Assembly (NCBI RefSeq): GCF_002156705.1
Contig: NZ_CP019893.1
Coordinates: forward strand, 1,488,001-1,552,000
Source of the DNA: Natrarchaeobaculum aegyptiacum
Lineage (GTDB): Archaea; Halobacteriota; Halobacteria; Halobacteriales; Natrialbaceae
Length of the DNA stretch: 64,000 bases
Direction of reading: 5' to 3'
Position numbers and translations under genes: made by a program. Below, one piece after another: positions 1 through 64,000 of the stretch. The stretch's first letter is position 1, and each line of letters begins with the position of its first letter. The notes below the pieces were generated by a model, which was not told where the DNA came from, did no database searches, and worked only from the letters and a program-made list of their open reading frames with translations.

Positions 1-126
1 GAGTGCGAAAATGGTTCCACCGACCCATGTCGGCACGGTCGTCTCAGCTGCGGTGTCCACCTCACCACAGGCAAAACGAAGCTTTCGAGCTGAATATTCA
101 AGAGGCGGGCCTGCGAACGGTGACCG

Positions 127-567
127 ATGAACGCGGTTCGCGAGGCGACGAGTCGGTCCACCTCGGCCACGAGGGAGCGCCTCGCGCTCCACACGGCCGC
201 CGGCCTGACGGTCACGGCGGTCGGGATCGTCGCCTACCAGGTGCTTACCGTCGGCTACGGCGACAGTTCGCCCGTGTCGGTCGGGCTAGGACTCGGTCTC
301 CTCGCACTCTCACTCACCGCCGGTGTCACGCGTCGACTCTGGCTCGTCGCTGCCGGGTACCTCGCGGCGATTCCGCTGTTACTGCTGTTCGCCGTCGGGT
401 TGATGATCCCGATGGGAGACCCGACCCCGCCGCCGTGGGTGATAGACGCCTGGTGGCTCTCCATCGTCGTCATGGTCGCCGGCATCGCCGTCGCCATGCT
501 CGCGATCAGCTACCACGTGGCCGTCAGGCTCGTCGACTACCGGAGCCGGACCGCGCAGGCCAGATGA
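127..567 (+). CDS. Small multi-pass membrane protein
   Basis: 146 residues, function not recognised. After a polar N-terminus of about 24 residues there are four hydrophobic stretches (roughly 25-45, 52-69, 73-95 and 109-131), the third followed by a short proline-rich loop, and then a basic tail ending TAQAR. This topology points to a small four-helix inner membrane protein with no catalytic motif. It stands alone: the next gene is on the other strand and converges with it about 70 bases downstream. The start is the first ATG of the frame and gives an acid/hydrophobic composition normal for haloarchaea. Confidence 0.7.
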   Translation: MNAVREATSRSTSATRERLALHTAAGLTVTAVGIVAYQVLTVGYGDSSPVSVGLGLGLLALSLTAGVTRRLWLVAAGYLAAIPLLLLFAVGLMIPMGDPTPPPWVIDAWWLSIVVMVAGIAVAMLAISYHVAVRLVDYRSRTAQAR

Positions 568-637
568 GTCGCGCTGGCTCGAGCACCGCTCTCGAGCCGC
601 GAGGCGGCAGTGTCCACGCTACGCCGCGACGAATCGC

Positions 638-1114
638 TCAGAGCTCGAGTGCGTACACCGCCTCGTCGTAGGACTCGCCGTCGATGACGACCTCACCACT
701 GTCGGCGCGTTCGAAACCCAGTCCCTCGTAGAATCGGCGGCTCGCATCGTTGAACGCGAAGTCGAGCGCGCGAACCTCGTCGACGTCGTGGGCCTCGAGT
801 TCCGCGAGCAGTCGCTCGTGTAACTCGGTACCGATCCCCTCACCCTGGTGGTCTGGGTGGACGTACATCCGGAGGACGTCCGCGCGCTCGCCCTGGGCGA
901 CCGCGTGGGTGAAGCCGACGATCTCCCCACCGCGTTCGGCGACGAGGACGACGGTCCCGGGGGCCTCGAGGGGCATCGAGTCGTCGGTGTACCAGTCGTC
1001 GACCGTCCGGTCTATCACTTCCGACTCGAGTTCGTCGTAGGTGGCGTGCCAGGTCTCCCGGGCGATAGCTTTGATCGCGTCGAAGTCGTCCGCCGCCGCA
1101 GATCGAACGGTCAT
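638..1114 (-). CDS. GNAT family N-acetyltransferase
   Basis: 158 residues, a full single-domain GNAT fold. The acetyl-CoA pyrophosphate loop is visible as HQGEGIGTEL (about residues 93-102), preceded by the usual beta strand (LRMYVHPDH) and followed by the helix and the A-S-R-R-F-Y-E-G-L-G-F segment that closes the fold. It should transfer an acetyl group from acetyl-CoA to an amine; the RimI-like spacing allows either a protein N-terminus or a small molecule and the sequence does not decide. The ATG start begins MTVRSAAADD, a usual GNAT opening. Monocistronic by position. Confidence 0.85.
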   Translation of the reverse strand: MTVRSAAADDFDAIKAIARETWHATYDELESEVIDRTVDDWYTDDSMPLEAPGTVVLVAERGGEIVGFTHAVAQGERADVLRMYVHPDHQGEGIGTELHERLLAELEAHDVDEVRALDFAFNDASRRFYEGLGFERADSGEVVIDGESYDEAVYALEL

Positions 1115-1196
1115 GCTCCCACCTTGTCAGGGGAACGATAAAGTGACTTCGCCCGACAGATCGTCGCCCCGGCTCGAACGTCGCGAACCCGTCTCC

Positions 1197-1493
1197 TCAC
1201 GTCCGCACCTCGAAGCCGCGGTCCCGGAGCAGGGCCGGGACGCGGTCCTGGTGGTCTCCTTGCAACTCGATTCGTCCCGAATCGACCGTCCCGCCCGTCC
1301 CGAGTGACTGCTTTAGCTCCGAGGCGAGTGACTCGACCTCGCTGTGCTCGAGGTCGAACCCCTCGACGATCGTCACCGGCTTGCCGTACCGGCGGCTCTC
1401 CATCCGGATCGAGAGAACCTGCTGGGCGGTCTCGAGGTCGTGCTGGCTGTCGAGTTCCGCGAGGAGGTCCTCTAAGTCGTCGTCGCTGGACAT
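1197..1493 (-). CDS. SUI1/eIF1-type translation initiation factor homologue
   Basis: 98 residues. The C-terminal two thirds carry the SUI1 fold: a strand with GKPVTIVEGF, a helix (EVESLASELKQSLGTGGTV) and the closing strand RIELQGDHQDRV. The N-terminal 25 residues are acidic and helical. Family members help start-site selection on the small ribosomal subunit. A longer frame runs upstream, but the ATG at 1493 gives the family's usual length and the upstream part has no similarity to anything sensible. Archaea carry several SUI1 paralogues; this acidic short form may not be the main aIF1. Confidence 0.85.
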   Translation of the reverse strand: MSSDDDLEDLLAELDSQHDLETAQQVLSIRMESRRYGKPVTIVEGFDLEHSEVESLASELKQSLGTGGTVDSGRIELQGDHQDRVPALLRDRGFEVRT

Positions 1494-1572
1494 GGGTGAG
1501 AGTCGGTCACACGCCGGGGTGAGGACACACCTTGCGCTCGCCGGTCGGCTGTATTCGCACTGGAGACACCGG

Positions 1573-2049
1573 CTAGTCGCGGTCGGTATACGCTCGCCAG
1601 TCACCCGACGTGACGACCGGTGCGTTCTCGACGTCCCGGTTGTAAACGTAGGTCCAGGCGTCGACAGGCGGCTCCTCAAGGCGAACCAGCTGGCGGACGT
1701 ACAGCGATCCCGCTGGATTCGCCGGAGAGTAGCCTTCGTAGGCGTCCAGCTCGTGAACGACGGTCTCGTCGTCGACGCGGTACAGTTCGCCGGTGACGAG
1801 AGTGTCGCTACGGTCGGCGTCGGGCGCACCGTCGTCAGTGGTACTCCCCTCGGCGTCTCTCACCTCGGGCTCGAGAACCAGCCCCGGGTACTCACCGAGG
1901 TCGTAGAGGAGGCCCTCGAGTGTGCACTCGCCGACGTAGGTCAGGCGGTCCTCGAGGCCGAATTCGACGTATTTCTCGGAGCCGCGTCTGAGCGTCCCGT
2001 ACAGCACGATCGGGCGCACCGACGTGGGTTCTACGGACTCTCCAGTCAT
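1573..2049 (-). CDS. Gamma-glutamylcyclotransferase (AIG2/GGCT-like)
   Basis: 158 residues from the internal ATG (MTGESVEPTS); a second ATG nine codons upstream is possible. The GGCT signature YGTLRRGSEKY lies near the N-terminus and binds the gamma-glutamyl group; the later LDAYEGY segment supplies the acidic residue typical of the active site. The central part has an acidic insertion (about 75-95) before the second half of the barrel. Enzymes of this family release 5-oxoproline from gamma-glutamyl compounds; halophilic archaea use gamma-glutamylcysteine as a major thiol, so its turnover is a reasonable but unproved role. Confidence 0.75.
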   Translation of the reverse strand: MTGESVEPTSVRPIVLYGTLRRGSEKYVEFGLEDRLTYVGECTLEGLLYDLGEYPGLVLEPEVRDAEGSTTDDGAPDADRSDTLVTGELYRVDDETVVHELDAYEGYSPANPAGSLYVRQLVRLEEPPVDAWTYVYNRDVENAPVVTSGDWRAYTDRD

Positions 2050-2144
2050 GCGTTCTGGTCCGTGCCGGTGACCCAACCCCCGGTCCGAAAAACGTGACGG
2101 TCAGGACAGGTCGAGAAGCTGGAGGTACTGGTTGCAGGCGGTAC

Positions 2145-2837
2145 TCAGGGTGCCTCGATCCGATTGTAGACGCGTCCCCAGAGAGCGGCGTCGATAGCGT
2201 ACCAGTAGAAGATGATCAGCGGCCAGATGACGATCCAGCCGACGATCGTCAGCAGCGAGACGGTCATGAGGAACACAGCGACCAGGAACCCGATACCGTT
2301 GATGACCAGCACGTACAGCAGAAGTCCGATCGCGTAGGTCCGGTGGGTGAGCAACCGCTGCAGTCTCCCCGTGTCGTAGGCTCCGAACCAGGAATCGCTC
2401 ACCGCGTAACTGAGGTATATGGATGGGGCGACGTACGCGAACGCGAGCGCGACGAGGACGTTCAGCAGCCAGTGGATCTCACCGGTCACGAAGAGGAGTA
2501 GCCAGTAGACGATCAGTACCGGGATGAACACGACGAGCAGTCCGAGTCCGTCGACGAAGATGTCACCCCAGTCGTCGAACGCCGGTGGTTCGGGCTCACC
2601 GCGTATCGCCGCCCGCGTCAATCGGACCATGTACCCAGCGACGAAGAACGCGGGGATGATGAGGATTGAAAACAGCGTGAAAACGGTCCCGATCAGGAGT
2701 GGTTTGAGCCCTCGCCGCGAGGGATAGCCGATCGCAAAACGAAGTAACCCCTCCTCCGGGCCGGGGCCATCCGGCGGGCCAGTCGCCCGCTCGTTCGCAC
2801 CGCCAGCACCGCCTGCGCCGGGAGTCTGTGAACCCAT
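2145..2837 (-). CDS. DUF4013 membrane protein
   Basis: 230 residues. After a Gly/Pro-rich N-terminal tail of about 30 residues comes the DUF4013 core: helix 1 (GTVFTLFSILIIPAFFVAGY), then RLTRAAIRGEPEPPAFDDWG, the soluble signature of the family, and four to five further transmembrane helices ending in IIFYWYAIDAALWGRVYN. Function is unknown in the family. It is divergent from nothing and lies between the cyclotransferase and uvrC, all on the minus strand but with gaps that do not force an operon. Confidence 0.85.
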   Translation of the reverse strand: MGSQTPGAGGAGGANERATGPPDGPGPEEGLLRFAIGYPSRRGLKPLLIGTVFTLFSILIIPAFFVAGYMVRLTRAAIRGEPEPPAFDDWGDIFVDGLGLLVVFIPVLIVYWLLLFVTGEIHWLLNVLVALAFAYVAPSIYLSYAVSDSWFGAYDTGRLQRLLTHRTYAIGLLLYVLVINGIGFLVAVFLMTVSLLTIVGWIVIWPLIIFYWYAIDAALWGRVYNRIEAP

Positions 2838-2906
2838 ATCGTTCGAAACGCACTCGTCAGTGAAAAATAATGCAGTCTCGAGCGCTCGAGCGGCCGGCCG
2901 GGTGCT

Positions 2907-4700
2907 CTAGAGCCGGGATTTGATCGTCTCGGCCGTCTTCTCGCCGACTCCGGGGACGCTCTCTAAGTCCTCGAGACTCGCCTCGCGGACGTTCTCGACG
3001 CTCCCGAAGCGCCCGAGTAGCCGCTTTCTGGTCTCGGGACCGACGCCCGGCACGTCGTCCAGAACGGTCGCGACCTCGTCGCGGACGGTCTGGTGGTACT
3101 GGACCGCGAAGCGATGGGCCTCGTCGCGAACGCGCTGGAGCAGGTGGAGGTGCGGGGCGTCACTCGGCCACGAGAACTCCCGGTCGGGCGTGATCACGCG
3201 CTCTTCGGCCTTCGCCAGCGCGATGGTGGGCACCTCCCAGCCGACTTCAGCCAGCGCGTCACGGGCCGCCTCGAGCTGGCCCGCCCCGCCGTCGATCACC
3301 AGCAGGTCCGGGTCCGGGCGGTCGTCTCGACCCTCGACCGCGCGGGTGGCGCGCCACTCGAGGAGGGCGCGCATGTTGTCGTAGTCGTCGTTCTGGTCGG
3401 TGAGCTTCTTCCGCCGGTAGTGGGCCTTCTCGGCGCTGCCGTCGACGAACGTGACGTTGCTGCCGACCGCGGCCGTGCCCTGGGCGTGGCTCACGTCGAA
3501 GCCCTCGATTCGTCGTGCGGCGTCGAGGGAGAGCGCATCGGCAAGCATCCCGCACTCGTCCCGTCGCCCGACGTTTCGCCGGGCGTTTTTGAGCGCGAGT
3601 TCGACGAGTTTCGCCTCGCGGCCAGCACCGGGGACCCGAACCGAGACGCCCTCGGCTGCGAGCCAGGCGTCGACCTCGCTGTCCCCGTGACGCTCGGGCA
3701 GGAGGAGCGCGTCGGGCAGGTCACGTTCGGCGTAGTACTGGACGATGAAGGCCGCGAGGACGGCCGGCACGCCACCCACGTCGGCCACGCCGCCGTCCGC
3801 GCTGGTCCCCGTCGAATCGGCGCTCGAGCGCGCGACGCCGCCCCCGGGTGCCTCGAGCGTGTGGCGATCCCGATCGACCAGCTTCCCGTTCTCCGCACGC
3901 AGGCGGGCGACCGTGGCGTCCTCGCCCTCGATGGCGACGCCGAGGACGTCGACTGCGCGCTCGTCGCCGACCGACTGGACGGCCTCGCCGCCCTCGCCGT
4001 GGAAGGTCTCGACGGTCTCGAGTCGGTCCCGGAGGTTCGCCGCGCGCTCGAAGTTCTGTTCGGCGGCGGCGGCTTCCATCTCGCGGCCCAGCGGATCCGC
4101 GAGGACGCCGGTCTCGCCCTCGAAGAAGCGTTCGACAGAGGTGACGTCGTCGGCGTAGCTTTCGCGGTCGATCTCACCGGTACAGGGAGCTGTACAGAGC
4201 CCCATCTCGTAGTCGAGGCAGGGGCGGTCGCGGTTCGCGTACTTGTGGTCCGAACAGCCGCGGATGCCGTAGGTCTCCCGCAGGGCCTTCACGACGGTGT
4301 CGACGGCCCCCTTGCTGGTGAACGGGCCGAAGACGGTCGCCGACTCGGCTGGATCGCGCGTGACCTCGATCCGCGGGGCCTCGTGGTCGGTCACCTGGAC
4401 CATCGGATAGGACTTGTCGTCCTTGAGCCGGACGTTGTACCGCGGCTGGTGGCGCTTGATCAGGTTCGCCTCGAGCAGTAGCGCCTGTGTCTCGGTGTCG
4501 GTGACGGCGATCTCGACGTCGTCAGCGCGGTCGACCATCCGCCCGATGCGGGCACTTCGCGGGTCGGCGTAGGAGGTGACCCGACTCCGCAGGTCGACTG
4601 CCTTCCCGACGTAGAGCGTGGTCCCGTCGGCCCGGAACTGGTAGACGCCGGGCTCGCGCGGTAACTCCCGTGCACGCTCGCGAACCGCCTCGGCGTTCAT
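2907..4700 (-). CDS. uvrC: Excinuclease ABC subunit C (UvrC)
   Basis: 597 residues, full length. It makes both incisions around a DNA lesion after UvrA/UvrB loading. Domains in order: GIY-YIG nuclease near the N-terminus (GVYQF...TLYVGKA), a cysteine-containing linker, the UVR UvrB-binding motif around 200-240, the RNase H-like second nuclease ([14 protein letters not shown], then [13 protein letters not shown]), and a tandem helix-hairpin-helix C-terminus ([26 protein letters not shown]). A Gly/Ser-rich insertion around 290-315 is typical of halophile proteins. The frame is open further upstream, but the ATG at 4700 places the GIY-YIG domain at the usual distance; the next gene starts divergently at 4798. 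Confidence 0.95.
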
Positions 4701-4797
4701 CGGCGGGCCTAGGTGGTCGGTGGGTTTCAGCCTGACGTCACCGATCGGCCACCAGACGGACAGGGAGGCTAAGTAGTCGCCGGCAAAACGCGAGAGT

Positions 4798-5793
4798 ATG
4801 ACCAGAAACACGCTGTTACTCGACCGATCGACCGTGGAGGCCTACGCGGAGCCAGCGGCGGTCGTCGACGCCGTCGAGCAGGCGTTCGCTGCGGCTGCCG
4901 ACGGCGACGCGATCCAGCCCGCCAAGTCCTACGTCGAACTGCCCCAGTACAACGGCGACTTCCGGTCGATGCCGGCCTATCTCGACGCCGGTGAGTGGGA
5001 CGCCGCCGGGGTGAAGTGGGTCAACGTCCACCCCGACAACCCCGCCGACCACGACCTGCCGACGGTGATGGGGACGATGCTCTACGCCGACCCCGAGACC
5101 GGCGTCCCGCTGGCCATCCTCGACGGCACCGCCCTGACGATGGCCCGCACCGGGGCGGCCGCCGCCGTCGCCACGAAGTACCTCGCACGCGAGGACGCCT
5201 CGAGCCTCGGCCTCGTCGGTGCCGGCGCACAATCGTACAGCCAGCTCGAGGCCATCGCGACGGTCCGGGCGATCGACGAGGTCGTGGTCGCAGATCAGGA
5301 CGACGAGCGCGTCGCGGCGTTCCTCGAGCGCTACGACGGCCGGTTCGACGTCCGGGAAGGAGACGTCGCCGACGCCGTGGCGAGTGACGTGGTCTCGACG
5401 GTGACGCCCGTCCGGGAGCCGATCGTCGATCGGGCGGCCGTCGGCGAGCACACCCACGTCAACGCCATCGGTGCCGACGCGCCCGGAAAACACGAACTCG
5501 CGGACGACCTGCTCACGGCGGCGACCATCGTCATCGATGACCACGAGCAGTGCACCCACTCCGGCGAGATCAACGTCCCCTACGCCGAGGGCGTGCTGAC
5601 CGACGCGGACATCCACGCCGAACTCGGCGACGTCGTCGTCGGCGACGCGCCGGGCCGGACCGACGAGACCGGGATCACGGTGTTCGACTCGACCGGGCTC
5701 GCCATCCAGGACCTCGCTGCCGCCCACGTCGTCTACGAACACGCACTCGAGGGCGAGGAGGGTCGTGACGTCGACCTCTACGGACTCGCGTAG
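4798..5793 (+). CDS. Ornithine cyclodeaminase / alanine dehydrogenase family enzyme
   Basis: 331 residues, standard family length. The NAD-binding Rossmann motif reads [16 protein letters not shown] with the acidic strand end VVVAD after it. Upstream, [15 protein letters not shown] is the family's conserved helix; substrate-side residues include the K of GVKWVN and the [15 protein letters not shown] segment. Archaeal members act as alanine dehydrogenase or as ornithine cyclodeaminase, and the sequence alone does not decide. It starts 97 bases from divergent uvrC, so the two may share a promoter region. Confidence 0.88.
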
Positions 5794-5806
5794 CCGTCTC
5801 GAGGGG

Positions 5807-6595
5807 TCAGACTCGCCGGGGAATCGCCGCCGTCATCTCGAGGTCGTCGCAGTAGTGGACGATCGGCTCCCCTTCGGGACGGGGGAGCGGCTCGATTTCG
5901 AAGAGCGCGTTCTCGTGGATCGTCGCGGTCGCCGGCTGGAGCGGCCACGGCTCGTGGGACACCTCACCGACCAGCATCGATCCGCTCGAGGGGGCGAAAA
6001 AGCGTCTGCGTTCGACGAGCCAGTGGGCGAGGCTCCCCGGCTCCGGACGGGACGGCTCGCCCGTCGCCTCGTAGGTGATCGCGAAGTGGGCGGGGACGTC
6101 CGCTGGCGAGTCGGGCCCCTCCGTGCCGCCGACCGTGCCCGGCCGCGCCGGGGTGCGACTCACGAATCCGACGCGGTCCTCGCCGGCACCGACCGTCATC
6201 CGGGCGTACTCGACGGGCATTCGGGTGGTTCGGCCGAGCATCGCCGCGAGCCACGGCGTCCCGAGTTCGATCCTGAAGAAGTACACTCCCGGGTCCTCCC
6301 GCCACCGAACGTAGGTCCTGACGTTCAACTCCGCGACCGCCGTCCGAAGGAGCGACGGCGTCCCCCGGAGCCCCGCGTTCACGAACACGAACGGGAGGAC
6401 GCCGATCCAGGCGTTCCCGTCGTACGTCTCGAGGGTCAGTTGACCGGGGAGGAGCGCCTCGAGTGCCGCCGGATCGACCGGCCAGTGGACGAACGCGCCG
6501 TGTCGCCACGTCGTCGACGCGACGTGGGGGCCGATGCGGTTTCGAGGCCGGGTCGATTCGACTCGACGTCGCTGTGCAGAACGGGGATCGGTCAT
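5807..6595 (-). CDS. DUF2071 (YqjF-like) family protein
   Basis: 262 residues. The family hallmark is seen in order: HGAFVHWPVDPAALEALLPG, TYDGNAWIGVLPFVF, LNVRTYVRW, then PGVYFFRIELG and a C-terminal half ending in MLVGEVSHEPWPLQPA. DUF2071 proteins are soluble and uncharacterised. The gene converges with the preceding one with only a 13-base gap. An N-terminal basic extension of about 25 residues before the conserved part may mean the true start is slightly downstream. Confidence 0.85.
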   Translation of the reverse strand: MTDPRSAQRRRVESTRPRNRIGPHVASTTWRHGAFVHWPVDPAALEALLPGQLTLETYDGNAWIGVLPFVFVNAGLRGTPSLLRTAVAELNVRTYVRWREDPGVYFFRIELGTPWLAAMLGRTTRMPVEYARMTVGAGEDRVGFVSRTPARPGTVGGTEGPDSPADVPAHFAITYEATGEPSRPEPGSLAHWLVERRRFFAPSSGSMLVGEVSHEPWPLQPATATIHENALFEIEPLPRPEGEPIVHYCDDLEMTAAIPRRV

Positions 6596-6899
6596 CGCGA
6601 GCCAGTGGGGACCCAGTCTACGACGAGAAGACTCATAAAACGGACAGGCACCCCTCAGAACCGATGATATCCACGAGATCGACGACCTCCGGCGACCCCT
6701 CGAACGCCCCCGGCGCCGTCCGACGACCGTGGACGAGCGACGATCGCGGACTCGAGTCTGCGCTCGACCCGGTTCCTGACAGTGGCAGATCCAGCCGATT
6801 ACGGCCGGTCGCCGTCGGTTCCTGCCACAGGAAATTAATTACATAACCAACAGATTAAATATAACTGCAACCATAGGAAGTCGCAGATAGAGATTTCCA
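6596..6899. other. Intergenic stretch upstream of tfb
   Basis: No credible gene. The left part is ordinary GC-rich DNA; a 60-codon frame from 6664 has an unlikely basic, serine-rich product. The right part (6830-6899) drops sharply in GC and carries the tfb core promoter. Confidence 0.6.
6855..6863 (+). promoter_or_regulatory. TATA box of tfb
   Basis: TTAAATATA in an AT-rich island, about 40 bases before the tfb ATG at 6900, allowing a short leader of roughly 10 bases. A purine-rich BRE-like stretch (ACAGA) lies just before it. Confidence 0.6.
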
Positions 6900-7802
6900 A
6901 TGGGCGACCTGGACGCGTCCGTGAGCTGTCCCGAGTGCGAGGGCAGGGTACGGGAAACGGGGACCGAAACGGTGTGTGAACGATGTGGCCTCGTCACGGG
7001 AGAACGAACGATCGACCGGGGGCCGGAGTGGCGATCCTTCGGCGACGAGGTGAGCGACCGGCGTCGAACCGGCGCACCGCTCACGCGCTCGAGACACGAC
7101 CGCGGCCTCTCGACCGAAATCGGCTTCGGATCGGGAACCGACTCGAGTTACGACGGCCGAATCACGGGCCGCAAGCGGCGACAGCTCGCACGCCTCCGCC
7201 GGGAGCACAACCGGGCGCGAATCTCGACGAAGGCGGATCGAAATCAGGTCTACGCGTTCGGCGAGATCCGTCGAATCGTCACCGGCCTCTCGCTTCCAGA
7301 CGGGATCCGCGAGCAGGCCTGCGCACTGTTCGACTCCGCCCAGTCGGAAAACCTGCTGCAGGGCCGGTCGATCGAAGGCTTCGCCGCCGCGTCGATCTAC
7401 GCCACCTGCCGTACGCGGGACATTCCCCGGACCGTCGGCGAGATCACCGCCATCGCCCGTGCCGACGACGACGAATTGAAGGTCGCCTACGACGCCCTGA
7501 ATCGGGAACTCGGGCTCCCGACTGGGCCGATCGATCCCGGACAGTACCTCCCCCGGTTCGCCTCAGAACTCGAGGCCGGCACCCACGTCGAACGGCGCGC
7601 TCGCGATCACGTCGAGACGCTGCTCGACGAGCGCCTGATCGGCGGGCGAAATCCAAGCGGCGTCGCCGCGGCCTGTCTCTACTACGCCGCCGGCGAACGC
7701 GAGGAGTGGCCGACGATCACGCAGGCCACAGCCGCCGAGGTCGCCGACGTCGCACCCGTCACGATCCGGTCGACAGTCAGGACGCTCGAAGAACACGGGT
7801 GA
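6900..7802 (+). CDS. tfb: Transcription initiation factor IIB (TFB)
   Basis: 300 residues. N-terminal zinc ribbon with cysteines at 10, 13, 26 and 29 (CPEC...CERC), then the B-reader/linker region with RTGAPLTRSRHDRGLSTEIG, followed by two cyclin repeats (about 110-200 and 205-297) that bind TBP-DNA and the BRE. Haloarchaea carry several TFBs, which pair with TBPs to direct gene sets; which paralogue this is cannot be told here. It is followed by pcm 85 bases later on the same strand. Confidence 0.95.
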   Translation: MGDLDASVSCPECEGRVRETGTETVCERCGLVTGERTIDRGPEWRSFGDEVSDRRRTGAPLTRSRHDRGLSTEIGFGSGTDSSYDGRITGRKRRQLARLRREHNRARISTKADRNQVYAFGEIRRIVTGLSLPDGIREQACALFDSAQSENLLQGRSIEGFAAASIYATCRTRDIPRTVGEITAIARADDDELKVAYDALNRELGLPTGPIDPGQYLPRFASELEAGTHVERRARDHVETLLDERLIGGRNPSGVAAACLYYAAGEREEWPTITQATAAEVADVAPVTIRSTVRTLEEHG

Positions 7803-7887
7803 GCCGCTATCGGCTTCCGGCGGACGGTTCGATCAGGCGCGCCCACGGAAGCGCGAGATTCTTCCCGCTGGATCGGGTACCGACCGT

Positions 7888-8658
7888 ATGGACCCCGCGG
7901 TACTTCGAGACGACATGGTCGACGGCCTCGAGTCGCCACCACGCGAGGTGATCGAGAGCGAGGCCGTCGCCGAAGCGATGCGGGCGGTCCCGCGTCGTCT
8001 CTTCCTCCCGGACGACCGGAACGCCTACGCCGACAGCGACCACGAGGTCCGCGGCAGTCGCATCCTCGCCCCCAGTACGGTCGCCCGCCTGCTCGAAGCC
8101 CTCGCACTCGAGCCCGACGACGACGTCCTCGTCGTGGGCGTCGGCGTCGGCTACACGGCCGCCGTCTGCGCCGAGATCGTCGGCGAGACGAACGCCCACG
8201 CCGTCGACATCGCCCGCCCGCTCGTCTTCGACGCCCGAGAGAACCTCGAGCGTGCCGGCTACGGTGGCGTCCTCGTCGACTGCCGAGACGGCGCGAACGG
8301 GCTCCCGGAGTACGCCCCGTTCGACCGCATCCTGCTCGAGGCTGCCGTCGCCGAGTCGCCACGAGCACTCCGCGAGCAACTCTCGCCCTCGGGCCGACTG
8401 GTCTACCCACGACTCCGGGACGCACGGGGCCAGCGACTCGAGGTGCAGACGGCCGCCGGCGAGCGGTCCCCGCGCGGGATCGTCGAGTTCGATCCGTTGC
8501 TCGTCGCCGGCGAACAGACGGGTGCAGTAGAGCGAAACCGAACCGCGCGAGAGGACCGGGAGTTCGCTGCGCGACGTGCGGAGTCCCGGCGCGGCTGGGA
8601 ACAGGAGTGGATCGAGTGGGACGCCGGTAGTCGTCGCTCGAACTGGCCCTCGCGGTGA
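7888..8658 (+). CDS. pcm: Protein-L-isoaspartate O-methyltransferase family
   Basis: 256 residues. It should methylate L-isoaspartyl residues with S-adenosylmethionine to start repair of aged proteins. Conserved pieces: VAEAMRAVPRRLFLP near the N-terminus, DHEVRGSRILAPSTVARLLE, the SAM loop VLVVGVGVGYTAA, then FDRILLEAAVAESPRAL and QLSPSGRLVYP. The canonical G-x-G-x-G loop is present, although the first acidic/threonine positions are valine. Some haloarchaeal family members may have drifted in specificity; the catalytic core looks complete. Confidence 0.88.
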   Translation: MDPAVLRDDMVDGLESPPREVIESEAVAEAMRAVPRRLFLPDDRNAYADSDHEVRGSRILAPSTVARLLEALALEPDDDVLVVGVGVGYTAAVCAEIVGETNAHAVDIARPLVFDARENLERAGYGGVLVDCRDGANGLPEYAPFDRILLEAAVAESPRALREQLSPSGRLVYPRLRDARGQRLEVQTAAGERSPRGIVEFDPLLVAGEQTGAVERNRTAREDREFAARRAESRRGWEQEWIEWDAGSRRSNWPSR

Positions 8659-8955
8659 GTCGGAGACGCCGTCGGTATTTCCAGAACGCCACAATCGCTC
8701 TGCAGGAGAAAAGTCGGCTGCGGCGACGTGACTGACGACCGCCATCGACGACGCAGACGCTCGTGGACCAGTCGTCGAGCAGTGCCAGTGGCAATCGCTC
8801 TCTGAGAACGTAGTGTCTCGCGAAAGTGGGGGTGGGGGATTGGGGGTGGCGACAGTCTATCGCGAATCGCCATCGTATCCTAAGGACGGGGAGGGATTAA
8901 CGATACTTCCTATCTGTTTAGTACACTTCTCGAACAGGTGCTAAACAGCTAGAGG
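8659..8955. other. Intergenic stretch between pcm and the Bat-type gene
   Basis: Convergent 3' ends. It contains a G-rich run around 8826-8850 and, next to the stop of the minus-strand gene, a perfect inverted repeat (separate entry). No gene seen. Confidence 0.5.
8914..8948. repeat. Inverted repeat at 3' end of Bat-type regulator
   Basis: CTGTTTAG (8914-8921) and CTAAACAG (8941-8948) are perfect complements separated by 19 bases, ending 8 bases from the regulator's stop codon. It could be a terminator hairpin or a protein-binding site. Confidence 0.5.
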
Positions 8956-11121
8956 TCACTCGAAGACCAGCTCCACGAGCTTTCGCTGGGCTGCTCGCAA
9001 GTGGTAGTGATACGTCGGCGCCGAGATGTCGAGTGCGTCGGCAAGTGCCTCGCCCGTGCTCTCGCGTGGCCACTCGAAGAAGCCGCTGTAGTGAGCGGCC
9101 TGCAGTGCCTCGAGTTGGCGCTCGGTCAGGCGCTCCTCGAGGTAGGTATCTAGCTGTTCGGCTGAGCGCATCCGAGTGGTCTCACGCTTTGCAACCAGTT
9201 CGGTCTCGGGGAAGACCTCCCGGAGGGCATCGACCAGCGATCGCGTCTCGGCCGACTGTGTAAGCTCGAGGACGAGTCGCGACCCCTCGTCGTCTGCGGT
9301 CGCCGTCTGCAGTCTCGCGTCGTAGGAGCGAAGCACCTCGAGCAATGGAATCGCGGTCATCGTCACCTCGTAGAGGCGCTCGTCGTCCCCGTCGGAGACG
9401 AGCGATACGCCGTCGACGGCCGCTCGCTCGTCGGCGAGACCAGTGAGATCGACCGACGCCGACGTGCTGAGGAAGGCAACGATCCGGTCACCGCGGTCGA
9501 GGACGCCCTCGACGGCGACCGAGCCCGGGACGCGCGCAGCGAGCTGGTTGAGCAACAGGCGCTCGTCGCGACACTCGAGTTCGAGCTGGAGGTGGCCGTC
9601 GGCGAGCATGGCGCGCGTCCGTTCGACCGACCGGAGCGCGTGTCCGATCGTCTCGCCGAGTTCGACGAACACGTCGCGTTCGGCGTCGGCGATCGAATCG
9701 ACGCCGCCGACGTGGACGACGAGGACGCCGTACTGGCGCTCGTCGGTCGACAGCGGAACGCCCGCGACGGTCTGGAAGCCGTGGGTCAGCGCCTCGGACC
9801 GGCGACGCTCCCAGTGGTCGTCCTCGAGGACGTTCCGGACGACCTGGACCCGTTCCGACTCGAGGACGCGGTCGATCAGGCGACGTTCGGGCGCGCCGGG
9901 TTCGCGGACGCGGTCGACGTAGGTCGCGTCGACGCCGGCCCAGGACCGCGGCTCCGGTGGGTCGTCCGCCAGCGTGGCGATCCAGGCGAACCGATAGCGG
10001 TCGGTGTCGGCGAGGCGATCACAGACGATCGACTCGATCTCAGAACGGGTCGACGCCTGCGCGATCCCGTGGTTGATCTCGCGGACGATCTCGTTGATGT
10101 GGTTGAGCCGGGTCAGTTCCTCGTTCTGCCGGGTGAGCGTCCGGTCGTGCTCTCGCAGGAGGAGTTCACGCTCGGCGCGGTCGAGGGCCGCCTCGGCGTT
10201 GGCCGCGAGCACGTGAAACAGCTCGGTCATCAGCTCGTCGAACCTCACCGCGGCGGTGCCGACGACGATCGCGCCGTGGGCCCCGAGCGGAACGACGAGT
10301 TCGCATCGAACGGCGGGCCCGGACCCGGTGATCGACCGGCCATCCGCGACCGTCGCGGATTCACCAGCGGAGAACGCCTCCCAGATTCGACCCTCGCCGC
10401 GCTCGAACCGTCGCGGCGGACCCGCCGCGTCACCGGCGGTCGACGTCGACGCCGCGCGCTCGAGCGCGCCCGTCTCGGGGTCGAACGCGTAGGCCACCGC
10501 GATCGTTGCATCGAGGATCTCGCCAGCGGTCTCGACGGCGTGGCGGTAGATCTCCGTCTTCGTCTCCGCACGCATCAGCCGGCGAGTGACGTCGTGGAGC
10601 GTCTCGACGGTCCGTTCGTATCCCTCTGCAGCATCCGGCGGGCCCGACTGCGCTGACGACGGAACCGGTGGGTGTGTCGGCTGAGACGCGGCCGAAACCG
10701 CAGCCTCGAGCTGATTTGCCAGCAGTGCAAACTGGTCGTACTCTCGAGCGGCGTCGCGGGTACCGGCACCGTCTCCAGCCCCACCCGGACCCATCTCGAG
10801 GTCGAGCACGAGGGTCGCACCGGCCTCGATCGCTCCACCCGAGCGTTCGGACCGGGACTCGCCCCACGTCACGAGGAGGCAGGGCACCGACGGGGCACAC
10901 TCGGCACACCGCTCGGCCAGCACGTTCCCCGGTGGCTCGCCGCGCTCGGCGTCGGCGACGAGACAGTCCACGGCACCGGTCTCGAGTCGGTCGAGGGCCT
11001 CGGTGCCGTCGGTTACGGTGTCGACGGCGAATCCGGAGTGGGCGGTCTCGAGTCGGTCGGCGACGTGGTCGGCGATGGACGGGTCGGGGTCGACGACGAG
11101 GATGGCTATCGAGTCGTGCAT
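8956..11121 (-). CDS. Bat-type (bacterio-opsin activator-like) sensor-regulator with receiver, GAF and HTH domains
   Basis: 721 residues. Order: response-regulator-like receiver (1-115), GAF domain (about 190-320), a short coiled linker, a second GAF (about 350-490), the BAT/GAF-HTH-associated domain (about 500-650) and a C-terminal HTH_10 motif (LTERQLEALQAAHYSGFFEW through YHYHLRAAQRKLVELV). Such haloarchaeal proteins are thought to couple light, redox or oxygen signals to transcription. The receiver has an aspartate at its expected phosphorylation strand (CLVAD), but the late conserved lysine is not evident (TLVLDLE), so it may be phosphorylation-independent. No histidine kinase is adjacent. 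Confidence 0.88.
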   Translation of the reverse strand: MHDSIAILVVDPDPSIADHVADRLETAHSGFAVDTVTDGTEALDRLETGAVDCLVADAERGEPPGNVLAERCAECAPSVPCLLVTWGESRSERSGGAIEAGATLVLDLEMGPGGAGDGAGTRDAAREYDQFALLANQLEAAVSAASQPTHPPVPSSAQSGPPDAAEGYERTVETLHDVTRRLMRAETKTEIYRHAVETAGEILDATIAVAYAFDPETGALERAASTSTAGDAAGPPRRFERGEGRIWEAFSAGESATVADGRSITGSGPAVRCELVVPLGAHGAIVVGTAAVRFDELMTELFHVLAANAEAALDRAERELLLREHDRTLTRQNEELTRLNHINEIVREINHGIAQASTRSEIESIVCDRLADTDRYRFAWIATLADDPPEPRSWAGVDATYVDRVREPGAPERRLIDRVLESERVQVVRNVLEDDHWERRRSEALTHGFQTVAGVPLSTDERQYGVLVVHVGGVDSIADAERDVFVELGETIGHALRSVERTRAMLADGHLQLELECRDERLLLNQLAARVPGSVAVEGVLDRGDRIVAFLSTSASVDLTGLADERAAVDGVSLVSDGDDERLYEVTMTAIPLLEVLRSYDARLQTATADDEGSRLVLELTQSAETRSLVDALREVFPETELVAKRETTRMRSAEQLDTYLEERLTERQLEALQAAHYSGFFEWPRESTGEALADALDISAPTYHYHLRAAQRKLVELVFE

Positions 11122-11198
11122 AGATCGAGGGTGCGGTCTCGGGCGTCGCGGTCGGCGACCGATCGCGACTGGTTATCACCTCATTCAGTCAGGATTAC

Positions 11199-11206
11199 TA
11201 AATAGT
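11199..11206 (-). promoter_or_regulatory. Possible TATA box of the Bat-type regulator
   Basis: On the minus strand an AT-rich CTATTTAG element lies within TACTAACTATTTAGTAATCC, about 80 bases before the ATG at 11121. The surrounding TACTAA...TTAGTA symmetry could also be an operator. Confidence 0.35.
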
Positions 11207-11289
11207 TAGTATCGGGCCAGCACGGTCGCTGTGCAGCGGCGGGTTCGCAGTCGTACCGGTCCGTCGACGTAGCGTCATCCGGACTCGCG

Positions 11290-12306
11290 TTACAGATCAA
11301 TCTCGAGTTCGTGCGCCCTGAGCACGTCTTCGAGGGCAGACTCGGGACGACTCTCGATGTCCTCGTCCGGTTCGATCGGCTCCCGGCCGTCGAAGGTCTC
11401 GTGGACGATGGCGACGCTGTCTGCCAGCACGTCCAGGCCGTAACCGCCCTCGAGGACGAACGCGAGGGCGGCATCGAGGTCGTCGGCGAGCGAGCGCATT
11501 CGATCGGTCATCAGAGCGTAGGCTTCCGTCGAGAGGCGAATCCGGGAGATAGGATCGTGGCGGTGGGCGTCGAACCCCGCACTGATAATCAGCAAGTCGG
11601 GACCGTAGGCCTCGAGTGCGGCCGTGATCGGCCCCTCGACGGCGGCGAGGTAGGCGGCGTCGCTCGTCCCGGCGGGCATCGGGAGGTTCATCGTCGTCCC
11701 CTCGCCCGCCCCCTCACCGGTCTCGTCGACGGCTCCGGTCCCCGGGTAGAGGCCACGTTCGTGGATCGAGACGAAGAAGACGTCATCCCGGTCGTAGAAG
11801 ATATCCTGCGTGCCGTTGCCGTGGTGGACGTCCCAGTCGAAGATGGCGACCCGGTCGACGTCCTCGCGGTCTAACGCCTGCTGGGCGGCGACGGCGACGT
11901 TGTTCGCGAAGCAAAAGCCCATCGCGTCGTCGGGAACGGCGTGGTGGCCCGGCGGCCGACCGATCGAAAACGGCGTGTCGCGTCCCGTCGCCCCCTCGAG
12001 CGCTTCCTCGATCGCCCAGCAGGCGAGGCCGGCACTCTGACAGACGGCGTCCCAGGTCTCTTCGACGGCGACGGTGTCCGGGTCCCAGTTACCTCCGCCG
12101 TCGGCGCAGAACTCCTCGACGGACTCGACGTACTCGCGGTCGTGAACTCTCGAGATCTCCCCCACCCCCACCGGGTCGGCCTCGACGTAGGACACGCCGT
12201 GTTTGGTCTTCAGGCGCTCCCGGATGGCCCGCAACCGGTCCGGTGCCTCCGGGTGGCGCGGACCGGGGTCGTGTGCGAGACAGGTCTCGCTGTAGCCAAA
12301 CTGCAT
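11290..12306 (-). CDS. Histone deacetylase family protein
   Basis: 338 residues from the ATG at 12306, giving the classic start MQFGYSETCLAHDPGPRHPE. Zinc-dependent class II-like deacetylase with all family motifs: RPPGHHA (catalytic His pair), FDWDVHHGNGTQDIF (zinc ligands Asp and His), SIHERGLYPGTG, and ISAGFDAHRHDP. It would remove acetyl groups from lysines or polyamines. It sits only 7 bases downstream of the doublet histone gene on the same strand, almost surely cotranscribed, which makes the histone an obvious candidate substrate, though this is inference. Confidence 0.93.
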   Translation of the reverse strand: MQFGYSETCLAHDPGPRHPEAPDRLRAIRERLKTKHGVSYVEADPVGVGEISRVHDREYVESVEEFCADGGGNWDPDTVAVEETWDAVCQSAGLACWAIEEALEGATGRDTPFSIGRPPGHHAVPDDAMGFCFANNVAVAAQQALDREDVDRVAIFDWDVHHGNGTQDIFYDRDDVFFVSIHERGLYPGTGAVDETGEGAGEGTTMNLPMPAGTSDAAYLAAVEGPITAALEAYGPDLLIISAGFDAHRHDPISRIRLSTEAYALMTDRMRSLADDLDAALAFVLEGGYGLDVLADSVAIVHETFDGREPIEPDEDIESRPESALEDVLRAHELEIDL

Positions 12307-12313
12307 CTCACTC

Positions 12314-12745
12314 TCACTCGAACAGCGAGAAGTACGTCTCGATGTCGTCGTCGGTGATGGTTCGACGATCGGCGTGGCGGGCGAGGATCGCTGCCGCCCC
12401 GGCGACGTTGTCCGCATAGTCCTCAAGGATGTCGGCGAGGGCGATGCGGGCGTCCATCGAGACGCGGTATCGGTCGTCGATCTCGATCCTGGCGATGCGG
12501 TCGACCGGTGCGACTGGCAACTCGAGGTCGTCCTTATCGACGACCTGTTCGACGCCGAAGTCCGCGGCCATCAGCGTCTTGCGCCCGTCCGCAGTCGCGC
12601 GTTCTGCGGCGTCGACCGCCAGCTCGCTCCCGTGTTCCTGGATCCGCGTCGCGAGTTCCCTCGACGCATCGGCGCTCACCCGAAGATCGCCCGCGTTCCG
12701 GCGGATGATCGTATCGACCGGGGCGAACGGGAGTTCGACGTTCAT
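12314..12745 (-). CDS. Haloarchaeal doublet histone
   Basis: 143 residues made of two fused histone folds, about 1-68 and 73-143. Each opens with LPxAPVDxI (LPFAPVDTIIRR, LPVAPVDRIARI), has a long central helix, and closes with the T-x-x-D pattern (KTLMAADF, RTITDDDI). The protein is acidic, as in other haloarchaea, so nucleosome-like DNA wrapping may be weak. First gene of a two-gene unit with the histone deacetylase. The start is unambiguous: MNVELPFAP. Confidence 0.95.
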   Translation of the reverse strand: MNVELPFAPVDTIIRRNAGDLRVSADASRELATRIQEHGSELAVDAAERATADGRKTLMAADFGVEQVVDKDDLELPVAPVDRIARIEIDDRYRVSMDARIALADILEDYADNVAGAAAILARHADRRTITDDDIETYFSLFE

Positions 12746-12881
12746 ATCATGATAGGCGAAGCTAACTCCCTTAACGCTTTTCCTAGGCGCTCGATGAGGT
12801 TTCTCGCGGCATCTGAGGAACGGATCCGTTCAACTCGTCGAGACGTTCACACGAAACCGATACTGATGGGTGGCCCGTCGA

Positions 12882-14354
12882 TCAGAACACGTCCGTCGCC
12901 TCGAGTCGCCCGTCCCGGACGACGCCGCGGGCGGTGACCTCCTCGCCGAGCCCGACGTCGGCGCTCGTCACGACCGTCATCGTCGTCTCGCCGTCGTCGA
13001 GAACGACCGGATCACCGGCCTGAACGACGACGCCCGTGAACTCGAGTTCGTCGCCCTCGTCGGGGTCGTCGAGCGTCGCTGCATCGGCGGCGTCGGTCTC
13101 CGGCTGGGCGCTCGAGGTCGCATCGGTGTCGGCTCCCGCGTCGTCGGCCGCACTCGAGCCCTCGCCTTCCTCGTCTCCGAACGCCGAGAGCCCGGTCGAC
13201 TGGCCGTCGTCGGCACCCGCGTCACCGTCGGTACCAGTGCCGGATCCGCCGTCGGAATCGAGCACCGTGATCGTCGACTGCCAGCCCGCAGACGCCTCGA
13301 GGTCGTCCTGCCAGCCGTCCTGGATCTCGACGTCGCCGAGGGCGACCTCGTCGCCCGGCCCGAGGTCGGCGTCGGCTTTCTCACCCCACAGCGCGACGCG
13401 AATGTCGCCCGTCGCGTCCTGCACGCGGACGTTTCGAACCTGCCCTTCCGAGCCGTCGTCGCGGTCGAACGTGCGCTTGGGATCGGCCGAGCGAACGACG
13501 CCCGCGAGGTCGACCGTCTGGCCGATCTCGAGTGCCTCGATCGGCGTGCTCTCGGGGACGTACTCGACGTCAGCCTCGACTTCCTCGACCGTCCCGCGGT
13601 TGCCAACGTGCAACTCGAGGTTGCCGTCGCGTTCCCTGACGTAGCCGTCGACGACCTCGACGGTCGTGCTGGGCTCGAGTTCCTCGGCGAGGTCGGCCCG
13701 TTCGTCCCAGAGGGTCACGCGAACGCGTCCAGTATCGTCGCCGAGGGTGAGGTTCGCGACCTTCCCCTCGGAGCCGTCGTCCCGGTCGAACGTCCGGACA
13801 CTGTCGGTGTCGAGGACGACGCCCACGAGGTTCACGTTCGAGAGACCGAGCGAGAGGTCCTCGACGCGGTGGGTGTCCGAGACGGTGACGTCGATCTCGG
13901 TCTCGTCGTCCGGTTCGACGTCGTCGACGCTGACCTCGACGCCCGAGAAGCCCTCCTTCGGCCGGCCCGCGATCTTCAGCACCTGTCCTTCCTCGAGTTC
14001 GGAAACGGCGGCCTCGGCGTGTTCGTCCCAGAAGGCCGCCCGGATGGAACCGGTCTCGTCTGCGACCTCGACGTTGACCACGCGGCCGTCCTCGTCGTCG
14101 CCGTCGCGTTCGAAGGTTCGCAACTCGCCGATCGAGACCACCTTGGCGACGAACTTCGCCTCTTCCATCCCCGGCTCGACGTCGGCGACCCCACCGACCT
14201 CGCTCTCGCCGATCTCGTGAGCGACGAGCATCGCTGCCGTCTCCTCGTCCGCGAGTCCACCCATCTGCTCGACTTTCGCCTCGACGGCCTCGCGAAACTC
14301 CTCGAGGGAGACGTCAGCCTCGAGGTCCTCGTAGACACCCTCGATGTCGCTCAT
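12882..14354 (-). CDS. rpa: Replication protein A, multi-OB-fold single-stranded DNA-binding protein
   Basis: 490 residues. A helical N-terminus (about 1-60, MSDIEGVYEDLEADVSLEEF) precedes three tandem OB folds, recognisable by repeated RTFDRDDGSEGxVxN segments followed by VTLWDExA or VALWGEKA (approx. 65-165, 175-275, 290-385). An acidic, disordered Ser/Thr/Asp-rich linker (about 390-430) leads to a short OB-like C-terminal piece. Coats ssDNA in replication and repair. The frame is open upstream, but the ATG at 14354 fits the family. Haloarchaea have several RPAs; this is the long single-gene type without an adjacent RPA-associated protein. Confidence 0.9.
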   Translation of the reverse strand: MSDIEGVYEDLEADVSLEEFREAVEAKVEQMGGLADEETAAMLVAHEIGESEVGGVADVEPGMEEAKFVAKVVSIGELRTFERDGDDEDGRVVNVEVADETGSIRAAFWDEHAEAAVSELEEGQVLKIAGRPKEGFSGVEVSVDDVEPDDETEIDVTVSDTHRVEDLSLGLSNVNLVGVVLDTDSVRTFDRDDGSEGKVANLTLGDDTGRVRVTLWDERADLAEELEPSTTVEVVDGYVRERDGNLELHVGNRGTVEEVEADVEYVPESTPIEALEIGQTVDLAGVVRSADPKRTFDRDDGSEGQVRNVRVQDATGDIRVALWGEKADADLGPGDEVALGDVEIQDGWQDDLEASAGWQSTITVLDSDGGSGTGTDGDAGADDGQSTGLSAFGDEEGEGSSAADDAGADTDATSSAQPETDAADAATLDDPDEGDELEFTGVVVQAGDPVVLDDGETTMTVVTSADVGLGEEVTARGVVRDGRLEATDVF

Positions 14355-14589
14355 ACTATCCTCGAGCATGCATAGCCCGCGCATAAGCGTTGTCCATTCG
14401 GCGTCCGTTCGCGCGAGACGACAGGGCTCGAGGGCCATCCGAAACGGCGACGATCGGGTCCATACGGCCGTTCGCCGCGCCTTCCTATTTCAACCCCTCG
14501 CCTCGGCAGCGACGATCGCTGTCGGGCGTCACAGGCGCGGCGCTCGAGGCGTGCCAGCCGTCGGCACGCCCGCCACCCTTTCGAAAGGG

Positions 14590-14599
14590 CTTTAATACT
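14590..14599 (+). promoter_or_regulatory. TATA box of tRNA-Arg
   Basis: CTTTAATACT centred about 26 bases before the mature tRNA 5' end at 14621, the classic archaeal spacing. Confidence 0.65.
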
Positions 14600-14620
14600 C
14601 AGCCGGCTACGAGTAGATGA

Positions 14621-14693
14621 GTCCTGATAGGGTAGTGGACTATCCTCTTGGCTTGCGGAGCCAGGGACCGGAGTTCAAATCTCCGTCAGGACG
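14621..14693 (+). tRNA. tRNA-Arg (anticodon GCG)
   Basis: 73 nt, no intron, no encoded CCA. Acceptor stem GTCCTGA pairs perfectly with TCAGGAC and is followed by G73. The anticodon arm TTGGC-TTGCGGA-GCCAG gives anticodon GCG, with T33 and G37 in the right places, reading CGC/CGU. The T arm CGGAG-TTCAAAT-CTCCG is perfect. Its T arm and acceptor end are repeated downstream (separate entries), a sign of past integration or segmental duplication. Confidence 0.93.
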
Positions 14694-14798
14694 CTCACTC
14701 TTTGCGAGTGCTTCACGTTGTTCAGCACTCGCTGCATCGTTCGGTCCTGACGTGCCCAACGCTCGCTCGCGCTCGCGTTGGACTCCGTCAGGACGTTT
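14673..14798 (+). repeat. Repeat unit copy A overlapping the tRNA-Arg 3' end
   Basis: About 126 bases beginning inside the tRNA T loop and running through the acceptor end into noncoding DNA. The same block recurs 246 bases later (14919-15043) with one base deleted. Each block contains the tRNA-like string TCCGTCAGGACG twice (at its start and end) plus an inverted copy CGGTCCTGACG in the middle, so it can fold into hairpins. Confidence 0.85.
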
Positions 14799-14799
14799 T

Positions 14800-14862
14800 C
14801 GGAGCACTACGCGACGAGCGCAGCGAGGAGTCTGTGCTCCGAGAACTCCCCGGAGATTTGAA
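14800..14862. repeat. Hairpin and inverted tRNA T-arm fragment
   Basis: CGGAGCAC (14800-14807) pairs with GTGCTCCG (14834-14841). Directly after, CCGGAGATTTGAAC (14849-14862) is the reverse complement of a T-arm string GTTCAAATCTCCGG, so tRNA 3'-end sequence occurs here in both orientations. Confidence 0.7.
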
Positions 14863-14918
14863 CACGAGAGTCGCAGCCCGCGCAGGGCCGAAGGCCCGAG
14901 CAGGAACGTCTCTCACCT

Positions 14919-15043
14919 GTTCAAATCTCCGTCAGGACGCTCACTCTTTGCGAGTGCTTCACGTTGTTCAGCACCGCTGCATCGTTCGGTCCTGACGTGC
15001 CCAACGCTCGCTCGCGCTCGCGTTGGACTCCGTCAGGACGTTT
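14919..15043 (+). repeat. Repeat unit copy B, duplicated tRNA-Arg 3' end
   Basis: Direct copy of 14673-14798: GTTCAAATCTCCGTCAGGAC reproduces the tRNA T loop to acceptor end, followed by the same flank. It is not a tRNA because the 5' half is missing. Its position suggests an att-like remnant downstream of the tRNA gene. After it, 15044-15180 resembles a diverged second copy of 14799-14918 (GTAGTGAGCGG, CTCCCCGGAG). Confidence 0.85.
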
Positions 15044-15300
15044 CTCTGCAACACAATACCGCGAACGTAGTGAGCGGTCTGTACTGCAGGAAACTCCCCG
15101 GAGCGACACTGGAAATCCCACGTACCAGTGCCGGAACGAGACCCCGAAGGAGACACACGTCCGGCCAGTTCGTCGTACTGTCTGAGTAACGTCGTAGTTG
15201 GCGCATACTGTTGTTGCTGGCAGTATGTCCGGGCTACTGACCGCAATTAATATACTTTGGAACAATGATGATGGGTGGAGTCGCCGTATCGTGAAGCACA
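15044..15300. other. Intergenic stretch before the 51-residue zinc protein
   Basis: The first part belongs to the diverged repeat tail. Around 15244-15256 an AT-rich AATTAATATACT is a possible TATA box for the following gene, leaving a leader of about 20-25 bases. No gene seen. Confidence 0.45.
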
Positions 15301-15456
15301 ATGAGCACTCACGAAAGCGGGACCGAGAAAACCGTCGCCGTCTGTCCGGAGTGTGGCGAGATGTACGTCGCCCACGCCCAGCCGAACGGGACGATTCGCC
15401 CCCTCGGCGTGACCGAATGTAGCTGCGGCGAAACAGACCTGCAACCGATACGATAA
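15301..15456 (+). CDS. 51-residue zinc-ribbon-like small protein
   Basis: Short gene with two cysteine pairs, CPEC (residues 15-18) and CSC (40-42), spaced as in a single zinc ribbon or rubredoxin-like knuckle. The product starts MSTHESGTEKTVAVCPECGE and ends in IR. Function not known; haloarchaea have many such micro-zinc proteins. A plausible promoter lies about 50 bases upstream, and the next small gene follows after 19 bases, so the two may form a unit. Confidence 0.65.
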   Translation: MSTHESGTEKTVAVCPECGEMYVAHAQPNGTIRPLGVTECSCGETDLQPIR

Positions 15457-15475
15457 CGACACGGGTTCGATACCG

Positions 15476-15697
15476 ATGTACGCCCCCGACGTCGATCCGA
15501 TGGATCCACGCGTACTGGAACGAAACTACGACTATGCGCAGCGAAACGTCCGCCTCCTCTCGAGGTGGTACGACCGCGAGATCGACGAGATGGTCGAACT
15601 GCTGGCGCGACACGGGATCGAACTCTCGAGAAACGACCGATTGCAGTTCGGGTTGTTCTATCAGGCGATCCGGGAGTCATCCGACCGACTCGAGTGA
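15476..15697 (+). CDS. Small hypothetical protein
   Basis: 73 residues, not recognised. Composition is acidic and amphipathic: MYAPDVDPMDPRVLERNYDY, then two predicted helices (NVRLLSRWYDREIDEMVELL and DRLQFGLFYQAIRESSDRLE). No cysteines or membrane segment. The 19-base gap from the small zinc protein suggests cotranscription. It ends 57 bases before the 3' end of the convergent RNase P RNA. Confidence 0.55.
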   Translation: MYAPDVDPMDPRVLERNYDYAQRNVRLLSRWYDREIDEMVELLARHGIELSRNDRLQFGLFYQAIRESSDRLE

Positions 15698-15754
15698 CGG
15701 CGCGAGAGCGGAACGCAGCGTCGCCTCGAGTGTGGCCACTCGAGTACGAAAAGC

Positions 15755-16209
15755 GGGTGAGAGGAGTAAGCCCCCTTCTGTTCGTCCCGGCATTCGGCTG
15801 AGCGTCCGCGCCGTCCGCGGCCTCGATGCGGCCGCGGGGCGTTCGGGCTACCACGGTGCGGACTTGCACCGGTGAGGGTTCGCCGTTCCATCGATCCTCG
15901 GCCGTCAGTCCACAGTCGACCGTGTCGGACACGGTCTGCGGTTTCGAACCGCGAGTTTCGACTGCGGGCCCGTCAGCGGGTTCACTCCCCTTCCTTGCGG
16001 TCGGGTTCGCGCGCATCATCGGTCGGGCCGAGACGTGTCGTTTCTGTTCCAGAGCCAGTGGTCTCCCACTCCGGACTTGCGTCCGGTCACCTGCCCGAAC
16101 AGGTGGGGGGACTTTCCTCGCGTGCGTGGGACGACTCGAAGAGTCGGCCCACGCTGAACGAGCGCGTCGTCACCGACACACTCGCCGCGGCGGCCAGGCT
16201 CTCTCTCCC
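15755..16209 (-). ncRNA. rnpB: RNase P RNA
   Basis: About 455 nt. On the minus strand the near-universal CR-I/P4 string GAGGAAAGTCCCCCCAC is present (plus coordinates about 16103-16119), with the partner CR-V ACAGAAGGGGGCTTAC (15766-15781) near the 3' end; GGTGCAAGTCCGCACC and ACAGAA motifs also fit. The ends were set by helix P1: GGGAGAGAG (16201-16209) pairs with CUCUCACCC (15755-15763) with one mismatch. This is the catalytic RNA that trims tRNA 5' leaders. A U-rich stretch follows the 3' end. Confidence 0.92.
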
Positions 16210-16231
16210 AGCCGAAGTAGGTGCTGGCCGC

Positions 16232-16239
16232 GAATAAGT
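16232..16239 (-). promoter_or_regulatory. TATA-like element of rnpB
   Basis: ACTTATTC on the minus strand, about 26 bases before the deduced RNA 5' end. Confidence 0.45.
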
Positions 16240-16369
16240 CACTCGGTCGGCTGGCTCGCGGCGAGTGGCCGCGTCGCTCAGAAGCATAAACCAACACCCG
16301 AAGTATGTAGGTACTCGCGGCTCGAGTCAATGGAAGCGTTTTAGGAGCGGTATTCCCATGTACACCTGT

Positions 16370-16969
16370 ATGTCCCAGCGACAGGGCGTCGACCTCTCTT
16401 ACGAGGACGGTGCGCGGGCGGTCGAACTCGCGCGCGAAGCCGTCGAATCCTACGTACAACACGGGCAACGAGAACAGCCGGGCAGCATGCGCGAAGCCTT
16501 CTACGAGCGAACGGGGGCGTTCGTTCGACTCGAGTCTACGCGCGGCCGCGGAAGCCTGCGGGGCTGTGCCGGCGGCTATCGATCGGGTGAGCAACTCGGG
16601 CACGTGATCGTCGACTCGGCGATCGAGGCCGCGAGCGAGAACTCCTGTGGGTCGGAAGTGACACCCTCGGAGCTGCCGAACCTGACCGTCTCGGTCTGTG
16701 CCGTCCGGAACGTCGTCCTGACGGACGATCCGCTGGCGGATCTCGAACTCGGTACCCACGGCGTCGCAATCGACGCCGGCGAGGGCGGCTGGCTCTACCC
16801 GACAGTGCCGGTCGAAAACGGCTGGACGGAACGGGAGTACCTCGACCGGACGTGCCGGAAGGCGAAACTCGCGCCGGGGGCGTGGGAGGACGACGACGTG
16901 ATCGTGACGCTGTTCGAAGGGCAGGTCTTCCGCGAGCGCGAGGCCGACGGCAGCGTCGAGCAGGTCTGA
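16370..16969 (+). CDS. AMMECR1 family protein
   Basis: 199 residues from ATG 16370; ATG 16358 adds only MYTC. The AMMECR1 core is clear: RTGAFVRLESTRGRGSLRGC, the LRGCAGG hallmark, then SELPNLTVSVCAVRN and the GVAIDAGEGGWLYPTVPVENGW segment and C-terminal LFEGQVF. The fold is ancient and found in all archaea; a role linked to radical-SAM partners is proposed in the literature but is not shown here. It reads divergently from rnpB. Confidence 0.88.
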   Translation: MSQRQGVDLSYEDGARAVELAREAVESYVQHGQREQPGSMREAFYERTGAFVRLESTRGRGSLRGCAGGYRSGEQLGHVIVDSAIEAASENSCGSEVTPSELPNLTVSVCAVRNVVLTDDPLADLELGTHGVAIDAGEGGWLYPTVPVENGWTEREYLDRTCRKAKLAPGAWEDDDVIVTLFEGQVFREREADGSVEQV

Positions 16970-17068
16970 ACTCGAGCGACGAGAGTGTTCTCGTAGGGGT
17001 GGCGGTCACCGTGCCAGCAGAGACCTCACTGCGTCTCGCTGCGGATTCGCTCGCCGGGCAATCGTCGG

Positions 17069-17332
17069 TCAGTCTTCGCTCAGCGACTCGAGCGTCGTCT
17101 CGATCAGGACGGTCGTCGCCTCGAACCAGAGCTGGAGAGCGATCCACAGCGCCACGGCAGCGACGACGAGAGCCGCGACGAGCACGCTGTCGGGCCCCAC
17201 AAGCGACGAGAGGAGACTCGAGAGGACCGACCACGCGTACAGCGAGCCGATAGCGAGGACGACGAGGCGAAGGCCGAGCCAGTTCGCGAGTTCGACCCCC
17301 GACGTCGTCGGGTTCGGGCGAAGTGCAGCCAT
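17069..17332 (-). CDS. Small two-helix membrane protein
   Basis: 87 residues starting MAALRPNPTTSGVELANWLG; a longer open frame upstream has an implausible arginine-rich lead. Two hydrophobic segments (about 20-43 and 48-70) are followed by an acidic tail. Function unknown. Ends about 100 bases before the convergent end of the AMMECR1 gene; starts close to the 3' end of the nicotinate phosphoribosyltransferase gene. Confidence 0.6.
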   Translation of the reverse strand: MAALRPNPTTSGVELANWLGLRLVVLAIGSLYAWSVLSSLLSSLVGPDSVLVAALVVAAVALWIALQLWFEATTVLIETTLESLSED

Positions 17333-17433
17333 GCGTAGAAGTAATTGTGGAGCGTGATTATCGTTCTGGAAATATCGATCACTGACTCGAGCCGATGTGA
17401 CCGTGTGTGTACTGGCAACGTGGCGAAGACGGC

Positions 17434-18597
17434 CTACTCGCCGGCCAGCGGATCGAATCCGACCGCCTCGGCGTCGGCCAGACACCGCTCGGTCGCGGCC
17501 TCGAGGTCGAACTCCCGGACGACCTCGCCGTCGCGGAGCAGGGGCTCGAGCAGCGCCTCGCCGTCGTCGGGGCCCTCGCTGTCGGCGAGCGTGACGTGGT
17601 GGCCGCCCTCGGCGGTCCGATAGACGTCCTTGACGCCAGAGAGTTTGCCGCGTTTGGAGATCGGTTTCCCGTCTATTTCGACGATGTCGAGACTGAAGTC
17701 GACCGGATCGCGGTTCGTGATGTGGCCACCGACGCCGAAGCCGTCGGCGAGGCCCCGAAGGTCGTGGAGCTGTTCGGGCCCGAGGCCGCCACTACAGAAG
17801 ATATCGACGTCCTCGTGGCCGCGGGCGTCGAGTTCCCAGCGGACCTCGCGAACGATGTGGCGAAAGTCGCCCCGTCGAGAACTGGTCGTGTCGATGCGGA
17901 CGCCATCGAGGTCGTCGCCGAGCGTTTCGGCCGCGAGCAAACTCTCGCTTTTTTCGTCCCAGAAGGTGTCGACGAGCGCGATGCGTGGGGTCTCCTCGGG
18001 GACGGCCTCGTCGAAGGCCCGCCAGGCGTCGGACTGGTTCCCCTCGCCGAAACAGAACATGAGCGCGTGGGGCATCGTTCCACTGGCTTCCCGGTCGAGT
18101 AACTCGCCCGCGGCGACGTGGGAGAAGCCGTCGAAGCCAGCCAGCAGGGCCGCGCGCTCGACGACGGCCGCGAGAGCGGGGTGGACGTGCCGGGCCCCGA
18201 ACGAAAGGACGAGCGAGTCAGGGGCAGCCAGCCGGGCCTCGAGTGCGGCCGTCGCGAACCCGCTCGGCTGTGAGAGGAGGCCGAGCAGGGCGGTCTCGAG
18301 TTCGGCGAACGCGAGGTACGGTCCCTCGATGCGCATGACGGGGCCGCCGTCGAAGAGCTGGCCGTCCGGCAGGGCGTCGACGTCGACGTCCCGCCCGGCG
18401 AGCAGTTCGGCTGCCTCGGCGACGCCGGTGAAGACCTCGAACGCGCCGGTGGGGAACTGGTCGGCGGTCACCTCGGCGACGACGTGGGGGTTCTTCCCGG
18501 CGTGCTGGAGCGTCGTCCGGGTGCGCTCGAAGTAGGCGTCGGTCGCGGTCCCCGCGGCGATCGCCTCGGCGGGAACGGTACCGAACGAGCGTGTCAT
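17434..18597 (-). CDS. pncB: Nicotinate phosphoribosyltransferase
   Basis: 387 residues. Converts nicotinate plus PRPP to nicotinate mononucleotide in the Preiss-Handler route. Recognisable segments: TATDAYFERT near the N-terminus, LSFGARHVHPALA, GTMPHAL, ALVDTFWDEKSESL, IDTTSSRRGDF, and the phosphate-binding FCSGGLGPEQLHDL plus GVGGHITN. The archaeal short form matches this length. A possible partner, an Asp-Lys-Cys amidohydrolase (nicotinamidase candidate), lies 2.5 kb away on the other strand. Confidence 0.92.
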   Translation of the reverse strand: MTRSFGTVPAEAIAAGTATDAYFERTRTTLQHAGKNPHVVAEVTADQFPTGAFEVFTGVAEAAELLAGRDVDVDALPDGQLFDGGPVMRIEGPYLAFAELETALLGLLSQPSGFATAALEARLAAPDSLVLSFGARHVHPALAAVVERAALLAGFDGFSHVAAGELLDREASGTMPHALMFCFGEGNQSDAWRAFDEAVPEETPRIALVDTFWDEKSESLLAAETLGDDLDGVRIDTTSSRRGDFRHIVREVRWELDARGHEDVDIFCSGGLGPEQLHDLRGLADGFGVGGHITNRDPVDFSLDIVEIDGKPISKRGKLSGVKDVYRTAEGGHHVTLADSEGPDDGEALLEPLLRDGEVVREFDLEAATERCLADAEAVGFDPLAGE

Positions 18598-18675
18598 GGC
18601 CTCGAGTTTTCCGGGCAGTGCAAAAAGGTGCTCGTCTGCGGCCGACGCGTCGTGACGGGACAGGCCGGGAGACGG

Positions 18676-20163
18676 TTACTCGCCAGCAACTGCACCGGCG
18701 TCGACGTCCTCGAGGTCGTCGACCGAGGGCGCACGCACGATCGTCACCGTCTCGTCGTCCTGCGTAATTGCGTAGGCACCGGGGTAGTTCTCGTCGATCT
18801 CGTAGACGTCGGCATCGCCGCCGTCCACCTCGATTTCCTCGGCACCGTGGTACTCGAGCAGTTGCTCGTAGCCGTCGACGAACTCGGCGGCGTCGTCCTC
18901 GGAGACCCACTCGCTCTGCCAGACGAACCCACTGTGCTCGACGGCTGCGAGGGGGTCGTCGGTCGCGTCGGCGTCCTCGTGGACGTAGGTGACGAACTCG
19001 TCGCCGGCCCAGCCGTCGGTGTAGGGCTGATCGTAGTCGAGGTCGGCGAGGACGCCGGTCCGGCCTTCGAAGAACGCGTCTTCGCTCACGACGCCGGGAC
19101 GGGCGGGGTCGACCGCGCCGGCGGCGAACATGGAGGCTTTCCCGACCTCGCCGAGGGTCTCGTTTGCGACCGCGCCGTCGATCTCGTACTGTCGCCACTC
19201 GTCGCTCGAGCGGTCCGCGACGTCGATCGAGACCGGCTCGCGCTCGTCGCCGGGCCGGATGATCTCGGAACTGCTGGCTGGCGGCTCGTCGTAGGCCGCG
19301 TCGACGGCATCCCAGCCGCCCTCCTCGAGCAGGTGATCGACGTAGTCGGGGCCGTCGTCGTACGGCTGCAGGACGATCAGGTACAGCCCCCAGTTGATCG
19401 CAGGCGAGCCACCGGCAGAGATGCTGGGCTCGAGGCAGTCCCACTCGCTCGCACACCGGTCGGCGTACTCGGTCTCGACCCAGACGGCGTCGCCCTCGAT
19501 CAGGCCGTTCTTCGCGGCGTCCTGGTCGATCGTCTCGCGATCGTACTGTGAGAGATCGAAGTGCTGATCCTGGAGGGCGTGGAGGAGTTCGTGCCCGAGA
19601 ACGATCTCGTCGGTCTCGGGTTCGTCGGGGTCCTCGGCGACGAGGACGATTTCGTTCGTCGCCGGGTCGTAGTAGCCGCCGACGGTCCCGTCGTAGAGCG
19701 CTTCGACCTCGCTATCGGCGGGCGTCTCACGGTCGGCGAGGAACAGCGCCTCGAGGTAGACGTTCTGGTGGAGCCGCTGCTCGTCGGTGACGTTCCCGAA
19801 GAGGTCCGCTTCCTCCTGGAACTCATCGCGGGAGAGGACCTCGACGGGCACCTCCTCCTGGAAGGTGAGCCCCCGGATGTGCTCGACGCGGGCCATCGAG
19901 CGGTAGACCACCGCCTCGAGCTCGTCCTCGGTCAGCGCGGCCGAGTCACGGTCGTCGACGGGGAGGTCGTCGTCGTACCAGTAGCCCTCGACGTAGCCGA
20001 CGGTCTCGCTGGTCGACGGTTCGTCGGGTCGGTCGTCGGCAAGAAGATTGGGGCCGTCCCCCGGGAGGACGGCGAACAGCGCGCCGGACGCGAGGGCAAC
20101 GGCGAGGAGGGCGACTGCGGCCACCGCGAGGATGGCGAGAACCTGGTTGCGGCTCGAGTGCAT
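18676..20163 (-). CDS. Hvo_1808-type surface protein with HExxH motif
   Basis: 495 residues from ATG 20163 (or 499 from 20175). N-terminal signal anchor QVLAILAVAAVALLAVALAS followed by an acidic, exported domain. The sequence IVLGHELLHALQDQHFDLSQ carries HExxH, a zinc metallopeptidase signature, and resembles the domain of haloarchaeal Hvo_1808-like surface proteins. No C-terminal sorting tripartite motif is seen. Likely extracellular and N-terminally anchored; protease activity is unproved. Confidence 0.75.
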   Translation of the reverse strand: MHSSRNQVLAILAVAAVALLAVALASGALFAVLPGDGPNLLADDRPDEPSTSETVGYVEGYWYDDDLPVDDRDSAALTEDELEAVVYRSMARVEHIRGLTFQEEVPVEVLSRDEFQEEADLFGNVTDEQRLHQNVYLEALFLADRETPADSEVEALYDGTVGGYYDPATNEIVLVAEDPDEPETDEIVLGHELLHALQDQHFDLSQYDRETIDQDAAKNGLIEGDAVWVETEYADRCASEWDCLEPSISAGGSPAINWGLYLIVLQPYDDGPDYVDHLLEEGGWDAVDAAYDEPPASSSEIIRPGDEREPVSIDVADRSSDEWRQYEIDGAVANETLGEVGKASMFAAGAVDPARPGVVSEDAFFEGRTGVLADLDYDQPYTDGWAGDEFVTYVHEDADATDDPLAAVEHSGFVWQSEWVSEDDAAEFVDGYEQLLEYHGAEEIEVDGGDADVYEIDENYPGAYAITQDDETVTIVRAPSVDDLEDVDAGAVAGE

Positions 20164-20281
20164 GCGAGATAGCATTCGATAGGGAGGCGACTACAAAAAG
20201 CGCGGTGATCGTCCACGTGCCGCGTGGCAGGGAGAGGACGGCCACGCTACCACTGGTCGTCGTGGTACAGTTCGGCGGAAC

Positions 20282-20639
20282 TTACCACGAGCTGCGCAAT
20301 CCGAGACTGTACTCGAGGGCGGTATCGACGTCGTCCATCCGTTTGTCGGGGATGGACCCGACGACACGTTCGATCCGGTGTTCGATCGACACCGTTCGGA
20401 TCTGGCTGCACATGGCGACGGAGTCCTCGCGGAGGTTGCTTTCGTCGGCCGTCACGAGCACTTCGAACGGATACAGTTCGTCGTCGAACGACGACGTGAA
20501 CGGAACGATGATGGTCGTGGGTGCCGTTTTCGTTCCCGACGTTGTTCTGCACGGCGAGACACGGTCGTGTCCCGCGCTGCTCCGATCCTTCCGTCGGATC
20601 GGGTTCGACGATTACGATGTCTCCCCGGCGTACCTCCAT
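20282..20639 (-). pseudogene. mazF: MazF/PemK-type toxin, frameshifted
   Basis: The start MEVRRGDIVIVEPDPTEGSE and RGTRPCLAVQNNVGNENGT are MazF-like. At a run of three G on the plus strand (20519-20521) one extra base moves the frame; removing it restores TIIVPFTSSFDDELYPFEVL, then CSQIRTVSIEHRIERVVG and a stop at 20282, a full ribosome-independent mRNA interferase of about 119 residues. As written, the frame instead runs into an arginine/valine-rich tail. Start ATG follows immediately after the antitoxin stop. Either a real inactivation or a sequencing error in a homopolymer. Confidence 0.8.
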
Positions 20640-20909
20640 CTACTCCCACTCCGGCGCGTCGCCGAGATACTCGTCGGCCTCTCGTGAAACGCCATCCATC
20701 TCGTTGGTGAGTTGTCGGAGGTGGGCAGCCCGTGCGCGGTATCCGGCTGCCATCTCCGCTCGAGAGATCGGTTTCTCGATGACGATCTTTCCCGATTCTT
20801 CGCGGATTTCGACCTCGTCACCGCCGCTGATGTCGAATTCGTCGCGAAGCTCCTTCGGGATCGTGACCTGCCCCCGGTCGCCGACGCGGCGTTTCGTACC
20901 CTGACCCAT
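20640..20909 (-). CDS. mazE: AbrB/MazE-type antitoxin
   Basis: 89 residues from ATG 20909 (an alternative ATG at 20915). The swapped-hairpin DNA-binding motif is RRVGDRGQVTIPKELRDEF...GDEVEIREESGKIVIEK. The C-terminal half (RAEMAAGYRARAAHLRQLTN) would wrap the toxin. Its stop codon TAG abuts the toxin's ATG without spacing. Expected to repress its own promoter and neutralise MazF; here the toxin frame is broken, so the antitoxin may be solitary. Confidence 0.88.
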   Translation of the reverse strand: MGQGTKRRVGDRGQVTIPKELRDEFDISGGDEVEIREESGKIVIEKPISRAEMAAGYRARAAHLRQLTNEMDGVSREADEYLGDAPEWE

Positions 20910-21075
20910 ACACATTCATATCATATTCATACCCTGAAGTGCAGCGGTCGGCGAGAACCGTTTCCGATTACCTCGGCGGTCGAGTCGGTGGTCTCGAGCG
21001 GTGTAGCCGTCGGGGTTCGGCCACCACAACAGCACCGCCACGAACGTTTTTACGCCCGAATCCGAATCCCCACAC

Positions 21076-21651
21076 ATGAGCCCGACCCTCGAGCCAGCAC
21101 AGACGGCCGTCGTCGTGGTCGACATGCAAAACGGCTTCTGTCACCCCGACGGCTCGCTGTACGCACCGGGCAGCGAGGCCGCGATCGATCCGATCGCCGA
21201 CCTCCTCGAGCGCGCCCGCGAGGCCGGCGTTCAGGTGCTCTACACGCGAGACGTTCACCCGCCCGAACAGTTCGCAGACGCCCACTACTACGACGAGTTC
21301 GAGCAGTGGGGAGAACACGTCCTCGAGGGGTCGTGGGAGGCCGAGATCGTCGCGGAACTGCCGGTCGAAGACGAGGACCACGTGATCGAGAAGCACACCT
21401 ACGACGCCTTCTATCAGACGGAACTCGAGGGGTGGCTGAACGCCCGCGGCATCAGGGATCTCGTGTTCTGCGGGACGCTGGCGAACGTCTGCGTGCTCCA
21501 CACCGCCGGCAGCGCCGGTCTGCGGGACTTCCGGCCGCTCCTCGTCGAAGACTGTATCGGCCACATCGAGGAGGATCACCGGGAGTACGCTCTCGATCAC
21601 GCCGAGTGGCTCTTCGGCGAAGTCGTCTCGAGCGACGACCTCGAGTTCTGA
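21076..21651 (+). CDS. Isochorismatase-fold cysteine hydrolase, nicotinamidase candidate
   Basis: 191 residues. The catalytic triad of the family is visible as D16 (VVVVDMQNGF), K106 (EKHTYDAF) and C139 (TLANVCVLHTA). The family includes nicotinamidase, isochorismatase and other amidohydrolases. Metal ligands expected of nicotinamidase may be D59 and H61 (TRDVHP). Nearby nicotinate phosphoribosyltransferase makes a nicotinamide-to-NAD salvage role likely, but the genes are not in one operon. Confidence 0.85.
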   Translation: MSPTLEPAQTAVVVVDMQNGFCHPDGSLYAPGSEAAIDPIADLLERAREAGVQVLYTRDVHPPEQFADAHYYDEFEQWGEHVLEGSWEAEIVAELPVEDEDHVIEKHTYDAFYQTELEGWLNARGIRDLVFCGTLANVCVLHTAGSAGLRDFRPLLVEDCIGHIEEDHREYALDHAEWLFGEVVSSDDLEF

Positions 21652-21826
21652 TCGTCGGCTGGATCCCCGAGTTCGGGTGCAGTTCCCGGGTTCTGCCTCC
21701 CGGGTTCTGTCATGCCGACCCGAGAGCATGTGACGGACTCGAGTCGCTTGAGAGGGTTTTTGGTCGCGCTCCCGAAGAAGTCGGTATGGTCGACCGAGCA
21801 CCCACCGTCAGCGCGGGTGAGTCCCG

Positions 21827-22000
21827 GTGACGGGCTATCACGTCCGACTGCTGTACGTCGTCGGCATCGCGTTCAACGCTATCGCGCTGTACGTCTCGTG
21901 GGAGTCGGGCGAACTCCTGTTTGCGGTTACGTTCGCCATCATCATGGTGTATCTCGCGATCCGGTACTGGATGGTCGCGACGGGAACTGACGGGACGTGA
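21827..22000 (+). CDS. 57-residue membrane protein (GTG start)
   Basis: Short frame beginning GTG: MTGYHVRLLYVVGIAFNAIA, then a second hydrophobic helix (ELLFAVTFAIIMVYLAIRYW), ending TGTDGT. Two transmembrane helices, no known family. The GTG overlaps TGA of a very short upstream frame that starts ATG at 21786 (14 codons), a possible leader peptide. Coding potential rests on clean helix periodicity and halophile-type codon use; moderate certainty. Confidence 0.5.
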   Translation: MTGYHVRLLYVVGIAFNAIALYVSWESGELLFAVTFAIIMVYLAIRYWMVATGTDGT

Positions 22001-22362
22001 CCAGAGAGTTGGCAGGAGATCCAACGGAGAAGGTCCCGAAGGTCGCGACAGAGACAGCGTCTCGAGGGGAGCGTGGAGACCAGTCATCGTAGCTAAAATC
22101 CGATTTTTACCTTACGCTGGGTATAATGACTGGAAGCCCGTACTCCAGCATGCGTTCCAGGGAGCGCCCGACGATCACCCTGCCCGCGAGCGGTCCCCAC
22201 TCCCGCTGACTCGCTTCGGCCCTCGGTCCCCCGACAGCCCTCCCCACCTGCCCCATCGGACCTCACCCCGCCCACTCGATCCACCAGCCCCGCTGACACT
22301 CGAGACGGTTCGGCCCCCACTTCTGTTGGGCTCTCGGTGACTGTGCGCTCGCGTCGATTTTC
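22001..22362. other. Intergenic stretch, no gene seen
   Basis: Convergent 3' ends. AT-richer patch near 22092-22130 (AAAATCCGATTTTTACC, GGGTATAATG) looks like a terminator followed by a promoter-like string, but no plausible product follows. Confidence 0.4.
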
Positions 22363-22887
22363 TCAGACGGTTCCCGTGACGTCGAACGACTCGAGGAGTG
22401 TCCCGTCCGGTTCCCTGATCTCGCCCTCGAGTCGGCCCTCGCCATCCACTGCAGGCTCGAGTACGGCGAATCCCGGCCGGTTCCCGCGCGGCTGGGCGTG
22501 ACTGCCGGGGTTCAGGAGGAGACAGTCCTCGGCGTCGATCACGGTCGGTCGGTGGCTGTGCCCGAAGACGACGACGTCGGCAGCCTCCGCCCGGCCGAAC
22601 ATCGCCAGTCCCGTCTCGCTGCCGTCGCGTCGGTGGGTGACGGCAAAGCGGACGCCACCGGCCTCGAGGACGCGACTCGTCGGGAGGCGATCACTGACGG
22701 CGGCACTGTCGGCGTTGCCGTGGACGGCGTAGAATCGATCGCACTCGTTCTGGAAGGCCTCGAGCGCGGCGACGCTGGTGAAGTCGCCCGCGTGAATCAC
22801 GACGTCGGCCTCGCGAGCGGCCGCCAGCGCCTCGCCGGTGAGTTCGTGCCCACGGTGGCTGTGGGTGTCCGAAAAGATCGCGATCAT
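22363..22887 (-). CDS. YfcE/MJ0936-type metallophosphoesterase
   Basis: 174 residues, single calcineurin-like domain. All five metal motifs are present: FSDTHSH, HAGDF, VHGNAD, THRRDG, and FGHSHRP with NPGSHAQPR. The small archaeal/bacterial form cleaves phosphodiesters in vitro; physiological substrate is unknown. It lies 69 bases downstream of the hemB stop on the same strand, so cotranscription is possible. Confidence 0.9.
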   Translation of the reverse strand: MIAIFSDTHSHRGHELTGEALAAAREADVVIHAGDFTSVAALEAFQNECDRFYAVHGNADSAAVSDRLPTSRVLEAGGVRFAVTHRRDGSETGLAMFGRAEAADVVVFGHSHRPTVIDAEDCLLLNPGSHAQPRGNRPGFAVLEPAVDGEGRLEGEIREPDGTLLESFDVTGTV

Positions 22888-22956
22888 ACCCGTGATTCGG
22901 TTGCCGACGCCACGTGGCTTTCGACTTCTCGCTCCACTCGGGTGGCGGGGTCGAGA

Positions 22957-23982
22957 TCACTCGAGCCGTTCGGCCAGCTCCTCGGCGAAGTAGGTGAGGA
23001 TCAGGTCGGCACCGGCGCGTTTGATCGACAGCAGCGATTCGTGGGCGACGGCCTCGAGGTCGAGCCAGCCCTTCTCGGCGGCGGCGTGGAGCATGGCGTA
23101 CTCACCGGAGACGTTGTAGGCGGCGATCGGGTGGTCGAACTCCCGGCGCAGCGAGGCGACGATGTCGAGGTACGGGAGGGCGGGTTTGACCATCAGGACG
23201 TCTGCGCCCTGTTCGACGTCGAGGCGGACCTCTCGCAGGGCCTCGCGGGCGTTCGCCGGGTCCATCTGGTAGTGCCGGCGGTCGCCGAAGGAGGGAGCGC
23301 CGTCCGCCGCGTCCCGGAACGGGCCGTAGAACGCGCTCTCGTACTTCGCCGCGTAGCTCATGATCGGGACGTGCTCGTAGCCCTCGCGGTCGAGCGCGTC
23401 GCGCATCGCGGCGACCATCCCGTCCATCATCCCGCTGGGGGCGACCATGTCCGCCCCCGCCTCGGCGTGAGAGACGGCGATTCGCTCTAACGCCTCGAGC
23501 GTCGCGTCGTTGTCGACCGTCAACGTGGGGTCGTGCTCGCAGTCGGGGCCGTGTTCGTGGCCCGTTTCCCCGCGCAGTTCCTCCTCGAGCGGCCCGCAGT
23601 GGCCGTGGTCGGTGTACTCACAGAGGCAGACGTCGGTGATGACGTAGGCGTCGGTCTCGGCCGTGATCCGTCGGGTCGCTTCCTGGACGACGCCGTCGTC
23701 GACCCAGGCGCGGGTCCCGTCGGGGTCCTTGGACTCGGGGATGCCAAAGAGCATGACGGCCTCGACGCCCGTCTCGAGGACCTCCTCGACGCGGGCGACG
23801 CTCTCGTCGATCGGGACGCGCTCGTGGCCCGGCATCGACTGGATCGGGACGCGCTCGTCGGTCGTCGCGTCGACGAACACCGGCGCGATGAAGTCCGACG
23901 GCTCGAGGCTCGTCTCGCTGACGAGACCGCGAACCCGGTCCTGTCGGAGTCGCCGAGGTCGGTGGGTGAGAGTGTGGTCCAT
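22957..23982 (-). CDS. hemB: Delta-aminolevulinic acid dehydratase (porphobilinogen synthase)
   Basis: 341 residues from ATG 23982 (MDHTLTHRPRRLRQDRVRGL). Condenses two 5-aminolevulinate molecules to porphobilinogen for heme and siroheme. Schiff-base lysines are in IMSYAAKYESAFYGPFRDA and VLMVKPALPYLDI. The zinc-type cysteine cluster reads DVCLCEYTDHGHCG. A His/Glu-rich insertion (GETGHEHGPDCEHD) just after it is longer than usual and could bind metal. The large upstream open frame is a shadow of other coding DNA. Confidence 0.95.
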   Translation of the reverse strand: MDHTLTHRPRRLRQDRVRGLVSETSLEPSDFIAPVFVDATTDERVPIQSMPGHERVPIDESVARVEEVLETGVEAVMLFGIPESKDPDGTRAWVDDGVVQEATRRITAETDAYVITDVCLCEYTDHGHCGPLEEELRGETGHEHGPDCEHDPTLTVDNDATLEALERIAVSHAEAGADMVAPSGMMDGMVAAMRDALDREGYEHVPIMSYAAKYESAFYGPFRDAADGAPSFGDRRHYQMDPANAREALREVRLDVEQGADVLMVKPALPYLDIVASLRREFDHPIAAYNVSGEYAMLHAAAEKGWLDLEAVAHESLLSIKRAGADLILTYFAEELAERLE

Positions 23983-24062
23983 ACACCGAGTTCTCGCGGC
24001 GGTCGCAAAAGCGATGCGCTCTCTCGAGGGATCGTTCGTCGGTTGCAGCTGGGCTCGAGCGG

Positions 24063-24509
24063 TTACTCGCGATCCTGTGTCACCGTTCGCTCGCGTTCGC
24101 CGTCCGGGGCTCGCGCCGGCGGCGTGCGACTGGCGACTCGGCCGAACAGTGCTCGACGGTCGGCGACCTCCCGGTACAGGGACTCCCGGACCGTCTCGTT
24201 GCCGGGAAGTCGGCGGAACGCTCGAGCGAGAAAGCGGGAGGGCGTCTCGACGCGAGCGAGCGTCTCCTCGATCGCTTCGCCACAGGAGTGGACCCGCTCG
24301 GCCGTCAACAGGTGTGCACACTCCTCGTAGTCGTCGGGGAGCCGCGCAAGCTGGTCCGGCGTGAGTTCCTCGAAGCCCACGAGTTCGAACTCGCCGCGCG
24401 CGGCCGCGTACTCGGCACACCACGTGCAAAACCCGCAGTCATCGTCGTAGACCAGTCGGGGCGGTCGCTCGCGGGCGTCGAGGCCACCGGCCGGATCGGC
24501 GTCGGTCAT
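24063..24509 (-). CDS. DCC (DUF393) thiol-disulfide oxidoreductase-like protein
   Basis: 148 residues. Family signature YDDDCGFCTWC near residue 21 provides the redox-active CxxC within DxxCxxC. A C-terminal basic, disordered tail follows the folded part. Some DCC members are fused to or partner of membrane enzymes; here it stands alone, starting divergently from the ferredoxin gene 143 bases away. Confidence 0.85.
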   Translation of the reverse strand: MTDADPAGGLDARERPPRLVYDDDCGFCTWCAEYAAARGEFELVGFEELTPDQLARLPDDYEECAHLLTAERVHSCGEAIEETLARVETPSRFLARAFRRLPGNETVRESLYREVADRRALFGRVASRTPPARAPDGERERTVTQDRE

Positions 24510-24615
24510 ACCACTGTCGACGACCTCGAGGCGGAAAAACGCCGTCCCGACGGTGCCCGGTCGACGGTGTGAGACACCGGTAGGCCGCCCATTCTCGAGA
24601 TGCAGCGAGTCCGTA

Positions 24616-24976
<361 letters not shown>

Positions 24977-25023
24977 CTCGAGAGTCGATCGCGGAGAAAC
25001 CAGCGACAGTCAGCGGAGAATCC

Positions 25024-25188
25024 TTACTCGGCCCGGTCGACGTCGACTTTCTCTTTCAACGTCTCGAGGCCATCGGCTTCGGCGAGTTCCTGCAGTCGCT
25101 CGCGGAAGTGCTCCTCGCAGAGCCCGACTTTGAGGCCTTCGGATTCGGCGGCGAAGGCGGCCTCGCGGTCGCAGTAGTGGCAGTGCAT
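25024..25188 (-). CDS. 54-residue zinc-binding haloarchaeal protein
   Basis: Starts MHCHYCDREAAFAAESEGLK. CxxC at residues 3-6 and a later CEEH pair (24-27) give a treble-clef-like zinc site, followed by an amphipathic helix rich in Glu/Leu. Resembles the small DUF6757-type haloarchaeal proteins. A longer open frame upstream has no support. Confidence 0.65.
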   Translation of the reverse strand: MHCHYCDREAAFAAESEGLKVGLCEEHFRERLQELAEADGLETLKEKVDVDRAE

Positions 25189-25278
25189 GAGCGGTCCTAT
25201 GGCCCACGTCGCATTGAACCCTCCGCTCCCGGCTATCCGGTTCGCGGCACCGATCGAGAGTGTTCGGCAGACTGTCAC

Positions 25279-26058
25279 TCACGACAGCCCGAGTCGTTCG
25301 AAGGCCGCCCGAGAGAGTCCGGCGCGCCCCAGCTCGTCGTCGTGGGCGTCACTCCCGCCGGTCGCGAGCAGGTCGTGGCGCTCGAGCACCTCGTCGACGA
25401 GCGCGAGACCGGCGTCGACGTCCCGTCCGTAGGGATACCACCGTTCGACGGCGTCGAGTTCGGGGGCGATCTCGAGTGCGCCTTCTGAATCGCTGTACCG
25501 GAGTGGATGGGCCAGCGAAACGACCCGGCAGGCCCCGGAGAGGACCTCGAGCCCGCGGTCGAACGAAGGAATCTCGCGAGGGACGAAACACGGGCCGTCG
25601 CTGCCGATCAGGTGAGCGAACGCGTCGGCGTAGTCGTAGTCGGCGTCGGGATGGGCGTCGATCGCGCGGGCGACATGCGGACGACCGAAGCCGTCGGTGA
25701 CGGTCACGCCGAGGTCGACCTCCAGACGGTCCTCGACGCAGTCGACGATCGCCTGCCCGCGTTCGATCCGGTTCGCCTGGATCTGGTCGACCACTGACTC
25801 GAGGGCGGACGTCGACTCGACGCCGTACCCCAGCAGGTCGAGTCGCTGGCCAGTCTCGCGTTCGACGCGCAGTTCGATGCCGTGGACGATCGTTACGCCG
25901 TCGCGCTCGACGGTTGGGCCGTCGAACGGCTGGAGCCGATCGTGGTCGGTCACCGCGACGACGTCCACGCCGGCGCGCTGGGCAGCAGCAGGGACGGCCT
26001 CGAGTTCGAGCCCCCCGTCAGAGCGCGTCGTGTGGACGTGCAGATCCGCATAGACCAT
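25279..26058 (-). CDS. PHP-domain metal-dependent phosphoesterase
   Basis: 259 residues from ATG 26058 (MVYADLHVHTTRSDGGLELE). PHP hallmarks: DLHVHTTRSDG, VAVTDHD, the IVHGIELRV strand, AHPLRYS, and ATGGSDAHDD. These His/Asp sets bind three metals; family members hydrolyse phosphate esters such as nucleotide or 3',5'-bisnucleotide substrates. Substrate is not evident. Close downstream neighbour on the same strand is the 54-residue zinc protein. Confidence 0.9.
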   Translation of the reverse strand: MVYADLHVHTTRSDGGLELEAVPAAAQRAGVDVVAVTDHDRLQPFDGPTVERDGVTIVHGIELRVERETGQRLDLLGYGVESTSALESVVDQIQANRIERGQAIVDCVEDRLEVDLGVTVTDGFGRPHVARAIDAHPDADYDYADAFAHLIGSDGPCFVPREIPSFDRGLEVLSGACRVVSLAHPLRYSDSEGALEIAPELDAVERWYPYGRDVDAGLALVDEVLERHDLLATGGSDAHDDELGRAGLSRAAFERLGLS

Positions 26059-26196
26059 ACGGACTCGAGCAGGCGGCAGGAGAAAGGCGTTTCTCGAGAC
26101 GACCGACGCCGACCGGACGTGATCTGCCACCATCGATCGTGCCAATATAAGCCATACAAGGAATGGGGTGTGCCTAGAAAACGATTATGGACAATG

Positions 26197-26204
26197 TTTA
26201 TAAT
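26197..26204 (+). promoter_or_regulatory. TATA box of the DUF5789-like gene
   Basis: TTTATAAT centred about 30 bases before the ATG at 26230, indicating a leaderless transcript. Confidence 0.65.
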
Positions 26205-26229
26205 CATTGTTCACACAGTAGGAGACGTA

Positions 26230-26517
26230 ATGTTGCCCAACGGCGCTGGCGAGGTCATCGACGACCACGAGTACCCCGCAACCACCGAGGAACTGATCGA
26301 GGCCTACGGCGACCGGACCCTCGAACTCCCCAACGGCTCGGAAACGGTCGGCGACGTACTCGCCCGCCTCGAGAGCGAAACCTTCGAAACGCAGGAAGAC
26401 GTCGAGTTCGCCGTCACCTGTGCCCTGAGCGACAAGGCAATCGGCCGCGTCGGCTACAGCGACCGCGACCCGAACCCGGTCGGTAGCCCGTACGGTCCCG
26501 AGGTCGTCTCGTTCTAG
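26230..26517 (+). CDS. DUF5789-like haloarchaeal protein
   Basis: 95 residues, starting MLPNGAGEVIDDHEYPATTE. An acidic, soluble protein with ELPNGSETVGDVLARLESET and a conserved-looking C-terminus RVGYSDRDPNPVGSPYGPEV. Similar small proteins are spread through haloarchaea, with no known function. The start is fixed by the leaderless promoter; a longer frame from 25882 is antisense to the PHP gene. Confidence 0.75.
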   Translation: MLPNGAGEVIDDHEYPATTEELIEAYGDRTLELPNGSETVGDVLARLESETFETQEDVEFAVTCALSDKAIGRVGYSDRDPNPVGSPYGPEVVSF

Positions 26518-26663
26518 GGGTATCCCCGGCGAGGCGCGTGGCTCACTTTTCTGACGCAGCGACACCGTTTACCGTCGAGCGGTCAGTACGTCCGGACGCC
26601 TTCGAACGGTAACCACTCGGGCGTCGACGCCCCAGCGGATCGAAGCGAACCGACAGCCGGCGC

Positions 26664-27725
26664 TCAGAACTCGTCGATGACCGGAATCCCTTCCGTCTCG
26701 TAGTCGGTCATCGCCTCGAGTTTGTCGGAGACGTCCTCGAGGGCGATCGTCTCCGAGACGACGTCCGCGGGGCGGAGTTTGCCGGTCGCGACCATCCTGA
26801 AGATCTCGTCGTAGCGGGTCGGTGGCATGCCCAGCGAGCCGATGAACTCGATCTCCTGCATCACCATCGCGTCCGAGGGGACGGTGATCATCCCCTGTTC
26901 GTCCTGCGTGGTGAGCCCGACCTGGATGTGCTGGCCGCGGTTCCCCAGACTCTGGATGGAGTTCTGTGAGGTCGTCTGGATTCCCAGCGCGTCCATCGAG
27001 ACGTCCGCACCGCCGTCAGCGATCGCCTTGACGTGGGCGGCGACGTTGTCGACGTCGCTCGCGTTGACCGTTTCGACTGCGCCCAGTTCGCGCGCCTTCT
27101 CGAGTTTGCCGTCGTCGAGGTCGACGGCGATCACGTTCGCGCCGAGCGCGTCGGCGATGTGGACCGCCGAGAGGCCGACGCCGCCGACGCCGTGGACCGA
27201 GACCCAGTCCCCAGCGTCCACGTCAGCACGGTGGGCCAGCGCGTGAAACGACGTCATGAATCGACAGCCAAGCCCGGCCATGTCGACCGAGGAGACGCCG
27301 TCGGGGAGTTCCACGAGATTGTGGTCGGCTGCAGGAACGTGGACCTGCTCGGCGAAGGCCCCCTGAACGACCGAGATGAAGCCAAGCGGCATCACGTTCT
27401 CGCAGGTGTTCGAGTGGCCGCGTCGACACTCGTGACAGGTCCCGTCGCCGAGGTTGAACGGGACGGCGACGTGGTCGCCCTCGGAGACGTTCTCGACTTC
27501 CTCGCCGACGGCGACGACCGTTCCCGCGGGCTCGTGGCCAAGGATCTGTCCCGGCTGTGTCTCGAGCCCGAGCCAGCCCCAGTCGCCCTGCCAGCCGTGC
27601 CAGTCGCTCCGACAGACGCCACAGGCCTCTACCTCCACGACGGCACCCGTCGCATCGGGCTCCGGTGCGTCGACGTCTTCGATCGATAACGGTTCACCGT
27701 GTTCCTCGAGAACTGCAGCTCGCAT
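26664..27725 (-). CDS. Zinc-dependent alcohol dehydrogenase family protein
   Basis: 353 residues, medium-chain dehydrogenase/reductase. Catalytic zinc region CGVCRSDWHGW and GHEPAGTVVAVGEEV; structural-zinc-like loop CHECRRGHSNTCEN; Rossmann motif GVGGVGLSAVHIADALGANV with an acidic end (VDLDD), so NAD rather than NADP is favoured. The substrate is not apparent. Monocistronic, ends 147 bases from the convergent DUF5789-like gene. Confidence 0.93.
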   Translation of the reverse strand: MRAAVLEEHGEPLSIEDVDAPEPDATGAVVEVEACGVCRSDWHGWQGDWGWLGLETQPGQILGHEPAGTVVAVGEEVENVSEGDHVAVPFNLGDGTCHECRRGHSNTCENVMPLGFISVVQGAFAEQVHVPAADHNLVELPDGVSSVDMAGLGCRFMTSFHALAHRADVDAGDWVSVHGVGGVGLSAVHIADALGANVIAVDLDDGKLEKARELGAVETVNASDVDNVAAHVKAIADGGADVSMDALGIQTTSQNSIQSLGNRGQHIQVGLTTQDEQGMITVPSDAMVMQEIEFIGSLGMPPTRYDEIFRMVATGKLRPADVVSETIALEDVSDKLEAMTDYETEGIPVIDEF

Positions 27726-27818
27726 GGTCGTTCGTGTTCCATGTCACCGATGCCCATATAACTATGCGTCCATCACAGCGGGTGCAACGGGAACAGGCGT
27801 CGAAAACGCTGCCAGCCG

Positions 27819-28826
27819 TCAGTCGACGAACTCGAGCGCCGACTCGAGCTCGAGGGGCACCGAGCCTTTCCGGTAGCCCTCGACACGTCCGTTCGGCCGC
27901 GCGCGGTAGACGACGGCCGGGCGGTGGTGGACCTCGGGGCGTTCGCCGCGGACGGCGTTCCAGGCGTCGTCACGGAACGACGAACAGTCGACGAAGAGGA
28001 CGGCACCGCCGCCGTGGCGGGCGAGCTGGCCGTCGGTTTTCGTCTCGGCAGTGTCGCGGACGGCGGCGACGGGACCGGCGGCCGCGCGGTTCGTCGGCGG
28101 CTGTGGACGGGTGACCTCGACGAGGACGTTCGTCTCGTCGTCGGTCGCCCGGAAGTCGAGTGAGTGGCCCGTCGTGACCTCGATCTCGGGTTCGACGTCG
28201 TAGCTGGCGTCGACGAGAATCTTCGCGGCGATGAACTCGCCGACGGCGGCGCTCATACGGACGCGGTCGACGTGGCTGCTCGTGCCGAGTTTTCCGGACA
28301 TGACGTGTCGGTACTCGTCTAACGCGCCGGTCGCGAGCAGATCCTCGACGTACCGGGTCGTCTCGCGCCGACCGGCGTCGGGGAAGCCGGCGGCGTGTTC
28401 ACGGAAAAATGCACGGGTCGCGTCGCGGCCGTCCTTGGACATGAACACCGGGAGGAAGTACCACGAGAGGTGCGGGTAGTCGGCGAGCCACGGGTCCTCC
28501 TCGTGGAGCGTCGCGAGCAGTTCTCGCTGGGTCCACCGCGAGACGTGATAGGGCACCTCCCGCCAGCCGAACTTGTCGGTGCGCCACAGCGAGGAGGGCG
28601 TCTCCGTATTGCCCATCCAGTAGGCTTCCTCGCCGTTGCGGGCGAACAGCGCGAGGTCGCCGTTTTTCATCTCGAAGCGGTGGGTCTCCCAGTTGCCGCC
28701 GATCTCGAACCGCGGAGCGACGGCTCGAGCGCCGATGTTCGACCGGAGCGGCTGGAGTATCTTCTGTCTGACGCGTTGCTCGCTCCAGTGTGTGGGCGAG
28801 TATCGAAAGCGAAGCGGCCGTGCCAC
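27819..28826 (-). CDS. DUF5784-like protein, possible nuclease fold
   Basis: 335 residues from GTG 28826, which gives the typical opening VARPLRFRYSPTHWSEQRV; the frame is open further up but the extra 60 residues look unlike the family. The central part has LSWYFLPVFMSKDGRDATR. Around 230-265 the order of elements (helix FIAAKILVDA, then SLDFRATDDE and NVLVEVTRP) resembles a PD-(D/E)xK core with T in place of the lysine. The nuclease idea is only inference. Conserved haloarchaeal protein of unknown role. Confidence 0.75.
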   Translation of the reverse strand: MARPLRFRYSPTHWSEQRVRQKILQPLRSNIGARAVAPRFEIGGNWETHRFEMKNGDLALFARNGEEAYWMGNTETPSSLWRTDKFGWREVPYHVSRWTQRELLATLHEEDPWLADYPHLSWYFLPVFMSKDGRDATRAFFREHAAGFPDAGRRETTRYVEDLLATGALDEYRHVMSGKLGTSSHVDRVRMSAAVGEFIAAKILVDASYDVEPEIEVTTGHSLDFRATDDETNVLVEVTRPQPPTNRAAAGPVAAVRDTAETKTDGQLARHGGGAVLFVDCSSFRDDAWNAVRGERPEVHHRPAVVYRARPNGRVEGYRKGSVPLELESALEFVD

Positions 28827-29004
28827 GCCTGTCGATAGGAGACGGTGCCGGATATACTGTTCGTTGTGCCGACACCCAGCCCTCGAGAAGTCACCGAGTG
28901 TGACGAGAACTCGGCGATGGTCACCCGATTCAGACGTTTCAGCGAGCGTGGATGAACGACCGTTACATTCATGTGCGACAGTCGCCAATGTGTGTATACC
29001 TACC

Positions 29005-29178
29005 ATGTCAATGGGTGCCTATGACGAAGACGAGCACGAGCGCCGTGAAAAGCAGGCCTCGAGAGTGGACGCGGACTTCGACGACGAGCGGACGATCTAC
29101 CACGGCGAAGTCGAGTACGACTCGGGCGACTCTGCAGAGGAACTGCTCAGCAAGTTCGAAGAGATCAAGACGGACTAG
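29005..29178 (+). CDS. DUF5786 small acidic protein
   Basis: 57 residues: MSMGAYDEDEHERREKQASR, then VDADFDDERTIYHGEVEYDS and ELLSKFEEIKTD. Strongly conserved type of short protein in haloarchaea with unknown function. Reads away from the DUF5784-like gene. Its stop codon overlaps the stop of the convergent membrane protein gene by bases 29176-29177. Confidence 0.8.
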   Translation: MSMGAYDEDEHERREKQASRVDADFDDERTIYHGEVEYDSGDSAEELLSKFEEIKTD

Positions 29179-29912
29179 CGCTTGCCGACTGGTTTTCGTC
29201 CGTTCGTCTCATCGCTCCGCCCGAGTGCCATCGACAGTGTTGCGACGACGACCACCGCGACGACGTGTCCACAGAGCGTCGCGAGCAAAAGCGGGTGCTC
29301 GACCAGAAACGGAACCAGCAGTAACTGCACTCCCGCGAAGCCGACGTTCAGCGCGTCGACCCGCCGGTAGCCTCGTGCCGTCTCCGCGTCGAACTCGTAG
29401 ACGAGCGCACGCCAGAGCCCGACGACGCTCGCCCACCAGCAGGTTCCGATCCGATAGACGACGTCCCACAGCACGAGCAACGCCAGTGCAACAGCGATCG
29501 CCGGCGGCTCCGCCCCGAACAGTTCGGTGACGAGCCCGTTGTCGCTCCCAGCCGGGTCGAGCACGAACAGGTACGTGACGAGTGCCACGAACGCGAACAC
29601 GCCGAGAACGACGTCGATACTCGAGCCGAACAGGAGCCGCCGGTACCCCGTCGGCGTCGGTAGATCGCGCACTCGGCGGCTGAATCGCACCATGAGCCAG
29701 CTCCCGATCGTGGCGACAGCGACGGCGACGGTCCCGGGAATCACGGCCGCCCAGAGGTCGTAGACGGCCGCGACGATCAGGATCGCAGCCTCGAATCCGA
29801 CGAACTGGATCGCAATCGCCGTCCGTGCAGCGACTCGCAGCCCCGGCACCGTCCCGAGGAGGCTCTCGTATACCCAGGTCTCGCCGTACTCCGGGCGCGA
29901 AGTCGACGTCAT
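29175..29912 (-). CDS. Six-helix membrane protein, function unknown
   Basis: 245 residues. About six hydrophobic segments (30-50, 53-75, 95-115, 135-155, 190-212 and 214-232) and positively charged loops. No active-site motif seen. Its start overlaps the stop of the upstream NAD(P)-binding protein gene by four bases (ATGA), so the two are translationally coupled. Confidence 0.7.
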   Translation of the reverse strand: MTSTSRPEYGETWVYESLLGTVPGLRVAARTAIAIQFVGFEAAILIVAAVYDLWAAVIPGTVAVAVATIGSWLMVRFSRRVRDLPTPTGYRRLLFGSSIDVVLGVFAFVALVTYLFVLDPAGSDNGLVTELFGAEPPAIAVALALLVLWDVVYRIGTCWWASVVGLWRALVYEFDAETARGYRRVDALNVGFAGVQLLLVPFLVEHPLLLATLCGHVVAVVVVATLSMALGRSDETNGRKPVGKR

Positions 29913-30850
29913 TCGGCGATCCGCCCACCGGATACCGTCGTCTCGGCAGCGTCCCCGTCGACTTCGAGCCCCGCGGCCCGTCTGACGGCGACGTCGAACG
30001 GCGTCGGCTCGAGCCCGACCAGCCGTTTCAACCGGTCGTCGTCGACGACCACGGGGTTTCGAAGGCCGTCGATCAGTGGATAGGCAACCGTCGGTGACAC
30101 GTCGGTGACCAGCCCGACCCAGTACGCCGAGACTCTGGGACTCAACACCGGAACCGGGACGATCAGCGGGCGGCGACCGACGACGATTTCGGCAGTCCTG
30201 ATCAACAGCTCACGGTAGGTGAGGACGTCCGGGCCACCGATTTCGTAGGTCTCTCCGGCCGTCTCCGGTCGCTCGAGGACGGCCAGACAGTAGGCAACGA
30301 CGTCGTCGATCGCGATCGGCTGACACTCCGTGTGAATCCACCGGGGCGTCACCATCACCGGGAGTCGGGTTGCAAGCTGTGTCAGCAACCGGAAGCTCGC
30401 GCTCCCGTCACCGACGATGATCGCGGCCCGGAGGACGGTCACCTCGGCAGCCCCGTCTGCCAGCACCGATTCGACCTCGCGCCGGGAGGCAAGATGTGCC
30501 GAGAGTTCGTCCACGTCGCTGCCGAGTCCGCTCAGGTAGATCACCCGCTCGAGTCCTGCGCCAGTCGCCGCCCGTTCGAAGTTCCGGGCGGCGCGTCGAT
30601 CCCGTCCGGCGAAGTCGCCGCTCGCGTCCATCGCGTGAATCAGGTAGAAAGCGACGTCGACGTCCTCGAGCGCCGGCTCGAAGCTTCCCGGCTCGAGGAC
30701 GTCGCCTTCGACGACGGTGAGCTCACCCGGCGGCTCGTAGCCGTCGGCATCTCGCACGAGGACGGTCACCTCGTGGTCGGTCTCTGCAAGCAACGCGGCC
30801 ACGAGTCGACCACCGACGAATCCCGTCGCCCCCGTCACGAGTACGTTCAT
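29909..30850 (-). CDS. Atypical SDR / NmrA-like NAD(P)-binding protein
   Basis: 313 residues. N-terminal Rossmann loop VTGATGFVGGRLVAALL, then VVEGDVLEPGSF, a YLIHAMD strand and IYLSGLGSD, followed by an extended-SDR-like C-terminal half. The catalytic YxxxK is not obvious, as usual for complex-I-like or NmrA-type members, which may bind NAD(P) without reduction. First gene of a coupled pair with a membrane protein. Confidence 0.87.
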   Translation of the reverse strand: MNVLVTGATGFVGGRLVAALLAETDHEVTVLVRDADGYEPPGELTVVEGDVLEPGSFEPALEDVDVAFYLIHAMDASGDFAGRDRRAARNFERAATGAGLERVIYLSGLGSDVDELSAHLASRREVESVLADGAAEVTVLRAAIIVGDGSASFRLLTQLATRLPVMVTPRWIHTECQPIAIDDVVAYCLAVLERPETAGETYEIGGPDVLTYRELLIRTAEIVVGRRPLIVPVPVLSPRVSAYWVGLVTDVSPTVAYPLIDGLRNPVVVDDDRLKRLVGLEPTPFDVAVRRAAGLEVDGDAAETTVSGGRIAE

Positions 30851-30905
30851 GCCTGCGTTTGGGTCGCTGCCGGCTTAACCATCGCCACGAACGCGCTGCA
30901 GCCGA

Positions 30906-31928
30906 TCACTCGAGATCGTCCCATCCCGGCGTCGTCGGTGCGCCGCGAGCCTCCTCGATTTCGACTGCGACGGCTGGTGACGGCGTTCCGTCCGCTCGCT
31001 CTCGGCGACGGTGCCACTCGCAGATCGCGGGTTCGACCCAGGTAGCGCCGTCCGTCTCGGCTGGCTCATCGAGTGCCTGCTCCCGGCCCCACTCGCGGTG
31101 ATACTCGGAAATCGCGAACGTACCGGGGCTCGAGGCGGCCGCGACGGCCAGACACGTCGCCCGATCCTCGCGGGTCGCCTCGCCAGCAGCGAGCCGCTCG
31201 ATGACGCCCTCGAGTGCGTCGGGATCGGGGTGACAGAAGAGCTTCTGTCCGATCGCCTGCGTGCCGAGCAGCAGGTCCTCGAGGTCTCCCGGGCCGGGAA
31301 CCTCGTCGTCTATGAGGCGGTCGCCGCCGGCGACGGCCTCGACGCGGCGACACTCCGGCTCGGCCTCGAGCGCGAGGGTGTGGGCCGGGTAGGCCCCGCA
31401 CTCGGCCGGGAACAGGTCGGAGTCGTGGATCCGACACTGGAGCGTCGTCGGATCGAGGAAGACGCAGGTCGGGAGCCACACGGGCTCGTCGCGACCGAAC
31501 GGCGCGACGGGTTTGGAGGGTTTTCGCAGGCCGACGAGGAACGCCGGCCGACCCGCGACTGCGGCGACCGAGCGTCCGTCGATCTCGAGACCCTCGCACT
31601 CGTCGCTGACGGTGAAAAAGCGAGGCGTCAGGGCCGCAGCCAGCCCCGCCTCGAGGAACGCCCGGACCTCGTCTCGAGTGAGCGGGACGAAGTTTGGGTC
31701 GTCGTCGAGGGGCTGACGGCGTGGGGCGTCCCCGGCCTCACGGTCAGGGGTATCGACGTCATCGGCGGCTTCCGCTGCGACGAACGGCCCGCGACCGCCA
31801 CGGGTGGCGCGGGGACCGTAGCCACCTCGAGTGGAGCCGTCGCGTTCGCGATCCTCGGGATCGGTACCCGACAGGAGTCCGCGCCAGTCCATACAACAGC
31901 CCGCACAGCCCTCGCAGTTCACCTCCAT
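30906..31928 (-). CDS. YkgJ-type cysteine-cluster protein
   Basis: 340 residues from ATG 31928 (MEVNCEGCAGCCMDWRGLLS). Metal-binding cysteines are CEGCAGCC at the N-terminus and PTCVF...CRIHD...CGAYP around 190-220, matching the zinc/iron-binding YkgJ family (Pfam CxxCxxCC). A disordered insertion (about 28-75) lies between them. Function of the family is unsettled. Confidence 0.85.
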   Translation of the reverse strand: MEVNCEGCAGCCMDWRGLLSGTDPEDRERDGSTRGGYGPRATRGGRGPFVAAEAADDVDTPDREAGDAPRRQPLDDDPNFVPLTRDEVRAFLEAGLAAALTPRFFTVSDECEGLEIDGRSVAAVAGRPAFLVGLRKPSKPVAPFGRDEPVWLPTCVFLDPTTLQCRIHDSDLFPAECGAYPAHTLALEAEPECRRVEAVAGGDRLIDDEVPGPGDLEDLLLGTQAIGQKLFCHPDPDALEGVIERLAAGEATREDRATCLAVAAASSPGTFAISEYHREWGREQALDEPAETDGATWVEPAICEWHRRRERADGTPSPAVAVEIEEARGAPTTPGWDDLE

Positions 31929-32067
31929 CGCCAGTGGACTACGGGACCCATCGACGTAAGTCGTGCCCTCAGTGAGGAGCGGTTCAGGCTCGAGCAGGGG
32001 TCGTCGCCGACCACGGTCCCTCTCGCCCAGGGGAACGACTTTCCCACCGGAGCCCCGACCGGAGGAC

Positions 32068-32313
32068 ATGGCACGGCACACCTGCGACGGCTGTGGGCGA
32101 CGGGTCAGCGTCGCGGGCGGCATGGAGAACCTCTGGACGTTCGGTCAGGACGACGGCAGCGCGGGCACGGCGATGACCCTCGAGTTCGACGACGGGGCCG
32201 AGTACCTGCTGTGTTACCCCTGTCTGCAGGTGCTCCCCGACGAGCCAGCCGAGGGCGACGTCGATCGTCTCGAGCAGGTCGACGAGGAGACGTCGCGCCT
32301 GCGGTCGGCGTGA
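32068..32313 (+). CDS. Small CxxC protein
   Basis: 81 residues starting MARHTCDGCGRRVSVAGGME. CDGC (6-9) and a later CYPC (49-52) form a likely zinc knuckle around the FGQDDGSAGTAMTLEFDDGA strand pair. Unknown function, one of several such micro-zinc proteins here. Divergent from the YkgJ gene. Confidence 0.7.
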   Translation: MARHTCDGCGRRVSVAGGMENLWTFGQDDGSAGTAMTLEFDDGAEYLLCYPCLQVLPDEPAEGDVDRLEQVDEETSRLRSA

Positions 32314-32529
32314 GCGGGTGGATACGGGTCCGGCGCTCGAGTGCCTGCGCTCGGGGCGAATGGTTCCGGGACGGACAGGGGAAAGAACGGGTAGGGGTGT
32401 TTGGGGGAGGCGGACACTGGCACGCAGCCCACCGAGGGTGCGGGCACGGTCGCAGATCGCAGCCGTGATCGACGGCACGGCACTGTGGACGCTGGTTAGC
32501 GGGCGACTCCGCCACCATGGCGTCCGAAG

Positions 32530-32618
32530 CGGAAGGGGTGGGATTTGAACGCCACGAGGCTGTGAAGCCGCCGCGGGCCAGGTGGCACCGCGGTGCTCTA
32601 CCGCTGAGCGACCCTTCC
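32530..32618 (-). tRNA. Atypical tRNA-like gene, amino acid not assigned
   Basis: 89 nt on the minus strand. Acceptor GGAAGGG pairs perfectly with CCCTTCC and G73 follows; the D arm GCTC-AGCGGTA-GAGC is canonical and the T loop GTTCAAATC is normal. The anticodon region CCGCG...CGCGG has an oversized loop (about 13 nt containing T-GCC-A), a GGCT-TCAC-AGCC variable arm follows, and the T stem has an extra C. It could be a tRNA with an unusual small intron, an odd class II tRNA, or a decayed one. Confidence 0.6.
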
Positions 32619-32642
32619 GCACGTCGATCCGAAGGCGGATTT

Positions 32643-32652
32643 CGTATTTGTA
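32643..32652 (-). promoter_or_regulatory. TATA-like element of the tRNA-like gene
   Basis: On the minus strand TACAAATACG, centred about 30 bases before the 5' end at 32618, the spacing expected for an archaeal tRNA promoter; supports transcription. Confidence 0.45.
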
Positions 32653-32803
32653 ATCGGTCGGCTACCCGGTCGTAACCCCGGCCTACGGCGACGAAATGGA
32701 CGCCGACGGGCAGGTAGGCAAGCGATACCAGCCCTCGTGTCCCGCGAATCGCGGGGCGGCGGAAAGATAGTCTTTAGGGCCGGCACGTGCAAGCACGGAG
32801 ACG

Positions 32804-34696
32804 GTGAACCCCGACCGGATCTTCGAGGCCTTCCCCGCACCGAGTTATCGCGGGGCCCAGGAGCAAGCCCTCCGGGACATCCGCGACGCGTTCGCGGCTG
32901 GTAACGACGTCGTCCTCGTGCGCGCACCGACCGGCAGCGGCAAGTCGCTGCTGGCGCGAGCGGTCGCCGGCTGTGCCCGCGAAATCGACGAGGCAGCACC
33001 GAGCGAGGCCACGGGTGCCTACTACACGACCCCGCAGGTTTCACAGCTCGACGACGTCGCCGAGGACGACCTCCTCTCCGATCTGAACATCATCCGCGGG
33101 AAGTCGAACTACACCTGCATCCTTCCACACGAGGAACGGACCCCGGTCGACCAGGCCCCCTGCGTGCGCGAACGGGGCTACGACTGTGCGGTCAAACACC
33201 GCTGTCCGTACTTCTCCGACCGGGCGATCGCCTCCAACCGAGAGATCGCAGCGATGACGCTCGCGTACTTCATGCAGACCGCCGGCAGCGAGGTGTTCCG
33301 CAAGCGTGACGTCGTCGTGATCGACGAGGCCCACGGCTTAGCCGAGTGGGCCGAAATGTACGCGACGATCCAGCTCGGGCCGCGAACCGTTCCGTTCTGG
33401 GACGAGTTGCGCGTCCCGCAAGTCGACTCGATCGACCGCGCCGCTCGCTACGCCGAGAACCTCGCCGGTACCTGCGAACGCCGCAAAGACGACCTGCTCG
33501 GTCAGCAGTCGCTCACCCCCGGCGAGGTCCGCGAACGCGACCGCCTCCAGGAACTCATCGGCGAACTCGAGTGGTTCGTCAGAGACTACCGGGACCCCCA
33601 GAGTCCGACGACGTGGCTGGTCGACCAGAGCGACGCGGACTCGAGCGACGGTGGCGGCGGTGACGACGACGGGGACGAGCAGGGCGGACCGCTGACGATC
33701 AAGCCGATGAACCCCGAGAAGTACCTCGCCCACACCGTCTGGGACCGGGGCAACAAGTTCGCGCTCCTCTCGGCGACCATCCTCAACAAGGACGCCTTCT
33801 GCCGACACGTCGGCCTCGACCCGAGCAACGTCGCGCTGGTGGACGTCGAGCACACGTTCCCCGTCGAAAACCGCCCGCTGTACGACGTCACCCAGGGGAA
33901 GATGACCTACGAGCACCGCTCGGAGACCATCCCCAAAATCGCGCGGACGATCGTCCGGCTGATGGCCCGCCACCCCGACGAGAAGGGACTGATTCACGCC
34001 CACTCTTACGACATCCAGGCCCAGCTGGCCGAACTCCTCCGCGATTTCGGCGTCGGCGAGCGCATCCGCGTCCACGACCGTGACGGCCGCGACGCCGACT
34101 TCGAGTCCTGGAAAGCCAGTGACGATCCCGACGTCTTCATCTCGGTCAAGATGGAGGAAGCCCTCGACCTCAAGGGCGACCTTTGTCGGTGGCAGGTCAT
34201 CTGCAAGGCCCCCTTCCTCAACACGAGCGACTCTCGCGTCGCCCACCGCCTCGAGGAGGGCCAGTGGGCCTGGTACTTCCGGGCGGCGCTGCGAACCGTC
34301 ATCCAGGCTTGCGGGCGAGTCGTCCGCGCGCCCGACGACCACGGCGCGACCTACCTCGCCGACTCGAGCCTGCTCGATTGCTTCGAGCGGGCCCGCACCG
34401 ACATGCCCGACTGGTTCACAGAGCAGGTCGACCGAATGCAAACGCCGGAGTTGCCGCCGTTCGATCCGCAGGCGGCACTCGGGGGGTCGACGCCGACGGG
34501 TAAGTCGGCCGGCTCGAGTGCGGGACGGGCAGGCGGCGGGTCTCGAACGGGGTCGACCGCGGCTAGTTCCGGGACCAGCACTCGAAACGGTTCTGGCAGC
34601 GGATTCCGGTACGGCCGCTCGAGCAACGGGGACGGAGACGGGGACGATGGCGGCTCGCGCTCGAGTCCGCTGGCTGACGTCTGGGACACGGACTGA
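32804..34696 (+). CDS. XPD/Rad3-like Fe-S DNA helicase
   Basis: 630 residues, GTG start. SF2 helicase: Walker A APTGSGKS (41-48), four cysteines C105, C120, C128 and C134 for the 4Fe-4S domain that lies between the first helicase motifs, DEAH box 174-177 (VVIDEAHGLAEW), and motif VI QACGRVVRAPDD. An acidic insertion (SDGGGGDDDGDEQGG) sits near 285 and the C-terminal 75 residues are Gly/Ser-rich and disordered. Likely DNA repair or recombination helicase of the DinG/XPD group. Starts just after the tRNA-like gene, on the other strand. Confidence 0.9.
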   Translation: MNPDRIFEAFPAPSYRGAQEQALRDIRDAFAAGNDVVLVRAPTGSGKSLLARAVAGCAREIDEAAPSEATGAYYTTPQVSQLDDVAEDDLLSDLNIIRGKSNYTCILPHEERTPVDQAPCVRERGYDCAVKHRCPYFSDRAIASNREIAAMTLAYFMQTAGSEVFRKRDVVVIDEAHGLAEWAEMYATIQLGPRTVPFWDELRVPQVDSIDRAARYAENLAGTCERRKDDLLGQQSLTPGEVRERDRLQELIGELEWFVRDYRDPQSPTTWLVDQSDADSSDGGGGDDDGDEQGGPLTIKPMNPEKYLAHTVWDRGNKFALLSATILNKDAFCRHVGLDPSNVALVDVEHTFPVENRPLYDVTQGKMTYEHRSETIPKIARTIVRLMARHPDEKGLIHAHSYDIQAQLAELLRDFGVGERIRVHDRDGRDADFESWKASDDPDVFISVKMEEALDLKGDLCRWQVICKAPFLNTSDSRVAHRLEEGQWAWYFRAALRTVIQACGRVVRAPDDHGATYLADSSLLDCFERARTDMPDWFTEQVDRMQTPELPPFDPQAALGGSTPTGKSAGSSAGRAGGGSRTGSTAASSGTSTRNGSGSGFRYGRSSNGDGDGDDGGSRSSPLADVWDTD

Positions 34697-34796
34697 CAGC
34701 GTGCCCGCTCGAGAGAGGAAGCAGCCCCAGAACACGAAGAGTCACTGTACCCGAGCAGTACGCCTCGAAGGAGTCGTCGCCGACGGTGAGCGTCGC

Positions 34797-34883
34797 TCAG
34801 AACGCCGCGAGCGCGCCCCAGGCGATCATCGACGTCATCATCAGGACCGCAAAGAGGACGGCCATGATCTGACTGATGTTCAT
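34797..34883 (-). CDS. 28-residue membrane micropeptide
   Basis: MNISQIMAVLFAVLMMTSMI followed by AWGALAAF and a stop. Nearly all of it is one transmembrane helix with a tiny polar head. Upstream there is room for a promoter between it and taw2. Similar tiny one-helix proteins are known in haloarchaea, but I do not recognise this one; coding status is inferred from composition only. Confidence 0.45.
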   Translation of the reverse strand: MNISQIMAVLFAVLMMTSMIAWGALAAF

Positions 34884-34971
34884 ACGGGTCGGTACAGCCC
34901 CCTGGAGCATGAATGTCACGACCCACCCTCGTGACTGGGTCTCTCCGCCGAGACGAAAGCACGCAGCCCGG

Positions 34972-36243
34972 TTACTCGAACCGGGCGTCCACGACGACGT
35001 GTTCGACGCCCGCGCTGTGGCTCTTGACCCGTCGTTTCTCGAGCACCTCGAGCTCCCGGTCAGCCCGATCCGCGGCGGTCTCGAGGCGCTCGAGCGGGCG
35101 ATCCCACAGCCGCGGTTCGGGCGTCGCCTCGTGGTAGTGGACGACGCCGCCGGGGGCGAGCGCCTCAAGGGCGTCGGGGAGGAACTCGTGGGCCTCGTCG
35201 GTGCGGGTGGCGTGGGGGCCGTCTGAACGAGCGGCGTGGGCCTCGTCGCTGGGGGGTGCAGGTTCGTCCGACTCCGCGTCGTGGCCGTCGTTTCTCGCCC
35301 CCGACGAATCGCTCGAGCCGTAGTAGCCCATCACGATCCGGTCGACCTCGAGGTCACCCGCGAGGTCCCGACAGTCGGTCATGTAGGCGTCGACGCGATC
35401 TGGGACGTCGTTCAGCATGGCGTTCTCGAGCAGGTAGCGGAAGGCAGTCGGGTTCAGTTCGGTAGCGGTGACCGAGGCACCGGCGCGAGCCATCGGGAGG
35501 GTGAAGTAGCCGATGCCGGCGAACATGTCGAAGACGCGCTCGCCCTCGCTCGCGAGGTCGCCCATCCGCGCGCGTTCGGCCTGGTTGCCCGGCGAGAACA
35601 TCACCTGCGCGGGATCGAGACCGTAGCGGGTGCCGTGTTCGGTGTGGATCGTCTCGGTATCTGCCTCGCCCGCGAGCAGTCGCGTCCGGGGCTCGCGGTA
35701 GGTTCCAGCCGCGCCGTCGTTCGCGATGCCCTCGTCTGCGAGCACGCTGTCGGCCTCGCCGTGGCACTCGAGCAGCGCCTCGGCGACGTCGGTCTCGTCT
35801 GCACAGTCGTCAGGCAGGCGAACGAGGATCACCGAGCCGATCACGGCCCACGAGCCCGGTGCAGACTCGAGGTCTGCGTCGCTCCAGCCCCACTCGGCGA
35901 GCAGGTCCTCGAGGTCCGGACTCCGGGGTTCGGGATCGACCTGTCGGACGACCTCGAGCACGCGCGTCTCCGCGGGTGGCTCGAGGACGGGGAGAGCGAC
36001 CCTGTCGGGGCCATCCTCGCGGGTCTTCGACCCGTTCGGTTGATTCGAGGGCTCCGCGTCGCGTCGCCCTCGCGCCTCCATGACCTTTCGGGAGTCGTCG
36101 TAGACGCCTTCGGCGCGAAGGGACGCGATGGCCGTCTCCGTGCGCGGCTTCTCGACGACGGCGGCGAGTGGCGCGTCGTCGGCTGCTGGCGGGAGCACGG
36201 CCTCGAGGTCGTCGGTCGCCGGCTGCTCGCCCCCGTCAGTCAT
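34972..36243 (-). CDS. taw2: tRNA(Phe) 4-demethylwyosine aminocarboxypropyltransferase-like protein (Taw2)
   Basis: 423 residues, Trm5/TYW2 family. Features: Trm5-like N-terminal domain, DPAQVMFSPGNQAERARMGD, SAM loop VFDMFAGIGYFTLPMA, and TATELNPTAFRYL. The motif after the SAM domain reads IVMGYYGSS instead of the NLP of Trm5 methylases, which favours Taw2, the aminocarboxypropyl transfer step of wybutosine-type modification at G37 of tRNA-Phe. A low-complexity Asp/His/Ala-rich insertion (about 305-350) follows. Starts inside the nmd3 end, overlapping 8 bases, so coupled. Confidence 0.85.
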   Translation of the reverse strand: MTDGGEQPATDDLEAVLPPAADDAPLAAVVEKPRTETAIASLRAEGVYDDSRKVMEARGRRDAEPSNQPNGSKTREDGPDRVALPVLEPPAETRVLEVVRQVDPEPRSPDLEDLLAEWGWSDADLESAPGSWAVIGSVILVRLPDDCADETDVAEALLECHGEADSVLADEGIANDGAAGTYREPRTRLLAGEADTETIHTEHGTRYGLDPAQVMFSPGNQAERARMGDLASEGERVFDMFAGIGYFTLPMARAGASVTATELNPTAFRYLLENAMLNDVPDRVDAYMTDCRDLAGDLEVDRIVMGYYGSSDSSGARNDGHDAESDEPAPPSDEAHAARSDGPHATRTDEAHEFLPDALEALAPGGVVHYHEATPEPRLWDRPLERLETAADRADRELEVLEKRRVKSHSAGVEHVVVDARFE

Positions 36244-37423
36244 CGCCCTCGTCGCGGTTCGCGTAGGGGTCGTAGGGCCCGGCGTCGTCGCCCCCGGTGT
36301 CCGGATCGGGGTCGGGGAGGATGTGAAGCCCGGCGCGGCTCTTGAGCACGGGAACGGTCTGGGCGTCGGGATCGAAGTAGTCCGGCCGCGAGACCGTCTT
36401 CGCCTGATAGGTTTCGGGATCGAGAATCTGGACCGCGTTCTCGTCCTCGACGGTGACGACCGTCGTCTCGACGCCGTCCTCGAGTCGGCCCAGTCGGCGC
36501 GCGTCGGGAGAGTTGCCCTCCTCGTAGCTGGCTTCGTAGCGCTCGCCGGTGGTGACGCGGGTGCCCTTGAGGTTGCCGTGGGCGCTGCGCACGAGGACGG
36601 GGCCGTCGTCGTCGCCGTTCGTGAGTTCGATGACGTCGCCGGGGATGTACGGCGGCAGGCGGACGGCGAAGGTGACCCGGTAGACCTCGTTGCCGTCTTC
36701 GTCCTCCGTGACGAGCGTCTCGGCGTCGTTGACGGTGCCGCCGAACTCCTCGACCATCTTGTTCGAGATCTTCTTGCCGATCTTGTTGGTCGAGACCTTC
36801 ATGTTCAGCCCCTCGTCGACCTCGCCCATCTCGGTGACGAAGGCGTTGCGGTCGCCCGTCGCCTCCATCTCGGCGACGACGGTGTTGGCGATTTCCTTCG
36901 CGCGGTCGATCTCCTCGCTCGTCGGCGTCCGATCCTCGGCACGGATCTGGACGATGCTGGCGTAGTAGTCGCCGGCGATCCGGCCACAGCGGGTACACGT
37001 CTGGCGGGCGATCTTCACCGGGATCATCACCTCCTCCTCGACGGGCGTCCCGCGGACGACGCCCGTGAAGTAACAGTGCATCCGGATCGTGTTCGGGTCG
37101 ACCTGCTCGGGTTCGACCTGCCAGGCGACGTCGTCGACGTCGACGTGAACCCCGAGGGCCGCACTGACCTCCTCGATCGCGACGTCGGTGTAGTCGTCTG
37201 CACCGACGTCGACCCAGCGGTTCCCACGATAGACGGCCCCACACTGGGCACAGACCCGCACGTCGATCCGGTCGGGGGCGTCGACGAAGTCGAAGTCCTC
37301 GAAGTAACAGGCGTCACAGAGGTCGACCTCCGCACCCGGCCGAAGGGGATCGGCTGCGTCGCTCCCGGACCGATCCGGCACCGGGTCCCCACACCGGGGA
37401 CAGAACGCACGCGACTCACTCAT
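36236..37423 (-). CDS. nmd3: NMD3-family ribosome biogenesis protein
   Basis: 395 residues. N-terminal zinc-binding region with CPRCGDPV, CDACYFEDFDF and CAQCGAVYRGNRW, then CTRCGRIAGDYY, the NMD3 signature. The remaining part contains the eIF5A-like and OB-like domains (YIPGDVIELTNGDD) and an acidic C-terminal tail. In eukaryotes NMD3 exports the large subunit; in archaea it probably binds 50S precursors. Upstream gene of the taw2 pair. Confidence 0.92.
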   Translation of the reverse strand: MSESRAFCPRCGDPVPDRSGSDAADPLRPGAEVDLCDACYFEDFDFVDAPDRIDVRVCAQCGAVYRGNRWVDVGADDYTDVAIEEVSAALGVHVDVDDVAWQVEPEQVDPNTIRMHCYFTGVVRGTPVEEEVMIPVKIARQTCTRCGRIAGDYYASIVQIRAEDRTPTSEEIDRAKEIANTVVAEMEATGDRNAFVTEMGEVDEGLNMKVSTNKIGKKISNKMVEEFGGTVNDAETLVTEDEDGNEVYRVTFAVRLPPYIPGDVIELTNGDDDGPVLVRSAHGNLKGTRVTTGERYEASYEEGNSPDARRLGRLEDGVETTVVTVEDENAVQILDPETYQAKTVSRPDYFDPDAQTVPVLKSRAGLHILPDPDPDTGGDDAGPYDPYANRDEGDD

Positions 37424-37521
37424 TGTCCGTACTAGTTAACTGAGCGAGTTAAGCACCGCGCTCTCGAGTTCGTCCCTCGAGTCTATCGGCCGGATTTCAC
37501 AGTCGTCTCGAGATTCCTAGA

Positions 37522-37550
37522 TTTCCACCCGAAACAGAGGGGTTCGAAAC
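37522..37550 (+). repeat. ORB-like origin recognition box 1
   Basis: TTTCCACCCGAAACAGAGGG followed by GTTCGAAAC. This matches the haloarchaeal ORB layout: a short dyad TTTC/GAAA followed by the G-string GAGGGGTT. Confidence 0.45.
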
Positions 37551-37724
37551 GGGAGTGGAGAAACTCGAGAAACGTCGATATGGGGCCCCAGAGGGCACTC
37601 ATATGCGAGTTCTCGGAGTTCGAGAGACCAGTTCCCCTGCCGCTCGAGCAGGGGGCGTCGCTGTGTCAGACGCACGTCAGACACAGCCGTGCGAGTGGCT
37701 GTCAGACGTGGTCGCGTCCCGGGG

Positions 37725-37752
37725 TCTCCACGCGAAATGGAGGGGTTCAGCG
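37725..37752 (+). repeat. ORB-like origin recognition box 2
   Basis: TCTCCACGCGAAATGGAGGG followed by GTTCAGCG, same orientation as box 1 and about 203 bases away. Dyad CTCCA/TGGAG plus G-string. Confidence 0.42.
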
Positions 37753-37836
37753 CGACCGCTCGCGTAGTGACGGAGTCTCGAGATGTCACCGATCCCAGTG
37801 GTGAGGCTTATTCGGCTCGAGCGCCTAGGGAGGGGT

Positions 37837-38712
37837 ATGAACTGGCAGGCGGACTGGGGTCTTCGCTTTCGGATGTTCCTGACGATGTTCCTGCTGTTCG
37901 CCCTCTATATCGTCTTCGCGGGCGTGATTACCGCCTATTACGGCGGTGGGCTGGCGGTGTTCGCGTTGCTTTTCGGCGGCATGTCCCTCGTCCAGTACTA
38001 CTTCAGCGACACGCTCACCCTCAAGACGATGGGGGCGAAGGAAGTCTCCCCCGAGGAGTATCCGCAACTGCACGGGTCGGTCGAACGACTCTCCCAGCAG
38101 GCCGACCTCCCCAAGCCCAGAGTAGCGGTCATCGACTCGAACGTCCCCAACGCCTTCGCGACCGGTCGCAACCAGAAGAACGCCGCCGTCGCGGTGACGA
38201 CCGGCCTGATGAATACCCTCGAGCGCGACGAACTCGACGGCGTCATCGCCCACGAACTCGCCCACGTCAAGAATCGGGACATGATGGTGATGACCATCGC
38301 CTCGTTCCTCTCGACCATCGCGTTCATGATCGTCCGCTGGGGGGCACTCTTCGGCGGCGGTCGAAACCGACAGGGCGGCGGCATCGTCGTCGCCATCGGC
38401 GTCTCGCTGGTCGTCTGGATCATCAGCTACATTCTGATCCGCGCGCTCTCACGGTACCGCGAGTACGCCGCCGACCGCGGTGCCGCCGCGATCACCGGCA
38501 ACCCGACTGCGCTCGCCTCCGCACTCATGAAGATCGCCGGCGAGATGGACCGCGTCCCCAAAAACGACATGCGCGAAGAGGCCGAGATGAACGCCTTCTT
38601 CATCATCCCGATCAAGTCCGGCATCGTCGGGCAACTCTTTAGCACCCACCCGCCGACCGAAAAGCGCGTCGAACAGCTTCGGGACCTCGAGCGTGAACTG
38701 GCGACCGCCTGA
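37837..38712 (+). CDS. htpX: HtpX-family membrane zinc metalloprotease
   Basis: 291 residues from ATG 37837 (MNWQADWGLRFRMFLTMFLL). Two N-terminal transmembrane helices, catalytic HELAHVKNRD zinc site, two more helices, the third ligand region EYAADRGAA and a C-terminal STHPPTEKRVEQL. Degrades damaged membrane proteins in other organisms. The upstream 18 codons of the frame are left out because they lack a hydrophobic or conserved match. Confidence 0.93.
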   Translation: MNWQADWGLRFRMFLTMFLLFALYIVFAGVITAYYGGGLAVFALLFGGMSLVQYYFSDTLTLKTMGAKEVSPEEYPQLHGSVERLSQQADLPKPRVAVIDSNVPNAFATGRNQKNAAVAVTTGLMNTLERDELDGVIAHELAHVKNRDMMVMTIASFLSTIAFMIVRWGALFGGGRNRQGGGIVVAIGVSLVVWIISYILIRALSRYREYAADRGAAAITGNPTALASALMKIAGEMDRVPKNDMREEAEMNAFFIIPIKSGIVGQLFSTHPPTEKRVEQLRDLERELATA

Positions 38713-38776
38713 GACTGCTCTCGGTACCGAACAGCCCTTCGAAGCCCTTTTGCACTGGCCCCCGGAACTACCAACC

Positions 38777-39028
38777 ATGCTCGAGCGCGAGCGGATCATC
38801 GAAATCGTCGTCGCCGTCGCTGCAGTGTTCGTCATGATCGGCGCGATGCTCTGGATCGGTACGACCTACGGCGGCGACAACGGCGTCCTCACGACCGACG
38901 GTGCCGAAGTTCTCGTCGGCGCGATGGTCGGATTCATCGTCCTCCTGCTGGGCGTTGGGCTCGTCCTGGCGTACGTCATGAACGAACCCGAAGGGTTCGA
39001 CGACGACGCAGACGCCCAGAGCTTCTGA
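38777..39028 (+). CDS. Small two-helix membrane protein
   Basis: 83 residues starting MLERERIIEIVVAVAAVFVM. Two transmembrane helices (about 8-28 and 45-67) and an acidic C-terminal tail (EGFDDDADAQSF). Lies 64 bases after htpX on the same strand, so may be cotranscribed. Function unknown. Confidence 0.7.
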   Translation: MLERERIIEIVVAVAAVFVMIGAMLWIGTTYGGDNGVLTTDGAEVLVGAMVGFIVLLLGVGLVLAYVMNEPEGFDDDADAQSF

Positions 39029-39076
39029 GTGGCCGCGTTTCGGATCCAGTCCGGTGCAAGGTGCGCGCCGAGACGC

Positions 39077-41227
39077 TCACGGCGTCGGCGGGTCGCCATC
39101 GTAGGCGTCGTGCCCGCCGTAAAAGTTCAGCATCGCGAACTTCAACTTCTCCGGGTCGATATCGACCAGTTCCTCGCGCTCTTCGTGGGGGAACGTGCCG
39201 TTGACGCTGTATCGACCCAGATCTGACTTCGCACTGCGGGAGTAGCGTGCGTCGAGTAGCGCGCGGACGCCGACGTCCTCTGGCGAGCGGATCACCCGGC
39301 CGAGAGCCTGCCTCGTCTTCCTGATCGTCGGAATCTCGACGGCGTAGCGCCAGCCAGTCTCGGTTCCGTCGAACGCCGCGTCGTAGGCCTCCTGGACCGC
39401 TTCCGCACGGTCGTCCAGGTGCGGGTACGGAACTCCCACGACGAGCACCGTCTGGGCATCGTCGCCGTCGAAACTGACCCCCTCCGCGAGGGTTCCCCAC
39501 AGGGAGGTACAGAGAATCGCGTCGTCGTCGGCGACGAACGACTGGCGGACCGCCTCGACCGACTCACCGGGCTCGTCCAGATAGACCGTCGCCGACGACA
39601 GGCGCTCGAGGCGCTCGGCGTAGCGGCTGGCCTCCCCGTAGTTAGGGAAGAACGCGAGCGTGTTCCCCGGCGTCATCCGGACGGCGTCGTGGATCGTCCC
39701 GGTGACCGTCTCCTGGACGTCGGCGTCGTCCCGGTCCGAGGCGAACAGCGGCGGGGTCTCGACGGCGAACGTCTGTCGGTTCTCGGCCGGGAACTGCAGC
39801 CCGTAGGCCATCGTCACCGGATCGGAGAGCCCGAGGACGTCCTCGGTGACGTCGAACGGCTGGATCGTCGCGCTCATCAGGACCGTCGCGGAGACCTCCT
39901 CGAAGAGCTGGCCGGTCACCTGCCGCGGCAGGCAGGTGTAGAGTTCGGCCCGGCCGTAGACCTCGTCGGTCCCGGCGTCACGGGTGACCGAGACGACGGG
40001 ATAAAGCCCCTCCGCCGCCCCTTCGTCCATCCAGGCGCTGACGAACGCCGCCGACTGCAGGGTCTGACACTCCGCCCGCGTGGCCGTCTCGCCCTCGCGA
40101 TAGGCCTCCTCGTACTGCTCGTCGAGTTCACGGCCAAGCTTCGCCGCCGCCTCGAGGTCGTCGCCGATCCCCCGGCCCGAATACCGCTTCAAGAACGCGA
40201 GCGTGAGGTCGTCACGACGGTCCTCGTTGGCGATGGGGACGTCCTCCCACGTCTCGCCGACCGATTCCCGGTCGCCAAAACCGAAGGAATCCTCGTAGGT
40301 CTCGACGAGTGCGTCGTAGAACGCCCGGATGACGTTCGCCGCGTCCTCGGCACGCGGGTCGTCTGCCCCCTCGAGTTCGTCGAGTGCCGACTCGAGCGTG
40401 CGCTCGGAGCAGGTTCGGGTCGCGTGCTCTCGAGCGGCGTCCTCGACGTTGTGGGCCTCGTCGAAGACCGCGATGACGTCCTCGGGGTCGCGCCCGAGCC
40501 AGCGGAAAAACTGCTGGCGAATCGTCGAGTCGAGCAGGTGGTGGTAGTTACAGACCACCAGATCGACGCCCTCGATGCCCTCCTTCAGGAGTTCGTAGCC
40601 ACAGAAGCCCTCGCGCTCGGCGTACTCGTAGATCTCCTCGGGCGTCCGGACGTCGTCGTACAGCCACGCGAAGAAGTCGTCCGTGTCCCCGGTCAGGTTG
40701 TTCCGATAGTAGTCACAGACGTTCGCTTCTTCGAGGTCCGCGAGTCGGTCCTCGACCGACTCGAGTTCGTCCATGACGGCCGCACGGGCGTCTGCCGCGC
40801 CAGCGTCGCCGTCCCGACTCTCTGCGAGCAGGTCGCGCTGGCGACGCTCGAGCTGGGACCGGTCGCGTTCGGCGTCGACGAGCGCGCGGGTGTTGTCACG
40901 CAACGCCTGACACTCCTCGTAACCGACGTCGATGTGACACATCGACCCCTTTCCCTTGAACACGATGGCGCGGATGTCCTCCTCGCGAGCGATTGCCCGC
41001 GCCTCGGCGACGAACTGGCGCATCTGCTGGTGGACGTTCGTCGTGATCACGACCGTCTTGCCCTGCTGGCGAGCCACCTCGAGGGCCGGCACGAGCGACG
41101 AGAGCGTCTTGCCGGTCCCGCAGGCCCCCTCGAAGAGGACGTCCTGCCCGCGGCTGAGCGCGTTGGCGATCCGGTCCATCGCCTCCTGCTGGTTCTCGTA
41201 GGGCCGCTCGTACGGAAAGAACCGCAT
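39077..41227 (-). CDS. XPD/DinG-like Fe-S DNA helicase
   Basis: 716 residues from ATG 41227; GTG 41248 would add seven residues. Walker A GACGTGKT (34-41), Fe-S cysteines beginning C97 and C106 with CDYY and GFCGYEL further on, CNYHHLLD, DEAH box VFDEAHNVEDAA, and motif VI ALGRVIRSPEDVGVRALLD. Between the cysteines a coiled segment (DAERDRSQLERRQRDLLAES) is unusually long. Function: 5'-3' unwinding in repair, by family. This is the second Fe-S helicase in the window, less than 5 kb from the first. Confidence 0.9.
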   Translation of the reverse strand: MRFFPYERPYENQQEAMDRIANALSRGQDVLFEGACGTGKTLSSLVPALEVARQQGKTVVITTNVHQQMRQFVAEARAIAREEDIRAIVFKGKGSMCHIDVGYEECQALRDNTRALVDAERDRSQLERRQRDLLAESRDGDAGAADARAAVMDELESVEDRLADLEEANVCDYYRNNLTGDTDDFFAWLYDDVRTPEEIYEYAEREGFCGYELLKEGIEGVDLVVCNYHHLLDSTIRQQFFRWLGRDPEDVIAVFDEAHNVEDAAREHATRTCSERTLESALDELEGADDPRAEDAANVIRAFYDALVETYEDSFGFGDRESVGETWEDVPIANEDRRDDLTLAFLKRYSGRGIGDDLEAAAKLGRELDEQYEEAYREGETATRAECQTLQSAAFVSAWMDEGAAEGLYPVVSVTRDAGTDEVYGRAELYTCLPRQVTGQLFEEVSATVLMSATIQPFDVTEDVLGLSDPVTMAYGLQFPAENRQTFAVETPPLFASDRDDADVQETVTGTIHDAVRMTPGNTLAFFPNYGEASRYAERLERLSSATVYLDEPGESVEAVRQSFVADDDAILCTSLWGTLAEGVSFDGDDAQTVLVVGVPYPHLDDRAEAVQEAYDAAFDGTETGWRYAVEIPTIRKTRQALGRVIRSPEDVGVRALLDARYSRSAKSDLGRYSVNGTFPHEEREELVDIDPEKLKFAMLNFYGGHDAYDGDPPTP

Positions 41228-41360
41228 GTACCCGCTCGAGTCTGCCACGATACGTGAGTGGTTCCCGCTCCGATAAAAGCGTTCGTCCCTGGTCGCTATG
41301 CTATGGGTCACTCGAGGATGCGGCTGTGGCGGGTGGCAAAGGAACGCTGAATCCGTGGTC
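41228..41360. other. Intergenic DNA left of the palindromic element
   Basis: No gene seen; contains the promoter side of the helicase gene on the minus strand. Confidence 0.4.
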
Positions 41361-41683
41361 AACACCACGAAAGCCCCTGCCGGCGTCCAGTCGATGGCCT
41401 GGCGAGACGCTTCGCGCCTCGCTGGCATTCGCTTACTCCGTTCGCGAATAGCTCGCTGCGCGCTTCGGTCGCTCTGCTCCCTCCAGTGCTTGCGTCGCCC
41501 GTCTTCCCGGACGGCGGCAGCCCCTTTCATTCCCACCCATATCTCCAGACCGATCAGCCACAGCGGGTGGGAATGAAAGGGGCCGATCCGCTCGATCCGT
41601 CCCCGACGACGCAAGCACTGCAGTGTAACGAAGCGCGCAGCGAGTCGCGGATGGTTGAGCGGATCGGGGGCTTTCGTGGTGTT
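41361..41683. repeat. 323-bp element with nested perfect inverted repeats
   Basis: Terminal inverted repeats AACACCACGAAAGCCCC (41361-41377) and its exact complement (41667-41683). Inside, in nested order: CTCGCTGCGCGCTTCG (41452-41467) with 41629-41644; AGTGCTTGCGTCG (41485-41497) with 41607-41619; CCCCTTTCATTCCCACCC (41521-41538) with 41565-41582. All four pairs are perfect, giving one long branched hairpin with a 26-base end loop. No coding sequence. It may be a MITE-like element or a structured RNA; no target-site duplication was found. Confidence 0.8.
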
Positions 41684-41788
41684 CAGAAGAAAAACCGGTC
41701 ACCCAATCGAGTAACTGAATACGGCTCGTCGAAACGAACCCACAGATCCGATCCAAGATTCAATAGCCTCGCCGACCGACGACCACGT

Positions 41789-42346
41789 ATGCGACTGTTC
41801 GTCAGCGTCGACCTGCCCGACGACCTCGCGGAACCGGTCGCGGACCTGCAGTCGGAGTTCAGCGAGGCAAGCGGCCTCAATTTCACCGATCCCGAACAGG
41901 CCCACGTCACGCTGAAGTTCCTCGGCGAGGTCGACGAGGATCGCGTTCCAGACCTCGAGCGCGAACTCGAGGCCGCCGTTTCCGACGCGGACGTCGACTC
42001 CTTCCGGGTTCGCTACGGCGGCCTCGGCGTGTTTTGGAGCCTCGAGTACATTAGCGTCGTCTGGCTCGGGGTCGAGGAAGGCGGTGCAGAACTGACCCGG
42101 CTCCACGAGGCCATCGAATCGCGGACGACCGCGATGGGGTTCGACGCCGAGGACCACGACTTCACGCCCCACGTCACGCTCGCCCGGATGGAACACGCCG
42201 GCGGGAAGGAGCTGGTCCAGAAGCTGGTCACCGAGCGCGAGCCGACGGTGGGCGAGACGACGGTCGAGTCGGTCCGGCTCACCGAGAGCACGCTGACGGA
42301 CGAGGGACCGGTGTACTCGACGGTCGCTGCGTTCTCGCTCGAGTAG
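41789..42346 (+). CDS. thpR: RNA 2',3'-cyclic phosphodiesterase
   Basis: 185 residues. Two HxTx motifs, HVTLKFLG and HVTLARM, place it in the 2H phosphoesterase (LigT/ThpR) family. It opens RNA 2',3'-cyclic phosphates, likely in tRNA intron processing. The start is ATG 41789 ([16 protein letters not shown]), a canonical N-terminus; longer frames run into the palindromic element. Confidence 0.93.
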
Positions 42347-42482
42347 TCGGACACCCAGCGAGGTGAGTCACGATCACCGCTACCCCCGCGAAACGCGCCC
42401 GGAGGCGGCCACAGGGGCCACTCGAGGGCCCGCCCCCCAGATGGACAAGATTTTAAGCCAGCGTGGGCTACGTGCGGCTACT

Positions 42483-42635
42483 ATGGGCAAGAAATCGAAG
42501 GGCAAGAAGAAGCGGCTTGCCAAACTCGACAAGCAGAACAGTCGCGTGCCGACGTGGGTCATGGTCAAGACCGACATGGAAGTCACCCAGAACCCGAAGC
42601 GACGCAACTGGCGGCGTAGCAACACTGACGAGTAA
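42483..42635 (+). CDS. rpl39e: 50S ribosomal protein L39e
   Basis: 50 residues, strongly basic: [50 protein letters not shown]. Complete and typical in length; a peptide exit-tunnel protein. First gene of the L39e-L31e-aIF6 unit, with only two bases between its stop and the L31e start. Confidence 0.97.
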
Positions 42636-42637
42636 CC

Positions 42638-42916
42638 ATGAGTGCCAGTGATTTCGACGAACGCGTCGTGACGGTTCCGCTGCGCGACGTCAAGAAAGGC
42701 CCCAACCACGAGGCCGCAGACCTCGCGATGCGACTCGTCCGTGAACACCTCGCGAAACACTTCGCGGTCGACGAAGACGCCATCCGCCTCGACCCCTCGA
42801 TCAACGAGGAGATCTGGGCAAACGGGAAATCCAACCCGCCGCGCAAGCTCCGCGTCCGCGCCGCACGCTTCGACGAGGAGGGCGAGGCGGTCGTCGAGGC
42901 CGAGGTCGCCGAGTAA
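42638..42916 (+). CDS. rpl31e: 50S ribosomal protein L31e
   Basis: 92 residues: [55 protein letters not shown]. Normal length. Sits between L39e and aIF-6 in one tight operon with gaps of two bases on each side. Confidence 0.96.
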
Positions 42917-42918
42917 AC

Positions 42919-43584
42919 TTGCAACGTCTCGCCTTCGCCGGGTCGTCGTACGTCGGCGTCTTCGCCAGCGCGACGAACTCGAGCGTGCTCGTCCGCCCCG
43001 ACGTCGACGACGACGTCCTCGACGAGCTAGAAGCCGAACTCGAGGTCCCCGTCGTCCCCACGACCGTCGGCGGTTCCTCGACGGTCGGTGCGCTAGCAAC
43101 CGGTAACGAAAACGGCATCCTCGTCAGCGCGCGCGTCCTCGAGTACGAACGCGAGCGGCTCGAGGAGACCGTCGACGTTCCCGTCGCGGAACTCCCGGGA
43201 ACGATCAACGCCGCCGGCAACGTCGTGCTCGCCAACGACTACGGCGCGTACGTCCACCCCGACCTCTCGCGCGAGGCGATCCAGGTGGTCAAAGACGCAC
43301 TCGAGGTGCCCGTCGAGCGCGGCGACCTCGCAGGTGTCCGCACCGTGGGGACGGCCGCCGTCGCGACCAACACCGGCGTGCTCTGTCACCCGAAGGCGAC
43401 CGACGGAGAACTCGACCATCTGGAGGACGTCCTCGACGTCCGGGCCGACGTGGGCACGATCAACTACGGGGCCCCGCTCGTGGGCTCGGGACTGGTCGCC
43501 AACGAGGCCGGCTACGTCGTCGGTGAGGACACCACCGGCCCGGAACTCGGCCGTATCGAGGACGCACTCGGCTACATCGACTGA
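42919..43584 (+). CDS. tif6: Translation initiation factor aIF-6
   Basis: 221 residues with the five-fold pseudo-repeat of the family ([80 protein letters not shown]). Binds L14/L24e side of the large subunit to prevent joining. The codon at the start is TTG (42919-42921), two bases after the L31e stop; no nearby ATG in frame gives the family's N-terminus, so TTG is the likely start. Confidence 0.93.
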
Positions 43585-43743
43585 AACCAACTCGAGGGCT
43601 CGACGCCCGTTCTTCTCCCGGTTCGCTCTCCGAGCACTGGAAACGCGACTGCAGAGAGCCAGCGATAGCGCGTCTCGATGACTCAAAACCGATTTTGAGC
43701 CTACGTGACGATGTTATGATAGTACCACCAAGGGGAAGATGCT

Positions 43744-44568
43744 ATGGCAGTACTCCCCGCGTTCAAAGACGGATTGACGATCCTCCGAACCAACCCCGTG
43801 ATACTGCTCGCCGGGTTGCTGTTCGCGCTCGCCAGCCAACTCGCGACCGCTGGTGAACTGGTCGGCTCGCTGGTCGTCGTCGGCGTCGGCTTCGTCGTCG
43901 CGCTCCTCCTCGGGCCGTTCTTCCTCGGCGGCCTCATCGGCATGGCCCTCGAGGCCCTCGAGGGCTCGACGACGTCGCTCGGGCAGCTGGTCGAGTCCGG
44001 GAGAGCCTCCTACGTGTCGCTGCTCGGTGCCTCGCTCCTGTTCGGGGCCCTGCTGTTCACCGTCACCGTCGTCGGTATGTTCGTGGCGATGTTCGGTGCC
44101 GTCTTCGGATTCGCCGTCGGCGGAGCCGAATCGGGAACGGTGGCGATGCTGGCGGTCGGCCTCGGCATCCTCCTCGTACTCGCCGTGATGGCCGTCGCGT
44201 TCGTCCTGTTCATGTTCCTGCAGTTTTTCAACACGGCCATCGTCGTCGACGGCAACCGGGCGTTCGAGTCGTTCTCCCGGAGCATCTCGCTCGTCCGATC
44301 GAACCTCCGCTCGGTCGTCGGCTACTCGCTGCTCTGGATCGGCATCTCCCTCGTCGCGTTCGCACCGGTGATGGGCCTCGAGTTCGTGTTCATCGACCCC
44401 GAACTCGCCGCAGCCGGTGAGCAGACCGCCACTCGAGCCGCCATCACCGGACTCGCAGTGGTTCTGACCGGCATCCTCTACTCGTACCTGTACGCCGTCC
44501 ACACGTCCTACTACACGCGACTCGGCTCGAGAACCGACGCGCCAGACGCCGAGTCCGTGGGTGCCTAG
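43744..44568 (+). CDS. DUF7847-like polytopic membrane protein
   Basis: 274 residues. N-terminal motif AFKDGLTILRTNPVILLAGL is typical of this haloarchaeal group, followed by five or six transmembrane helices and a C-terminal tail on the charged side (TSYYTRLGSRTDAP). Weakly like DUF4013-type permease-like proteins. It separates tif6 from rpl18a, which in many archaea are adjacent, so it looks like an insertion into the conserved cluster. Confidence 0.72.
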   Translation: MAVLPAFKDGLTILRTNPVILLAGLLFALASQLATAGELVGSLVVVGVGFVVALLLGPFFLGGLIGMALEALEGSTTSLGQLVESGRASYVSLLGASLLFGALLFTVTVVGMFVAMFGAVFGFAVGGAESGTVAMLAVGLGILLVLAVMAVAFVLFMFLQFFNTAIVVDGNRAFESFSRSISLVRSNLRSVVGYSLLWIGISLVAFAPVMGLEFVFIDPELAAAGEQTATRAAITGLAVVLTGILYSYLYAVHTSYYTRLGSRTDAPDAESVGA

Positions 44569-44677
44569 TGGCGGTCCAACCCTGAACTGATGGGTGAAAC
44601 CGAACGCGGGTGCCCGGTTTCACTCGTCAGTCGACGCCTGGAACGGTACTGGTGCGAGCTGAGCCGTCAGTGAAACG

Positions 44678-44989
44678 TCACTGGCGCTCGAACCGGTGTA
44701 ACACGACCTCGCTATCGTCGTCCCACTCGAAGTTGTCGTGAGCGCGCTCGAGCAGACCGCGATAGGCCTCGAGGTCGGGCATCCCCTCCTTCTGGGCGTC
44801 CTCGTCGGTGAGGTCGCCGAGGGTACGGTCGGTGACCTCGACGACCTCGAACGCCGTGCCGTCGATTGCGAATGTGTCGCCCTCGTCGGCGTACTGCTGG
44901 CCGCGGTGGATCTGGGTGACCTCGCCCTCGAGTGCCTGTTGTTCCATGCGGTCGTTCGGAAGCAGGGTGCCGGAGTCGAGTTCGCTCAT
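44678..44989 (-). CDS. ASCH-domain protein
   Basis: 103 residues from ATG 44989 (MSELDSGTLLPNDRMEQQAL). The ASCH beta-barrel is seen as QIHRGQQYADEGDTFAIDGT and FEVVEVTDRTLGDLTDEDAQ with the C-terminal VVLHRFERQ. ASCH proteins bind RNA and some regulate translation. It lies on the opposite strand, between the membrane protein and rpl18a; an upstream open frame is an artefact. Confidence 0.8.
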   Translation of the reverse strand: MSELDSGTLLPNDRMEQQALEGEVTQIHRGQQYADEGDTFAIDGTAFEVVEVTDRTLGDLTDEDAQKEGMPDLEAYRGLLERAHDNFEWDDDSEVVLHRFERQ

Positions 44990-45181
44990 AGTCGGCTGTA
45001 CGGAGGCGCGGGTAAAGTGGTTCTGCCTTACGACGTGCTGGGGTACTGCCGTACGGGGTGCTGGGATGGCGTGTACGAACCGTACGCGCGAGTACTCGCC
45101 GGGTTTCGTGGACTGCGCCGTAGATCCCGATCGAGAGAACGGAAGGGAAGATTCTTCCGACTGCCCGCCGGATGAGGAGAC

Positions 45182-45283
45182 ATGAGTCAGTTTACGGTTA
45201 CCGGTCGGTTCAACACTCGAGACGACCACGCCGCACTCGGGACGACGATCGATGCCGAAAACGAGGAGGTCGCAGCACAATGA
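45182..45283 (+). CDS. rpl18a: 50S ribosomal protein L18a/LX, C-terminally shortened
   Basis: 33 residues: MSQFTVTGRFNTRDDHAALG, TTIDAENEEVAAQ. The N-terminus is a good LX match, but the family is near 58 residues; the second half, usually containing a GSxHGLKRT strand, is missing. The frame stays intact to a TGA that overlaps the ATG of pfdA (ATGA), as if an in-frame internal deletion joined the middle to the last codons. May be non-functional or a minimal form. The ribosome binding site is GAGGAG upstream. Confidence 0.75.
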   Translation: MSQFTVTGRFNTRDDHAALGTTIDAENEEVAAQ

Positions 45284-45744
45284 GCCAGCAACAACTCCAG
45301 CAGCTCTCCCAGGAACTTCAGGAGATCGACCAGCAGATTCAGGCACTCCAGACAGACGTCGAGAACGTTCAGGACGAGAAGTCGAACGTCGACGAGGCCA
45401 TCGACGCCCTCGACCAGCTCGAGACCGAGTCGACGGTGCAGGTGCCGATCGGCGGCGGCGCGTACCTTCGAGCGACCATCCAGGACATCGACGAAGTGAT
45501 CGTCGACCTCGGTGCCGACTACGCCGCCGAACTCGAGGAAGACGACGCCGTCTCCGCACTCGAGAGCAAGAAGGAGAATCTGGACGAGCGCGTCAGCGAA
45601 CTCAACTCCGAGATCGCCGAACTCCAGACCGAGCAGGAAGAACTCGAGCAGCAGGCCCAGCAACTCCAGCAACAGGCGATGCAACAGCAGCTGCAGGGTC
45701 TCGGCGGCCAGGGCGAAGGCCAGGGCCAGCAGGACGACGAGTAA
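45280..45744 (+). CDS. pfdA: Prefoldin subunit alpha
   Basis: 154 residues. Two long coiled coils: N-terminal LQQLSQELQEIDQQIQALQ and C-terminal LNSEIAELQTEQEELEQQAQ, connected by the beta-hairpin core VQVPIGGGAYLRATI and the VIVDLGADYAAE strand. A glutamine/glycine-rich tail follows. Chaperone that delivers unfolded proteins to the thermosome. Start codon overlaps the rpl18a stop. Confidence 0.95.
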   Translation: MSQQQLQQLSQELQEIDQQIQALQTDVENVQDEKSNVDEAIDALDQLETESTVQVPIGGGAYLRATIQDIDEVIVDLGADYAAELEEDDAVSALESKKENLDERVSELNSEIAELQTEQEELEQQAQQLQQQAMQQQLQGLGGQGEGQGQQDDE

Positions 45745-45756
45745 GCCGCGAGACGC

Positions 45757-47031
45757 ATGTTCGACAACCTGAAGAAGAAACTCGGAAGCTTCCGCAAGGA
45801 CGCCGAGGAGGCGGCTGCAGAGAACGTCGAGGAAGTCGACGACGACGAACTCGACGAGGTCGAGGCCGCAGACGCCGCCGACGAAGCACTCGAGGCCGGT
45901 GACGGCGAAGCCGAGGCTCTCGAGGGCGACGCCGCCGACACACAGGCGGCAGCCGTCGACGAAACCGGGAGCGACGCGGTCGGTGACGATGCCGACGAAG
46001 CGGTCGAGCCGGACGTCGAAGCGGAGCCCGTCGGCGGTGTGGAAGCTGACGCAGACGACACCGGGGCTCCAGCCGCCGTCGGCGCGGAAGCCGACGAAAC
46101 CGATTCAGACGAAGCCGACGCCGACGACGAGGAATCCAACTCGACCGGCTTCGGCCGGAAGGCCAGGTCGCTCGTCAAGGGCAAGTTCGTCATCGAGGAA
46201 GAAGACCTCGAAGGGCCCTTGCACGAACTCGAGCTGGCGTTACTCTCGAGCGACGTCGAGATGGGCGTCGCCGAGGAGATCCTCGACAACATCCGCGAGG
46301 AACTGGTCGGCGAGACGCGCACGTTCACGACGTCGACCGGCGAAGTCGTCGAGGAGGCACTGCGAGATGCGATCTACGACGTGATCAGCGTCGGGCAGTT
46401 CGATTTCGACGAGCGCATCGCCGTCGAGGACAAGCCAGTCACCATCGTCTTCACCGGTGTCAACGGCGTCGGGAAGACCACCTCGATCGCCAAGCTCAGC
46501 CGTTACTTCGAGGAGCGAGGCTACTCGACCGTGATGGCCAACGGCGACACCTACCGCGCCGGGGCCAACGAACAGATCGAGGAACACGCAGCGAACCTCG
46601 AGACGAAGCTCATCACCCACGAGCAAGGTGGCGACCCCGCGGCCGTACTCTACGACGGCGTCGAGTACGCCCAGGCGAACGACGTCGACGTCGTGCTGGG
46701 CGACACCGCGGGCCGTCTGCACACCAACGAAGGCCTGATGGACCAGCTCGAGAAGATCGACCGCGTCGTCGACCCCGACATGACGCTGTTCGTCGACGAG
46801 GCCGTGGCGGGTCAGGACGCCGTCAACCGCGCCCGCGAGTTCAACGAGGCTGCTGAGATCGACGGTGCGATCCTGACGAAAGCCGACGCCGACTCGAACG
46901 GTGGGGCGGCCATCTCGATCGCCCACGTCACCGGGAAGCCGATCCTGTTCCTCGGCGTCGGACAGGGCTACGACGACATCGAGCGGTTCGACCCCGAGGA
47001 GATGGTCGACCGGTTGCTGGCCGAAGACTAG
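45757..47031 (+). CDS. ftsY: Signal recognition particle receptor FtsY
   Basis: 424 residues. A short basic N-terminus (LKKKLGSFRKDAEEAA) is followed by an acidic disordered stretch to about 128 rich in Ala/Asp/Glu, then the NG GTPase domain: GVNGVGKTTSIAKLSRYF (P loop), GDTYRAGANEQ, GDTAGRLHTNEGLMDQLEKI, AVAGQDAVNRA and TKADADSNGG. Last gene of the ribosome/targeting cluster, 12 bases after pfdA. Confidence 0.96.
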   Translation: MFDNLKKKLGSFRKDAEEAAAENVEEVDDDELDEVEAADAADEALEAGDGEAEALEGDAADTQAAAVDETGSDAVGDDADEAVEPDVEAEPVGGVEADADDTGAPAAVGAEADETDSDEADADDEESNSTGFGRKARSLVKGKFVIEEEDLEGPLHELELALLSSDVEMGVAEEILDNIREELVGETRTFTTSTGEVVEEALRDAIYDVISVGQFDFDERIAVEDKPVTIVFTGVNGVGKTTSIAKLSRYFEERGYSTVMANGDTYRAGANEQIEEHAANLETKLITHEQGGDPAAVLYDGVEYAQANDVDVVLGDTAGRLHTNEGLMDQLEKIDRVVDPDMTLFVDEAVAGQDAVNRAREFNEAAEIDGAILTKADADSNGGAAISIAHVTGKPILFLGVGQGYDDIERFDPEEMVDRLLAED

Positions 47032-47423
47032 CCGGCAGCGTCGTTTTTCTCCCGCTGTTCTGTCGCTCGAGGTACGGACTCTCCGATAGAGTTACCGCGT
47101 TGGCCCGGGCCACGGGTTCACGTCGAGTGACGACGCGGCGACTCGAGCGCGGGGCCCGCGGCCACACTTGCCGGGAGCGGTGACGGCGCTGGCCGGGAGG
47201 ATCGGAAGATCGGCGCGTTCGGCGCGCTACGTTCGATTCGGTGACTCGAGTCGAGACGGCAGCCACTGCGATCAGGCAACATTGTCCGGCTCGGGGGACC
47301 CCCGTCAGTGTTCGCCCCATTACGGAGAGGTATACTCACGGCGGCAGTGGCCCCGTATACGATGAGTTCTGCATGCAGGTGTGCGGTCCCGGTTCCTGAC
47401 TGGCGCTCGAGCGGGTGGTACCG
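47032..47423. other. Intergenic stretch upstream of the sulfite reductase
   Basis: A T-rich run at about 47042-47047 may terminate ftsY. Two TATA-like elements (GGTATACTC near 47330 and CGTATACG near 47354) lie 60-95 bases before the reductase start. No gene seen. Confidence 0.45.
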
Positions 47424-49163
47424 ATGAATTCGACGGAACAGAAAAAACAGGAGAAACACCCGCTCGACGTGATCGACGACGTCTACGAGTACGCCGCCGA
47501 GGGGTGTACGTTCGAGGAGATCGAGGAGCGAGCGGGCGACGGCGAGTGGGAGCGCCTGAAGTGGGCCGGCATGTACGCCCAGAAGCAGGAGGGGTTCTTC
47601 ATGATCCGGACGAAGGTGCCGGGTGGCTACCTGACGCCCGAGCAGGCCGAGGTCATCGGGGAGTGTGCCCAGGACTATGCCGTCGCGCCGGAGGAGTACG
47701 GCGGCGAGACCCAAAACGAGCTGTGGGGTGACGCCTACGTCGACATCACGACCCGACAGGACATCCAGAAACACTGGATCCGCGTCGAGGACATCCCAGA
47801 GATGTGGGACCGCTACGACGAGGTCGGACTGACGACCGTCCAGGGCTGTGGCGACTCCGCCCGGAACGTACTCGGCTGTCCCGCAGCCGGGATCAGCGAC
47901 CACGAGTGTTTCGACGCCCAGCCCGTCGTCGACGCCGTCTCCGACTACTTCACGGGCAACCGCGAGTACGCGAACCTCCCGCGGAAGTTCAAGCTGACGA
48001 TCACCGGCTGTGCACACGACTGCGCCCAGTCTCAGATCAACGACATCGGGCTCGTGCCGGCGAAGAAGGAACTCGAGGGAGAGTTCTACTACGGCTTCCA
48101 CGCCCGCGTCGGTGGCGGGCTCTCCGACGGCCCGCGAATGGCCTCCGAACTCGACGTCTTCATCCCGCCGGAAGACGCCGTCGAGTTCTGCCGCGCCGTC
48201 GCCCAGACGTTCAAAGAGCTGGGCGACCGCCACAACCGCGGTCTCTGCCGGATGCGCTATCTCGTCGAACAACTCGGCCCCGAAACGTTCGAGGAGGCCG
48301 TCCGGGACCGTCTGACGGTGGCCCTCCCCACGGCTGGCGAGAACCTGACCGTGGGCTATCAGGGTGACCACGTCGGCGTCCACGACCAGAAACAGGCCGG
48401 ACTCAAATACGTCGGCTTCAACGTCATCGCCGGTCGCATGGGCGGCGACGAGTTCGCGGAAGCAGCCCGCGCCGCGACGAAGTACGGCACCGACGAGGCC
48501 TCCGTCCGGCTGGCGACCGACCAGAACTTCCTGGTTACCCACATCCCCGAAGAGAACGTCGACGACCTGCTCGCCGAACCGTTCGCCCAGGAGTACAGCC
48601 CCGACCCTGGCCCGTTCTCCCGCGGTGCGGTGGGCTGTACGGGCAACGAGTTCTGCACGTACGCCATCATCGAGACCAAACAGCGCACCAAACGCTGGGC
48701 GCGCGAACTCGACGAGCGCATCGACGTCCCCGACGAGATCGAGGCCATCCGGATGCACATGTCCGGCTGCTCGGCGTCCTGTGCCCAGCCTCAGATCGCC
48801 GACATCGGCTTCCGGGGCGAGACGGTCAAGCTGGACGACGAGGGCGAGCCGCCACGCGGCTCGGATGACGCGAGCGGGCAGCGCCCGCGAGCGCAGGACG
48901 GGAGTTCGATCGTCGAAGGGATGGACTTCGGCCTCGGCGGTGCACTCGGTGCCGACAACGAGTTCTTAGACTGGATCGAACGCGCCGTCCCCGCCGACGC
49001 CGTCATCCCAGCCATCGAACAGCTGTTCGAGTCCTACGCCGCCGAACGCGACGACGGCGAACGGTTCTACGAGTGGGCCCGCCGGACCGACAACGACCGC
49101 CTCCGGACGATCATGCAGCGTGCCGAGGCACCCGTCGCTCGAGGTGTTGCCCATGGGGATTGA
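47424..49163 (+). CDS. Ferredoxin-dependent sulfite/nitrite reductase
   Basis: 579 residues from ATG 47424. Two-half siroheme reductase fold: first half GDSARNVLGCPAAGI and TGCAHDCAQSQINDIG, second half with GCTGNEFCTYAI (cluster CxxxxxC) and MSGCSASCAQPQIADIG (CxxxC), the 4Fe-4S/siroheme ligands. A charged disordered insertion (about residues 470-495, GEPPRGSDDASGQRP) interrupts the second half. Sulfite versus nitrite cannot be told from motifs alone. Its end overlaps the F420 oxidoreductase gene by 11 bases. Confidence 0.88.
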   Translation: MNSTEQKKQEKHPLDVIDDVYEYAAEGCTFEEIEERAGDGEWERLKWAGMYAQKQEGFFMIRTKVPGGYLTPEQAEVIGECAQDYAVAPEEYGGETQNELWGDAYVDITTRQDIQKHWIRVEDIPEMWDRYDEVGLTTVQGCGDSARNVLGCPAAGISDHECFDAQPVVDAVSDYFTGNREYANLPRKFKLTITGCAHDCAQSQINDIGLVPAKKELEGEFYYGFHARVGGGLSDGPRMASELDVFIPPEDAVEFCRAVAQTFKELGDRHNRGLCRMRYLVEQLGPETFEEAVRDRLTVALPTAGENLTVGYQGDHVGVHDQKQAGLKYVGFNVIAGRMGGDEFAEAARAATKYGTDEASVRLATDQNFLVTHIPEENVDDLLAEPFAQEYSPDPGPFSRGAVGCTGNEFCTYAIIETKQRTKRWARELDERIDVPDEIEAIRMHMSGCSASCAQPQIADIGFRGETVKLDDEGEPPRGSDDASGQRPRAQDGSSIVEGMDFGLGGALGADNEFLDWIERAVPADAVIPAIEQLFESYAAERDDGERFYEWARRTDNDRLRTIMQRAEAPVARGVAHGD

Positions 49164-50883
49164 CAGCGAGGGCGAACGCAGTGAGCCCTCGGATCGGGCG
49201 AACGGCGAAGCCGTGAGCCGCGAGGCCGACCGACGGGAGGCCTCGAAAAATCGAGCGGGGAGTGCTGGGACCGAGCGGAGCGACCGCGCCTTCCCCGGCG
49301 TCCCCGACTCACAGACGGAGTCGTCCGACGACGAGCGCGTGCTCGTTTCCGGCGGCGCGGCCGACGAACCGACTCGAGACGGCGCGACCCACACCGCCAC
49401 CGACACCGACAGTGGCTGTGGCCCCGAGACGTGCACCTGCGGCGAGAAGACCGCCGACGTCGCGTCTCCTGAGGTCGGCTCGAGCGCCTCGAGGAAGCCG
49501 AACGGATCGGTCGGCTCGAGGCCCGTCGCCACGGACGGCGCGGGCGTCGCGAACGTCGACGAGGACGGCCAGCTCGGCGACCTCGAGTTCACCGAGCCCG
49601 CCGAGGGTGTCAGTCAGGACCTCTACGAGGGCGATCCGACCCATCGCGTGGGCGTTCCCGAGGGCGTCGACCTCGATACCCCCGAGTACTCGATTCGCTC
49701 GGAGATGAACGACATCGAGACGCCCGACGAGAAGACCTGGTTCCACGAACTCGACGAGGCCGTCATTCAGGACGGGCGCTGTATCCAGTGTGGGACCTGT
49801 GTGGCGGCCTGTCCCTCCGACTCGATCGGCGTCGGTGAGGACGACCACCCCGAACTCGTCAAGATGTGCACCGGCTGTTCGCTCTGCTGGGACTTCTGTC
49901 CCCGCGGCGGCCTCCGGTACGAGCGCCAGTGGGTCGTCACTGGCGGCGAGGACAACGTCAAGGGTGCCGGCGACCCGATCACGGAGTTCTCCGCGCGCGT
50001 CGACGAGGAGTGGACCGACGAGGCCCAGGACGGCGGTGTGGTCACGCACATCCTGGCGACGCTGCTCGAGAAGGGAGAGATCGACGGCGCGCTCATCGCC
50101 ACCGAGGACGACGACGAGCCCTGGAAGGCCGTCAGCTACCTCGCGACGAGCCGTGAGGACCTGATCGCCAATGCGGGGACGATCTACAACCAGACGCTGG
50201 CCGTCGGCAACCTCGACCTCGCCCAGTGGGAGCACAAGCTCCCCGACAAGGACTGGGAGGACCTGAGCCTCGCGTTCGTGGGCACCCCCTGTGAGATCGA
50301 AGGGCTGCGCGCCCTGCAGGACTTCGACTGGCACCACGACTCCCACGAAGAGGGAATCCGCGCCGTCGACTACATGATCTCGCTGATGTGCACGAAGAAC
50401 TTCAACTACTACAGCCTCATCGGCGAGTTACTCGAAGAGCAACGCGGGGTCTCACCCGACCAGATCGGCAAGATGGACGTCCTCCACGGCAAGCTGATGG
50501 TCTACGACCACGACGACGAGATGATCGTCGAGGAGGACGTGACGAACTTCCACGACGCCGCGCTCAAGGGCTGTAACGAGTGTGCCGACTTCACCGGCTT
50601 CTGTTCAGACGTTACGGTGGGATCGGTCGGCTCTTCCGACGAGTACTCGAGCGTCATCATCCGAACCGAACAGGGGATGAAGGCGTGGGAACTCACCGAA
50701 CCGAGTCTGGACTACCACGACCTCGAAGATCGGTCGGCGGTCGGCAAACTCCAGGGCTGGGACAAGAAGCAGGCCTTCGAGAGCCTCGAGCGCCCGTTCG
50801 ACCCCGACGCCCCGCGGTTCATCGACTACACGGATCACGCCGAGAACTACGGCGTCAGGACGAATCCCCACGACGGGGTCTGA
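49153..50883 (+). CDS. F420-reducing hydrogenase beta-subunit-like (FrhB) oxidoreductase with ferredoxin domain
   Basis: 576 residues. An N-terminal disordered, acidic region of about 200 residues contains CGPETCTCGEK, then two 4Fe-4S sets CIQCGTCVAACPSDSIG and CTGCSLCWDFCPRGG, and the FrhB N- and C-terminal domains (GGVVTHILATLLEKGEIDGA, VGTPCEIEGLRAL, SLMCTKNFNYYSL, CNECADFTGFCSDVTVGSVG). Members bind FAD and exchange electrons with F420. Overlap with the upstream sulfite reductase suggests they form one complex. ATG 49153 was chosen over ATG 49120. Confidence 0.88.
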   Translation: MGIDSEGERSEPSDRANGEAVSREADRREASKNRAGSAGTERSDRAFPGVPDSQTESSDDERVLVSGGAADEPTRDGATHTATDTDSGCGPETCTCGEKTADVASPEVGSSASRKPNGSVGSRPVATDGAGVANVDEDGQLGDLEFTEPAEGVSQDLYEGDPTHRVGVPEGVDLDTPEYSIRSEMNDIETPDEKTWFHELDEAVIQDGRCIQCGTCVAACPSDSIGVGEDDHPELVKMCTGCSLCWDFCPRGGLRYERQWVVTGGEDNVKGAGDPITEFSARVDEEWTDEAQDGGVVTHILATLLEKGEIDGALIATEDDDEPWKAVSYLATSREDLIANAGTIYNQTLAVGNLDLAQWEHKLPDKDWEDLSLAFVGTPCEIEGLRALQDFDWHHDSHEEGIRAVDYMISLMCTKNFNYYSLIGELLEEQRGVSPDQIGKMDVLHGKLMVYDHDDEMIVEEDVTNFHDAALKGCNECADFTGFCSDVTVGSVGSSDEYSSVIIRTEQGMKAWELTEPSLDYHDLEDRSAVGKLQGWDKKQAFESLERPFDPDAPRFIDYTDHAENYGVRTNPHDGV

Positions 50884-51017
50884 GTCCCCCCATCTCTTCG
50901 TTCGCAGCGGCTGATCGGGACCGTTCCTTCGTACCTCGCTCGAGAGGAATCGTGCTTCGCTGACGGGTGGTGAACAGACTCGAGAATCCGCCCTGAGAAC
51001 GATCACGTCGCGTTGGA

Positions 51018-51455
51018 CTACGTTTCAGTCAGATAGTCACGGATCTCCGTCAAAAACCGAACGAACCACTCGAGTTGATTTTGGAGGTGGTTGTAAACGA
51101 CGTCGTGATCGAGGTCGTCACCGTAGTTGTGAGCGAGGACGGTTCGAAATCCAGCAGCACCGCGCATCTTTTCACTCGTCTCTGGAGAGATGATGCCGAG
51201 TTCTTCGAGTCGTCGGAACCGACCGGCGTACGTCTCCGGCATCTGTTCGTCGGTTGCAGTCAGGACCAATCCTGCAATATCGAGGCACGCTTCGATCGCC
51301 GTCTGGAACTCTCGTTCGACGATCGCGCGTTGTTCCCGGTCGTTACGGTAGGCATCAGGTGATAGCGATTGCTTTCGGGAGAGAACGGTCAGGGCCTCCT
51401 CGACGTACGTTGCGTTGTGCAAAATTCGCCGCTCGGTATCCTCAGGGACCGTCAC
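51018..51455 (-). CDS. hepT: HepT-type HEPN toxin
   Basis: 145 residues, DUF86/HEPN family. The RNase active-site motif RTVLAHNYG (R104, H109, N110, Y111) matches RxxxxH-x-Y; Y is the residue modified by the partner. Sits downstream of mntA with a four-base overlap. HEPN toxins cleave RNA; MntA neutralises by AMP addition to the tyrosine. Confidence 0.92.
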   Translation of the reverse strand: MTVPEDTERRILHNATYVEEALTVLSRKQSLSPDAYRNDREQRAIVEREFQTAIEACLDIAGLVLTATDEQMPETYAGRFRRLEELGIISPETSEKMRGAAGFRTVLAHNYGDDLDHDVVYNHLQNQLEWFVRFLTEIRDYLTET

Positions 51456-51901
51456 GAGTCGACGCGCGCCTCCAGTCGATCGAGTATCGAATCGAACCGT
51501 CGCATCCTCGTTTCGTGAGTGTCGTCGTCCGGTCGATCCTGCTCGAACTGCGATCGGTACGCCTCGAGAACCTCCTGATCACCAGCAAGAACGGTACCAG
51601 ACGTGACTGCCGACCGGCCGACTGCCGGATCGAGACGGTCGAGATCGACGACGTCGATCGCATCTCTGCCGAGCGCTTCCATCAAATCGACGATCAGTTG
51701 GACTCGCAACTCGAGTCGATCCGAGGGAGCGTGATCGCCGGCAAACGCCACGGCGACGTCGACGTCGCTCTCGGCAGTCTCGGTCCCCGTCGCGTGGGAT
51801 CCAAAGAGCAGTGCCAGGGTGACTGGATACCGGTCGATAACTTCCCTCATCGCCGCCAGATCACGTTCCTCGAGGGAGTGAGGCTCCGATCCCGTGCTCA
51901 T
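51452..51901 (-). CDS. mntA: MntA-type nucleotidyltransferase antitoxin
   Basis: 149 residues. Minimal nucleotidyltransferase: LLFGSHATGTETAESDVDVA carries GS(x10)DxD with G34, S35, D46 and D48. Modifies HepT. A long C-terminal tail (YRSQFEQDRPDDDTHETRMR) is beyond the MNT core. Stop overlaps hepT start (ATGA). Confidence 0.9.
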   Translation of the reverse strand: MSTGSEPHSLEERDLAAMREVIDRYPVTLALLFGSHATGTETAESDVDVAVAFAGDHAPSDRLELRVQLIVDLMEALGRDAIDVVDLDRLDPAVGRSAVTSGTVLAGDQEVLEAYRSQFEQDRPDDDTHETRMRRFDSILDRLEARVDS

Positions 51902-52063
51902 ACGTTTCTGTACGAACGCGGCCAGTAAATCAATTCCCTGGGGAAACGGCCAGGGTCGCCTGCTCGAGTGTGCGTTCGTCGATCGGCATCCCCTCAGCCC
52001 GTTGCGGAGATGCTCGAGAAGCCTCTTCGAGAACGATTCCGTCCTGGTCCGCAGGTGGTCGAC

Positions 52064-52492
52064 TCACTCGAGTGCGTCAGTGACTGGATCGACGACGGTG
52101 AGCCACTCGAGACGCTCACCGAGGCGCTCGAGCCCGGAATCGTGCGTCCAGAGGGTGGAGACGTCGTGGCGGTCCATCGCTGCGACGACCGTCGCGTCAC
52201 GGCCGCCGATCCCGGTGTTCGAGTGGTTTCGGAGGAGGGCTGCCGCGTTCGAAACGTCGTCGCGAGTCAGCGTCGCGACGGTGGTGGCCTCGAGGTCGAG
52301 AAATCGATCGATTTCGGGCTGGCTATCGGCGAGTTGGCGCTGGAGGTAGTGAACGACCTCCATCTGCAGAACAGTCGTGGTGAACAGTGGCTCGTCTTCG
52401 AGCAGTCGTCCGACGGGCCTGCGGACGGAATTGTGTTCTGGAAGGTCACTATCGAGGTAGTAGATCCAGACGTTCGCGTCGAGACAGATCAT
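52064..52492 (-). CDS. vapC: VapC-type PIN toxin
   Basis: 142 residues. PIN-domain acidic residues: MICLDANVWIYYLDSD at the N-terminus, EVVHYLQ in the middle and RDATVVAAMDRHDVSTLWTHD at the end give the usual metal site (D5, E45, D99 region, D117). Expected to cut tRNA or rRNA. Translationally coupled with the AbrB-type antitoxin by a four-base overlap. Confidence 0.9.
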   Translation of the reverse strand: MICLDANVWIYYLDSDLPEHNSVRRPVGRLLEDEPLFTTTVLQMEVVHYLQRQLADSQPEIDRFLDLEATTVATLTRDDVSNAAALLRNHSNTGIGGRDATVVAAMDRHDVSTLWTHDSGLERLGERLEWLTVVDPVTDALE

Positions 52493-52773
52493 TCGGTCGC
52501 GTCTGGAAGATCCGACGTCCAGTCGGCTTTCAGTTCGTCGGGAGCGAGTGAGCCGGCGGGTTGTCGTCGCGTTTCTGCCGTGATACAGCCCTCCATCGTC
52601 TCGACGAATTCCGAACGGGAAACCTGAGATGTGGGTCGGATTACGACTGCACCCTCCTCAATAGCGACTTCGACGTGTTCCCCGGCCTCGAGCGCGAGGC
52701 GTCGTCGGATCGTCTTTGGAATCGTTACTCGACCTTTCGGATCGATTCGTCGTTCGTCGGTGTCCGTTCCCAT
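52489..52773 (-). CDS. vapB: AbrB-type (VapB) antitoxin
   Basis: 94 residues from ATG 52773 (MGTDTDERRIDPKGRVTIPK). The DNA-binding swapped hairpin reads RRIDPKGRVTIPKTIRRRL and EHVEVAIEEGAVVIRPTSQ; the C-terminal half should bind VapC. An upstream frame extension lacks support. The promoter probably lies in 52774-52939. Confidence 0.87.
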   Translation of the reverse strand: MGTDTDERRIDPKGRVTIPKTIRRRLALEAGEHVEVAIEEGAVVIRPTSQVSRSEFVETMEGCITAETRRQPAGSLAPDELKADWTSDLPDATE

Positions 52774-52939
52774 CGTTCTCGTTCCCACTTGGGTGGGAGC
52801 GGTCAAAACGGTTGCCCCGGTCGGGGAGCGTGCAGTGTCCAGATTCGGCGGGCGTGGTTGGCGATCAGGTTTTGTCCCACCGGGGTCGGCAGCATCCGTG
52901 CTCGTCAGTACCACCAGGGAGACCCATCGCGACTCAGCC

Positions 52940-53464
52940 TCACGCAGAGCAGGCGTCCCGTTTGGTCACCAAGTCGTATTCGTTCAGTGCTGCTCGAACC
53001 ACCGAGAGCCGATTCTCGAGGTGTTCCCACTCGCTTGCGACGTCTCGTCGCTGGTCGATCTCGGCTTCGTCCTCGAGTTCCGCGATACTCGCTCGCAGTT
53101 CGCCCGGCGTTTCGACGTCGTACGTTTCCTTCCAGTCTCCGATCTGGATTCGAATCGATTTGAGTGCGGCGGTGAGTTCCTCGCGGTCGTGTTCCCGCTG
53201 GAGGGAGGCAACCTCCCGATACGTCGCCATCAGTTGATCGATGCAGTAGTGAGTCTGGTCGCCTCGCTCTACGGTTCGGAGGACGGAATCCTCGACGAGC
53301 TGGTCGAGGTACTTCCGCGCGGTCTTCACGGAGACTCCCGTCTCGTCGGCGACCCAGGAGGCGGTTCGGGGCTCCCGAAGGGTGCGTGCTGCGGCCCGGA
53401 CGCGCTCTCCTCGAGTCCTCGAGGGGCGCTCGCGACGACCGTTTTCTCGGGCATCGTCGGTCAT
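52940..53464 (-). CDS. Winged-helix regulator with coiled coil (DUF7342-like)
   Basis: 174 residues from ATG 53464, chosen because a TATA box lies about 30 bases upstream, typical of leaderless genes. A helix-turn-helix segment TASWVADETGVSVKTARKYL is followed by RTVERGDQTHYCIDQLM, a winged helix, then a long charged coiled coil. No toxin-like motif. It resembles haloarchaeal HTH proteins near accessory islands. Confidence 0.78.
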   Translation of the reverse strand: MTDDARENGRRERPSRTRGERVRAAARTLREPRTASWVADETGVSVKTARKYLDQLVEDSVLRTVERGDQTHYCIDQLMATYREVASLQREHDREELTAALKSIRIQIGDWKETYDVETPGELRASIAELEDEAEIDQRRDVASEWEHLENRLSVVRAALNEYDLVTKRDACSA

Positions 53465-53823
53465 ACCGTCTCCTACGGGGGTGGCGAACATATATTCACT
53501 GGGTTGGATATTTCTTCGAGAGATGGTGTGGGGCGTTCCGAGGGCGTCCGGTGTCCAGGGTGACCGTTCGTGAGACTCGAGTGAGCGGGTGCCCGAATCA
53601 CCAGCGCTCGAGTCCGGTCTGTACTGGCCTGACTCGAGGTCGGGCGTCGGCGACGGGCGACGAGGGATGCGGTGAGTCGGTGGGACTCGAGCGCGCTCGA
53701 GTGACGGAGACGGGTGTGGCACTGAGCGAGTGAGTGCTGTCGCTCATCGGGTCGTGACGCGCGAAGAAAATTCGGTGTGTCGCAGGTCGCAAGGGCCGGC
53801 GTGAGCCGGTGGTTGATTACCGC
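53465..53823. other. Intergenic stretch between HTH gene and S-layer gene
   Basis: No gene. Its right end (about 53790-53823) closely matches 57230-57262 behind the second S-layer gene, for example CCGGCGTGAGCCGGT, a short hairpin just past both stop codons, so it is probably their terminator. Confidence 0.5.
53489..53498 (-). promoter_or_regulatory. TATA box of the winged-helix gene
   Basis: TGAATATATG on the minus strand, about 30 bases before the chosen start at 53464. Confidence 0.6.
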
Positions 53824-56754
53824 TTAGTTCTGGCGGCGGAGTGCCAGCATCGCGGCGGCGAGCAGTGCGACGACAGCGATGGCGAGGCCGAAGCCTGGGA
53901 CACCGTCGTCCTCGGGCTCGACGTCGTCAGCCGTGTCGTCGGCTGGTGCTGGGTCGTCGTCTTCGTGGTCGTCGACGTGGTCGTCGGCGTCGTCAGCGTG
54001 GTCGTCTTCGTGGTCGTCGGCGTGGTCGTCTTCGTGGTCGTCGACGTGGTCGTCAGCGTCTTCGACTTCCTCGACGAAGATCCCGTCAGCGTCGTCGACG
54101 GAGCTGCCACCGACGCGGAAGTCGAGTTCGGCCTCGTCGTCGACGTTGCGGTCACCGAACTCGAACTCTTCGGACGCGAACGTGCCGTCAGCGTCGATCG
54201 ACACGTCCTCAGTCGAAAGGAAGCTCGGCGTGTCACCGGCGTTGGTGATACGGAGACTGGCATCGGAACCAGGTGCGACGTTCGTCTCACCCGTCACGAC
54301 GGCCTCGTCGCTGGCCTCGAGCTGGACGTTGTCGTCAGCGTCGACGTTGTCGAAGTTGACTGCACGGTCGACCATCGTGAACTCGGTGCTCACGGACTCG
54401 TCAGAGTCGGGGCTGAAGTACGGGTAGGCTGCATCGCCGGATGGGTCTTCACCGGCGTCACCCAGCCACGGGTACTCGGCGAGACCATCGTGGCCGAAGT
54501 AGAACCGTTCGTCGCTGTCGGTTTCGTACTCGATAGTTGCCTCGAACGTGTCACCGTCTTCGACGTCGCGGTCGAACGCATCGGACGAACTCGTGTCAAC
54601 TACAATTAACATCTGACCGTTTGTCGGGTCAGCCCAGATCAGAATGTCATCGTCGCTGGCTTCACCGAAGTCGACGTAGTTCGGGTCCTGGTTACCGACG
54701 CGATCGTCGCCTTCGATCTCGATGGTGATACCCTCACCGTCGATGTTGTTGATGGTATCGATCGTCTGTGGGTGGAAGCCGTCCTCAGTCAGTGGGTCGT
54801 AATCGTCCTCACCGGAGTGGGCGACCATCAGACCGTAGATGCCCGAGAGTTCGGCCTGAACGATGAGTCGGTCATCCTCGGGGATGTCCGTGCGAGGCGT
54901 CATCGTCGCATCGTCGTCGTCCTCACCGAACAGTTCCGAGATGTCGTGCTCGTCGGCGCTGTTCTCAGGTGCGATGAACGTGTTGATCTCGCCGATTTCG
55001 GGCGTGACCAGGTCGACCGTCGCCATGTCGAGTTCGTCGTCGACCTCGAGATCGCCGCCGTCGTCGACGGCAAACACGCCGTTTCCGCTAGCTACGACCG
55101 GGTAGTCGGTCGGCTGGAGCGGTCGGACCAACTGATTGTACGCACCCTCATCAGTGATGTCGAGTTCGGAAAGGAAGCTGTTGAAGCCGACTTGGTCTTC
55201 CTCATCCATGTCTTCGTCGTTGTAGAACTCGACGTCATCGAAGGGTTCTGGAAGGTCCTCAGCAACGTGGTACTGACCGATGAGTGCATCTCTCTCCGCA
55301 TCGGTTTCCTGATCATACAGACCAATTCCATCGACCAAGCTCTCAACTTCGTCGTCACCGGAAACGACAGCCATCGGGTGGCCAGTTCCCATTAGACGCG
55401 TGTTGAGCGTCAGGTCGACTTCACCGTTGCCGGTGTCGTCCTCGACGTAGACGATGTCGACGTAGCCGACGTCCTCGTCACCGAAGACGAGGTAGGCGTC
55501 GTCGGTGTCCTCGAGGTCGATCGTCATGGAGACCGTATCACCGGCGGTCTGCGTGTAGACGCCCTGGCTGAACGAGCCATCAGCGTCGTGTTCGGTCACG
55601 TCGATCGAGGCAGTGGCCTCGGCTTCCGTGTCGTCGACTTCGAAGTCGAAGTCGTACTCACCAGTGTCGATGTCGGTGAAGTTCAGGTCGTAATCATCGT
55701 CGCTGGGAATCCAGATGGTGATGCGGTCTTCGTCGTCGTCAACACCGTCCCAGTCGTTGTCAGTGGCGAGGTCGAAGCTGTCGTCCTCGTCAGTAGTGAA
55801 TATATCCTGAAGGTCCTCGACGTCGAGGTCACCGTCGGCGCTGACGTTCAGCGCGTAGCTGCCGCGGTTGGAGTCGACTTCCATCTCGGTGAGTGCGTCA
55901 GCACCGGCGTCCGTGACGGAGTCATCGTCGAACTCGACATCGAGGTTCTGGACACTCACTTCGAAAGTGTCGGCGCTGGCGATGTCGTTGTTCTGTGCTG
56001 GGAAGGACTGGTCACCGGTGATGAAGTAGTTCTCGTTCTCGAGACTGTCAGTCTCGATCACGACCACTGCCCAGTCAGAGACGTCGCCTTCGACATTGGC
56101 GTCGTCAGCGACGACATCCTCGACGTCAGCGTCTGCAGCCGTCGTGATTGTCTCTTCGGACTCGAAGGTACTCTCTCCGTCACCATCGCCGAAACTGTCG
56201 ACGACGCGGAGCTCAACTTCGTCCTCACCATCACCGTCATTGTAGTAATTGTCAAGGTCTTCGCCGTAGGCGACGACGTCCTGACCCTGCCAGGCGACGC
56301 TACCATCGTAGGCGTACTCGACACCGCCGGGGGAGGCAACTGGTGGCTGCTCGTTGACAGTCACGTCAGCAGTGGCCTGATCCTCGTCACTGCGAACAGT
56401 GACCGTAGTGTCTTCACCGACATCGTCACCATCGGTTTCGTACTCGAGGGTAATCGATTCGGTAACAGCACCCTCAATGGTTACCTCTTCTTCAGCGACT
56501 GCTTCGTCCTCGCCGAAGTCGAGATAGATCGTTTCTGTGTTGTCACCATCGTCGGGGTCCGTCACCTCAACGTAAACCTCGAGGGTCTCACCCTCCGTTA
56601 CTTCTGAGTTAGTCCCTGTAATCTCCACGTCGAAAGGACCTTCTGCTGCCGCCGAACCCGCGAACGCTGCGGACATGGCGACGACAGAGAGAACCATAAT
56701 CGCGGCGAGGAACACCGCCCGTCCCTTTTCACGATATGATGTGTTGTCGTTCAT
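53824..56754 (-). CDS. S-layer glycoprotein with PGF-CTERM
   Basis: 976 residues. Signal peptide GRAVFLAAIMVLSVVAMSAA, cleavage about residue 37; beta-rich exported body with many acid repeats; a Asp/His/Glu-rich stalk (DDHVDDHEDDHADDHEDD); and the archaeosortase signal VPGFGLAIAVVALLAAAML with a basic tail. Builds the surface lattice; the C-terminal helix is expected to be removed and the protein lipid-anchored. The usual Thr-rich stalk is replaced here by a Asp/His stalk. Long AT-rich promoter region upstream. Confidence 0.93.
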   Translation of the reverse strand: MNDNTSYREKGRAVFLAAIMVLSVVAMSAAFAGSAAAEGPFDVEITGTNSEVTEGETLEVYVEVTDPDDGDNTETIYLDFGEDEAVAEEEVTIEGAVTESITLEYETDGDDVGEDTTVTVRSDEDQATADVTVNEQPPVASPGGVEYAYDGSVAWQGQDVVAYGEDLDNYYNDGDGEDEVELRVVDSFGDGDGESTFESEETITTAADADVEDVVADDANVEGDVSDWAVVVIETDSLENENYFITGDQSFPAQNNDIASADTFEVSVQNLDVEFDDDSVTDAGADALTEMEVDSNRGSYALNVSADGDLDVEDLQDIFTTDEDDSFDLATDNDWDGVDDDEDRITIWIPSDDDYDLNFTDIDTGEYDFDFEVDDTEAEATASIDVTEHDADGSFSQGVYTQTAGDTVSMTIDLEDTDDAYLVFGDEDVGYVDIVYVEDDTGNGEVDLTLNTRLMGTGHPMAVVSGDDEVESLVDGIGLYDQETDAERDALIGQYHVAEDLPEPFDDVEFYNDEDMDEEDQVGFNSFLSELDITDEGAYNQLVRPLQPTDYPVVASGNGVFAVDDGGDLEVDDELDMATVDLVTPEIGEINTFIAPENSADEHDISELFGEDDDDATMTPRTDIPEDDRLIVQAELSGIYGLMVAHSGEDDYDPLTEDGFHPQTIDTINNIDGEGITIEIEGDDRVGNQDPNYVDFGEASDDDILIWADPTNGQMLIVVDTSSSDAFDRDVEDGDTFEATIEYETDSDERFYFGHDGLAEYPWLGDAGEDPSGDAAYPYFSPDSDESVSTEFTMVDRAVNFDNVDADDNVQLEASDEAVVTGETNVAPGSDASLRITNAGDTPSFLSTEDVSIDADGTFASEEFEFGDRNVDDEAELDFRVGGSSVDDADGIFVEEVEDADDHVDDHEDDHADDHEDDHADDADDHVDDHEDDDPAPADDTADDVEPEDDGVPGFGLAIAVVALLAAAMLALRRQN

Positions 56755-57262
56755 TGATTGTGTATTGTTGTATTTCGTGTTTGTGATTGGTTAGCGTGCG
56801 ATTCTCCGCGGAGGCGACCGTCGGCACCCGCCCTACGTTACAGCACCGTCCGACCCGGCCACCCAGGTAGGGGTACCCGGAGAATTAATCAGAGTATATT
56901 AAAAGTCTTGTGGGAACAATTTTCCTATTTACGCGATTGTGACTGATCCATTACAGTCAAAACAGTCCTAACTAGTCTCGAGTCTCGAGTTAGTTCTGGT
57001 AGTCAAACCCAGCAGCTGTGGCCGCTTTTAGCGGCGTGTAGCAGGTCGATTACGAGTGTTAAGTATTGGCAAGATCACCGCTCGACGAATAGAATCGAGC
57101 TCGGCGGAGTGCCGTCGCTCGAAAACGTGTACAGCCAGAGAAGTCCACGTCGCGTATTCCGCGTACGAAACAGAGCGTTACCACTGACTGCAGAAGTGTA
57201 GTGGACGCGAAGAAAAATCGGTGTGGCGCAAAAGCCGGCGTGAGCCGGTAGTCAGTTACCGC
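56755..57262. other. Intergenic stretch with S-layer promoter and leader
   Basis: Contains the TATA of the S-layer gene, a leader of roughly 115 bases, and on its left side the end of the second S-layer gene. No gene seen. Confidence 0.5.
56895..56905 (-). promoter_or_regulatory. TATA box of the S-layer gene
   Basis: CTTTTAATATA on the minus strand within a strongly AT-rich island; predicts a start about 25-30 bases downstream and hence a leader near 115 bases, as known for haloarchaeal S-layer genes. Confidence 0.6.
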
Positions 57263-58444
57263 TTAGTTCTGGCGGCGGAGTGCCAGCATCGCGGCGGCGA
57301 GCAGTGCGACGACAGCGATGGCGAGGCCGAAGCCGGGGACACCGTCGTCCTCGGGCTCGACGTCGTCAGCCGTGTCGTCGGCTGGTGCTGGCTCGTCGTC
57401 AACGCCGTCGTCAGCTGGCTCGTCAGCTGGCTCGTCGGCGTGGTCGTCTTCGTGGTCGTCGGCGTCGTCAGCTGGCTCGTCGTCAGCGTCTTCGACTTCT
57501 TCGACGAAGATCCCGTCAGCGTCAGTGACGGAGCTGCCACCGACGCGGAAGTTAATCTCGGCCTCGTCGTCAACGGCGCGGTCGCCGAAGTCGAAGGCCT
57601 CGGTCTCGAAGGTTCCGTCGGAGTCGATCTCAGCGTCCTGCGTCGAGAGGAAGCTTGGCGTGTCGCCAGCGTTGCGCACGCGGACGTCACCTTCGCTGCC
57701 CGGTGCGACGTTGGTCTCACCGGTCAGGACGACGTCCTCACCAGCCTCGATCTGGACGTTGTCGTCAGCGTCGAGGTTGTGGAATTCAGCAGCGGGTTCG
57801 ACGATCGTGAACTCGGTGCTCACGGACTGGTCAGAGTCGGTGCCGAGGTACGGGAAGGCTGCGTCAGCGTTGGCGCCGCTGGAGTCACCAGCACCGCCGT
57901 CGAACGGTCCGTCACCGAACTCGTAGCGGTCGTCGTCGTCGGTCTCGAACTCGAATTCAACGTCGAAGTCCTGACCGTCCTCGAGGTCGCCATCGAAGGC
58001 GTCACCGGAGGACGTGTCGACGACAACGTAGAAGACGCCTTCGTCGTTGTCGATCAGGACGAAGATGTCGCCTTCGTCCTCAGTCTCGAGTTCCAGTGCG
58101 GTGGGCTCCTGGTTGCCGATGCCGTCGTCGGCTTCGACTTCGAAGTTGACACCCTCACCGGAGTTCTCTACGAGGTGGTACAGCGCGGAGGCTTCAGTAC
58201 CGTCCTCGACGATGTCGAAATCGTTGCTGGAGTTGTCAGCCAGGAAGCCGAAGATACCGCTCGCTTCGACTTCGATGATCAGACGGTCGTCTTCAGCAAC
58301 GTCGGTTCGCTCCGTGATCACGTCGCGGAGTTCGTCGAGTTCGTCGTCTTCGTTGGCACTGTCTTCAGGTGCGACGTGCGTGGTGATTTGTACGAACTCC
58401 GTGCGGTCGGGATCGTCACCCTTGGGGTGGACGTTTGCCGATAG
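57263..58444 (-). pseudogene. 5'-truncated second S-layer glycoprotein gene
   Basis: The frame is open from a TGA at 58445-58447 to the stop at 57263 but has no signal peptide and no clear start; a late ATG/GTG in RDVITERTDV would give 352 residues. The sequence aligns with the C-terminal 40 percent of the full S-layer protein (EDSAN..., VAPGSEGDVRVRNAGDTPSF, GGSSVTDADGIFVEEVEDAD) and ends in the same PGF-CTERM region, VPGFGLAIAVVALLAAAML. The last 140 bases and flank are nearly identical to the other gene. Likely a silent donor copy. Confidence 0.85.
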
Positions 58445-58709
58445 TCACCGTGTGTCGACCCCGACGAGATCGTCGGAAGCGTCCGGCCCGACGCCGAGAA
58501 CCTCGTGTGGCGTCTCGGCAAGCTTCCCGTCGCTCGCCGTCTCGAGGCCCACGCCCGCCGAGATCGGTAGCGCCGCTCGAGGCCTCGTAACGTACCACTA
58601 CACATGCGGACGCCCGTGACGCGCGACGAGCCGAGTCGGACTCGAGTCACCCACCGACGACCCCCTCGAGTGGTTCGACCCAACGCCCGCCGACCCCACG
58701 AGGGCCACG
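58445..58709. other. Boundary DNA beyond the truncated S-layer gene
   Basis: Contains a plus-strand orphan C-terminal fragment (58454-58570: VDPDEIVGSVRPDAENLVWR then LGKLPVARRLEAHARRDR and stop) with no start; not recognised. It marks a rearrangement breakpoint. Confidence 0.4.
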
Positions 58710-58886
58710 ATGACCACCCACTGCTTCTGGGCCGACGAGGCGGATCTCCCCGACGACACCTCCCTCCCCACCTGCCCCAGCTGTGGCACCCCGATCACCC
58801 ACGTCACCAGCACCGGCCCCGGCACGCACGTCGCCACCCCCTGTGGCTGTCCCGTCTCCCCGGACGTCCTCGAGCAGGACGAGTAG
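58710..58886 (+). CDS. 58-residue zinc-knuckle protein, copy 1 (intact)
   Basis: MTTHCFWADEADLPDDTSLP, TCPSCGTPITHVTSTGPGTH, VATPCGCPVSPDVLEQDE. CPSC and CGC pairs make a zinc ribbon with C5 as a possible extra ligand. Function unknown; the high copy number and tight link to TA modules suggest either a selfish cassette marker or a role in recombination. Not a known family. Confidence 0.75.
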   Translation: MTTHCFWADEADLPDDTSLPTCPSCGTPITHVTSTGPGTHVATPCGCPVSPDVLEQDE

Positions 58887-58996
58887 GCCGGGTGCTCGAG
58901 GTGACTCGAGGACTGGGGAGCGCTCGAGTGGGTGAAACGAAGCTCACTCCACGAACTGACGGGGCCACTCGTAGCGTCGAGGCTATCTCAAGATGG

Positions 58997-59419
58997 TCAT
59001 TCCGAGCACTGCCCGTCGACGATGTCGAGAAATGTGGCGGGGTTGACAATCTCGATTCCGTCGTACGAACCAAGATCCAGCAAATGCGAATCACCGGAAA
59101 CGACGTAGTCAACATCGGCGGCGACCGCACACTCGACGAACTTGTTATCGTCAGCGTCCACCACGACGTCGAGGTCCGTTTCGGGCGTGACGAAGTCGGC
59201 GTGATCAGCGTACAGAAAGAGGACTTTGGATTTGTCATCGGCCGAGAAGTCGAATTTCGGATAGTTGAGGACCCGGTGGAGTTCGTTCAGCATCGCCTGT
59301 GACGCAGCGAGCGAAACTTCGCCAGTCAGCACCAACTCGACACACTCTTCTGGAGTGCCACCCCATCCGTACGCTGAGATGACGACGTTCGTGTCGAAAA
59401 CAGCAGTTATCTCGCCCAT
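58997..59419 (-). CDS. PIN-domain toxin (COG1569-like)
   Basis: 140 residues. MGEITAVFDTNVVISAYGWG with D9, FVECAVAADVDYVVSGDSHL with acidic residues and E/D in between, giving the PIN quartet. Overlaps its antitoxin gene by 13 bases. It follows repeat copy 1. Confidence 0.9.
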   Translation of the reverse strand: MGEITAVFDTNVVISAYGWGGTPEECVELVLTGEVSLAASQAMLNELHRVLNYPKFDFSADDKSKVLFLYADHADFVTPETDLDVVVDADDNKFVECAVAADVDYVVSGDSHLLDLGSYDGIEIVNPATFLDIVDGQCSE

Positions 59420-59670
59420 TCGATCGCTCGTTCCACTTCGTCCTGCTCGATTCCCTTCTCTTCGAACCGACGCTGGGTTCGCTCACGAACCTCACGAGAG
59501 ACGCCAACTGGGTCGTCTTCGATAGTGGCCTGGAATTCCAGAAGCCGGCCCACGAGATCGTTCAGCGCACTCACGCGAGTCGATCCCTCGCCAACGACGC
59601 CAGTCTCACTATCCACCGCCTCGAACTGGCCGTCGATCTGTGAGACTTCGACAGTCGAGGTCGTGCTCAT
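59407..59670 (-). CDS. HicB-like antitoxin of the PIN module
   Basis: 87 residues, MSTTSTVEVSQIDGQFEAVD with SETGVVGEGSTRVSALNDLV as a HicB/UPF0150-like core, followed by an extended helical tail ERTQRRFEEKGIEQDEVERA that may bind the toxin. Start ATG 59670. A near-identical copy, truncated, is at 62376-62579. Confidence 0.78.
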   Translation of the reverse strand: MSTTSTVEVSQIDGQFEAVDSETGVVGEGSTRVSALNDLVGRLLEFQATIEDDPVGVSREVRERTQRRFEEKGIEQDEVERAIEWAR

Positions 59671-59761
59671 TAGTATCGTTTACTGCCTACTCCGTGGTAA
59701 AAGCTTCTGCGCCGCCGTTCATTGTCGTGTGCGCGCCCGCTCGAGGGCAAGGTGCCCGTCG

Positions 59762-59938
59762 ATGACCGACTTCGACTGCTTCTGGGCCGACGAAGCGGAC
59801 ATCCCCGACGACGTGGACCTCCCCATCTGCGGTGGCTGTGGCACCCCGATCACCCACGTCACCAGCACCGGCCCCGGCACGCACGTCGCCACCCCCTGTG
59901 GCTGTCCCGTCTCCCCGGACGTGCTCGAGTGCGAGTAG
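59762..59938 (+). CDS. 58-residue zinc-knuckle protein, copy 2 (intact)
   Basis: MTDFDCFWADEADIPDDVDL, PICGGCGTPITHVTSTGPGT, HVATPCGCPVSPDVLECE. Same cysteine layout as copy 1. Preceded by the HicB-like antitoxin and followed by the DUF433/DUF5615 module. Confidence 0.75.
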   Translation: MTDFDCFWADEADIPDDVDLPICGGCGTPITHVTSTGPGTHVATPCGCPVSPDVLECE

Positions 59939-60037
59939 GCCGGATGCTCGGGCTGACTCGAGGACTGCAGGGCCGCTCGAGCGCCGGCGAACTACGTGAC
60001 CGGGAATTTGATTACGACCGCACACGAACGAATCGAT

Positions 60038-60262
60038 ATGACCATCGTCCACGACCCAGCCCACAGTGATGGTTCTCCGACGGTGGATGGGACCGGCATC
60101 CGGGTGAAAGATATCGCGGTCGCGTACGAACGGAGTGGGTACGACCCTGACGAAATTACACAACTGTACCCCGACCTCTCGTTGAGCGACGTCCACCGAG
60201 CGCTGGCGTACTACTACGACCATATCGACGACTTCCGGTCTGTCGCCTCGACACCGGCATGA
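60038..60262 (+). CDS. DUF433 antitoxin (VapB45-like)
   Basis: 74 residues, MTIVHDPAHSDGSPTVDGTG, IRVKDIAVAYERSGYDPDEI, TQLYPDLSLSDVHRALAYYY. Short wHTH of the DUF433 family; stop overlaps the toxin start by four bases. Confidence 0.85.
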   Translation: MTIVHDPAHSDGSPTVDGTGIRVKDIAVAYERSGYDPDEITQLYPDLSLSDVHRALAYYYDHIDDFRSVASTPA

Positions 60263-60582
60263 GGCCGCTATACTGCGACGAGAGTATCTGGATTCCCGTT
60301 GCAGACGGACTCCGCCGTCGTGGCTGGACCATCCACACCACCCGTGGAGAGTCGATGCTCGGTGCTCCCGACCGGGAGCAGTTAGCGTTCGCGGTCGACA
60401 ACGACTGGGTGCTGGTGACCTTCGACGACGACTTTCTTTCACTCGTCGAGAGCGAACAGCTCGAGCACAGCGGTATCATCTACGTCAGACAGGCCGGGCG
60501 AGATATCGGTGACGTCGTCAAAGCCGTCGACGCCCACCTCGAGACGCGGTCGCCCGACGATCGAGATATCGCCTACTGCTGA
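60259..60582 (+). CDS. DUF5615 PIN-like toxin (VapC45-like)
   Basis: 107 residues, MRPLYCDESIWIPVADGLRR with D7, VDNDWVLVTFDDDFLSLVES with the acidic pair, GIIYVRQ and a charged tail. PIN-like Mut7-C-type core. Coupled to the DUF433 gene. Confidence 0.85.
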   Translation: MRPLYCDESIWIPVADGLRRRGWTIHTTRGESMLGAPDREQLAFAVDNDWVLVTFDDDFLSLVESEQLEHSGIIYVRQAGRDIGDVVKAVDAHLETRSPDDRDIAYC

Positions 60583-60599
60583 TTCTCCAGCGGACAGAC

Positions 60600-60659
60600 G
60601 AGCACGTCGCCACCCCCTGTGGCTGTCCCGTCTCCCCGGACGTCCTCGAGGGCGACTAG
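60600..60659 (+). pseudogene. Zinc-knuckle copy 3, 3' fragment
   Basis: Only the last 19 codons remain: EHVATPCGCPVSPDVLEGD, stop. No start. The noncoding tail after the stop is fully conserved with the other copies. Confidence 0.8.
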
Positions 60660-60783
60660 GCCGGGTACTCGGGCTGGCTCGAGGACTGGGGGCCGCTCGA
60701 CGACCCCACTGCACCACTGGCTTCAGACGGCGACTGGAAGTATCTCGTCTCCGTCGACGTCGCGACTCCAGTTCGTGAGAACC

Positions 60784-60790
60784 CTTATTA
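60784..60790 (+). promoter_or_regulatory. TATA-like element of RHH/RelE module
   Basis: CTTATTA about 32 bases before the ATG at 60819. Confidence 0.4.
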
Positions 60791-60818
60791 CGACACCTGC
60801 GTAAAGCACGTGTATATC

Positions 60819-61112
60819 ATGTCCGGCACAGACACAGCCAACGGCGGGGACGAACCGGAGACGGTCCAGATCAACCTTCGGGTGAGCAAAGCGTTTCTCG
60901 AGGACATCGACCAGACCTGGAAGCGCCACGGGTTCAATTCTCGAAGTGAATTCCTCCGGTATGCAGCCCGCGACGCGATCAAGCACCCGGAGTTCTCACG
61001 GGAGGGGTGGAAACAGATCGCCGCGAGTGAACACGAGCTGCGAACAGGTGCCGAGGAACTCGTTTCGCGTGAGGACGTTCTCGAGCTGATGGCGACAGAA
61101 GATGACGAGTGA
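60819..61112 (+). CDS. Ribbon-helix-helix antitoxin
   Basis: 97 residues from ATG 60819. N-terminal RHH: ETVQINLRVSKAFLEDIDQT and FNSRSEFLRYAARDAIKHPE. C-terminal helix LVSREDVLELMATEDDE likely wraps the toxin. GTG at 60810 is an alternative start. Overlaps the RelE gene by 11 bases. Confidence 0.87.
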   Translation: MSGTDTANGGDEPETVQINLRVSKAFLEDIDQTWKRHGFNSRSEFLRYAARDAIKHPEFSREGWKQIAASEHELRTGAEELVSREDVLELMATEDDE

Positions 61113-61389
61113 CGAAGACTGGACGTGGAAGTTTACCCCTCGAGCGGCGGATCAGTTCGCGTCCCTCGATCCACACATTCAGGATCGGATCGTGTCGAAG
61201 CTCGACGACGTCGTCGACTCCGACTGGCGCAATCCAGATGATTTCCTCGAACCGCTAACCGGCGGGCCATTCGACAAACTACGCGTTGGCCAGTACAGAG
61301 TAGCCTGCGTCCCCAATCACGGAACCGCTACACTCGAAGTTCATCGGATCGAACATCGAAGTGGTGCGTATACTGCTGACGACGATTGA
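61102..61389 (+). CDS. RelE/ParE-type toxin
   Basis: 95 residues, MTSDEDWTWKFTPRAADQFA, SLDPHIQDRIVSKLDDVVDS, LRVGQYRVACV, LEVHRIEHRSGAYTADDD. Canonical RelE fold with K/R-rich active-site strands. Its last 24 codons are duplicated behind the DUF3368 gene. Confidence 0.88.
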   Translation: MTSDEDWTWKFTPRAADQFASLDPHIQDRIVSKLDDVVDSDWRNPDDFLEPLTGGPFDKLRVGQYRVACVPNHGTATLEVHRIEHRSGAYTADDD

Positions 61390-61430
61390 CGTGCCGTTCG
61401 AAACGAGCGGCGGATTCTGAACAGACCCTC

Positions 61431-61530
61431 AAGATCCCCATCTGCTCTGGCTGCGGCACCTCCCATCACTCGCGTCGCCACCCCCTGTGGCTGTCCCGTC
61501 TCCCCGGACGTCCTCGAGCAGGACGAGTAG
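61431..61530 (+). pseudogene. Zinc-knuckle copy 4, internally deleted
   Basis: KIPICSGCGT is followed by an internal deletion of about 24 bases and a frameshift, then the conserved 3' end. No start codon of the family. Homologous block with copy 6. Confidence 0.75.
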
Positions 61531-61610
61531 ACCGGATGCTCGGGCTGGCTCGAGGACCGAGCGCCGCTCGAGTATCCACGTGTGAAGTCGAGGCCCGCTC
61601 GAGCCGACTC

Positions 61611-61619
61611 TTTAAATAT
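61611..61619 (+). promoter_or_regulatory. TATA box of the second DUF433/DUF5615 module
   Basis: TTTAAATAT about 30 bases before the ATG at 61645, indicating a leaderless transcript and that the module brings its own promoter. Confidence 0.65.
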
Positions 61620-61644
61620 CGTGCCGACCAAGTACTGACACAAC

Positions 61645-61923
61645 ATGGCGACTGTCGTCCGGACGGATGACGTTCTCGGTGGCGAGCCACGGCTCGAGGG
61701 AACACGGGTCGGCGTCCTCGACGTATACGAACTCGTCGTCGGCGGTGGCTATCCACCCGCAGACGTTGCAGACCAGCTCGATCGGTCACTCGGTGAGGTG
61801 TATACGGCACTCGCCTACTATCACGAGCACCCGGAAGAAATGCGTGAGTGCCGTCGGGAACGTGAGGAAGCAGTGGCCGAACTCGCTGACAGGGCACTCC
61901 AGCCACCAGAACCCGCACAGTGA
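61645..61923 (+). CDS. DUF433 antitoxin, second module
   Basis: 92 residues, MATVVRTDDVLGGEPRLEGT, RVGVLDVYELVVGGGYPPAD, LGEVYTALAYYHEHPEEMRE. Different subgroup from the first DUF433 gene. GTGA overlap with the toxin. Confidence 0.85.
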   Translation: MATVVRTDDVLGGEPRLEGTRVGVLDVYELVVGGGYPPADVADQLDRSLGEVYTALAYYHEHPEEMRECRREREEAVAELADRALQPPEPAQ

Positions 61924-62207
61924 CCTGTTCGTTTTGCACCGACGAACACGTTCCCAGTGTCTTCGTCACGACCCTTCGATCTGGTGGATACGAGGTCGTG
62001 ACCGCAAACTCGGTGTTCGGCGAAGGGACCGACGACCGAAGCCTGCTCGAGTACTGTAGCGATGCAGACCACGTGTTCATCACGCACGATAAGAAGGATT
62101 TTGGAGGAGTTCTCGGTTCTGTAGTCGACCACGCAGGGATCGTAATTTACACGGATCCGGTGTTTCTCCGGGCAGAGCCAGATTCTGCAGTTCGAACACT
62201 CGAGTGA
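61920..62207 (+). CDS. DUF5615 PIN-like toxin, second module
   Basis: 95 residues, GTG start: MTCSFCTDEHVPSVFVTTLR with D8, SVFGEGTDDRSLLEYCSDAD, HVFITHDKKDFGGVLGSVVD with the acidic residues. Coupled to its DUF433 partner. Confidence 0.85.
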   Translation: MTCSFCTDEHVPSVFVTTLRSGGYEVVTANSVFGEGTDDRSLLEYCSDADHVFITHDKKDFGGVLGSVVDHAGIVIYTDPVFLRAEPDSAVRTLE

Positions 62208-62299
62208 GCACTCGAACACTTTTCGCCGGAAGAGATTCGTGGTGAACGGATCTGGCTCGATCAGTGGCGTCGAGAAAATCGGTAGGGCTCAACAGTATC

Positions 62300-62579
62300 G
62301 GTACGAAAACAGCAGTTATCTCGCCCAGTCGATCGCTCGTTCCACTTCGTCCGGCTCGATCCTTTCCGCGGCAAATCAGCTCTGGGTTCGCTCACGTACT
62401 TCACGAGAGACGCCAACTGGGTCCGCTTCGATATCAGCTTGAAATTCCAGCAGACGACTCACGAGATCGTTCAGCGCACTCACGCGCGTCGATCCCTCGC
62501 CAACGACGCCAGTCTCACTATCCACTGCCTCGAACTGGCCGTCGATCTGTGAGACTTCGACAGTCGAGGTCGTGCTCAT
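62300..62579 (-). pseudogene. Truncated HicB-like antitoxin plus PIN start remnant
   Basis: Copy of 59407-59670. The antitoxin frame (62376-62579) keeps 67 residues, near identical, then ends at a new stop (ERTQS). Beyond it, 62300-62375 still resembles the old 3' end and the first nine codons of the PIN toxin, but its ATG is now CTG. The rest of the toxin is gone. Confidence 0.8.
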
Positions 62580-62663
62580 TAGCATCATCTACTGCGTACT
62601 CCTTCGAAAAAGCTTCTCCGTCGCCGTGTGACGTGGTGGAGGCTACTTGACAGGTGCCCGCCG

Positions 62664-62839
62664 ATGACCGACGTCCAGTGCTTCTGGGCCGACGAGGCGG
62701 ACCTACCCGACGGCCCGGACATTCCCATCTGTCCGCGGTTTCACACCCCATCACCCACGTCACCAGCACCGGCCCCGGAACCCACGTCGCCACCCCCTGT
62801 GGCTGTCCCGTCTCGCCGCGCGTGCTCGAGCGCGAGTAA
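62664..62839 (+). pseudogene. Zinc-knuckle copy 5, frameshifted
   Basis: MTDVQCFWADEADLPDGPDI starts normally, then PICPRFHT replaces the second cysteine and the frame shifts; the last part repeats the conserved DNA but out of frame. Its upstream flank resembles that of copy 2. Confidence 0.78.
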
Positions 62840-63026
62840 GCCGGGTGCCCGGGCTGGCTCGAGGACGAAGCGCCACTCGAGAACCCGGCGTCCGGAATCA
62901 CCGGTAGACGTGGTCGGCCACCGGTGCTCGAGTAGCCGTCGACAGCCAGCGTACAATCGACCGCTCGAACGAAAGCGAGTCCCCTGCTCCCAAGAGGCTT
63001 TGTATCCGAGCCACCTATCTCATCGT

Positions 63027-63275
63027 ATGCGGACGATCGAGGTTCCAGCGGACGTGTACGACTCAGTCTCCGTTCCAGAAGGTGAACGGGAAGACGTACT
63101 CAGACAGGAGCTAGCACTGTCGTTGTATCGAGAACGAATGCTCTCGTTCGGAAAGGCGCGAGAACTCGCCGGGATGTCCCACCGGGAGTTCCAGCGGCTC
63201 CTCGGCGAGCGCGAGGTCGAGCGCCACTACACTGACGACGAACTGGCAGAAGACCTCGAGTATGGGCGACGATAA
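63027..63275 (+). CDS. UPF0175 antitoxin
   Basis: 82 residues, MRTIEVPADVYDSVSVPEGE, ALSLYRERMLSFGKARELAG, MSHREFQRLLGEREVERHYT. wHTH-type UPF0175 that is usually paired with DUF3368 toxins. Overlaps toxin by 14 bases. Confidence 0.88.
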   Translation: MRTIEVPADVYDSVSVPEGEREDVLRQELALSLYRERMLSFGKARELAGMSHREFQRLLGEREVERHYTDDELAEDLEYGRR

Positions 63276-63753
63276 TCTGATCGTTGCGGATACATCGCCC
63301 CTTTTAAACCTCGCGTTGATCGACCGACTCGAGTTCGTCCGTAATCAGTTTTCGACGGTCGAGGTTCCAGAACAGGTCTGGACTGAGCTGATGGATGGCG
63401 TCAATGGCGTCGAGACGCTCCGTACCGCCCACAACGACGGAGTGCTCGAAATCGTCCCGGTCGAGAAAACACCACTCTTCGAAGAATTTCGACGGAATCT
63501 CGACGTCGGAGAGGCAGCAACACTTGCATACGCGATCGACACGAACGCGGATCTCGTACTGCTCGATGAGCGTGACGCACGCCAGACTGCCCGACGCCAC
63601 GGGCTCGAGATGACAGGTGTGATCGGCATACTCCTGCGCGAGTTTGGAGGGGAGCCAGACGCGTTACGGACGGAACTCGATCGACTCCGGAGTGCGGGGT
63701 TCTGGATCTCCGAAAGCCTGTATGAGACTGCCATCGAGCGTGCCAGAAACTAA
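63262..63753 (+). CDS. DUF3368 PIN-like toxin
   Basis: 163 residues, MGDDNLIVADTSPLLNLALI with D10, LDVGEAATLAYAIDTNADLV with E and LLDERDARQTARRHGLEMTG with D. PIN-fold nuclease, partner of UPF0175. Confidence 0.88.
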   Translation: MGDDNLIVADTSPLLNLALIDRLEFVRNQFSTVEVPEQVWTELMDGVNGVETLRTAHNDGVLEIVPVEKTPLFEEFRRNLDVGEAATLAYAIDTNADLVLLDERDARQTARRHGLEMTGVIGILLREFGGEPDALRTELDRLRSAGFWISESLYETAIERARN

Positions 63754-63757
63754 TTCG

Positions 63758-63838
63758 GTTCCAGATCACGAAACCGCCACACTCGACGTTCATCGGATCG
63801 AGCAGCGAAGTGGTGCGTATACTGCTGCCAACGATTGA
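63758..63838 (+). pseudogene. RelE C-terminal remnant
   Basis: VPDHETATLDVHRIEQRSGA YTAAND and stop, equal in layout to the last 26 codons of the RelE toxin (VPNHGTATLEVHRIEHRSGA). The duplicated block continues into zinc-knuckle copy 6, as it does behind the real RelE into copy 4. Confidence 0.82.
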
Positions 63839-63879
63839 CGTGCCGTTCGAAACGAGCGACGGGTTCTGGACAGGCCCTC

Positions 63880-64000
63880 AACATCCCCATCTGCTCCGGC
63901 TGTGACACCCCCCATTACCCACGTCACCAGCACCGGTCCCGGCACCCACGTCGCCACCCCCTGTGGCTGTCCCATCTCGCCGAGCGTGCTCGAGCGCGAG
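63880..64000 (+). pseudogene. Zinc-knuckle copy 6, frameshifted and cut by window end
   Basis: NIPICSGCDTP, then one extra C shifts the frame; the rest of the 3' end is intact DNA. Continues past the window, where another TA module is predicted. Confidence 0.7.

Follow-up and report, generated by a model that had tools for sequence, protein, structure and literature searches.

A truncated S-layer-type gene in Natrarchaeobaculum aegyptiacum as a probable bystander of 3'-polar concerted evolution among S-layer paralogs

Silent copies of surface-layer (S-layer) genes are known from the sap system of Campylobacter fetus, which relies on a single promoter, on inversion and on numerous silent cassettes that have a conserved 5' end. 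The haloarchaeal genes described here resemble sap in that several S-layer genes share a conserved end and have a divergent remainder, with promoterless sequence present as well; they differ in that every complete paralog comes with a leader of its own, and the truncated copy, S2, is single and broken. A second class of known system is concerted evolution. Gene conversion is efficient in haloarchaea, as intermolecular events in Haloferax volcanii have demonstrated (PMC11276520), and the same article sets concerted evolution by intramolecular gene conversion (of rRNA, tuf and nif genes) against antigenic variation. In concerted evolution the copies within a genome are alike over short tracts whereas positional orthologs differ, and this is also what we find; unlike in the rRNA, tuf and nif genes, the homogenization of S-layer genes is polar, affecting mainly the 3' end (and the 5' leader in one pair of genes in a relative), while the central body stays divergent. 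The VARTIG modules of Thermococcales (PMC8416519) are similar in comprising a large Ig-domain surface protein, shorter genes that align to its C-terminal region and sorting signal, and recombination at this end, but there the C-terminal domain is hypervariable and exchanged between species, whereas here it is the most uniform end and is exchanged within the genome. The VARTIG authors also report many Methanosarcinales loci in which C-terminal domains are conserved or homogenized by recombination (PMC8416519). S-layer genes recombine in Haloferax (PMC5867893) and in Haloquadratum walsbyi, where the cell-wall island GI1 places surface genes in a variable island (PMC4535781); exchange in both cases is between strains or lineages, whereas here it is from paralog to paralog. 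We found no description of paralog tail homogenization in haloarchaeal S-layer genes in the open-access literature searched.

The window, the whole stretch of 64,000 nucleotides that was analyzed, spans C1:1488001-1552000 of a 3.93 Mb haloarchaeal genome assembled as a single contig (C1). Four complete S-layer-type genes and one fragment are present in this genome:

S1, window 53824-56754, minus strand: complete gene of 976 aa with signal peptide, DUF7827, BGTF surface domain, acidic spacer and PGF-CTERM
S2, window 57263-58389, minus strand: 5'-less remnant of about 375 codons
S3, C1:456584-459079, plus strand: complete paralog
S4, C1:1298271-1301603, minus strand: complete paralog
S5, C1:1552357-1556946, plus strand: complete paralog of ~1530 aa, beginning just beyond the window end

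The BGTF surface domain is found in all five, the PGF-CTERM motif in S1, S2, S3 and S4, and the haloarchaeal surface-glycoprotein signal peptide in S1, S3, S4 and S5. The signal peptide of S1 scores 48.9 bits against TIGR04207 (cut-off 24.6), and this signal is not found in S2. A search with a profile built from the C-terminal region hits csg, the S-layer protein of Haloferax volcanii (PDB 7ptp residues 513-793, E = 9.5e-12); the last two Ig-like domains of csg contribute to lattice contacts (PMC8640222). Because S1 reaches only 103 bits against NF041335, far under the curated equivalog cut-off of 1100 bits, "S-layer-type" is the safe name for this divergent protein, which lies outside that equivalog; its role in the lattice is putative, and we assign none of S1, S3, S4 and S5 as the main expressed paralog. 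The same S-layer subfamily is also present in a Natrialba swarupiae contig. The C-terminal part of S5 resembles a separate gene (L046:9820-10764) that adjoins an S-layer paralog in another relative, G003, and S5 is possibly a fusion of neighboring genes.

A preliminary description of this locus, made from the letters of the window, had pointed to an S-layer-like gene with an adjacent 5'-less copy in the same orientation, the two having a near-identical last 140 coding bases and a diverged body, and both points are borne out. S2 lies upstream of S1 within an open frame of 394 codons (393 aa) on the minus strand, running from 58444 down to a stop at 57263. Homology to family members begins at ~58389, so that the first ~19 codons of the frame are unrelated. 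The frame contains no stops or frameshifts, in-frame GTG or ATG codons occur only at codons 41, 207, 255 and 385, and the first in-frame GTG sits within conserved S-layer sequence. Compared with the complete paralogs, S2 has no signal peptide, leader or recognizable promoter module. The parts of S1 and S2 that matter for the comparison are as follows (window coordinates):

56755-56895, minus strand: promoter-proximal region and leader of S1, a TACCCCTACC block and a leader common to the complete paralogs and absent from S2
58390-58720: junction DNA where S2 breaks off on its 5' side, without S-layer similarity
57256-57391, minus strand: near-identical tail tract, S2 copy, comprising the last part of the acidic spacer, the PGF-CTERM and the stop (135/136 nt)
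53817-53952, minus strand: near-identical tail tract, S1 copy, partner of 57256-57391
57479-57571, minus strand: second high-identity patch of S2, at the end of the BGTF-side domain (85/93 vs S1 54049-54141)
57234-57249, minus strand: terminator stem downstream of S2, family-wide (S1 equivalent 53795-53810)

The junction DNA yields no substantial or informative match in 24 relatives. S2 is the sole 5'-truncated copy among the strong matches listed from 125 family genomes, the others being at least 818 aa long against 393. A structure model of the S2 region is poor (mean pLDDT 49.9), and its PDB fold matches, which reach a TM of about 0.2 and are tandem Ig pairs of a generic kind, were set aside as evidence. 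In another relative, the second of two tandem S-layer copies (G015:C26:6502-8523) bears an in-frame TAA inside the matched region, the other copy being intact; the second one is possibly a further tandem copy in decay.

Identity between S1 and S2 is strongly uneven along the gene. The last 140 coding bases are identical at 135 positions, whereas identity outside the tail is 53-86% per 40-codon window and 53-61% over S2 codons 0-160. The 136-nt core tract has a single difference, which does not polarize the transfer. The terminator flanks were also said to be near-identical. A resemblance is indeed present, but the terminator, an ACCGGC/GCCGG-type stem followed by T-rich DNA, is mostly a family-wide one that also occurs in other species; flank likeness is thus weak evidence for recent S1-S2 exchange, and it was dropped once the 3' flanks had been compared.

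The body and the tail of S2 have different relationships. In the body tree the grouping of S1 with S2 is rejected (AU test, P = 2.2e-6), S2 pairs with S3, and the S1 body is closest to S4. In the tail tree, which is short and has weak support at most branches, S2 is nearest to S1, and a grouping of S2, S3 and paralog b of G003, not rejected by the body tree, is rejected (P = 1e-4). Only 1 of 29 fourfold-degenerate sites differs between S1 and S2 in the tail, as against ~40% elsewhere, so that the comparison of synonymous divergence proposed in the preliminary description does not give uniform divergence with a tail held by sorting constraint. The longest S1-S2 run of shared polymorphic sites exceeds chance (permutation P = 1e-4); with synonymous sites alone in the four genes of this genome (G000), where such sites are few, the run test is not significant (P = 0.17). 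The shared tail spans a short stretch (84-140 nt) under sorting constraint, and codon bias could raise its identity but would not explain grouping by genome. The incongruent trees and the identity at silent sites show that recombination produced the tail shared by S1 and S2. Non-reciprocal gene conversion is the most likely means of exchange, in line with the conversion invoked in the preliminary description.

Tail sharing extends well beyond this pair. At least four other Natrialbaceae genomes contain full-length paralogs, dispersed ones among them, that have tails in common, and the tails group by genome and not by body type. In a comparison covering 23 genes from nine genomes, fourfold-site differences in the tail at matched body identity are 19-28% within genomes and 42-47% between genomes (label-shuffle P = 2e-4; this test and the window tests below count related genes or adjacent windows as independent, so their P values are approximate). 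Similarity of a tract that is higher within than between genomes at a matched background is one hallmark of concerted evolution; disagreement between the tract tree and the rest-of-gene tree is another, and it is seen both in the AU tests and in a switch between ortholog and paralog in two relatives of the same genus, G069 and G070. Each of the two has a syntenic array of three full-length genes, and the sequences flanking the arrays match on either side. Over codons 0-650 of the G069 genes the positional G070 orthologs are the best match and the genome's own paralogs win 7 of 39 windows, whereas beyond codon 650 its own paralogs win 13 of 14 (Fisher's exact test, P = 1e-6). Since the arrays consist of full-length genes, a truncated copy is not required for tails to be exchanged. 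An unusual tail, GIAVALFALIAAGMLALRRQN, is common to three dispersed paralogs of G003; the three tails form one clade (99/97), whereas a clade of the corresponding bodies is rejected (P = 0.017). The 5' leaders of G003 paralogs b and c (L047, L048) are identical at 117 of 128 positions, with 36% identity in the DNA just upstream and ~69% in the bodies, which suggests that the leader as well as the tail was exchanged between them. Taken at the level of sequence comparison, these patterns point to 3'-polar concerted evolution of S-layer paralogs throughout the Natrialbaceae.

The process does not appear to be purely tail-limited. In genes 1 and 3 of the G070 array (G070_3138 and G070_10060, L090), a central stretch is closer between the two than to their orthologs (run P = 0.001), which suggests a mosaic S-layer body and exchange of body segments as well. 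The wider idea of the preliminary description finds its best support here, yet the case involves full-length genes over evolutionary time. The paralogs of the Natrialbaceae might even form a recombining surface repertoire, in which conversion would keep the 5' leader and signal and the 3' anchor exchangeable so that bodies or domains recombine, with full-length tandem genes and S2-like remnants as a reservoir and S-layer-using viruses perhaps as the driving force, which would amount to an S-layer diversification system in archaea; we hold this broader scheme to be rather unlikely, and offer it tentatively.

For S2 itself, the evidence probably fits best with a bystander remnant whose tail was homogenized in the course of family-wide 3'-polar concerted evolution, not with a dedicated silent cassette. 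The preliminary description had favored the latter: S2 would be a silent donor for surface variation, and conversion would copy its C-terminal region into S1 and so vary the protein shown at the surface, in the manner of silent loci in bacteria. S2 does look, by its sequence, like an expression-less partial copy, since it is without leader, signal peptide and promoter module; it adjoins S1 in the same orientation, its 3' identity is high, exact blocks of 20-30 nt reach up to 57828, and G070 has full-length tandem paralogs whose bodies are mosaic. A silent cassette would also be expected to have conserved homology on either side of the variable part, and several donors in an architecture kept in relatives. 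The homology at the ends that was thought to permit a swap of the C-terminal 40% of S1 is present on the 3' side but fails on the 5' side, where the longest exact match above 57828 is 15 nt, leaving a tract of that extent with little anchorage at its distal end, and S2 is the nearest match to S1 only from about codon 850. Moreover, the body of S2 is closest to S3, S2 is the only donor, and its architecture is seen nowhere else among the strong matches from the 125 genomes. What S1 and S2 share is the C-terminal stalk and anchor, where the protein varies least; exchange makes the copies alike, and full-length paralogs share tails without any truncated copy. A simple crossover between S1 and S2 as direct repeats would probably remove the S1 promoter and 5' part. 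A donor role for S2 is hence improbable.

There is an equally small chance that S2 was copied from S1 by recent tandem duplication and that purifying selection on the sorting signal preserved the tail with no exchange at all. S1 and S2 do lie at the same locus in the same orientation, and the PGF-CTERM motif is conserved everywhere in the family, but the body phylogeny places S2 with S3 and not with S1 (AU test, P = 2e-6), and silent sites of the tails are homogenized within genomes and not between genomes with equally similar bodies; unless the body trees mislead, duplication without exchange is already contradicted. That S2 is a functional short gene encoding a separate anchor-domain protein is the least credible explanation of all, for its uninterrupted frame and its dN/dS of 0.31 to S3 are offset by the lack of a signal peptide, leader or plausible start, and the share of non-synonymous changes on the S2 side is raised slightly and not significantly (33/50 vs 18/33, P = 0.36).

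On the bystander reading, S2 is what is left, at the 3' side, of an S-layer-type gene that was formerly complete and lies in a lineage-specific surface-gene island; its anatomy shows that the 5' part, including promoter, leader and signal peptide, has been lost. Recombination among paralogs then overwrote the stretch from the last part of the acidic spacer through the PGF-CTERM anchor to the stop, leaving the S1 and S2 tails nearly alike, and would keep the C-terminal anchor end uniform while the N-terminal and central domains diverge. The constrained anchor end has the highest local identity and so may seed conversion tracts, and its uniformity may help the copies to be anchored and packed alike. 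Because the S2-S3 dN/dS is like that of complete pairs and S2 has no stops, the body appears to have diverged while functional and the truncation to be recent; most of the divergence of S2 probably predates truncation, and we read S2 as a recent remnant. A long-dead pseudogene was considered and rejected, as both dN/dS and open frame match those of complete genes.

The measurable pattern is that haloarchaeal S-layer paralogs exchange 3' ends within a genome while other domains diverge. If this is true, whole-protein S-layer trees would mislead, the copies in one cell would keep a common anchor end, which may help them to share one lattice, and surface types could recombine between tandem copies. 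Each of these points can be checked in culturable species of the Natrialba group that carry syntenic three-gene arrays.

S1, S2 and S5 lie together in a block that also holds a toxin-antitoxin-type array:

Window 47034-64000 and on to C1:1558610: lineage-specific block of ~23.6 kb with S1, S2, the toxin-antitoxin array and S5
Window 58720-64000 and on to about C1:1552011: toxin-antitoxin-type array between S2 and S5

The block is bounded by ftsY-like and thiE-like genes, named from their translations and not from a family search. The distance between these two genes is 1.07 kb in G003 and 0.57 kb in G016, in which the S1-S2-S5 block is missing, and 4.5-7.8 kb in G069, G050, G070 and G015, in which the S-layer genes found are on other contigs. 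With 0.57-7.8 kb in six relatives against 23.6 kb here, the spacing of the flanking genes indicates a lineage-specific island at a variable site; no tRNA was found at the island ends scanned. The array comprises a PIN_3 gene with a DUF7387-like partner, two DUF433/DUF5615 pairs, an RHH/ParE pair and a UPF0175/DUF3368 pair. A small Cys-rich gene recurs between the pairs in at least six complete or partial copies, and four weaker copies of it occur elsewhere in the genome; the arrangement resembles a cassette-type array with repeats as its boundaries.
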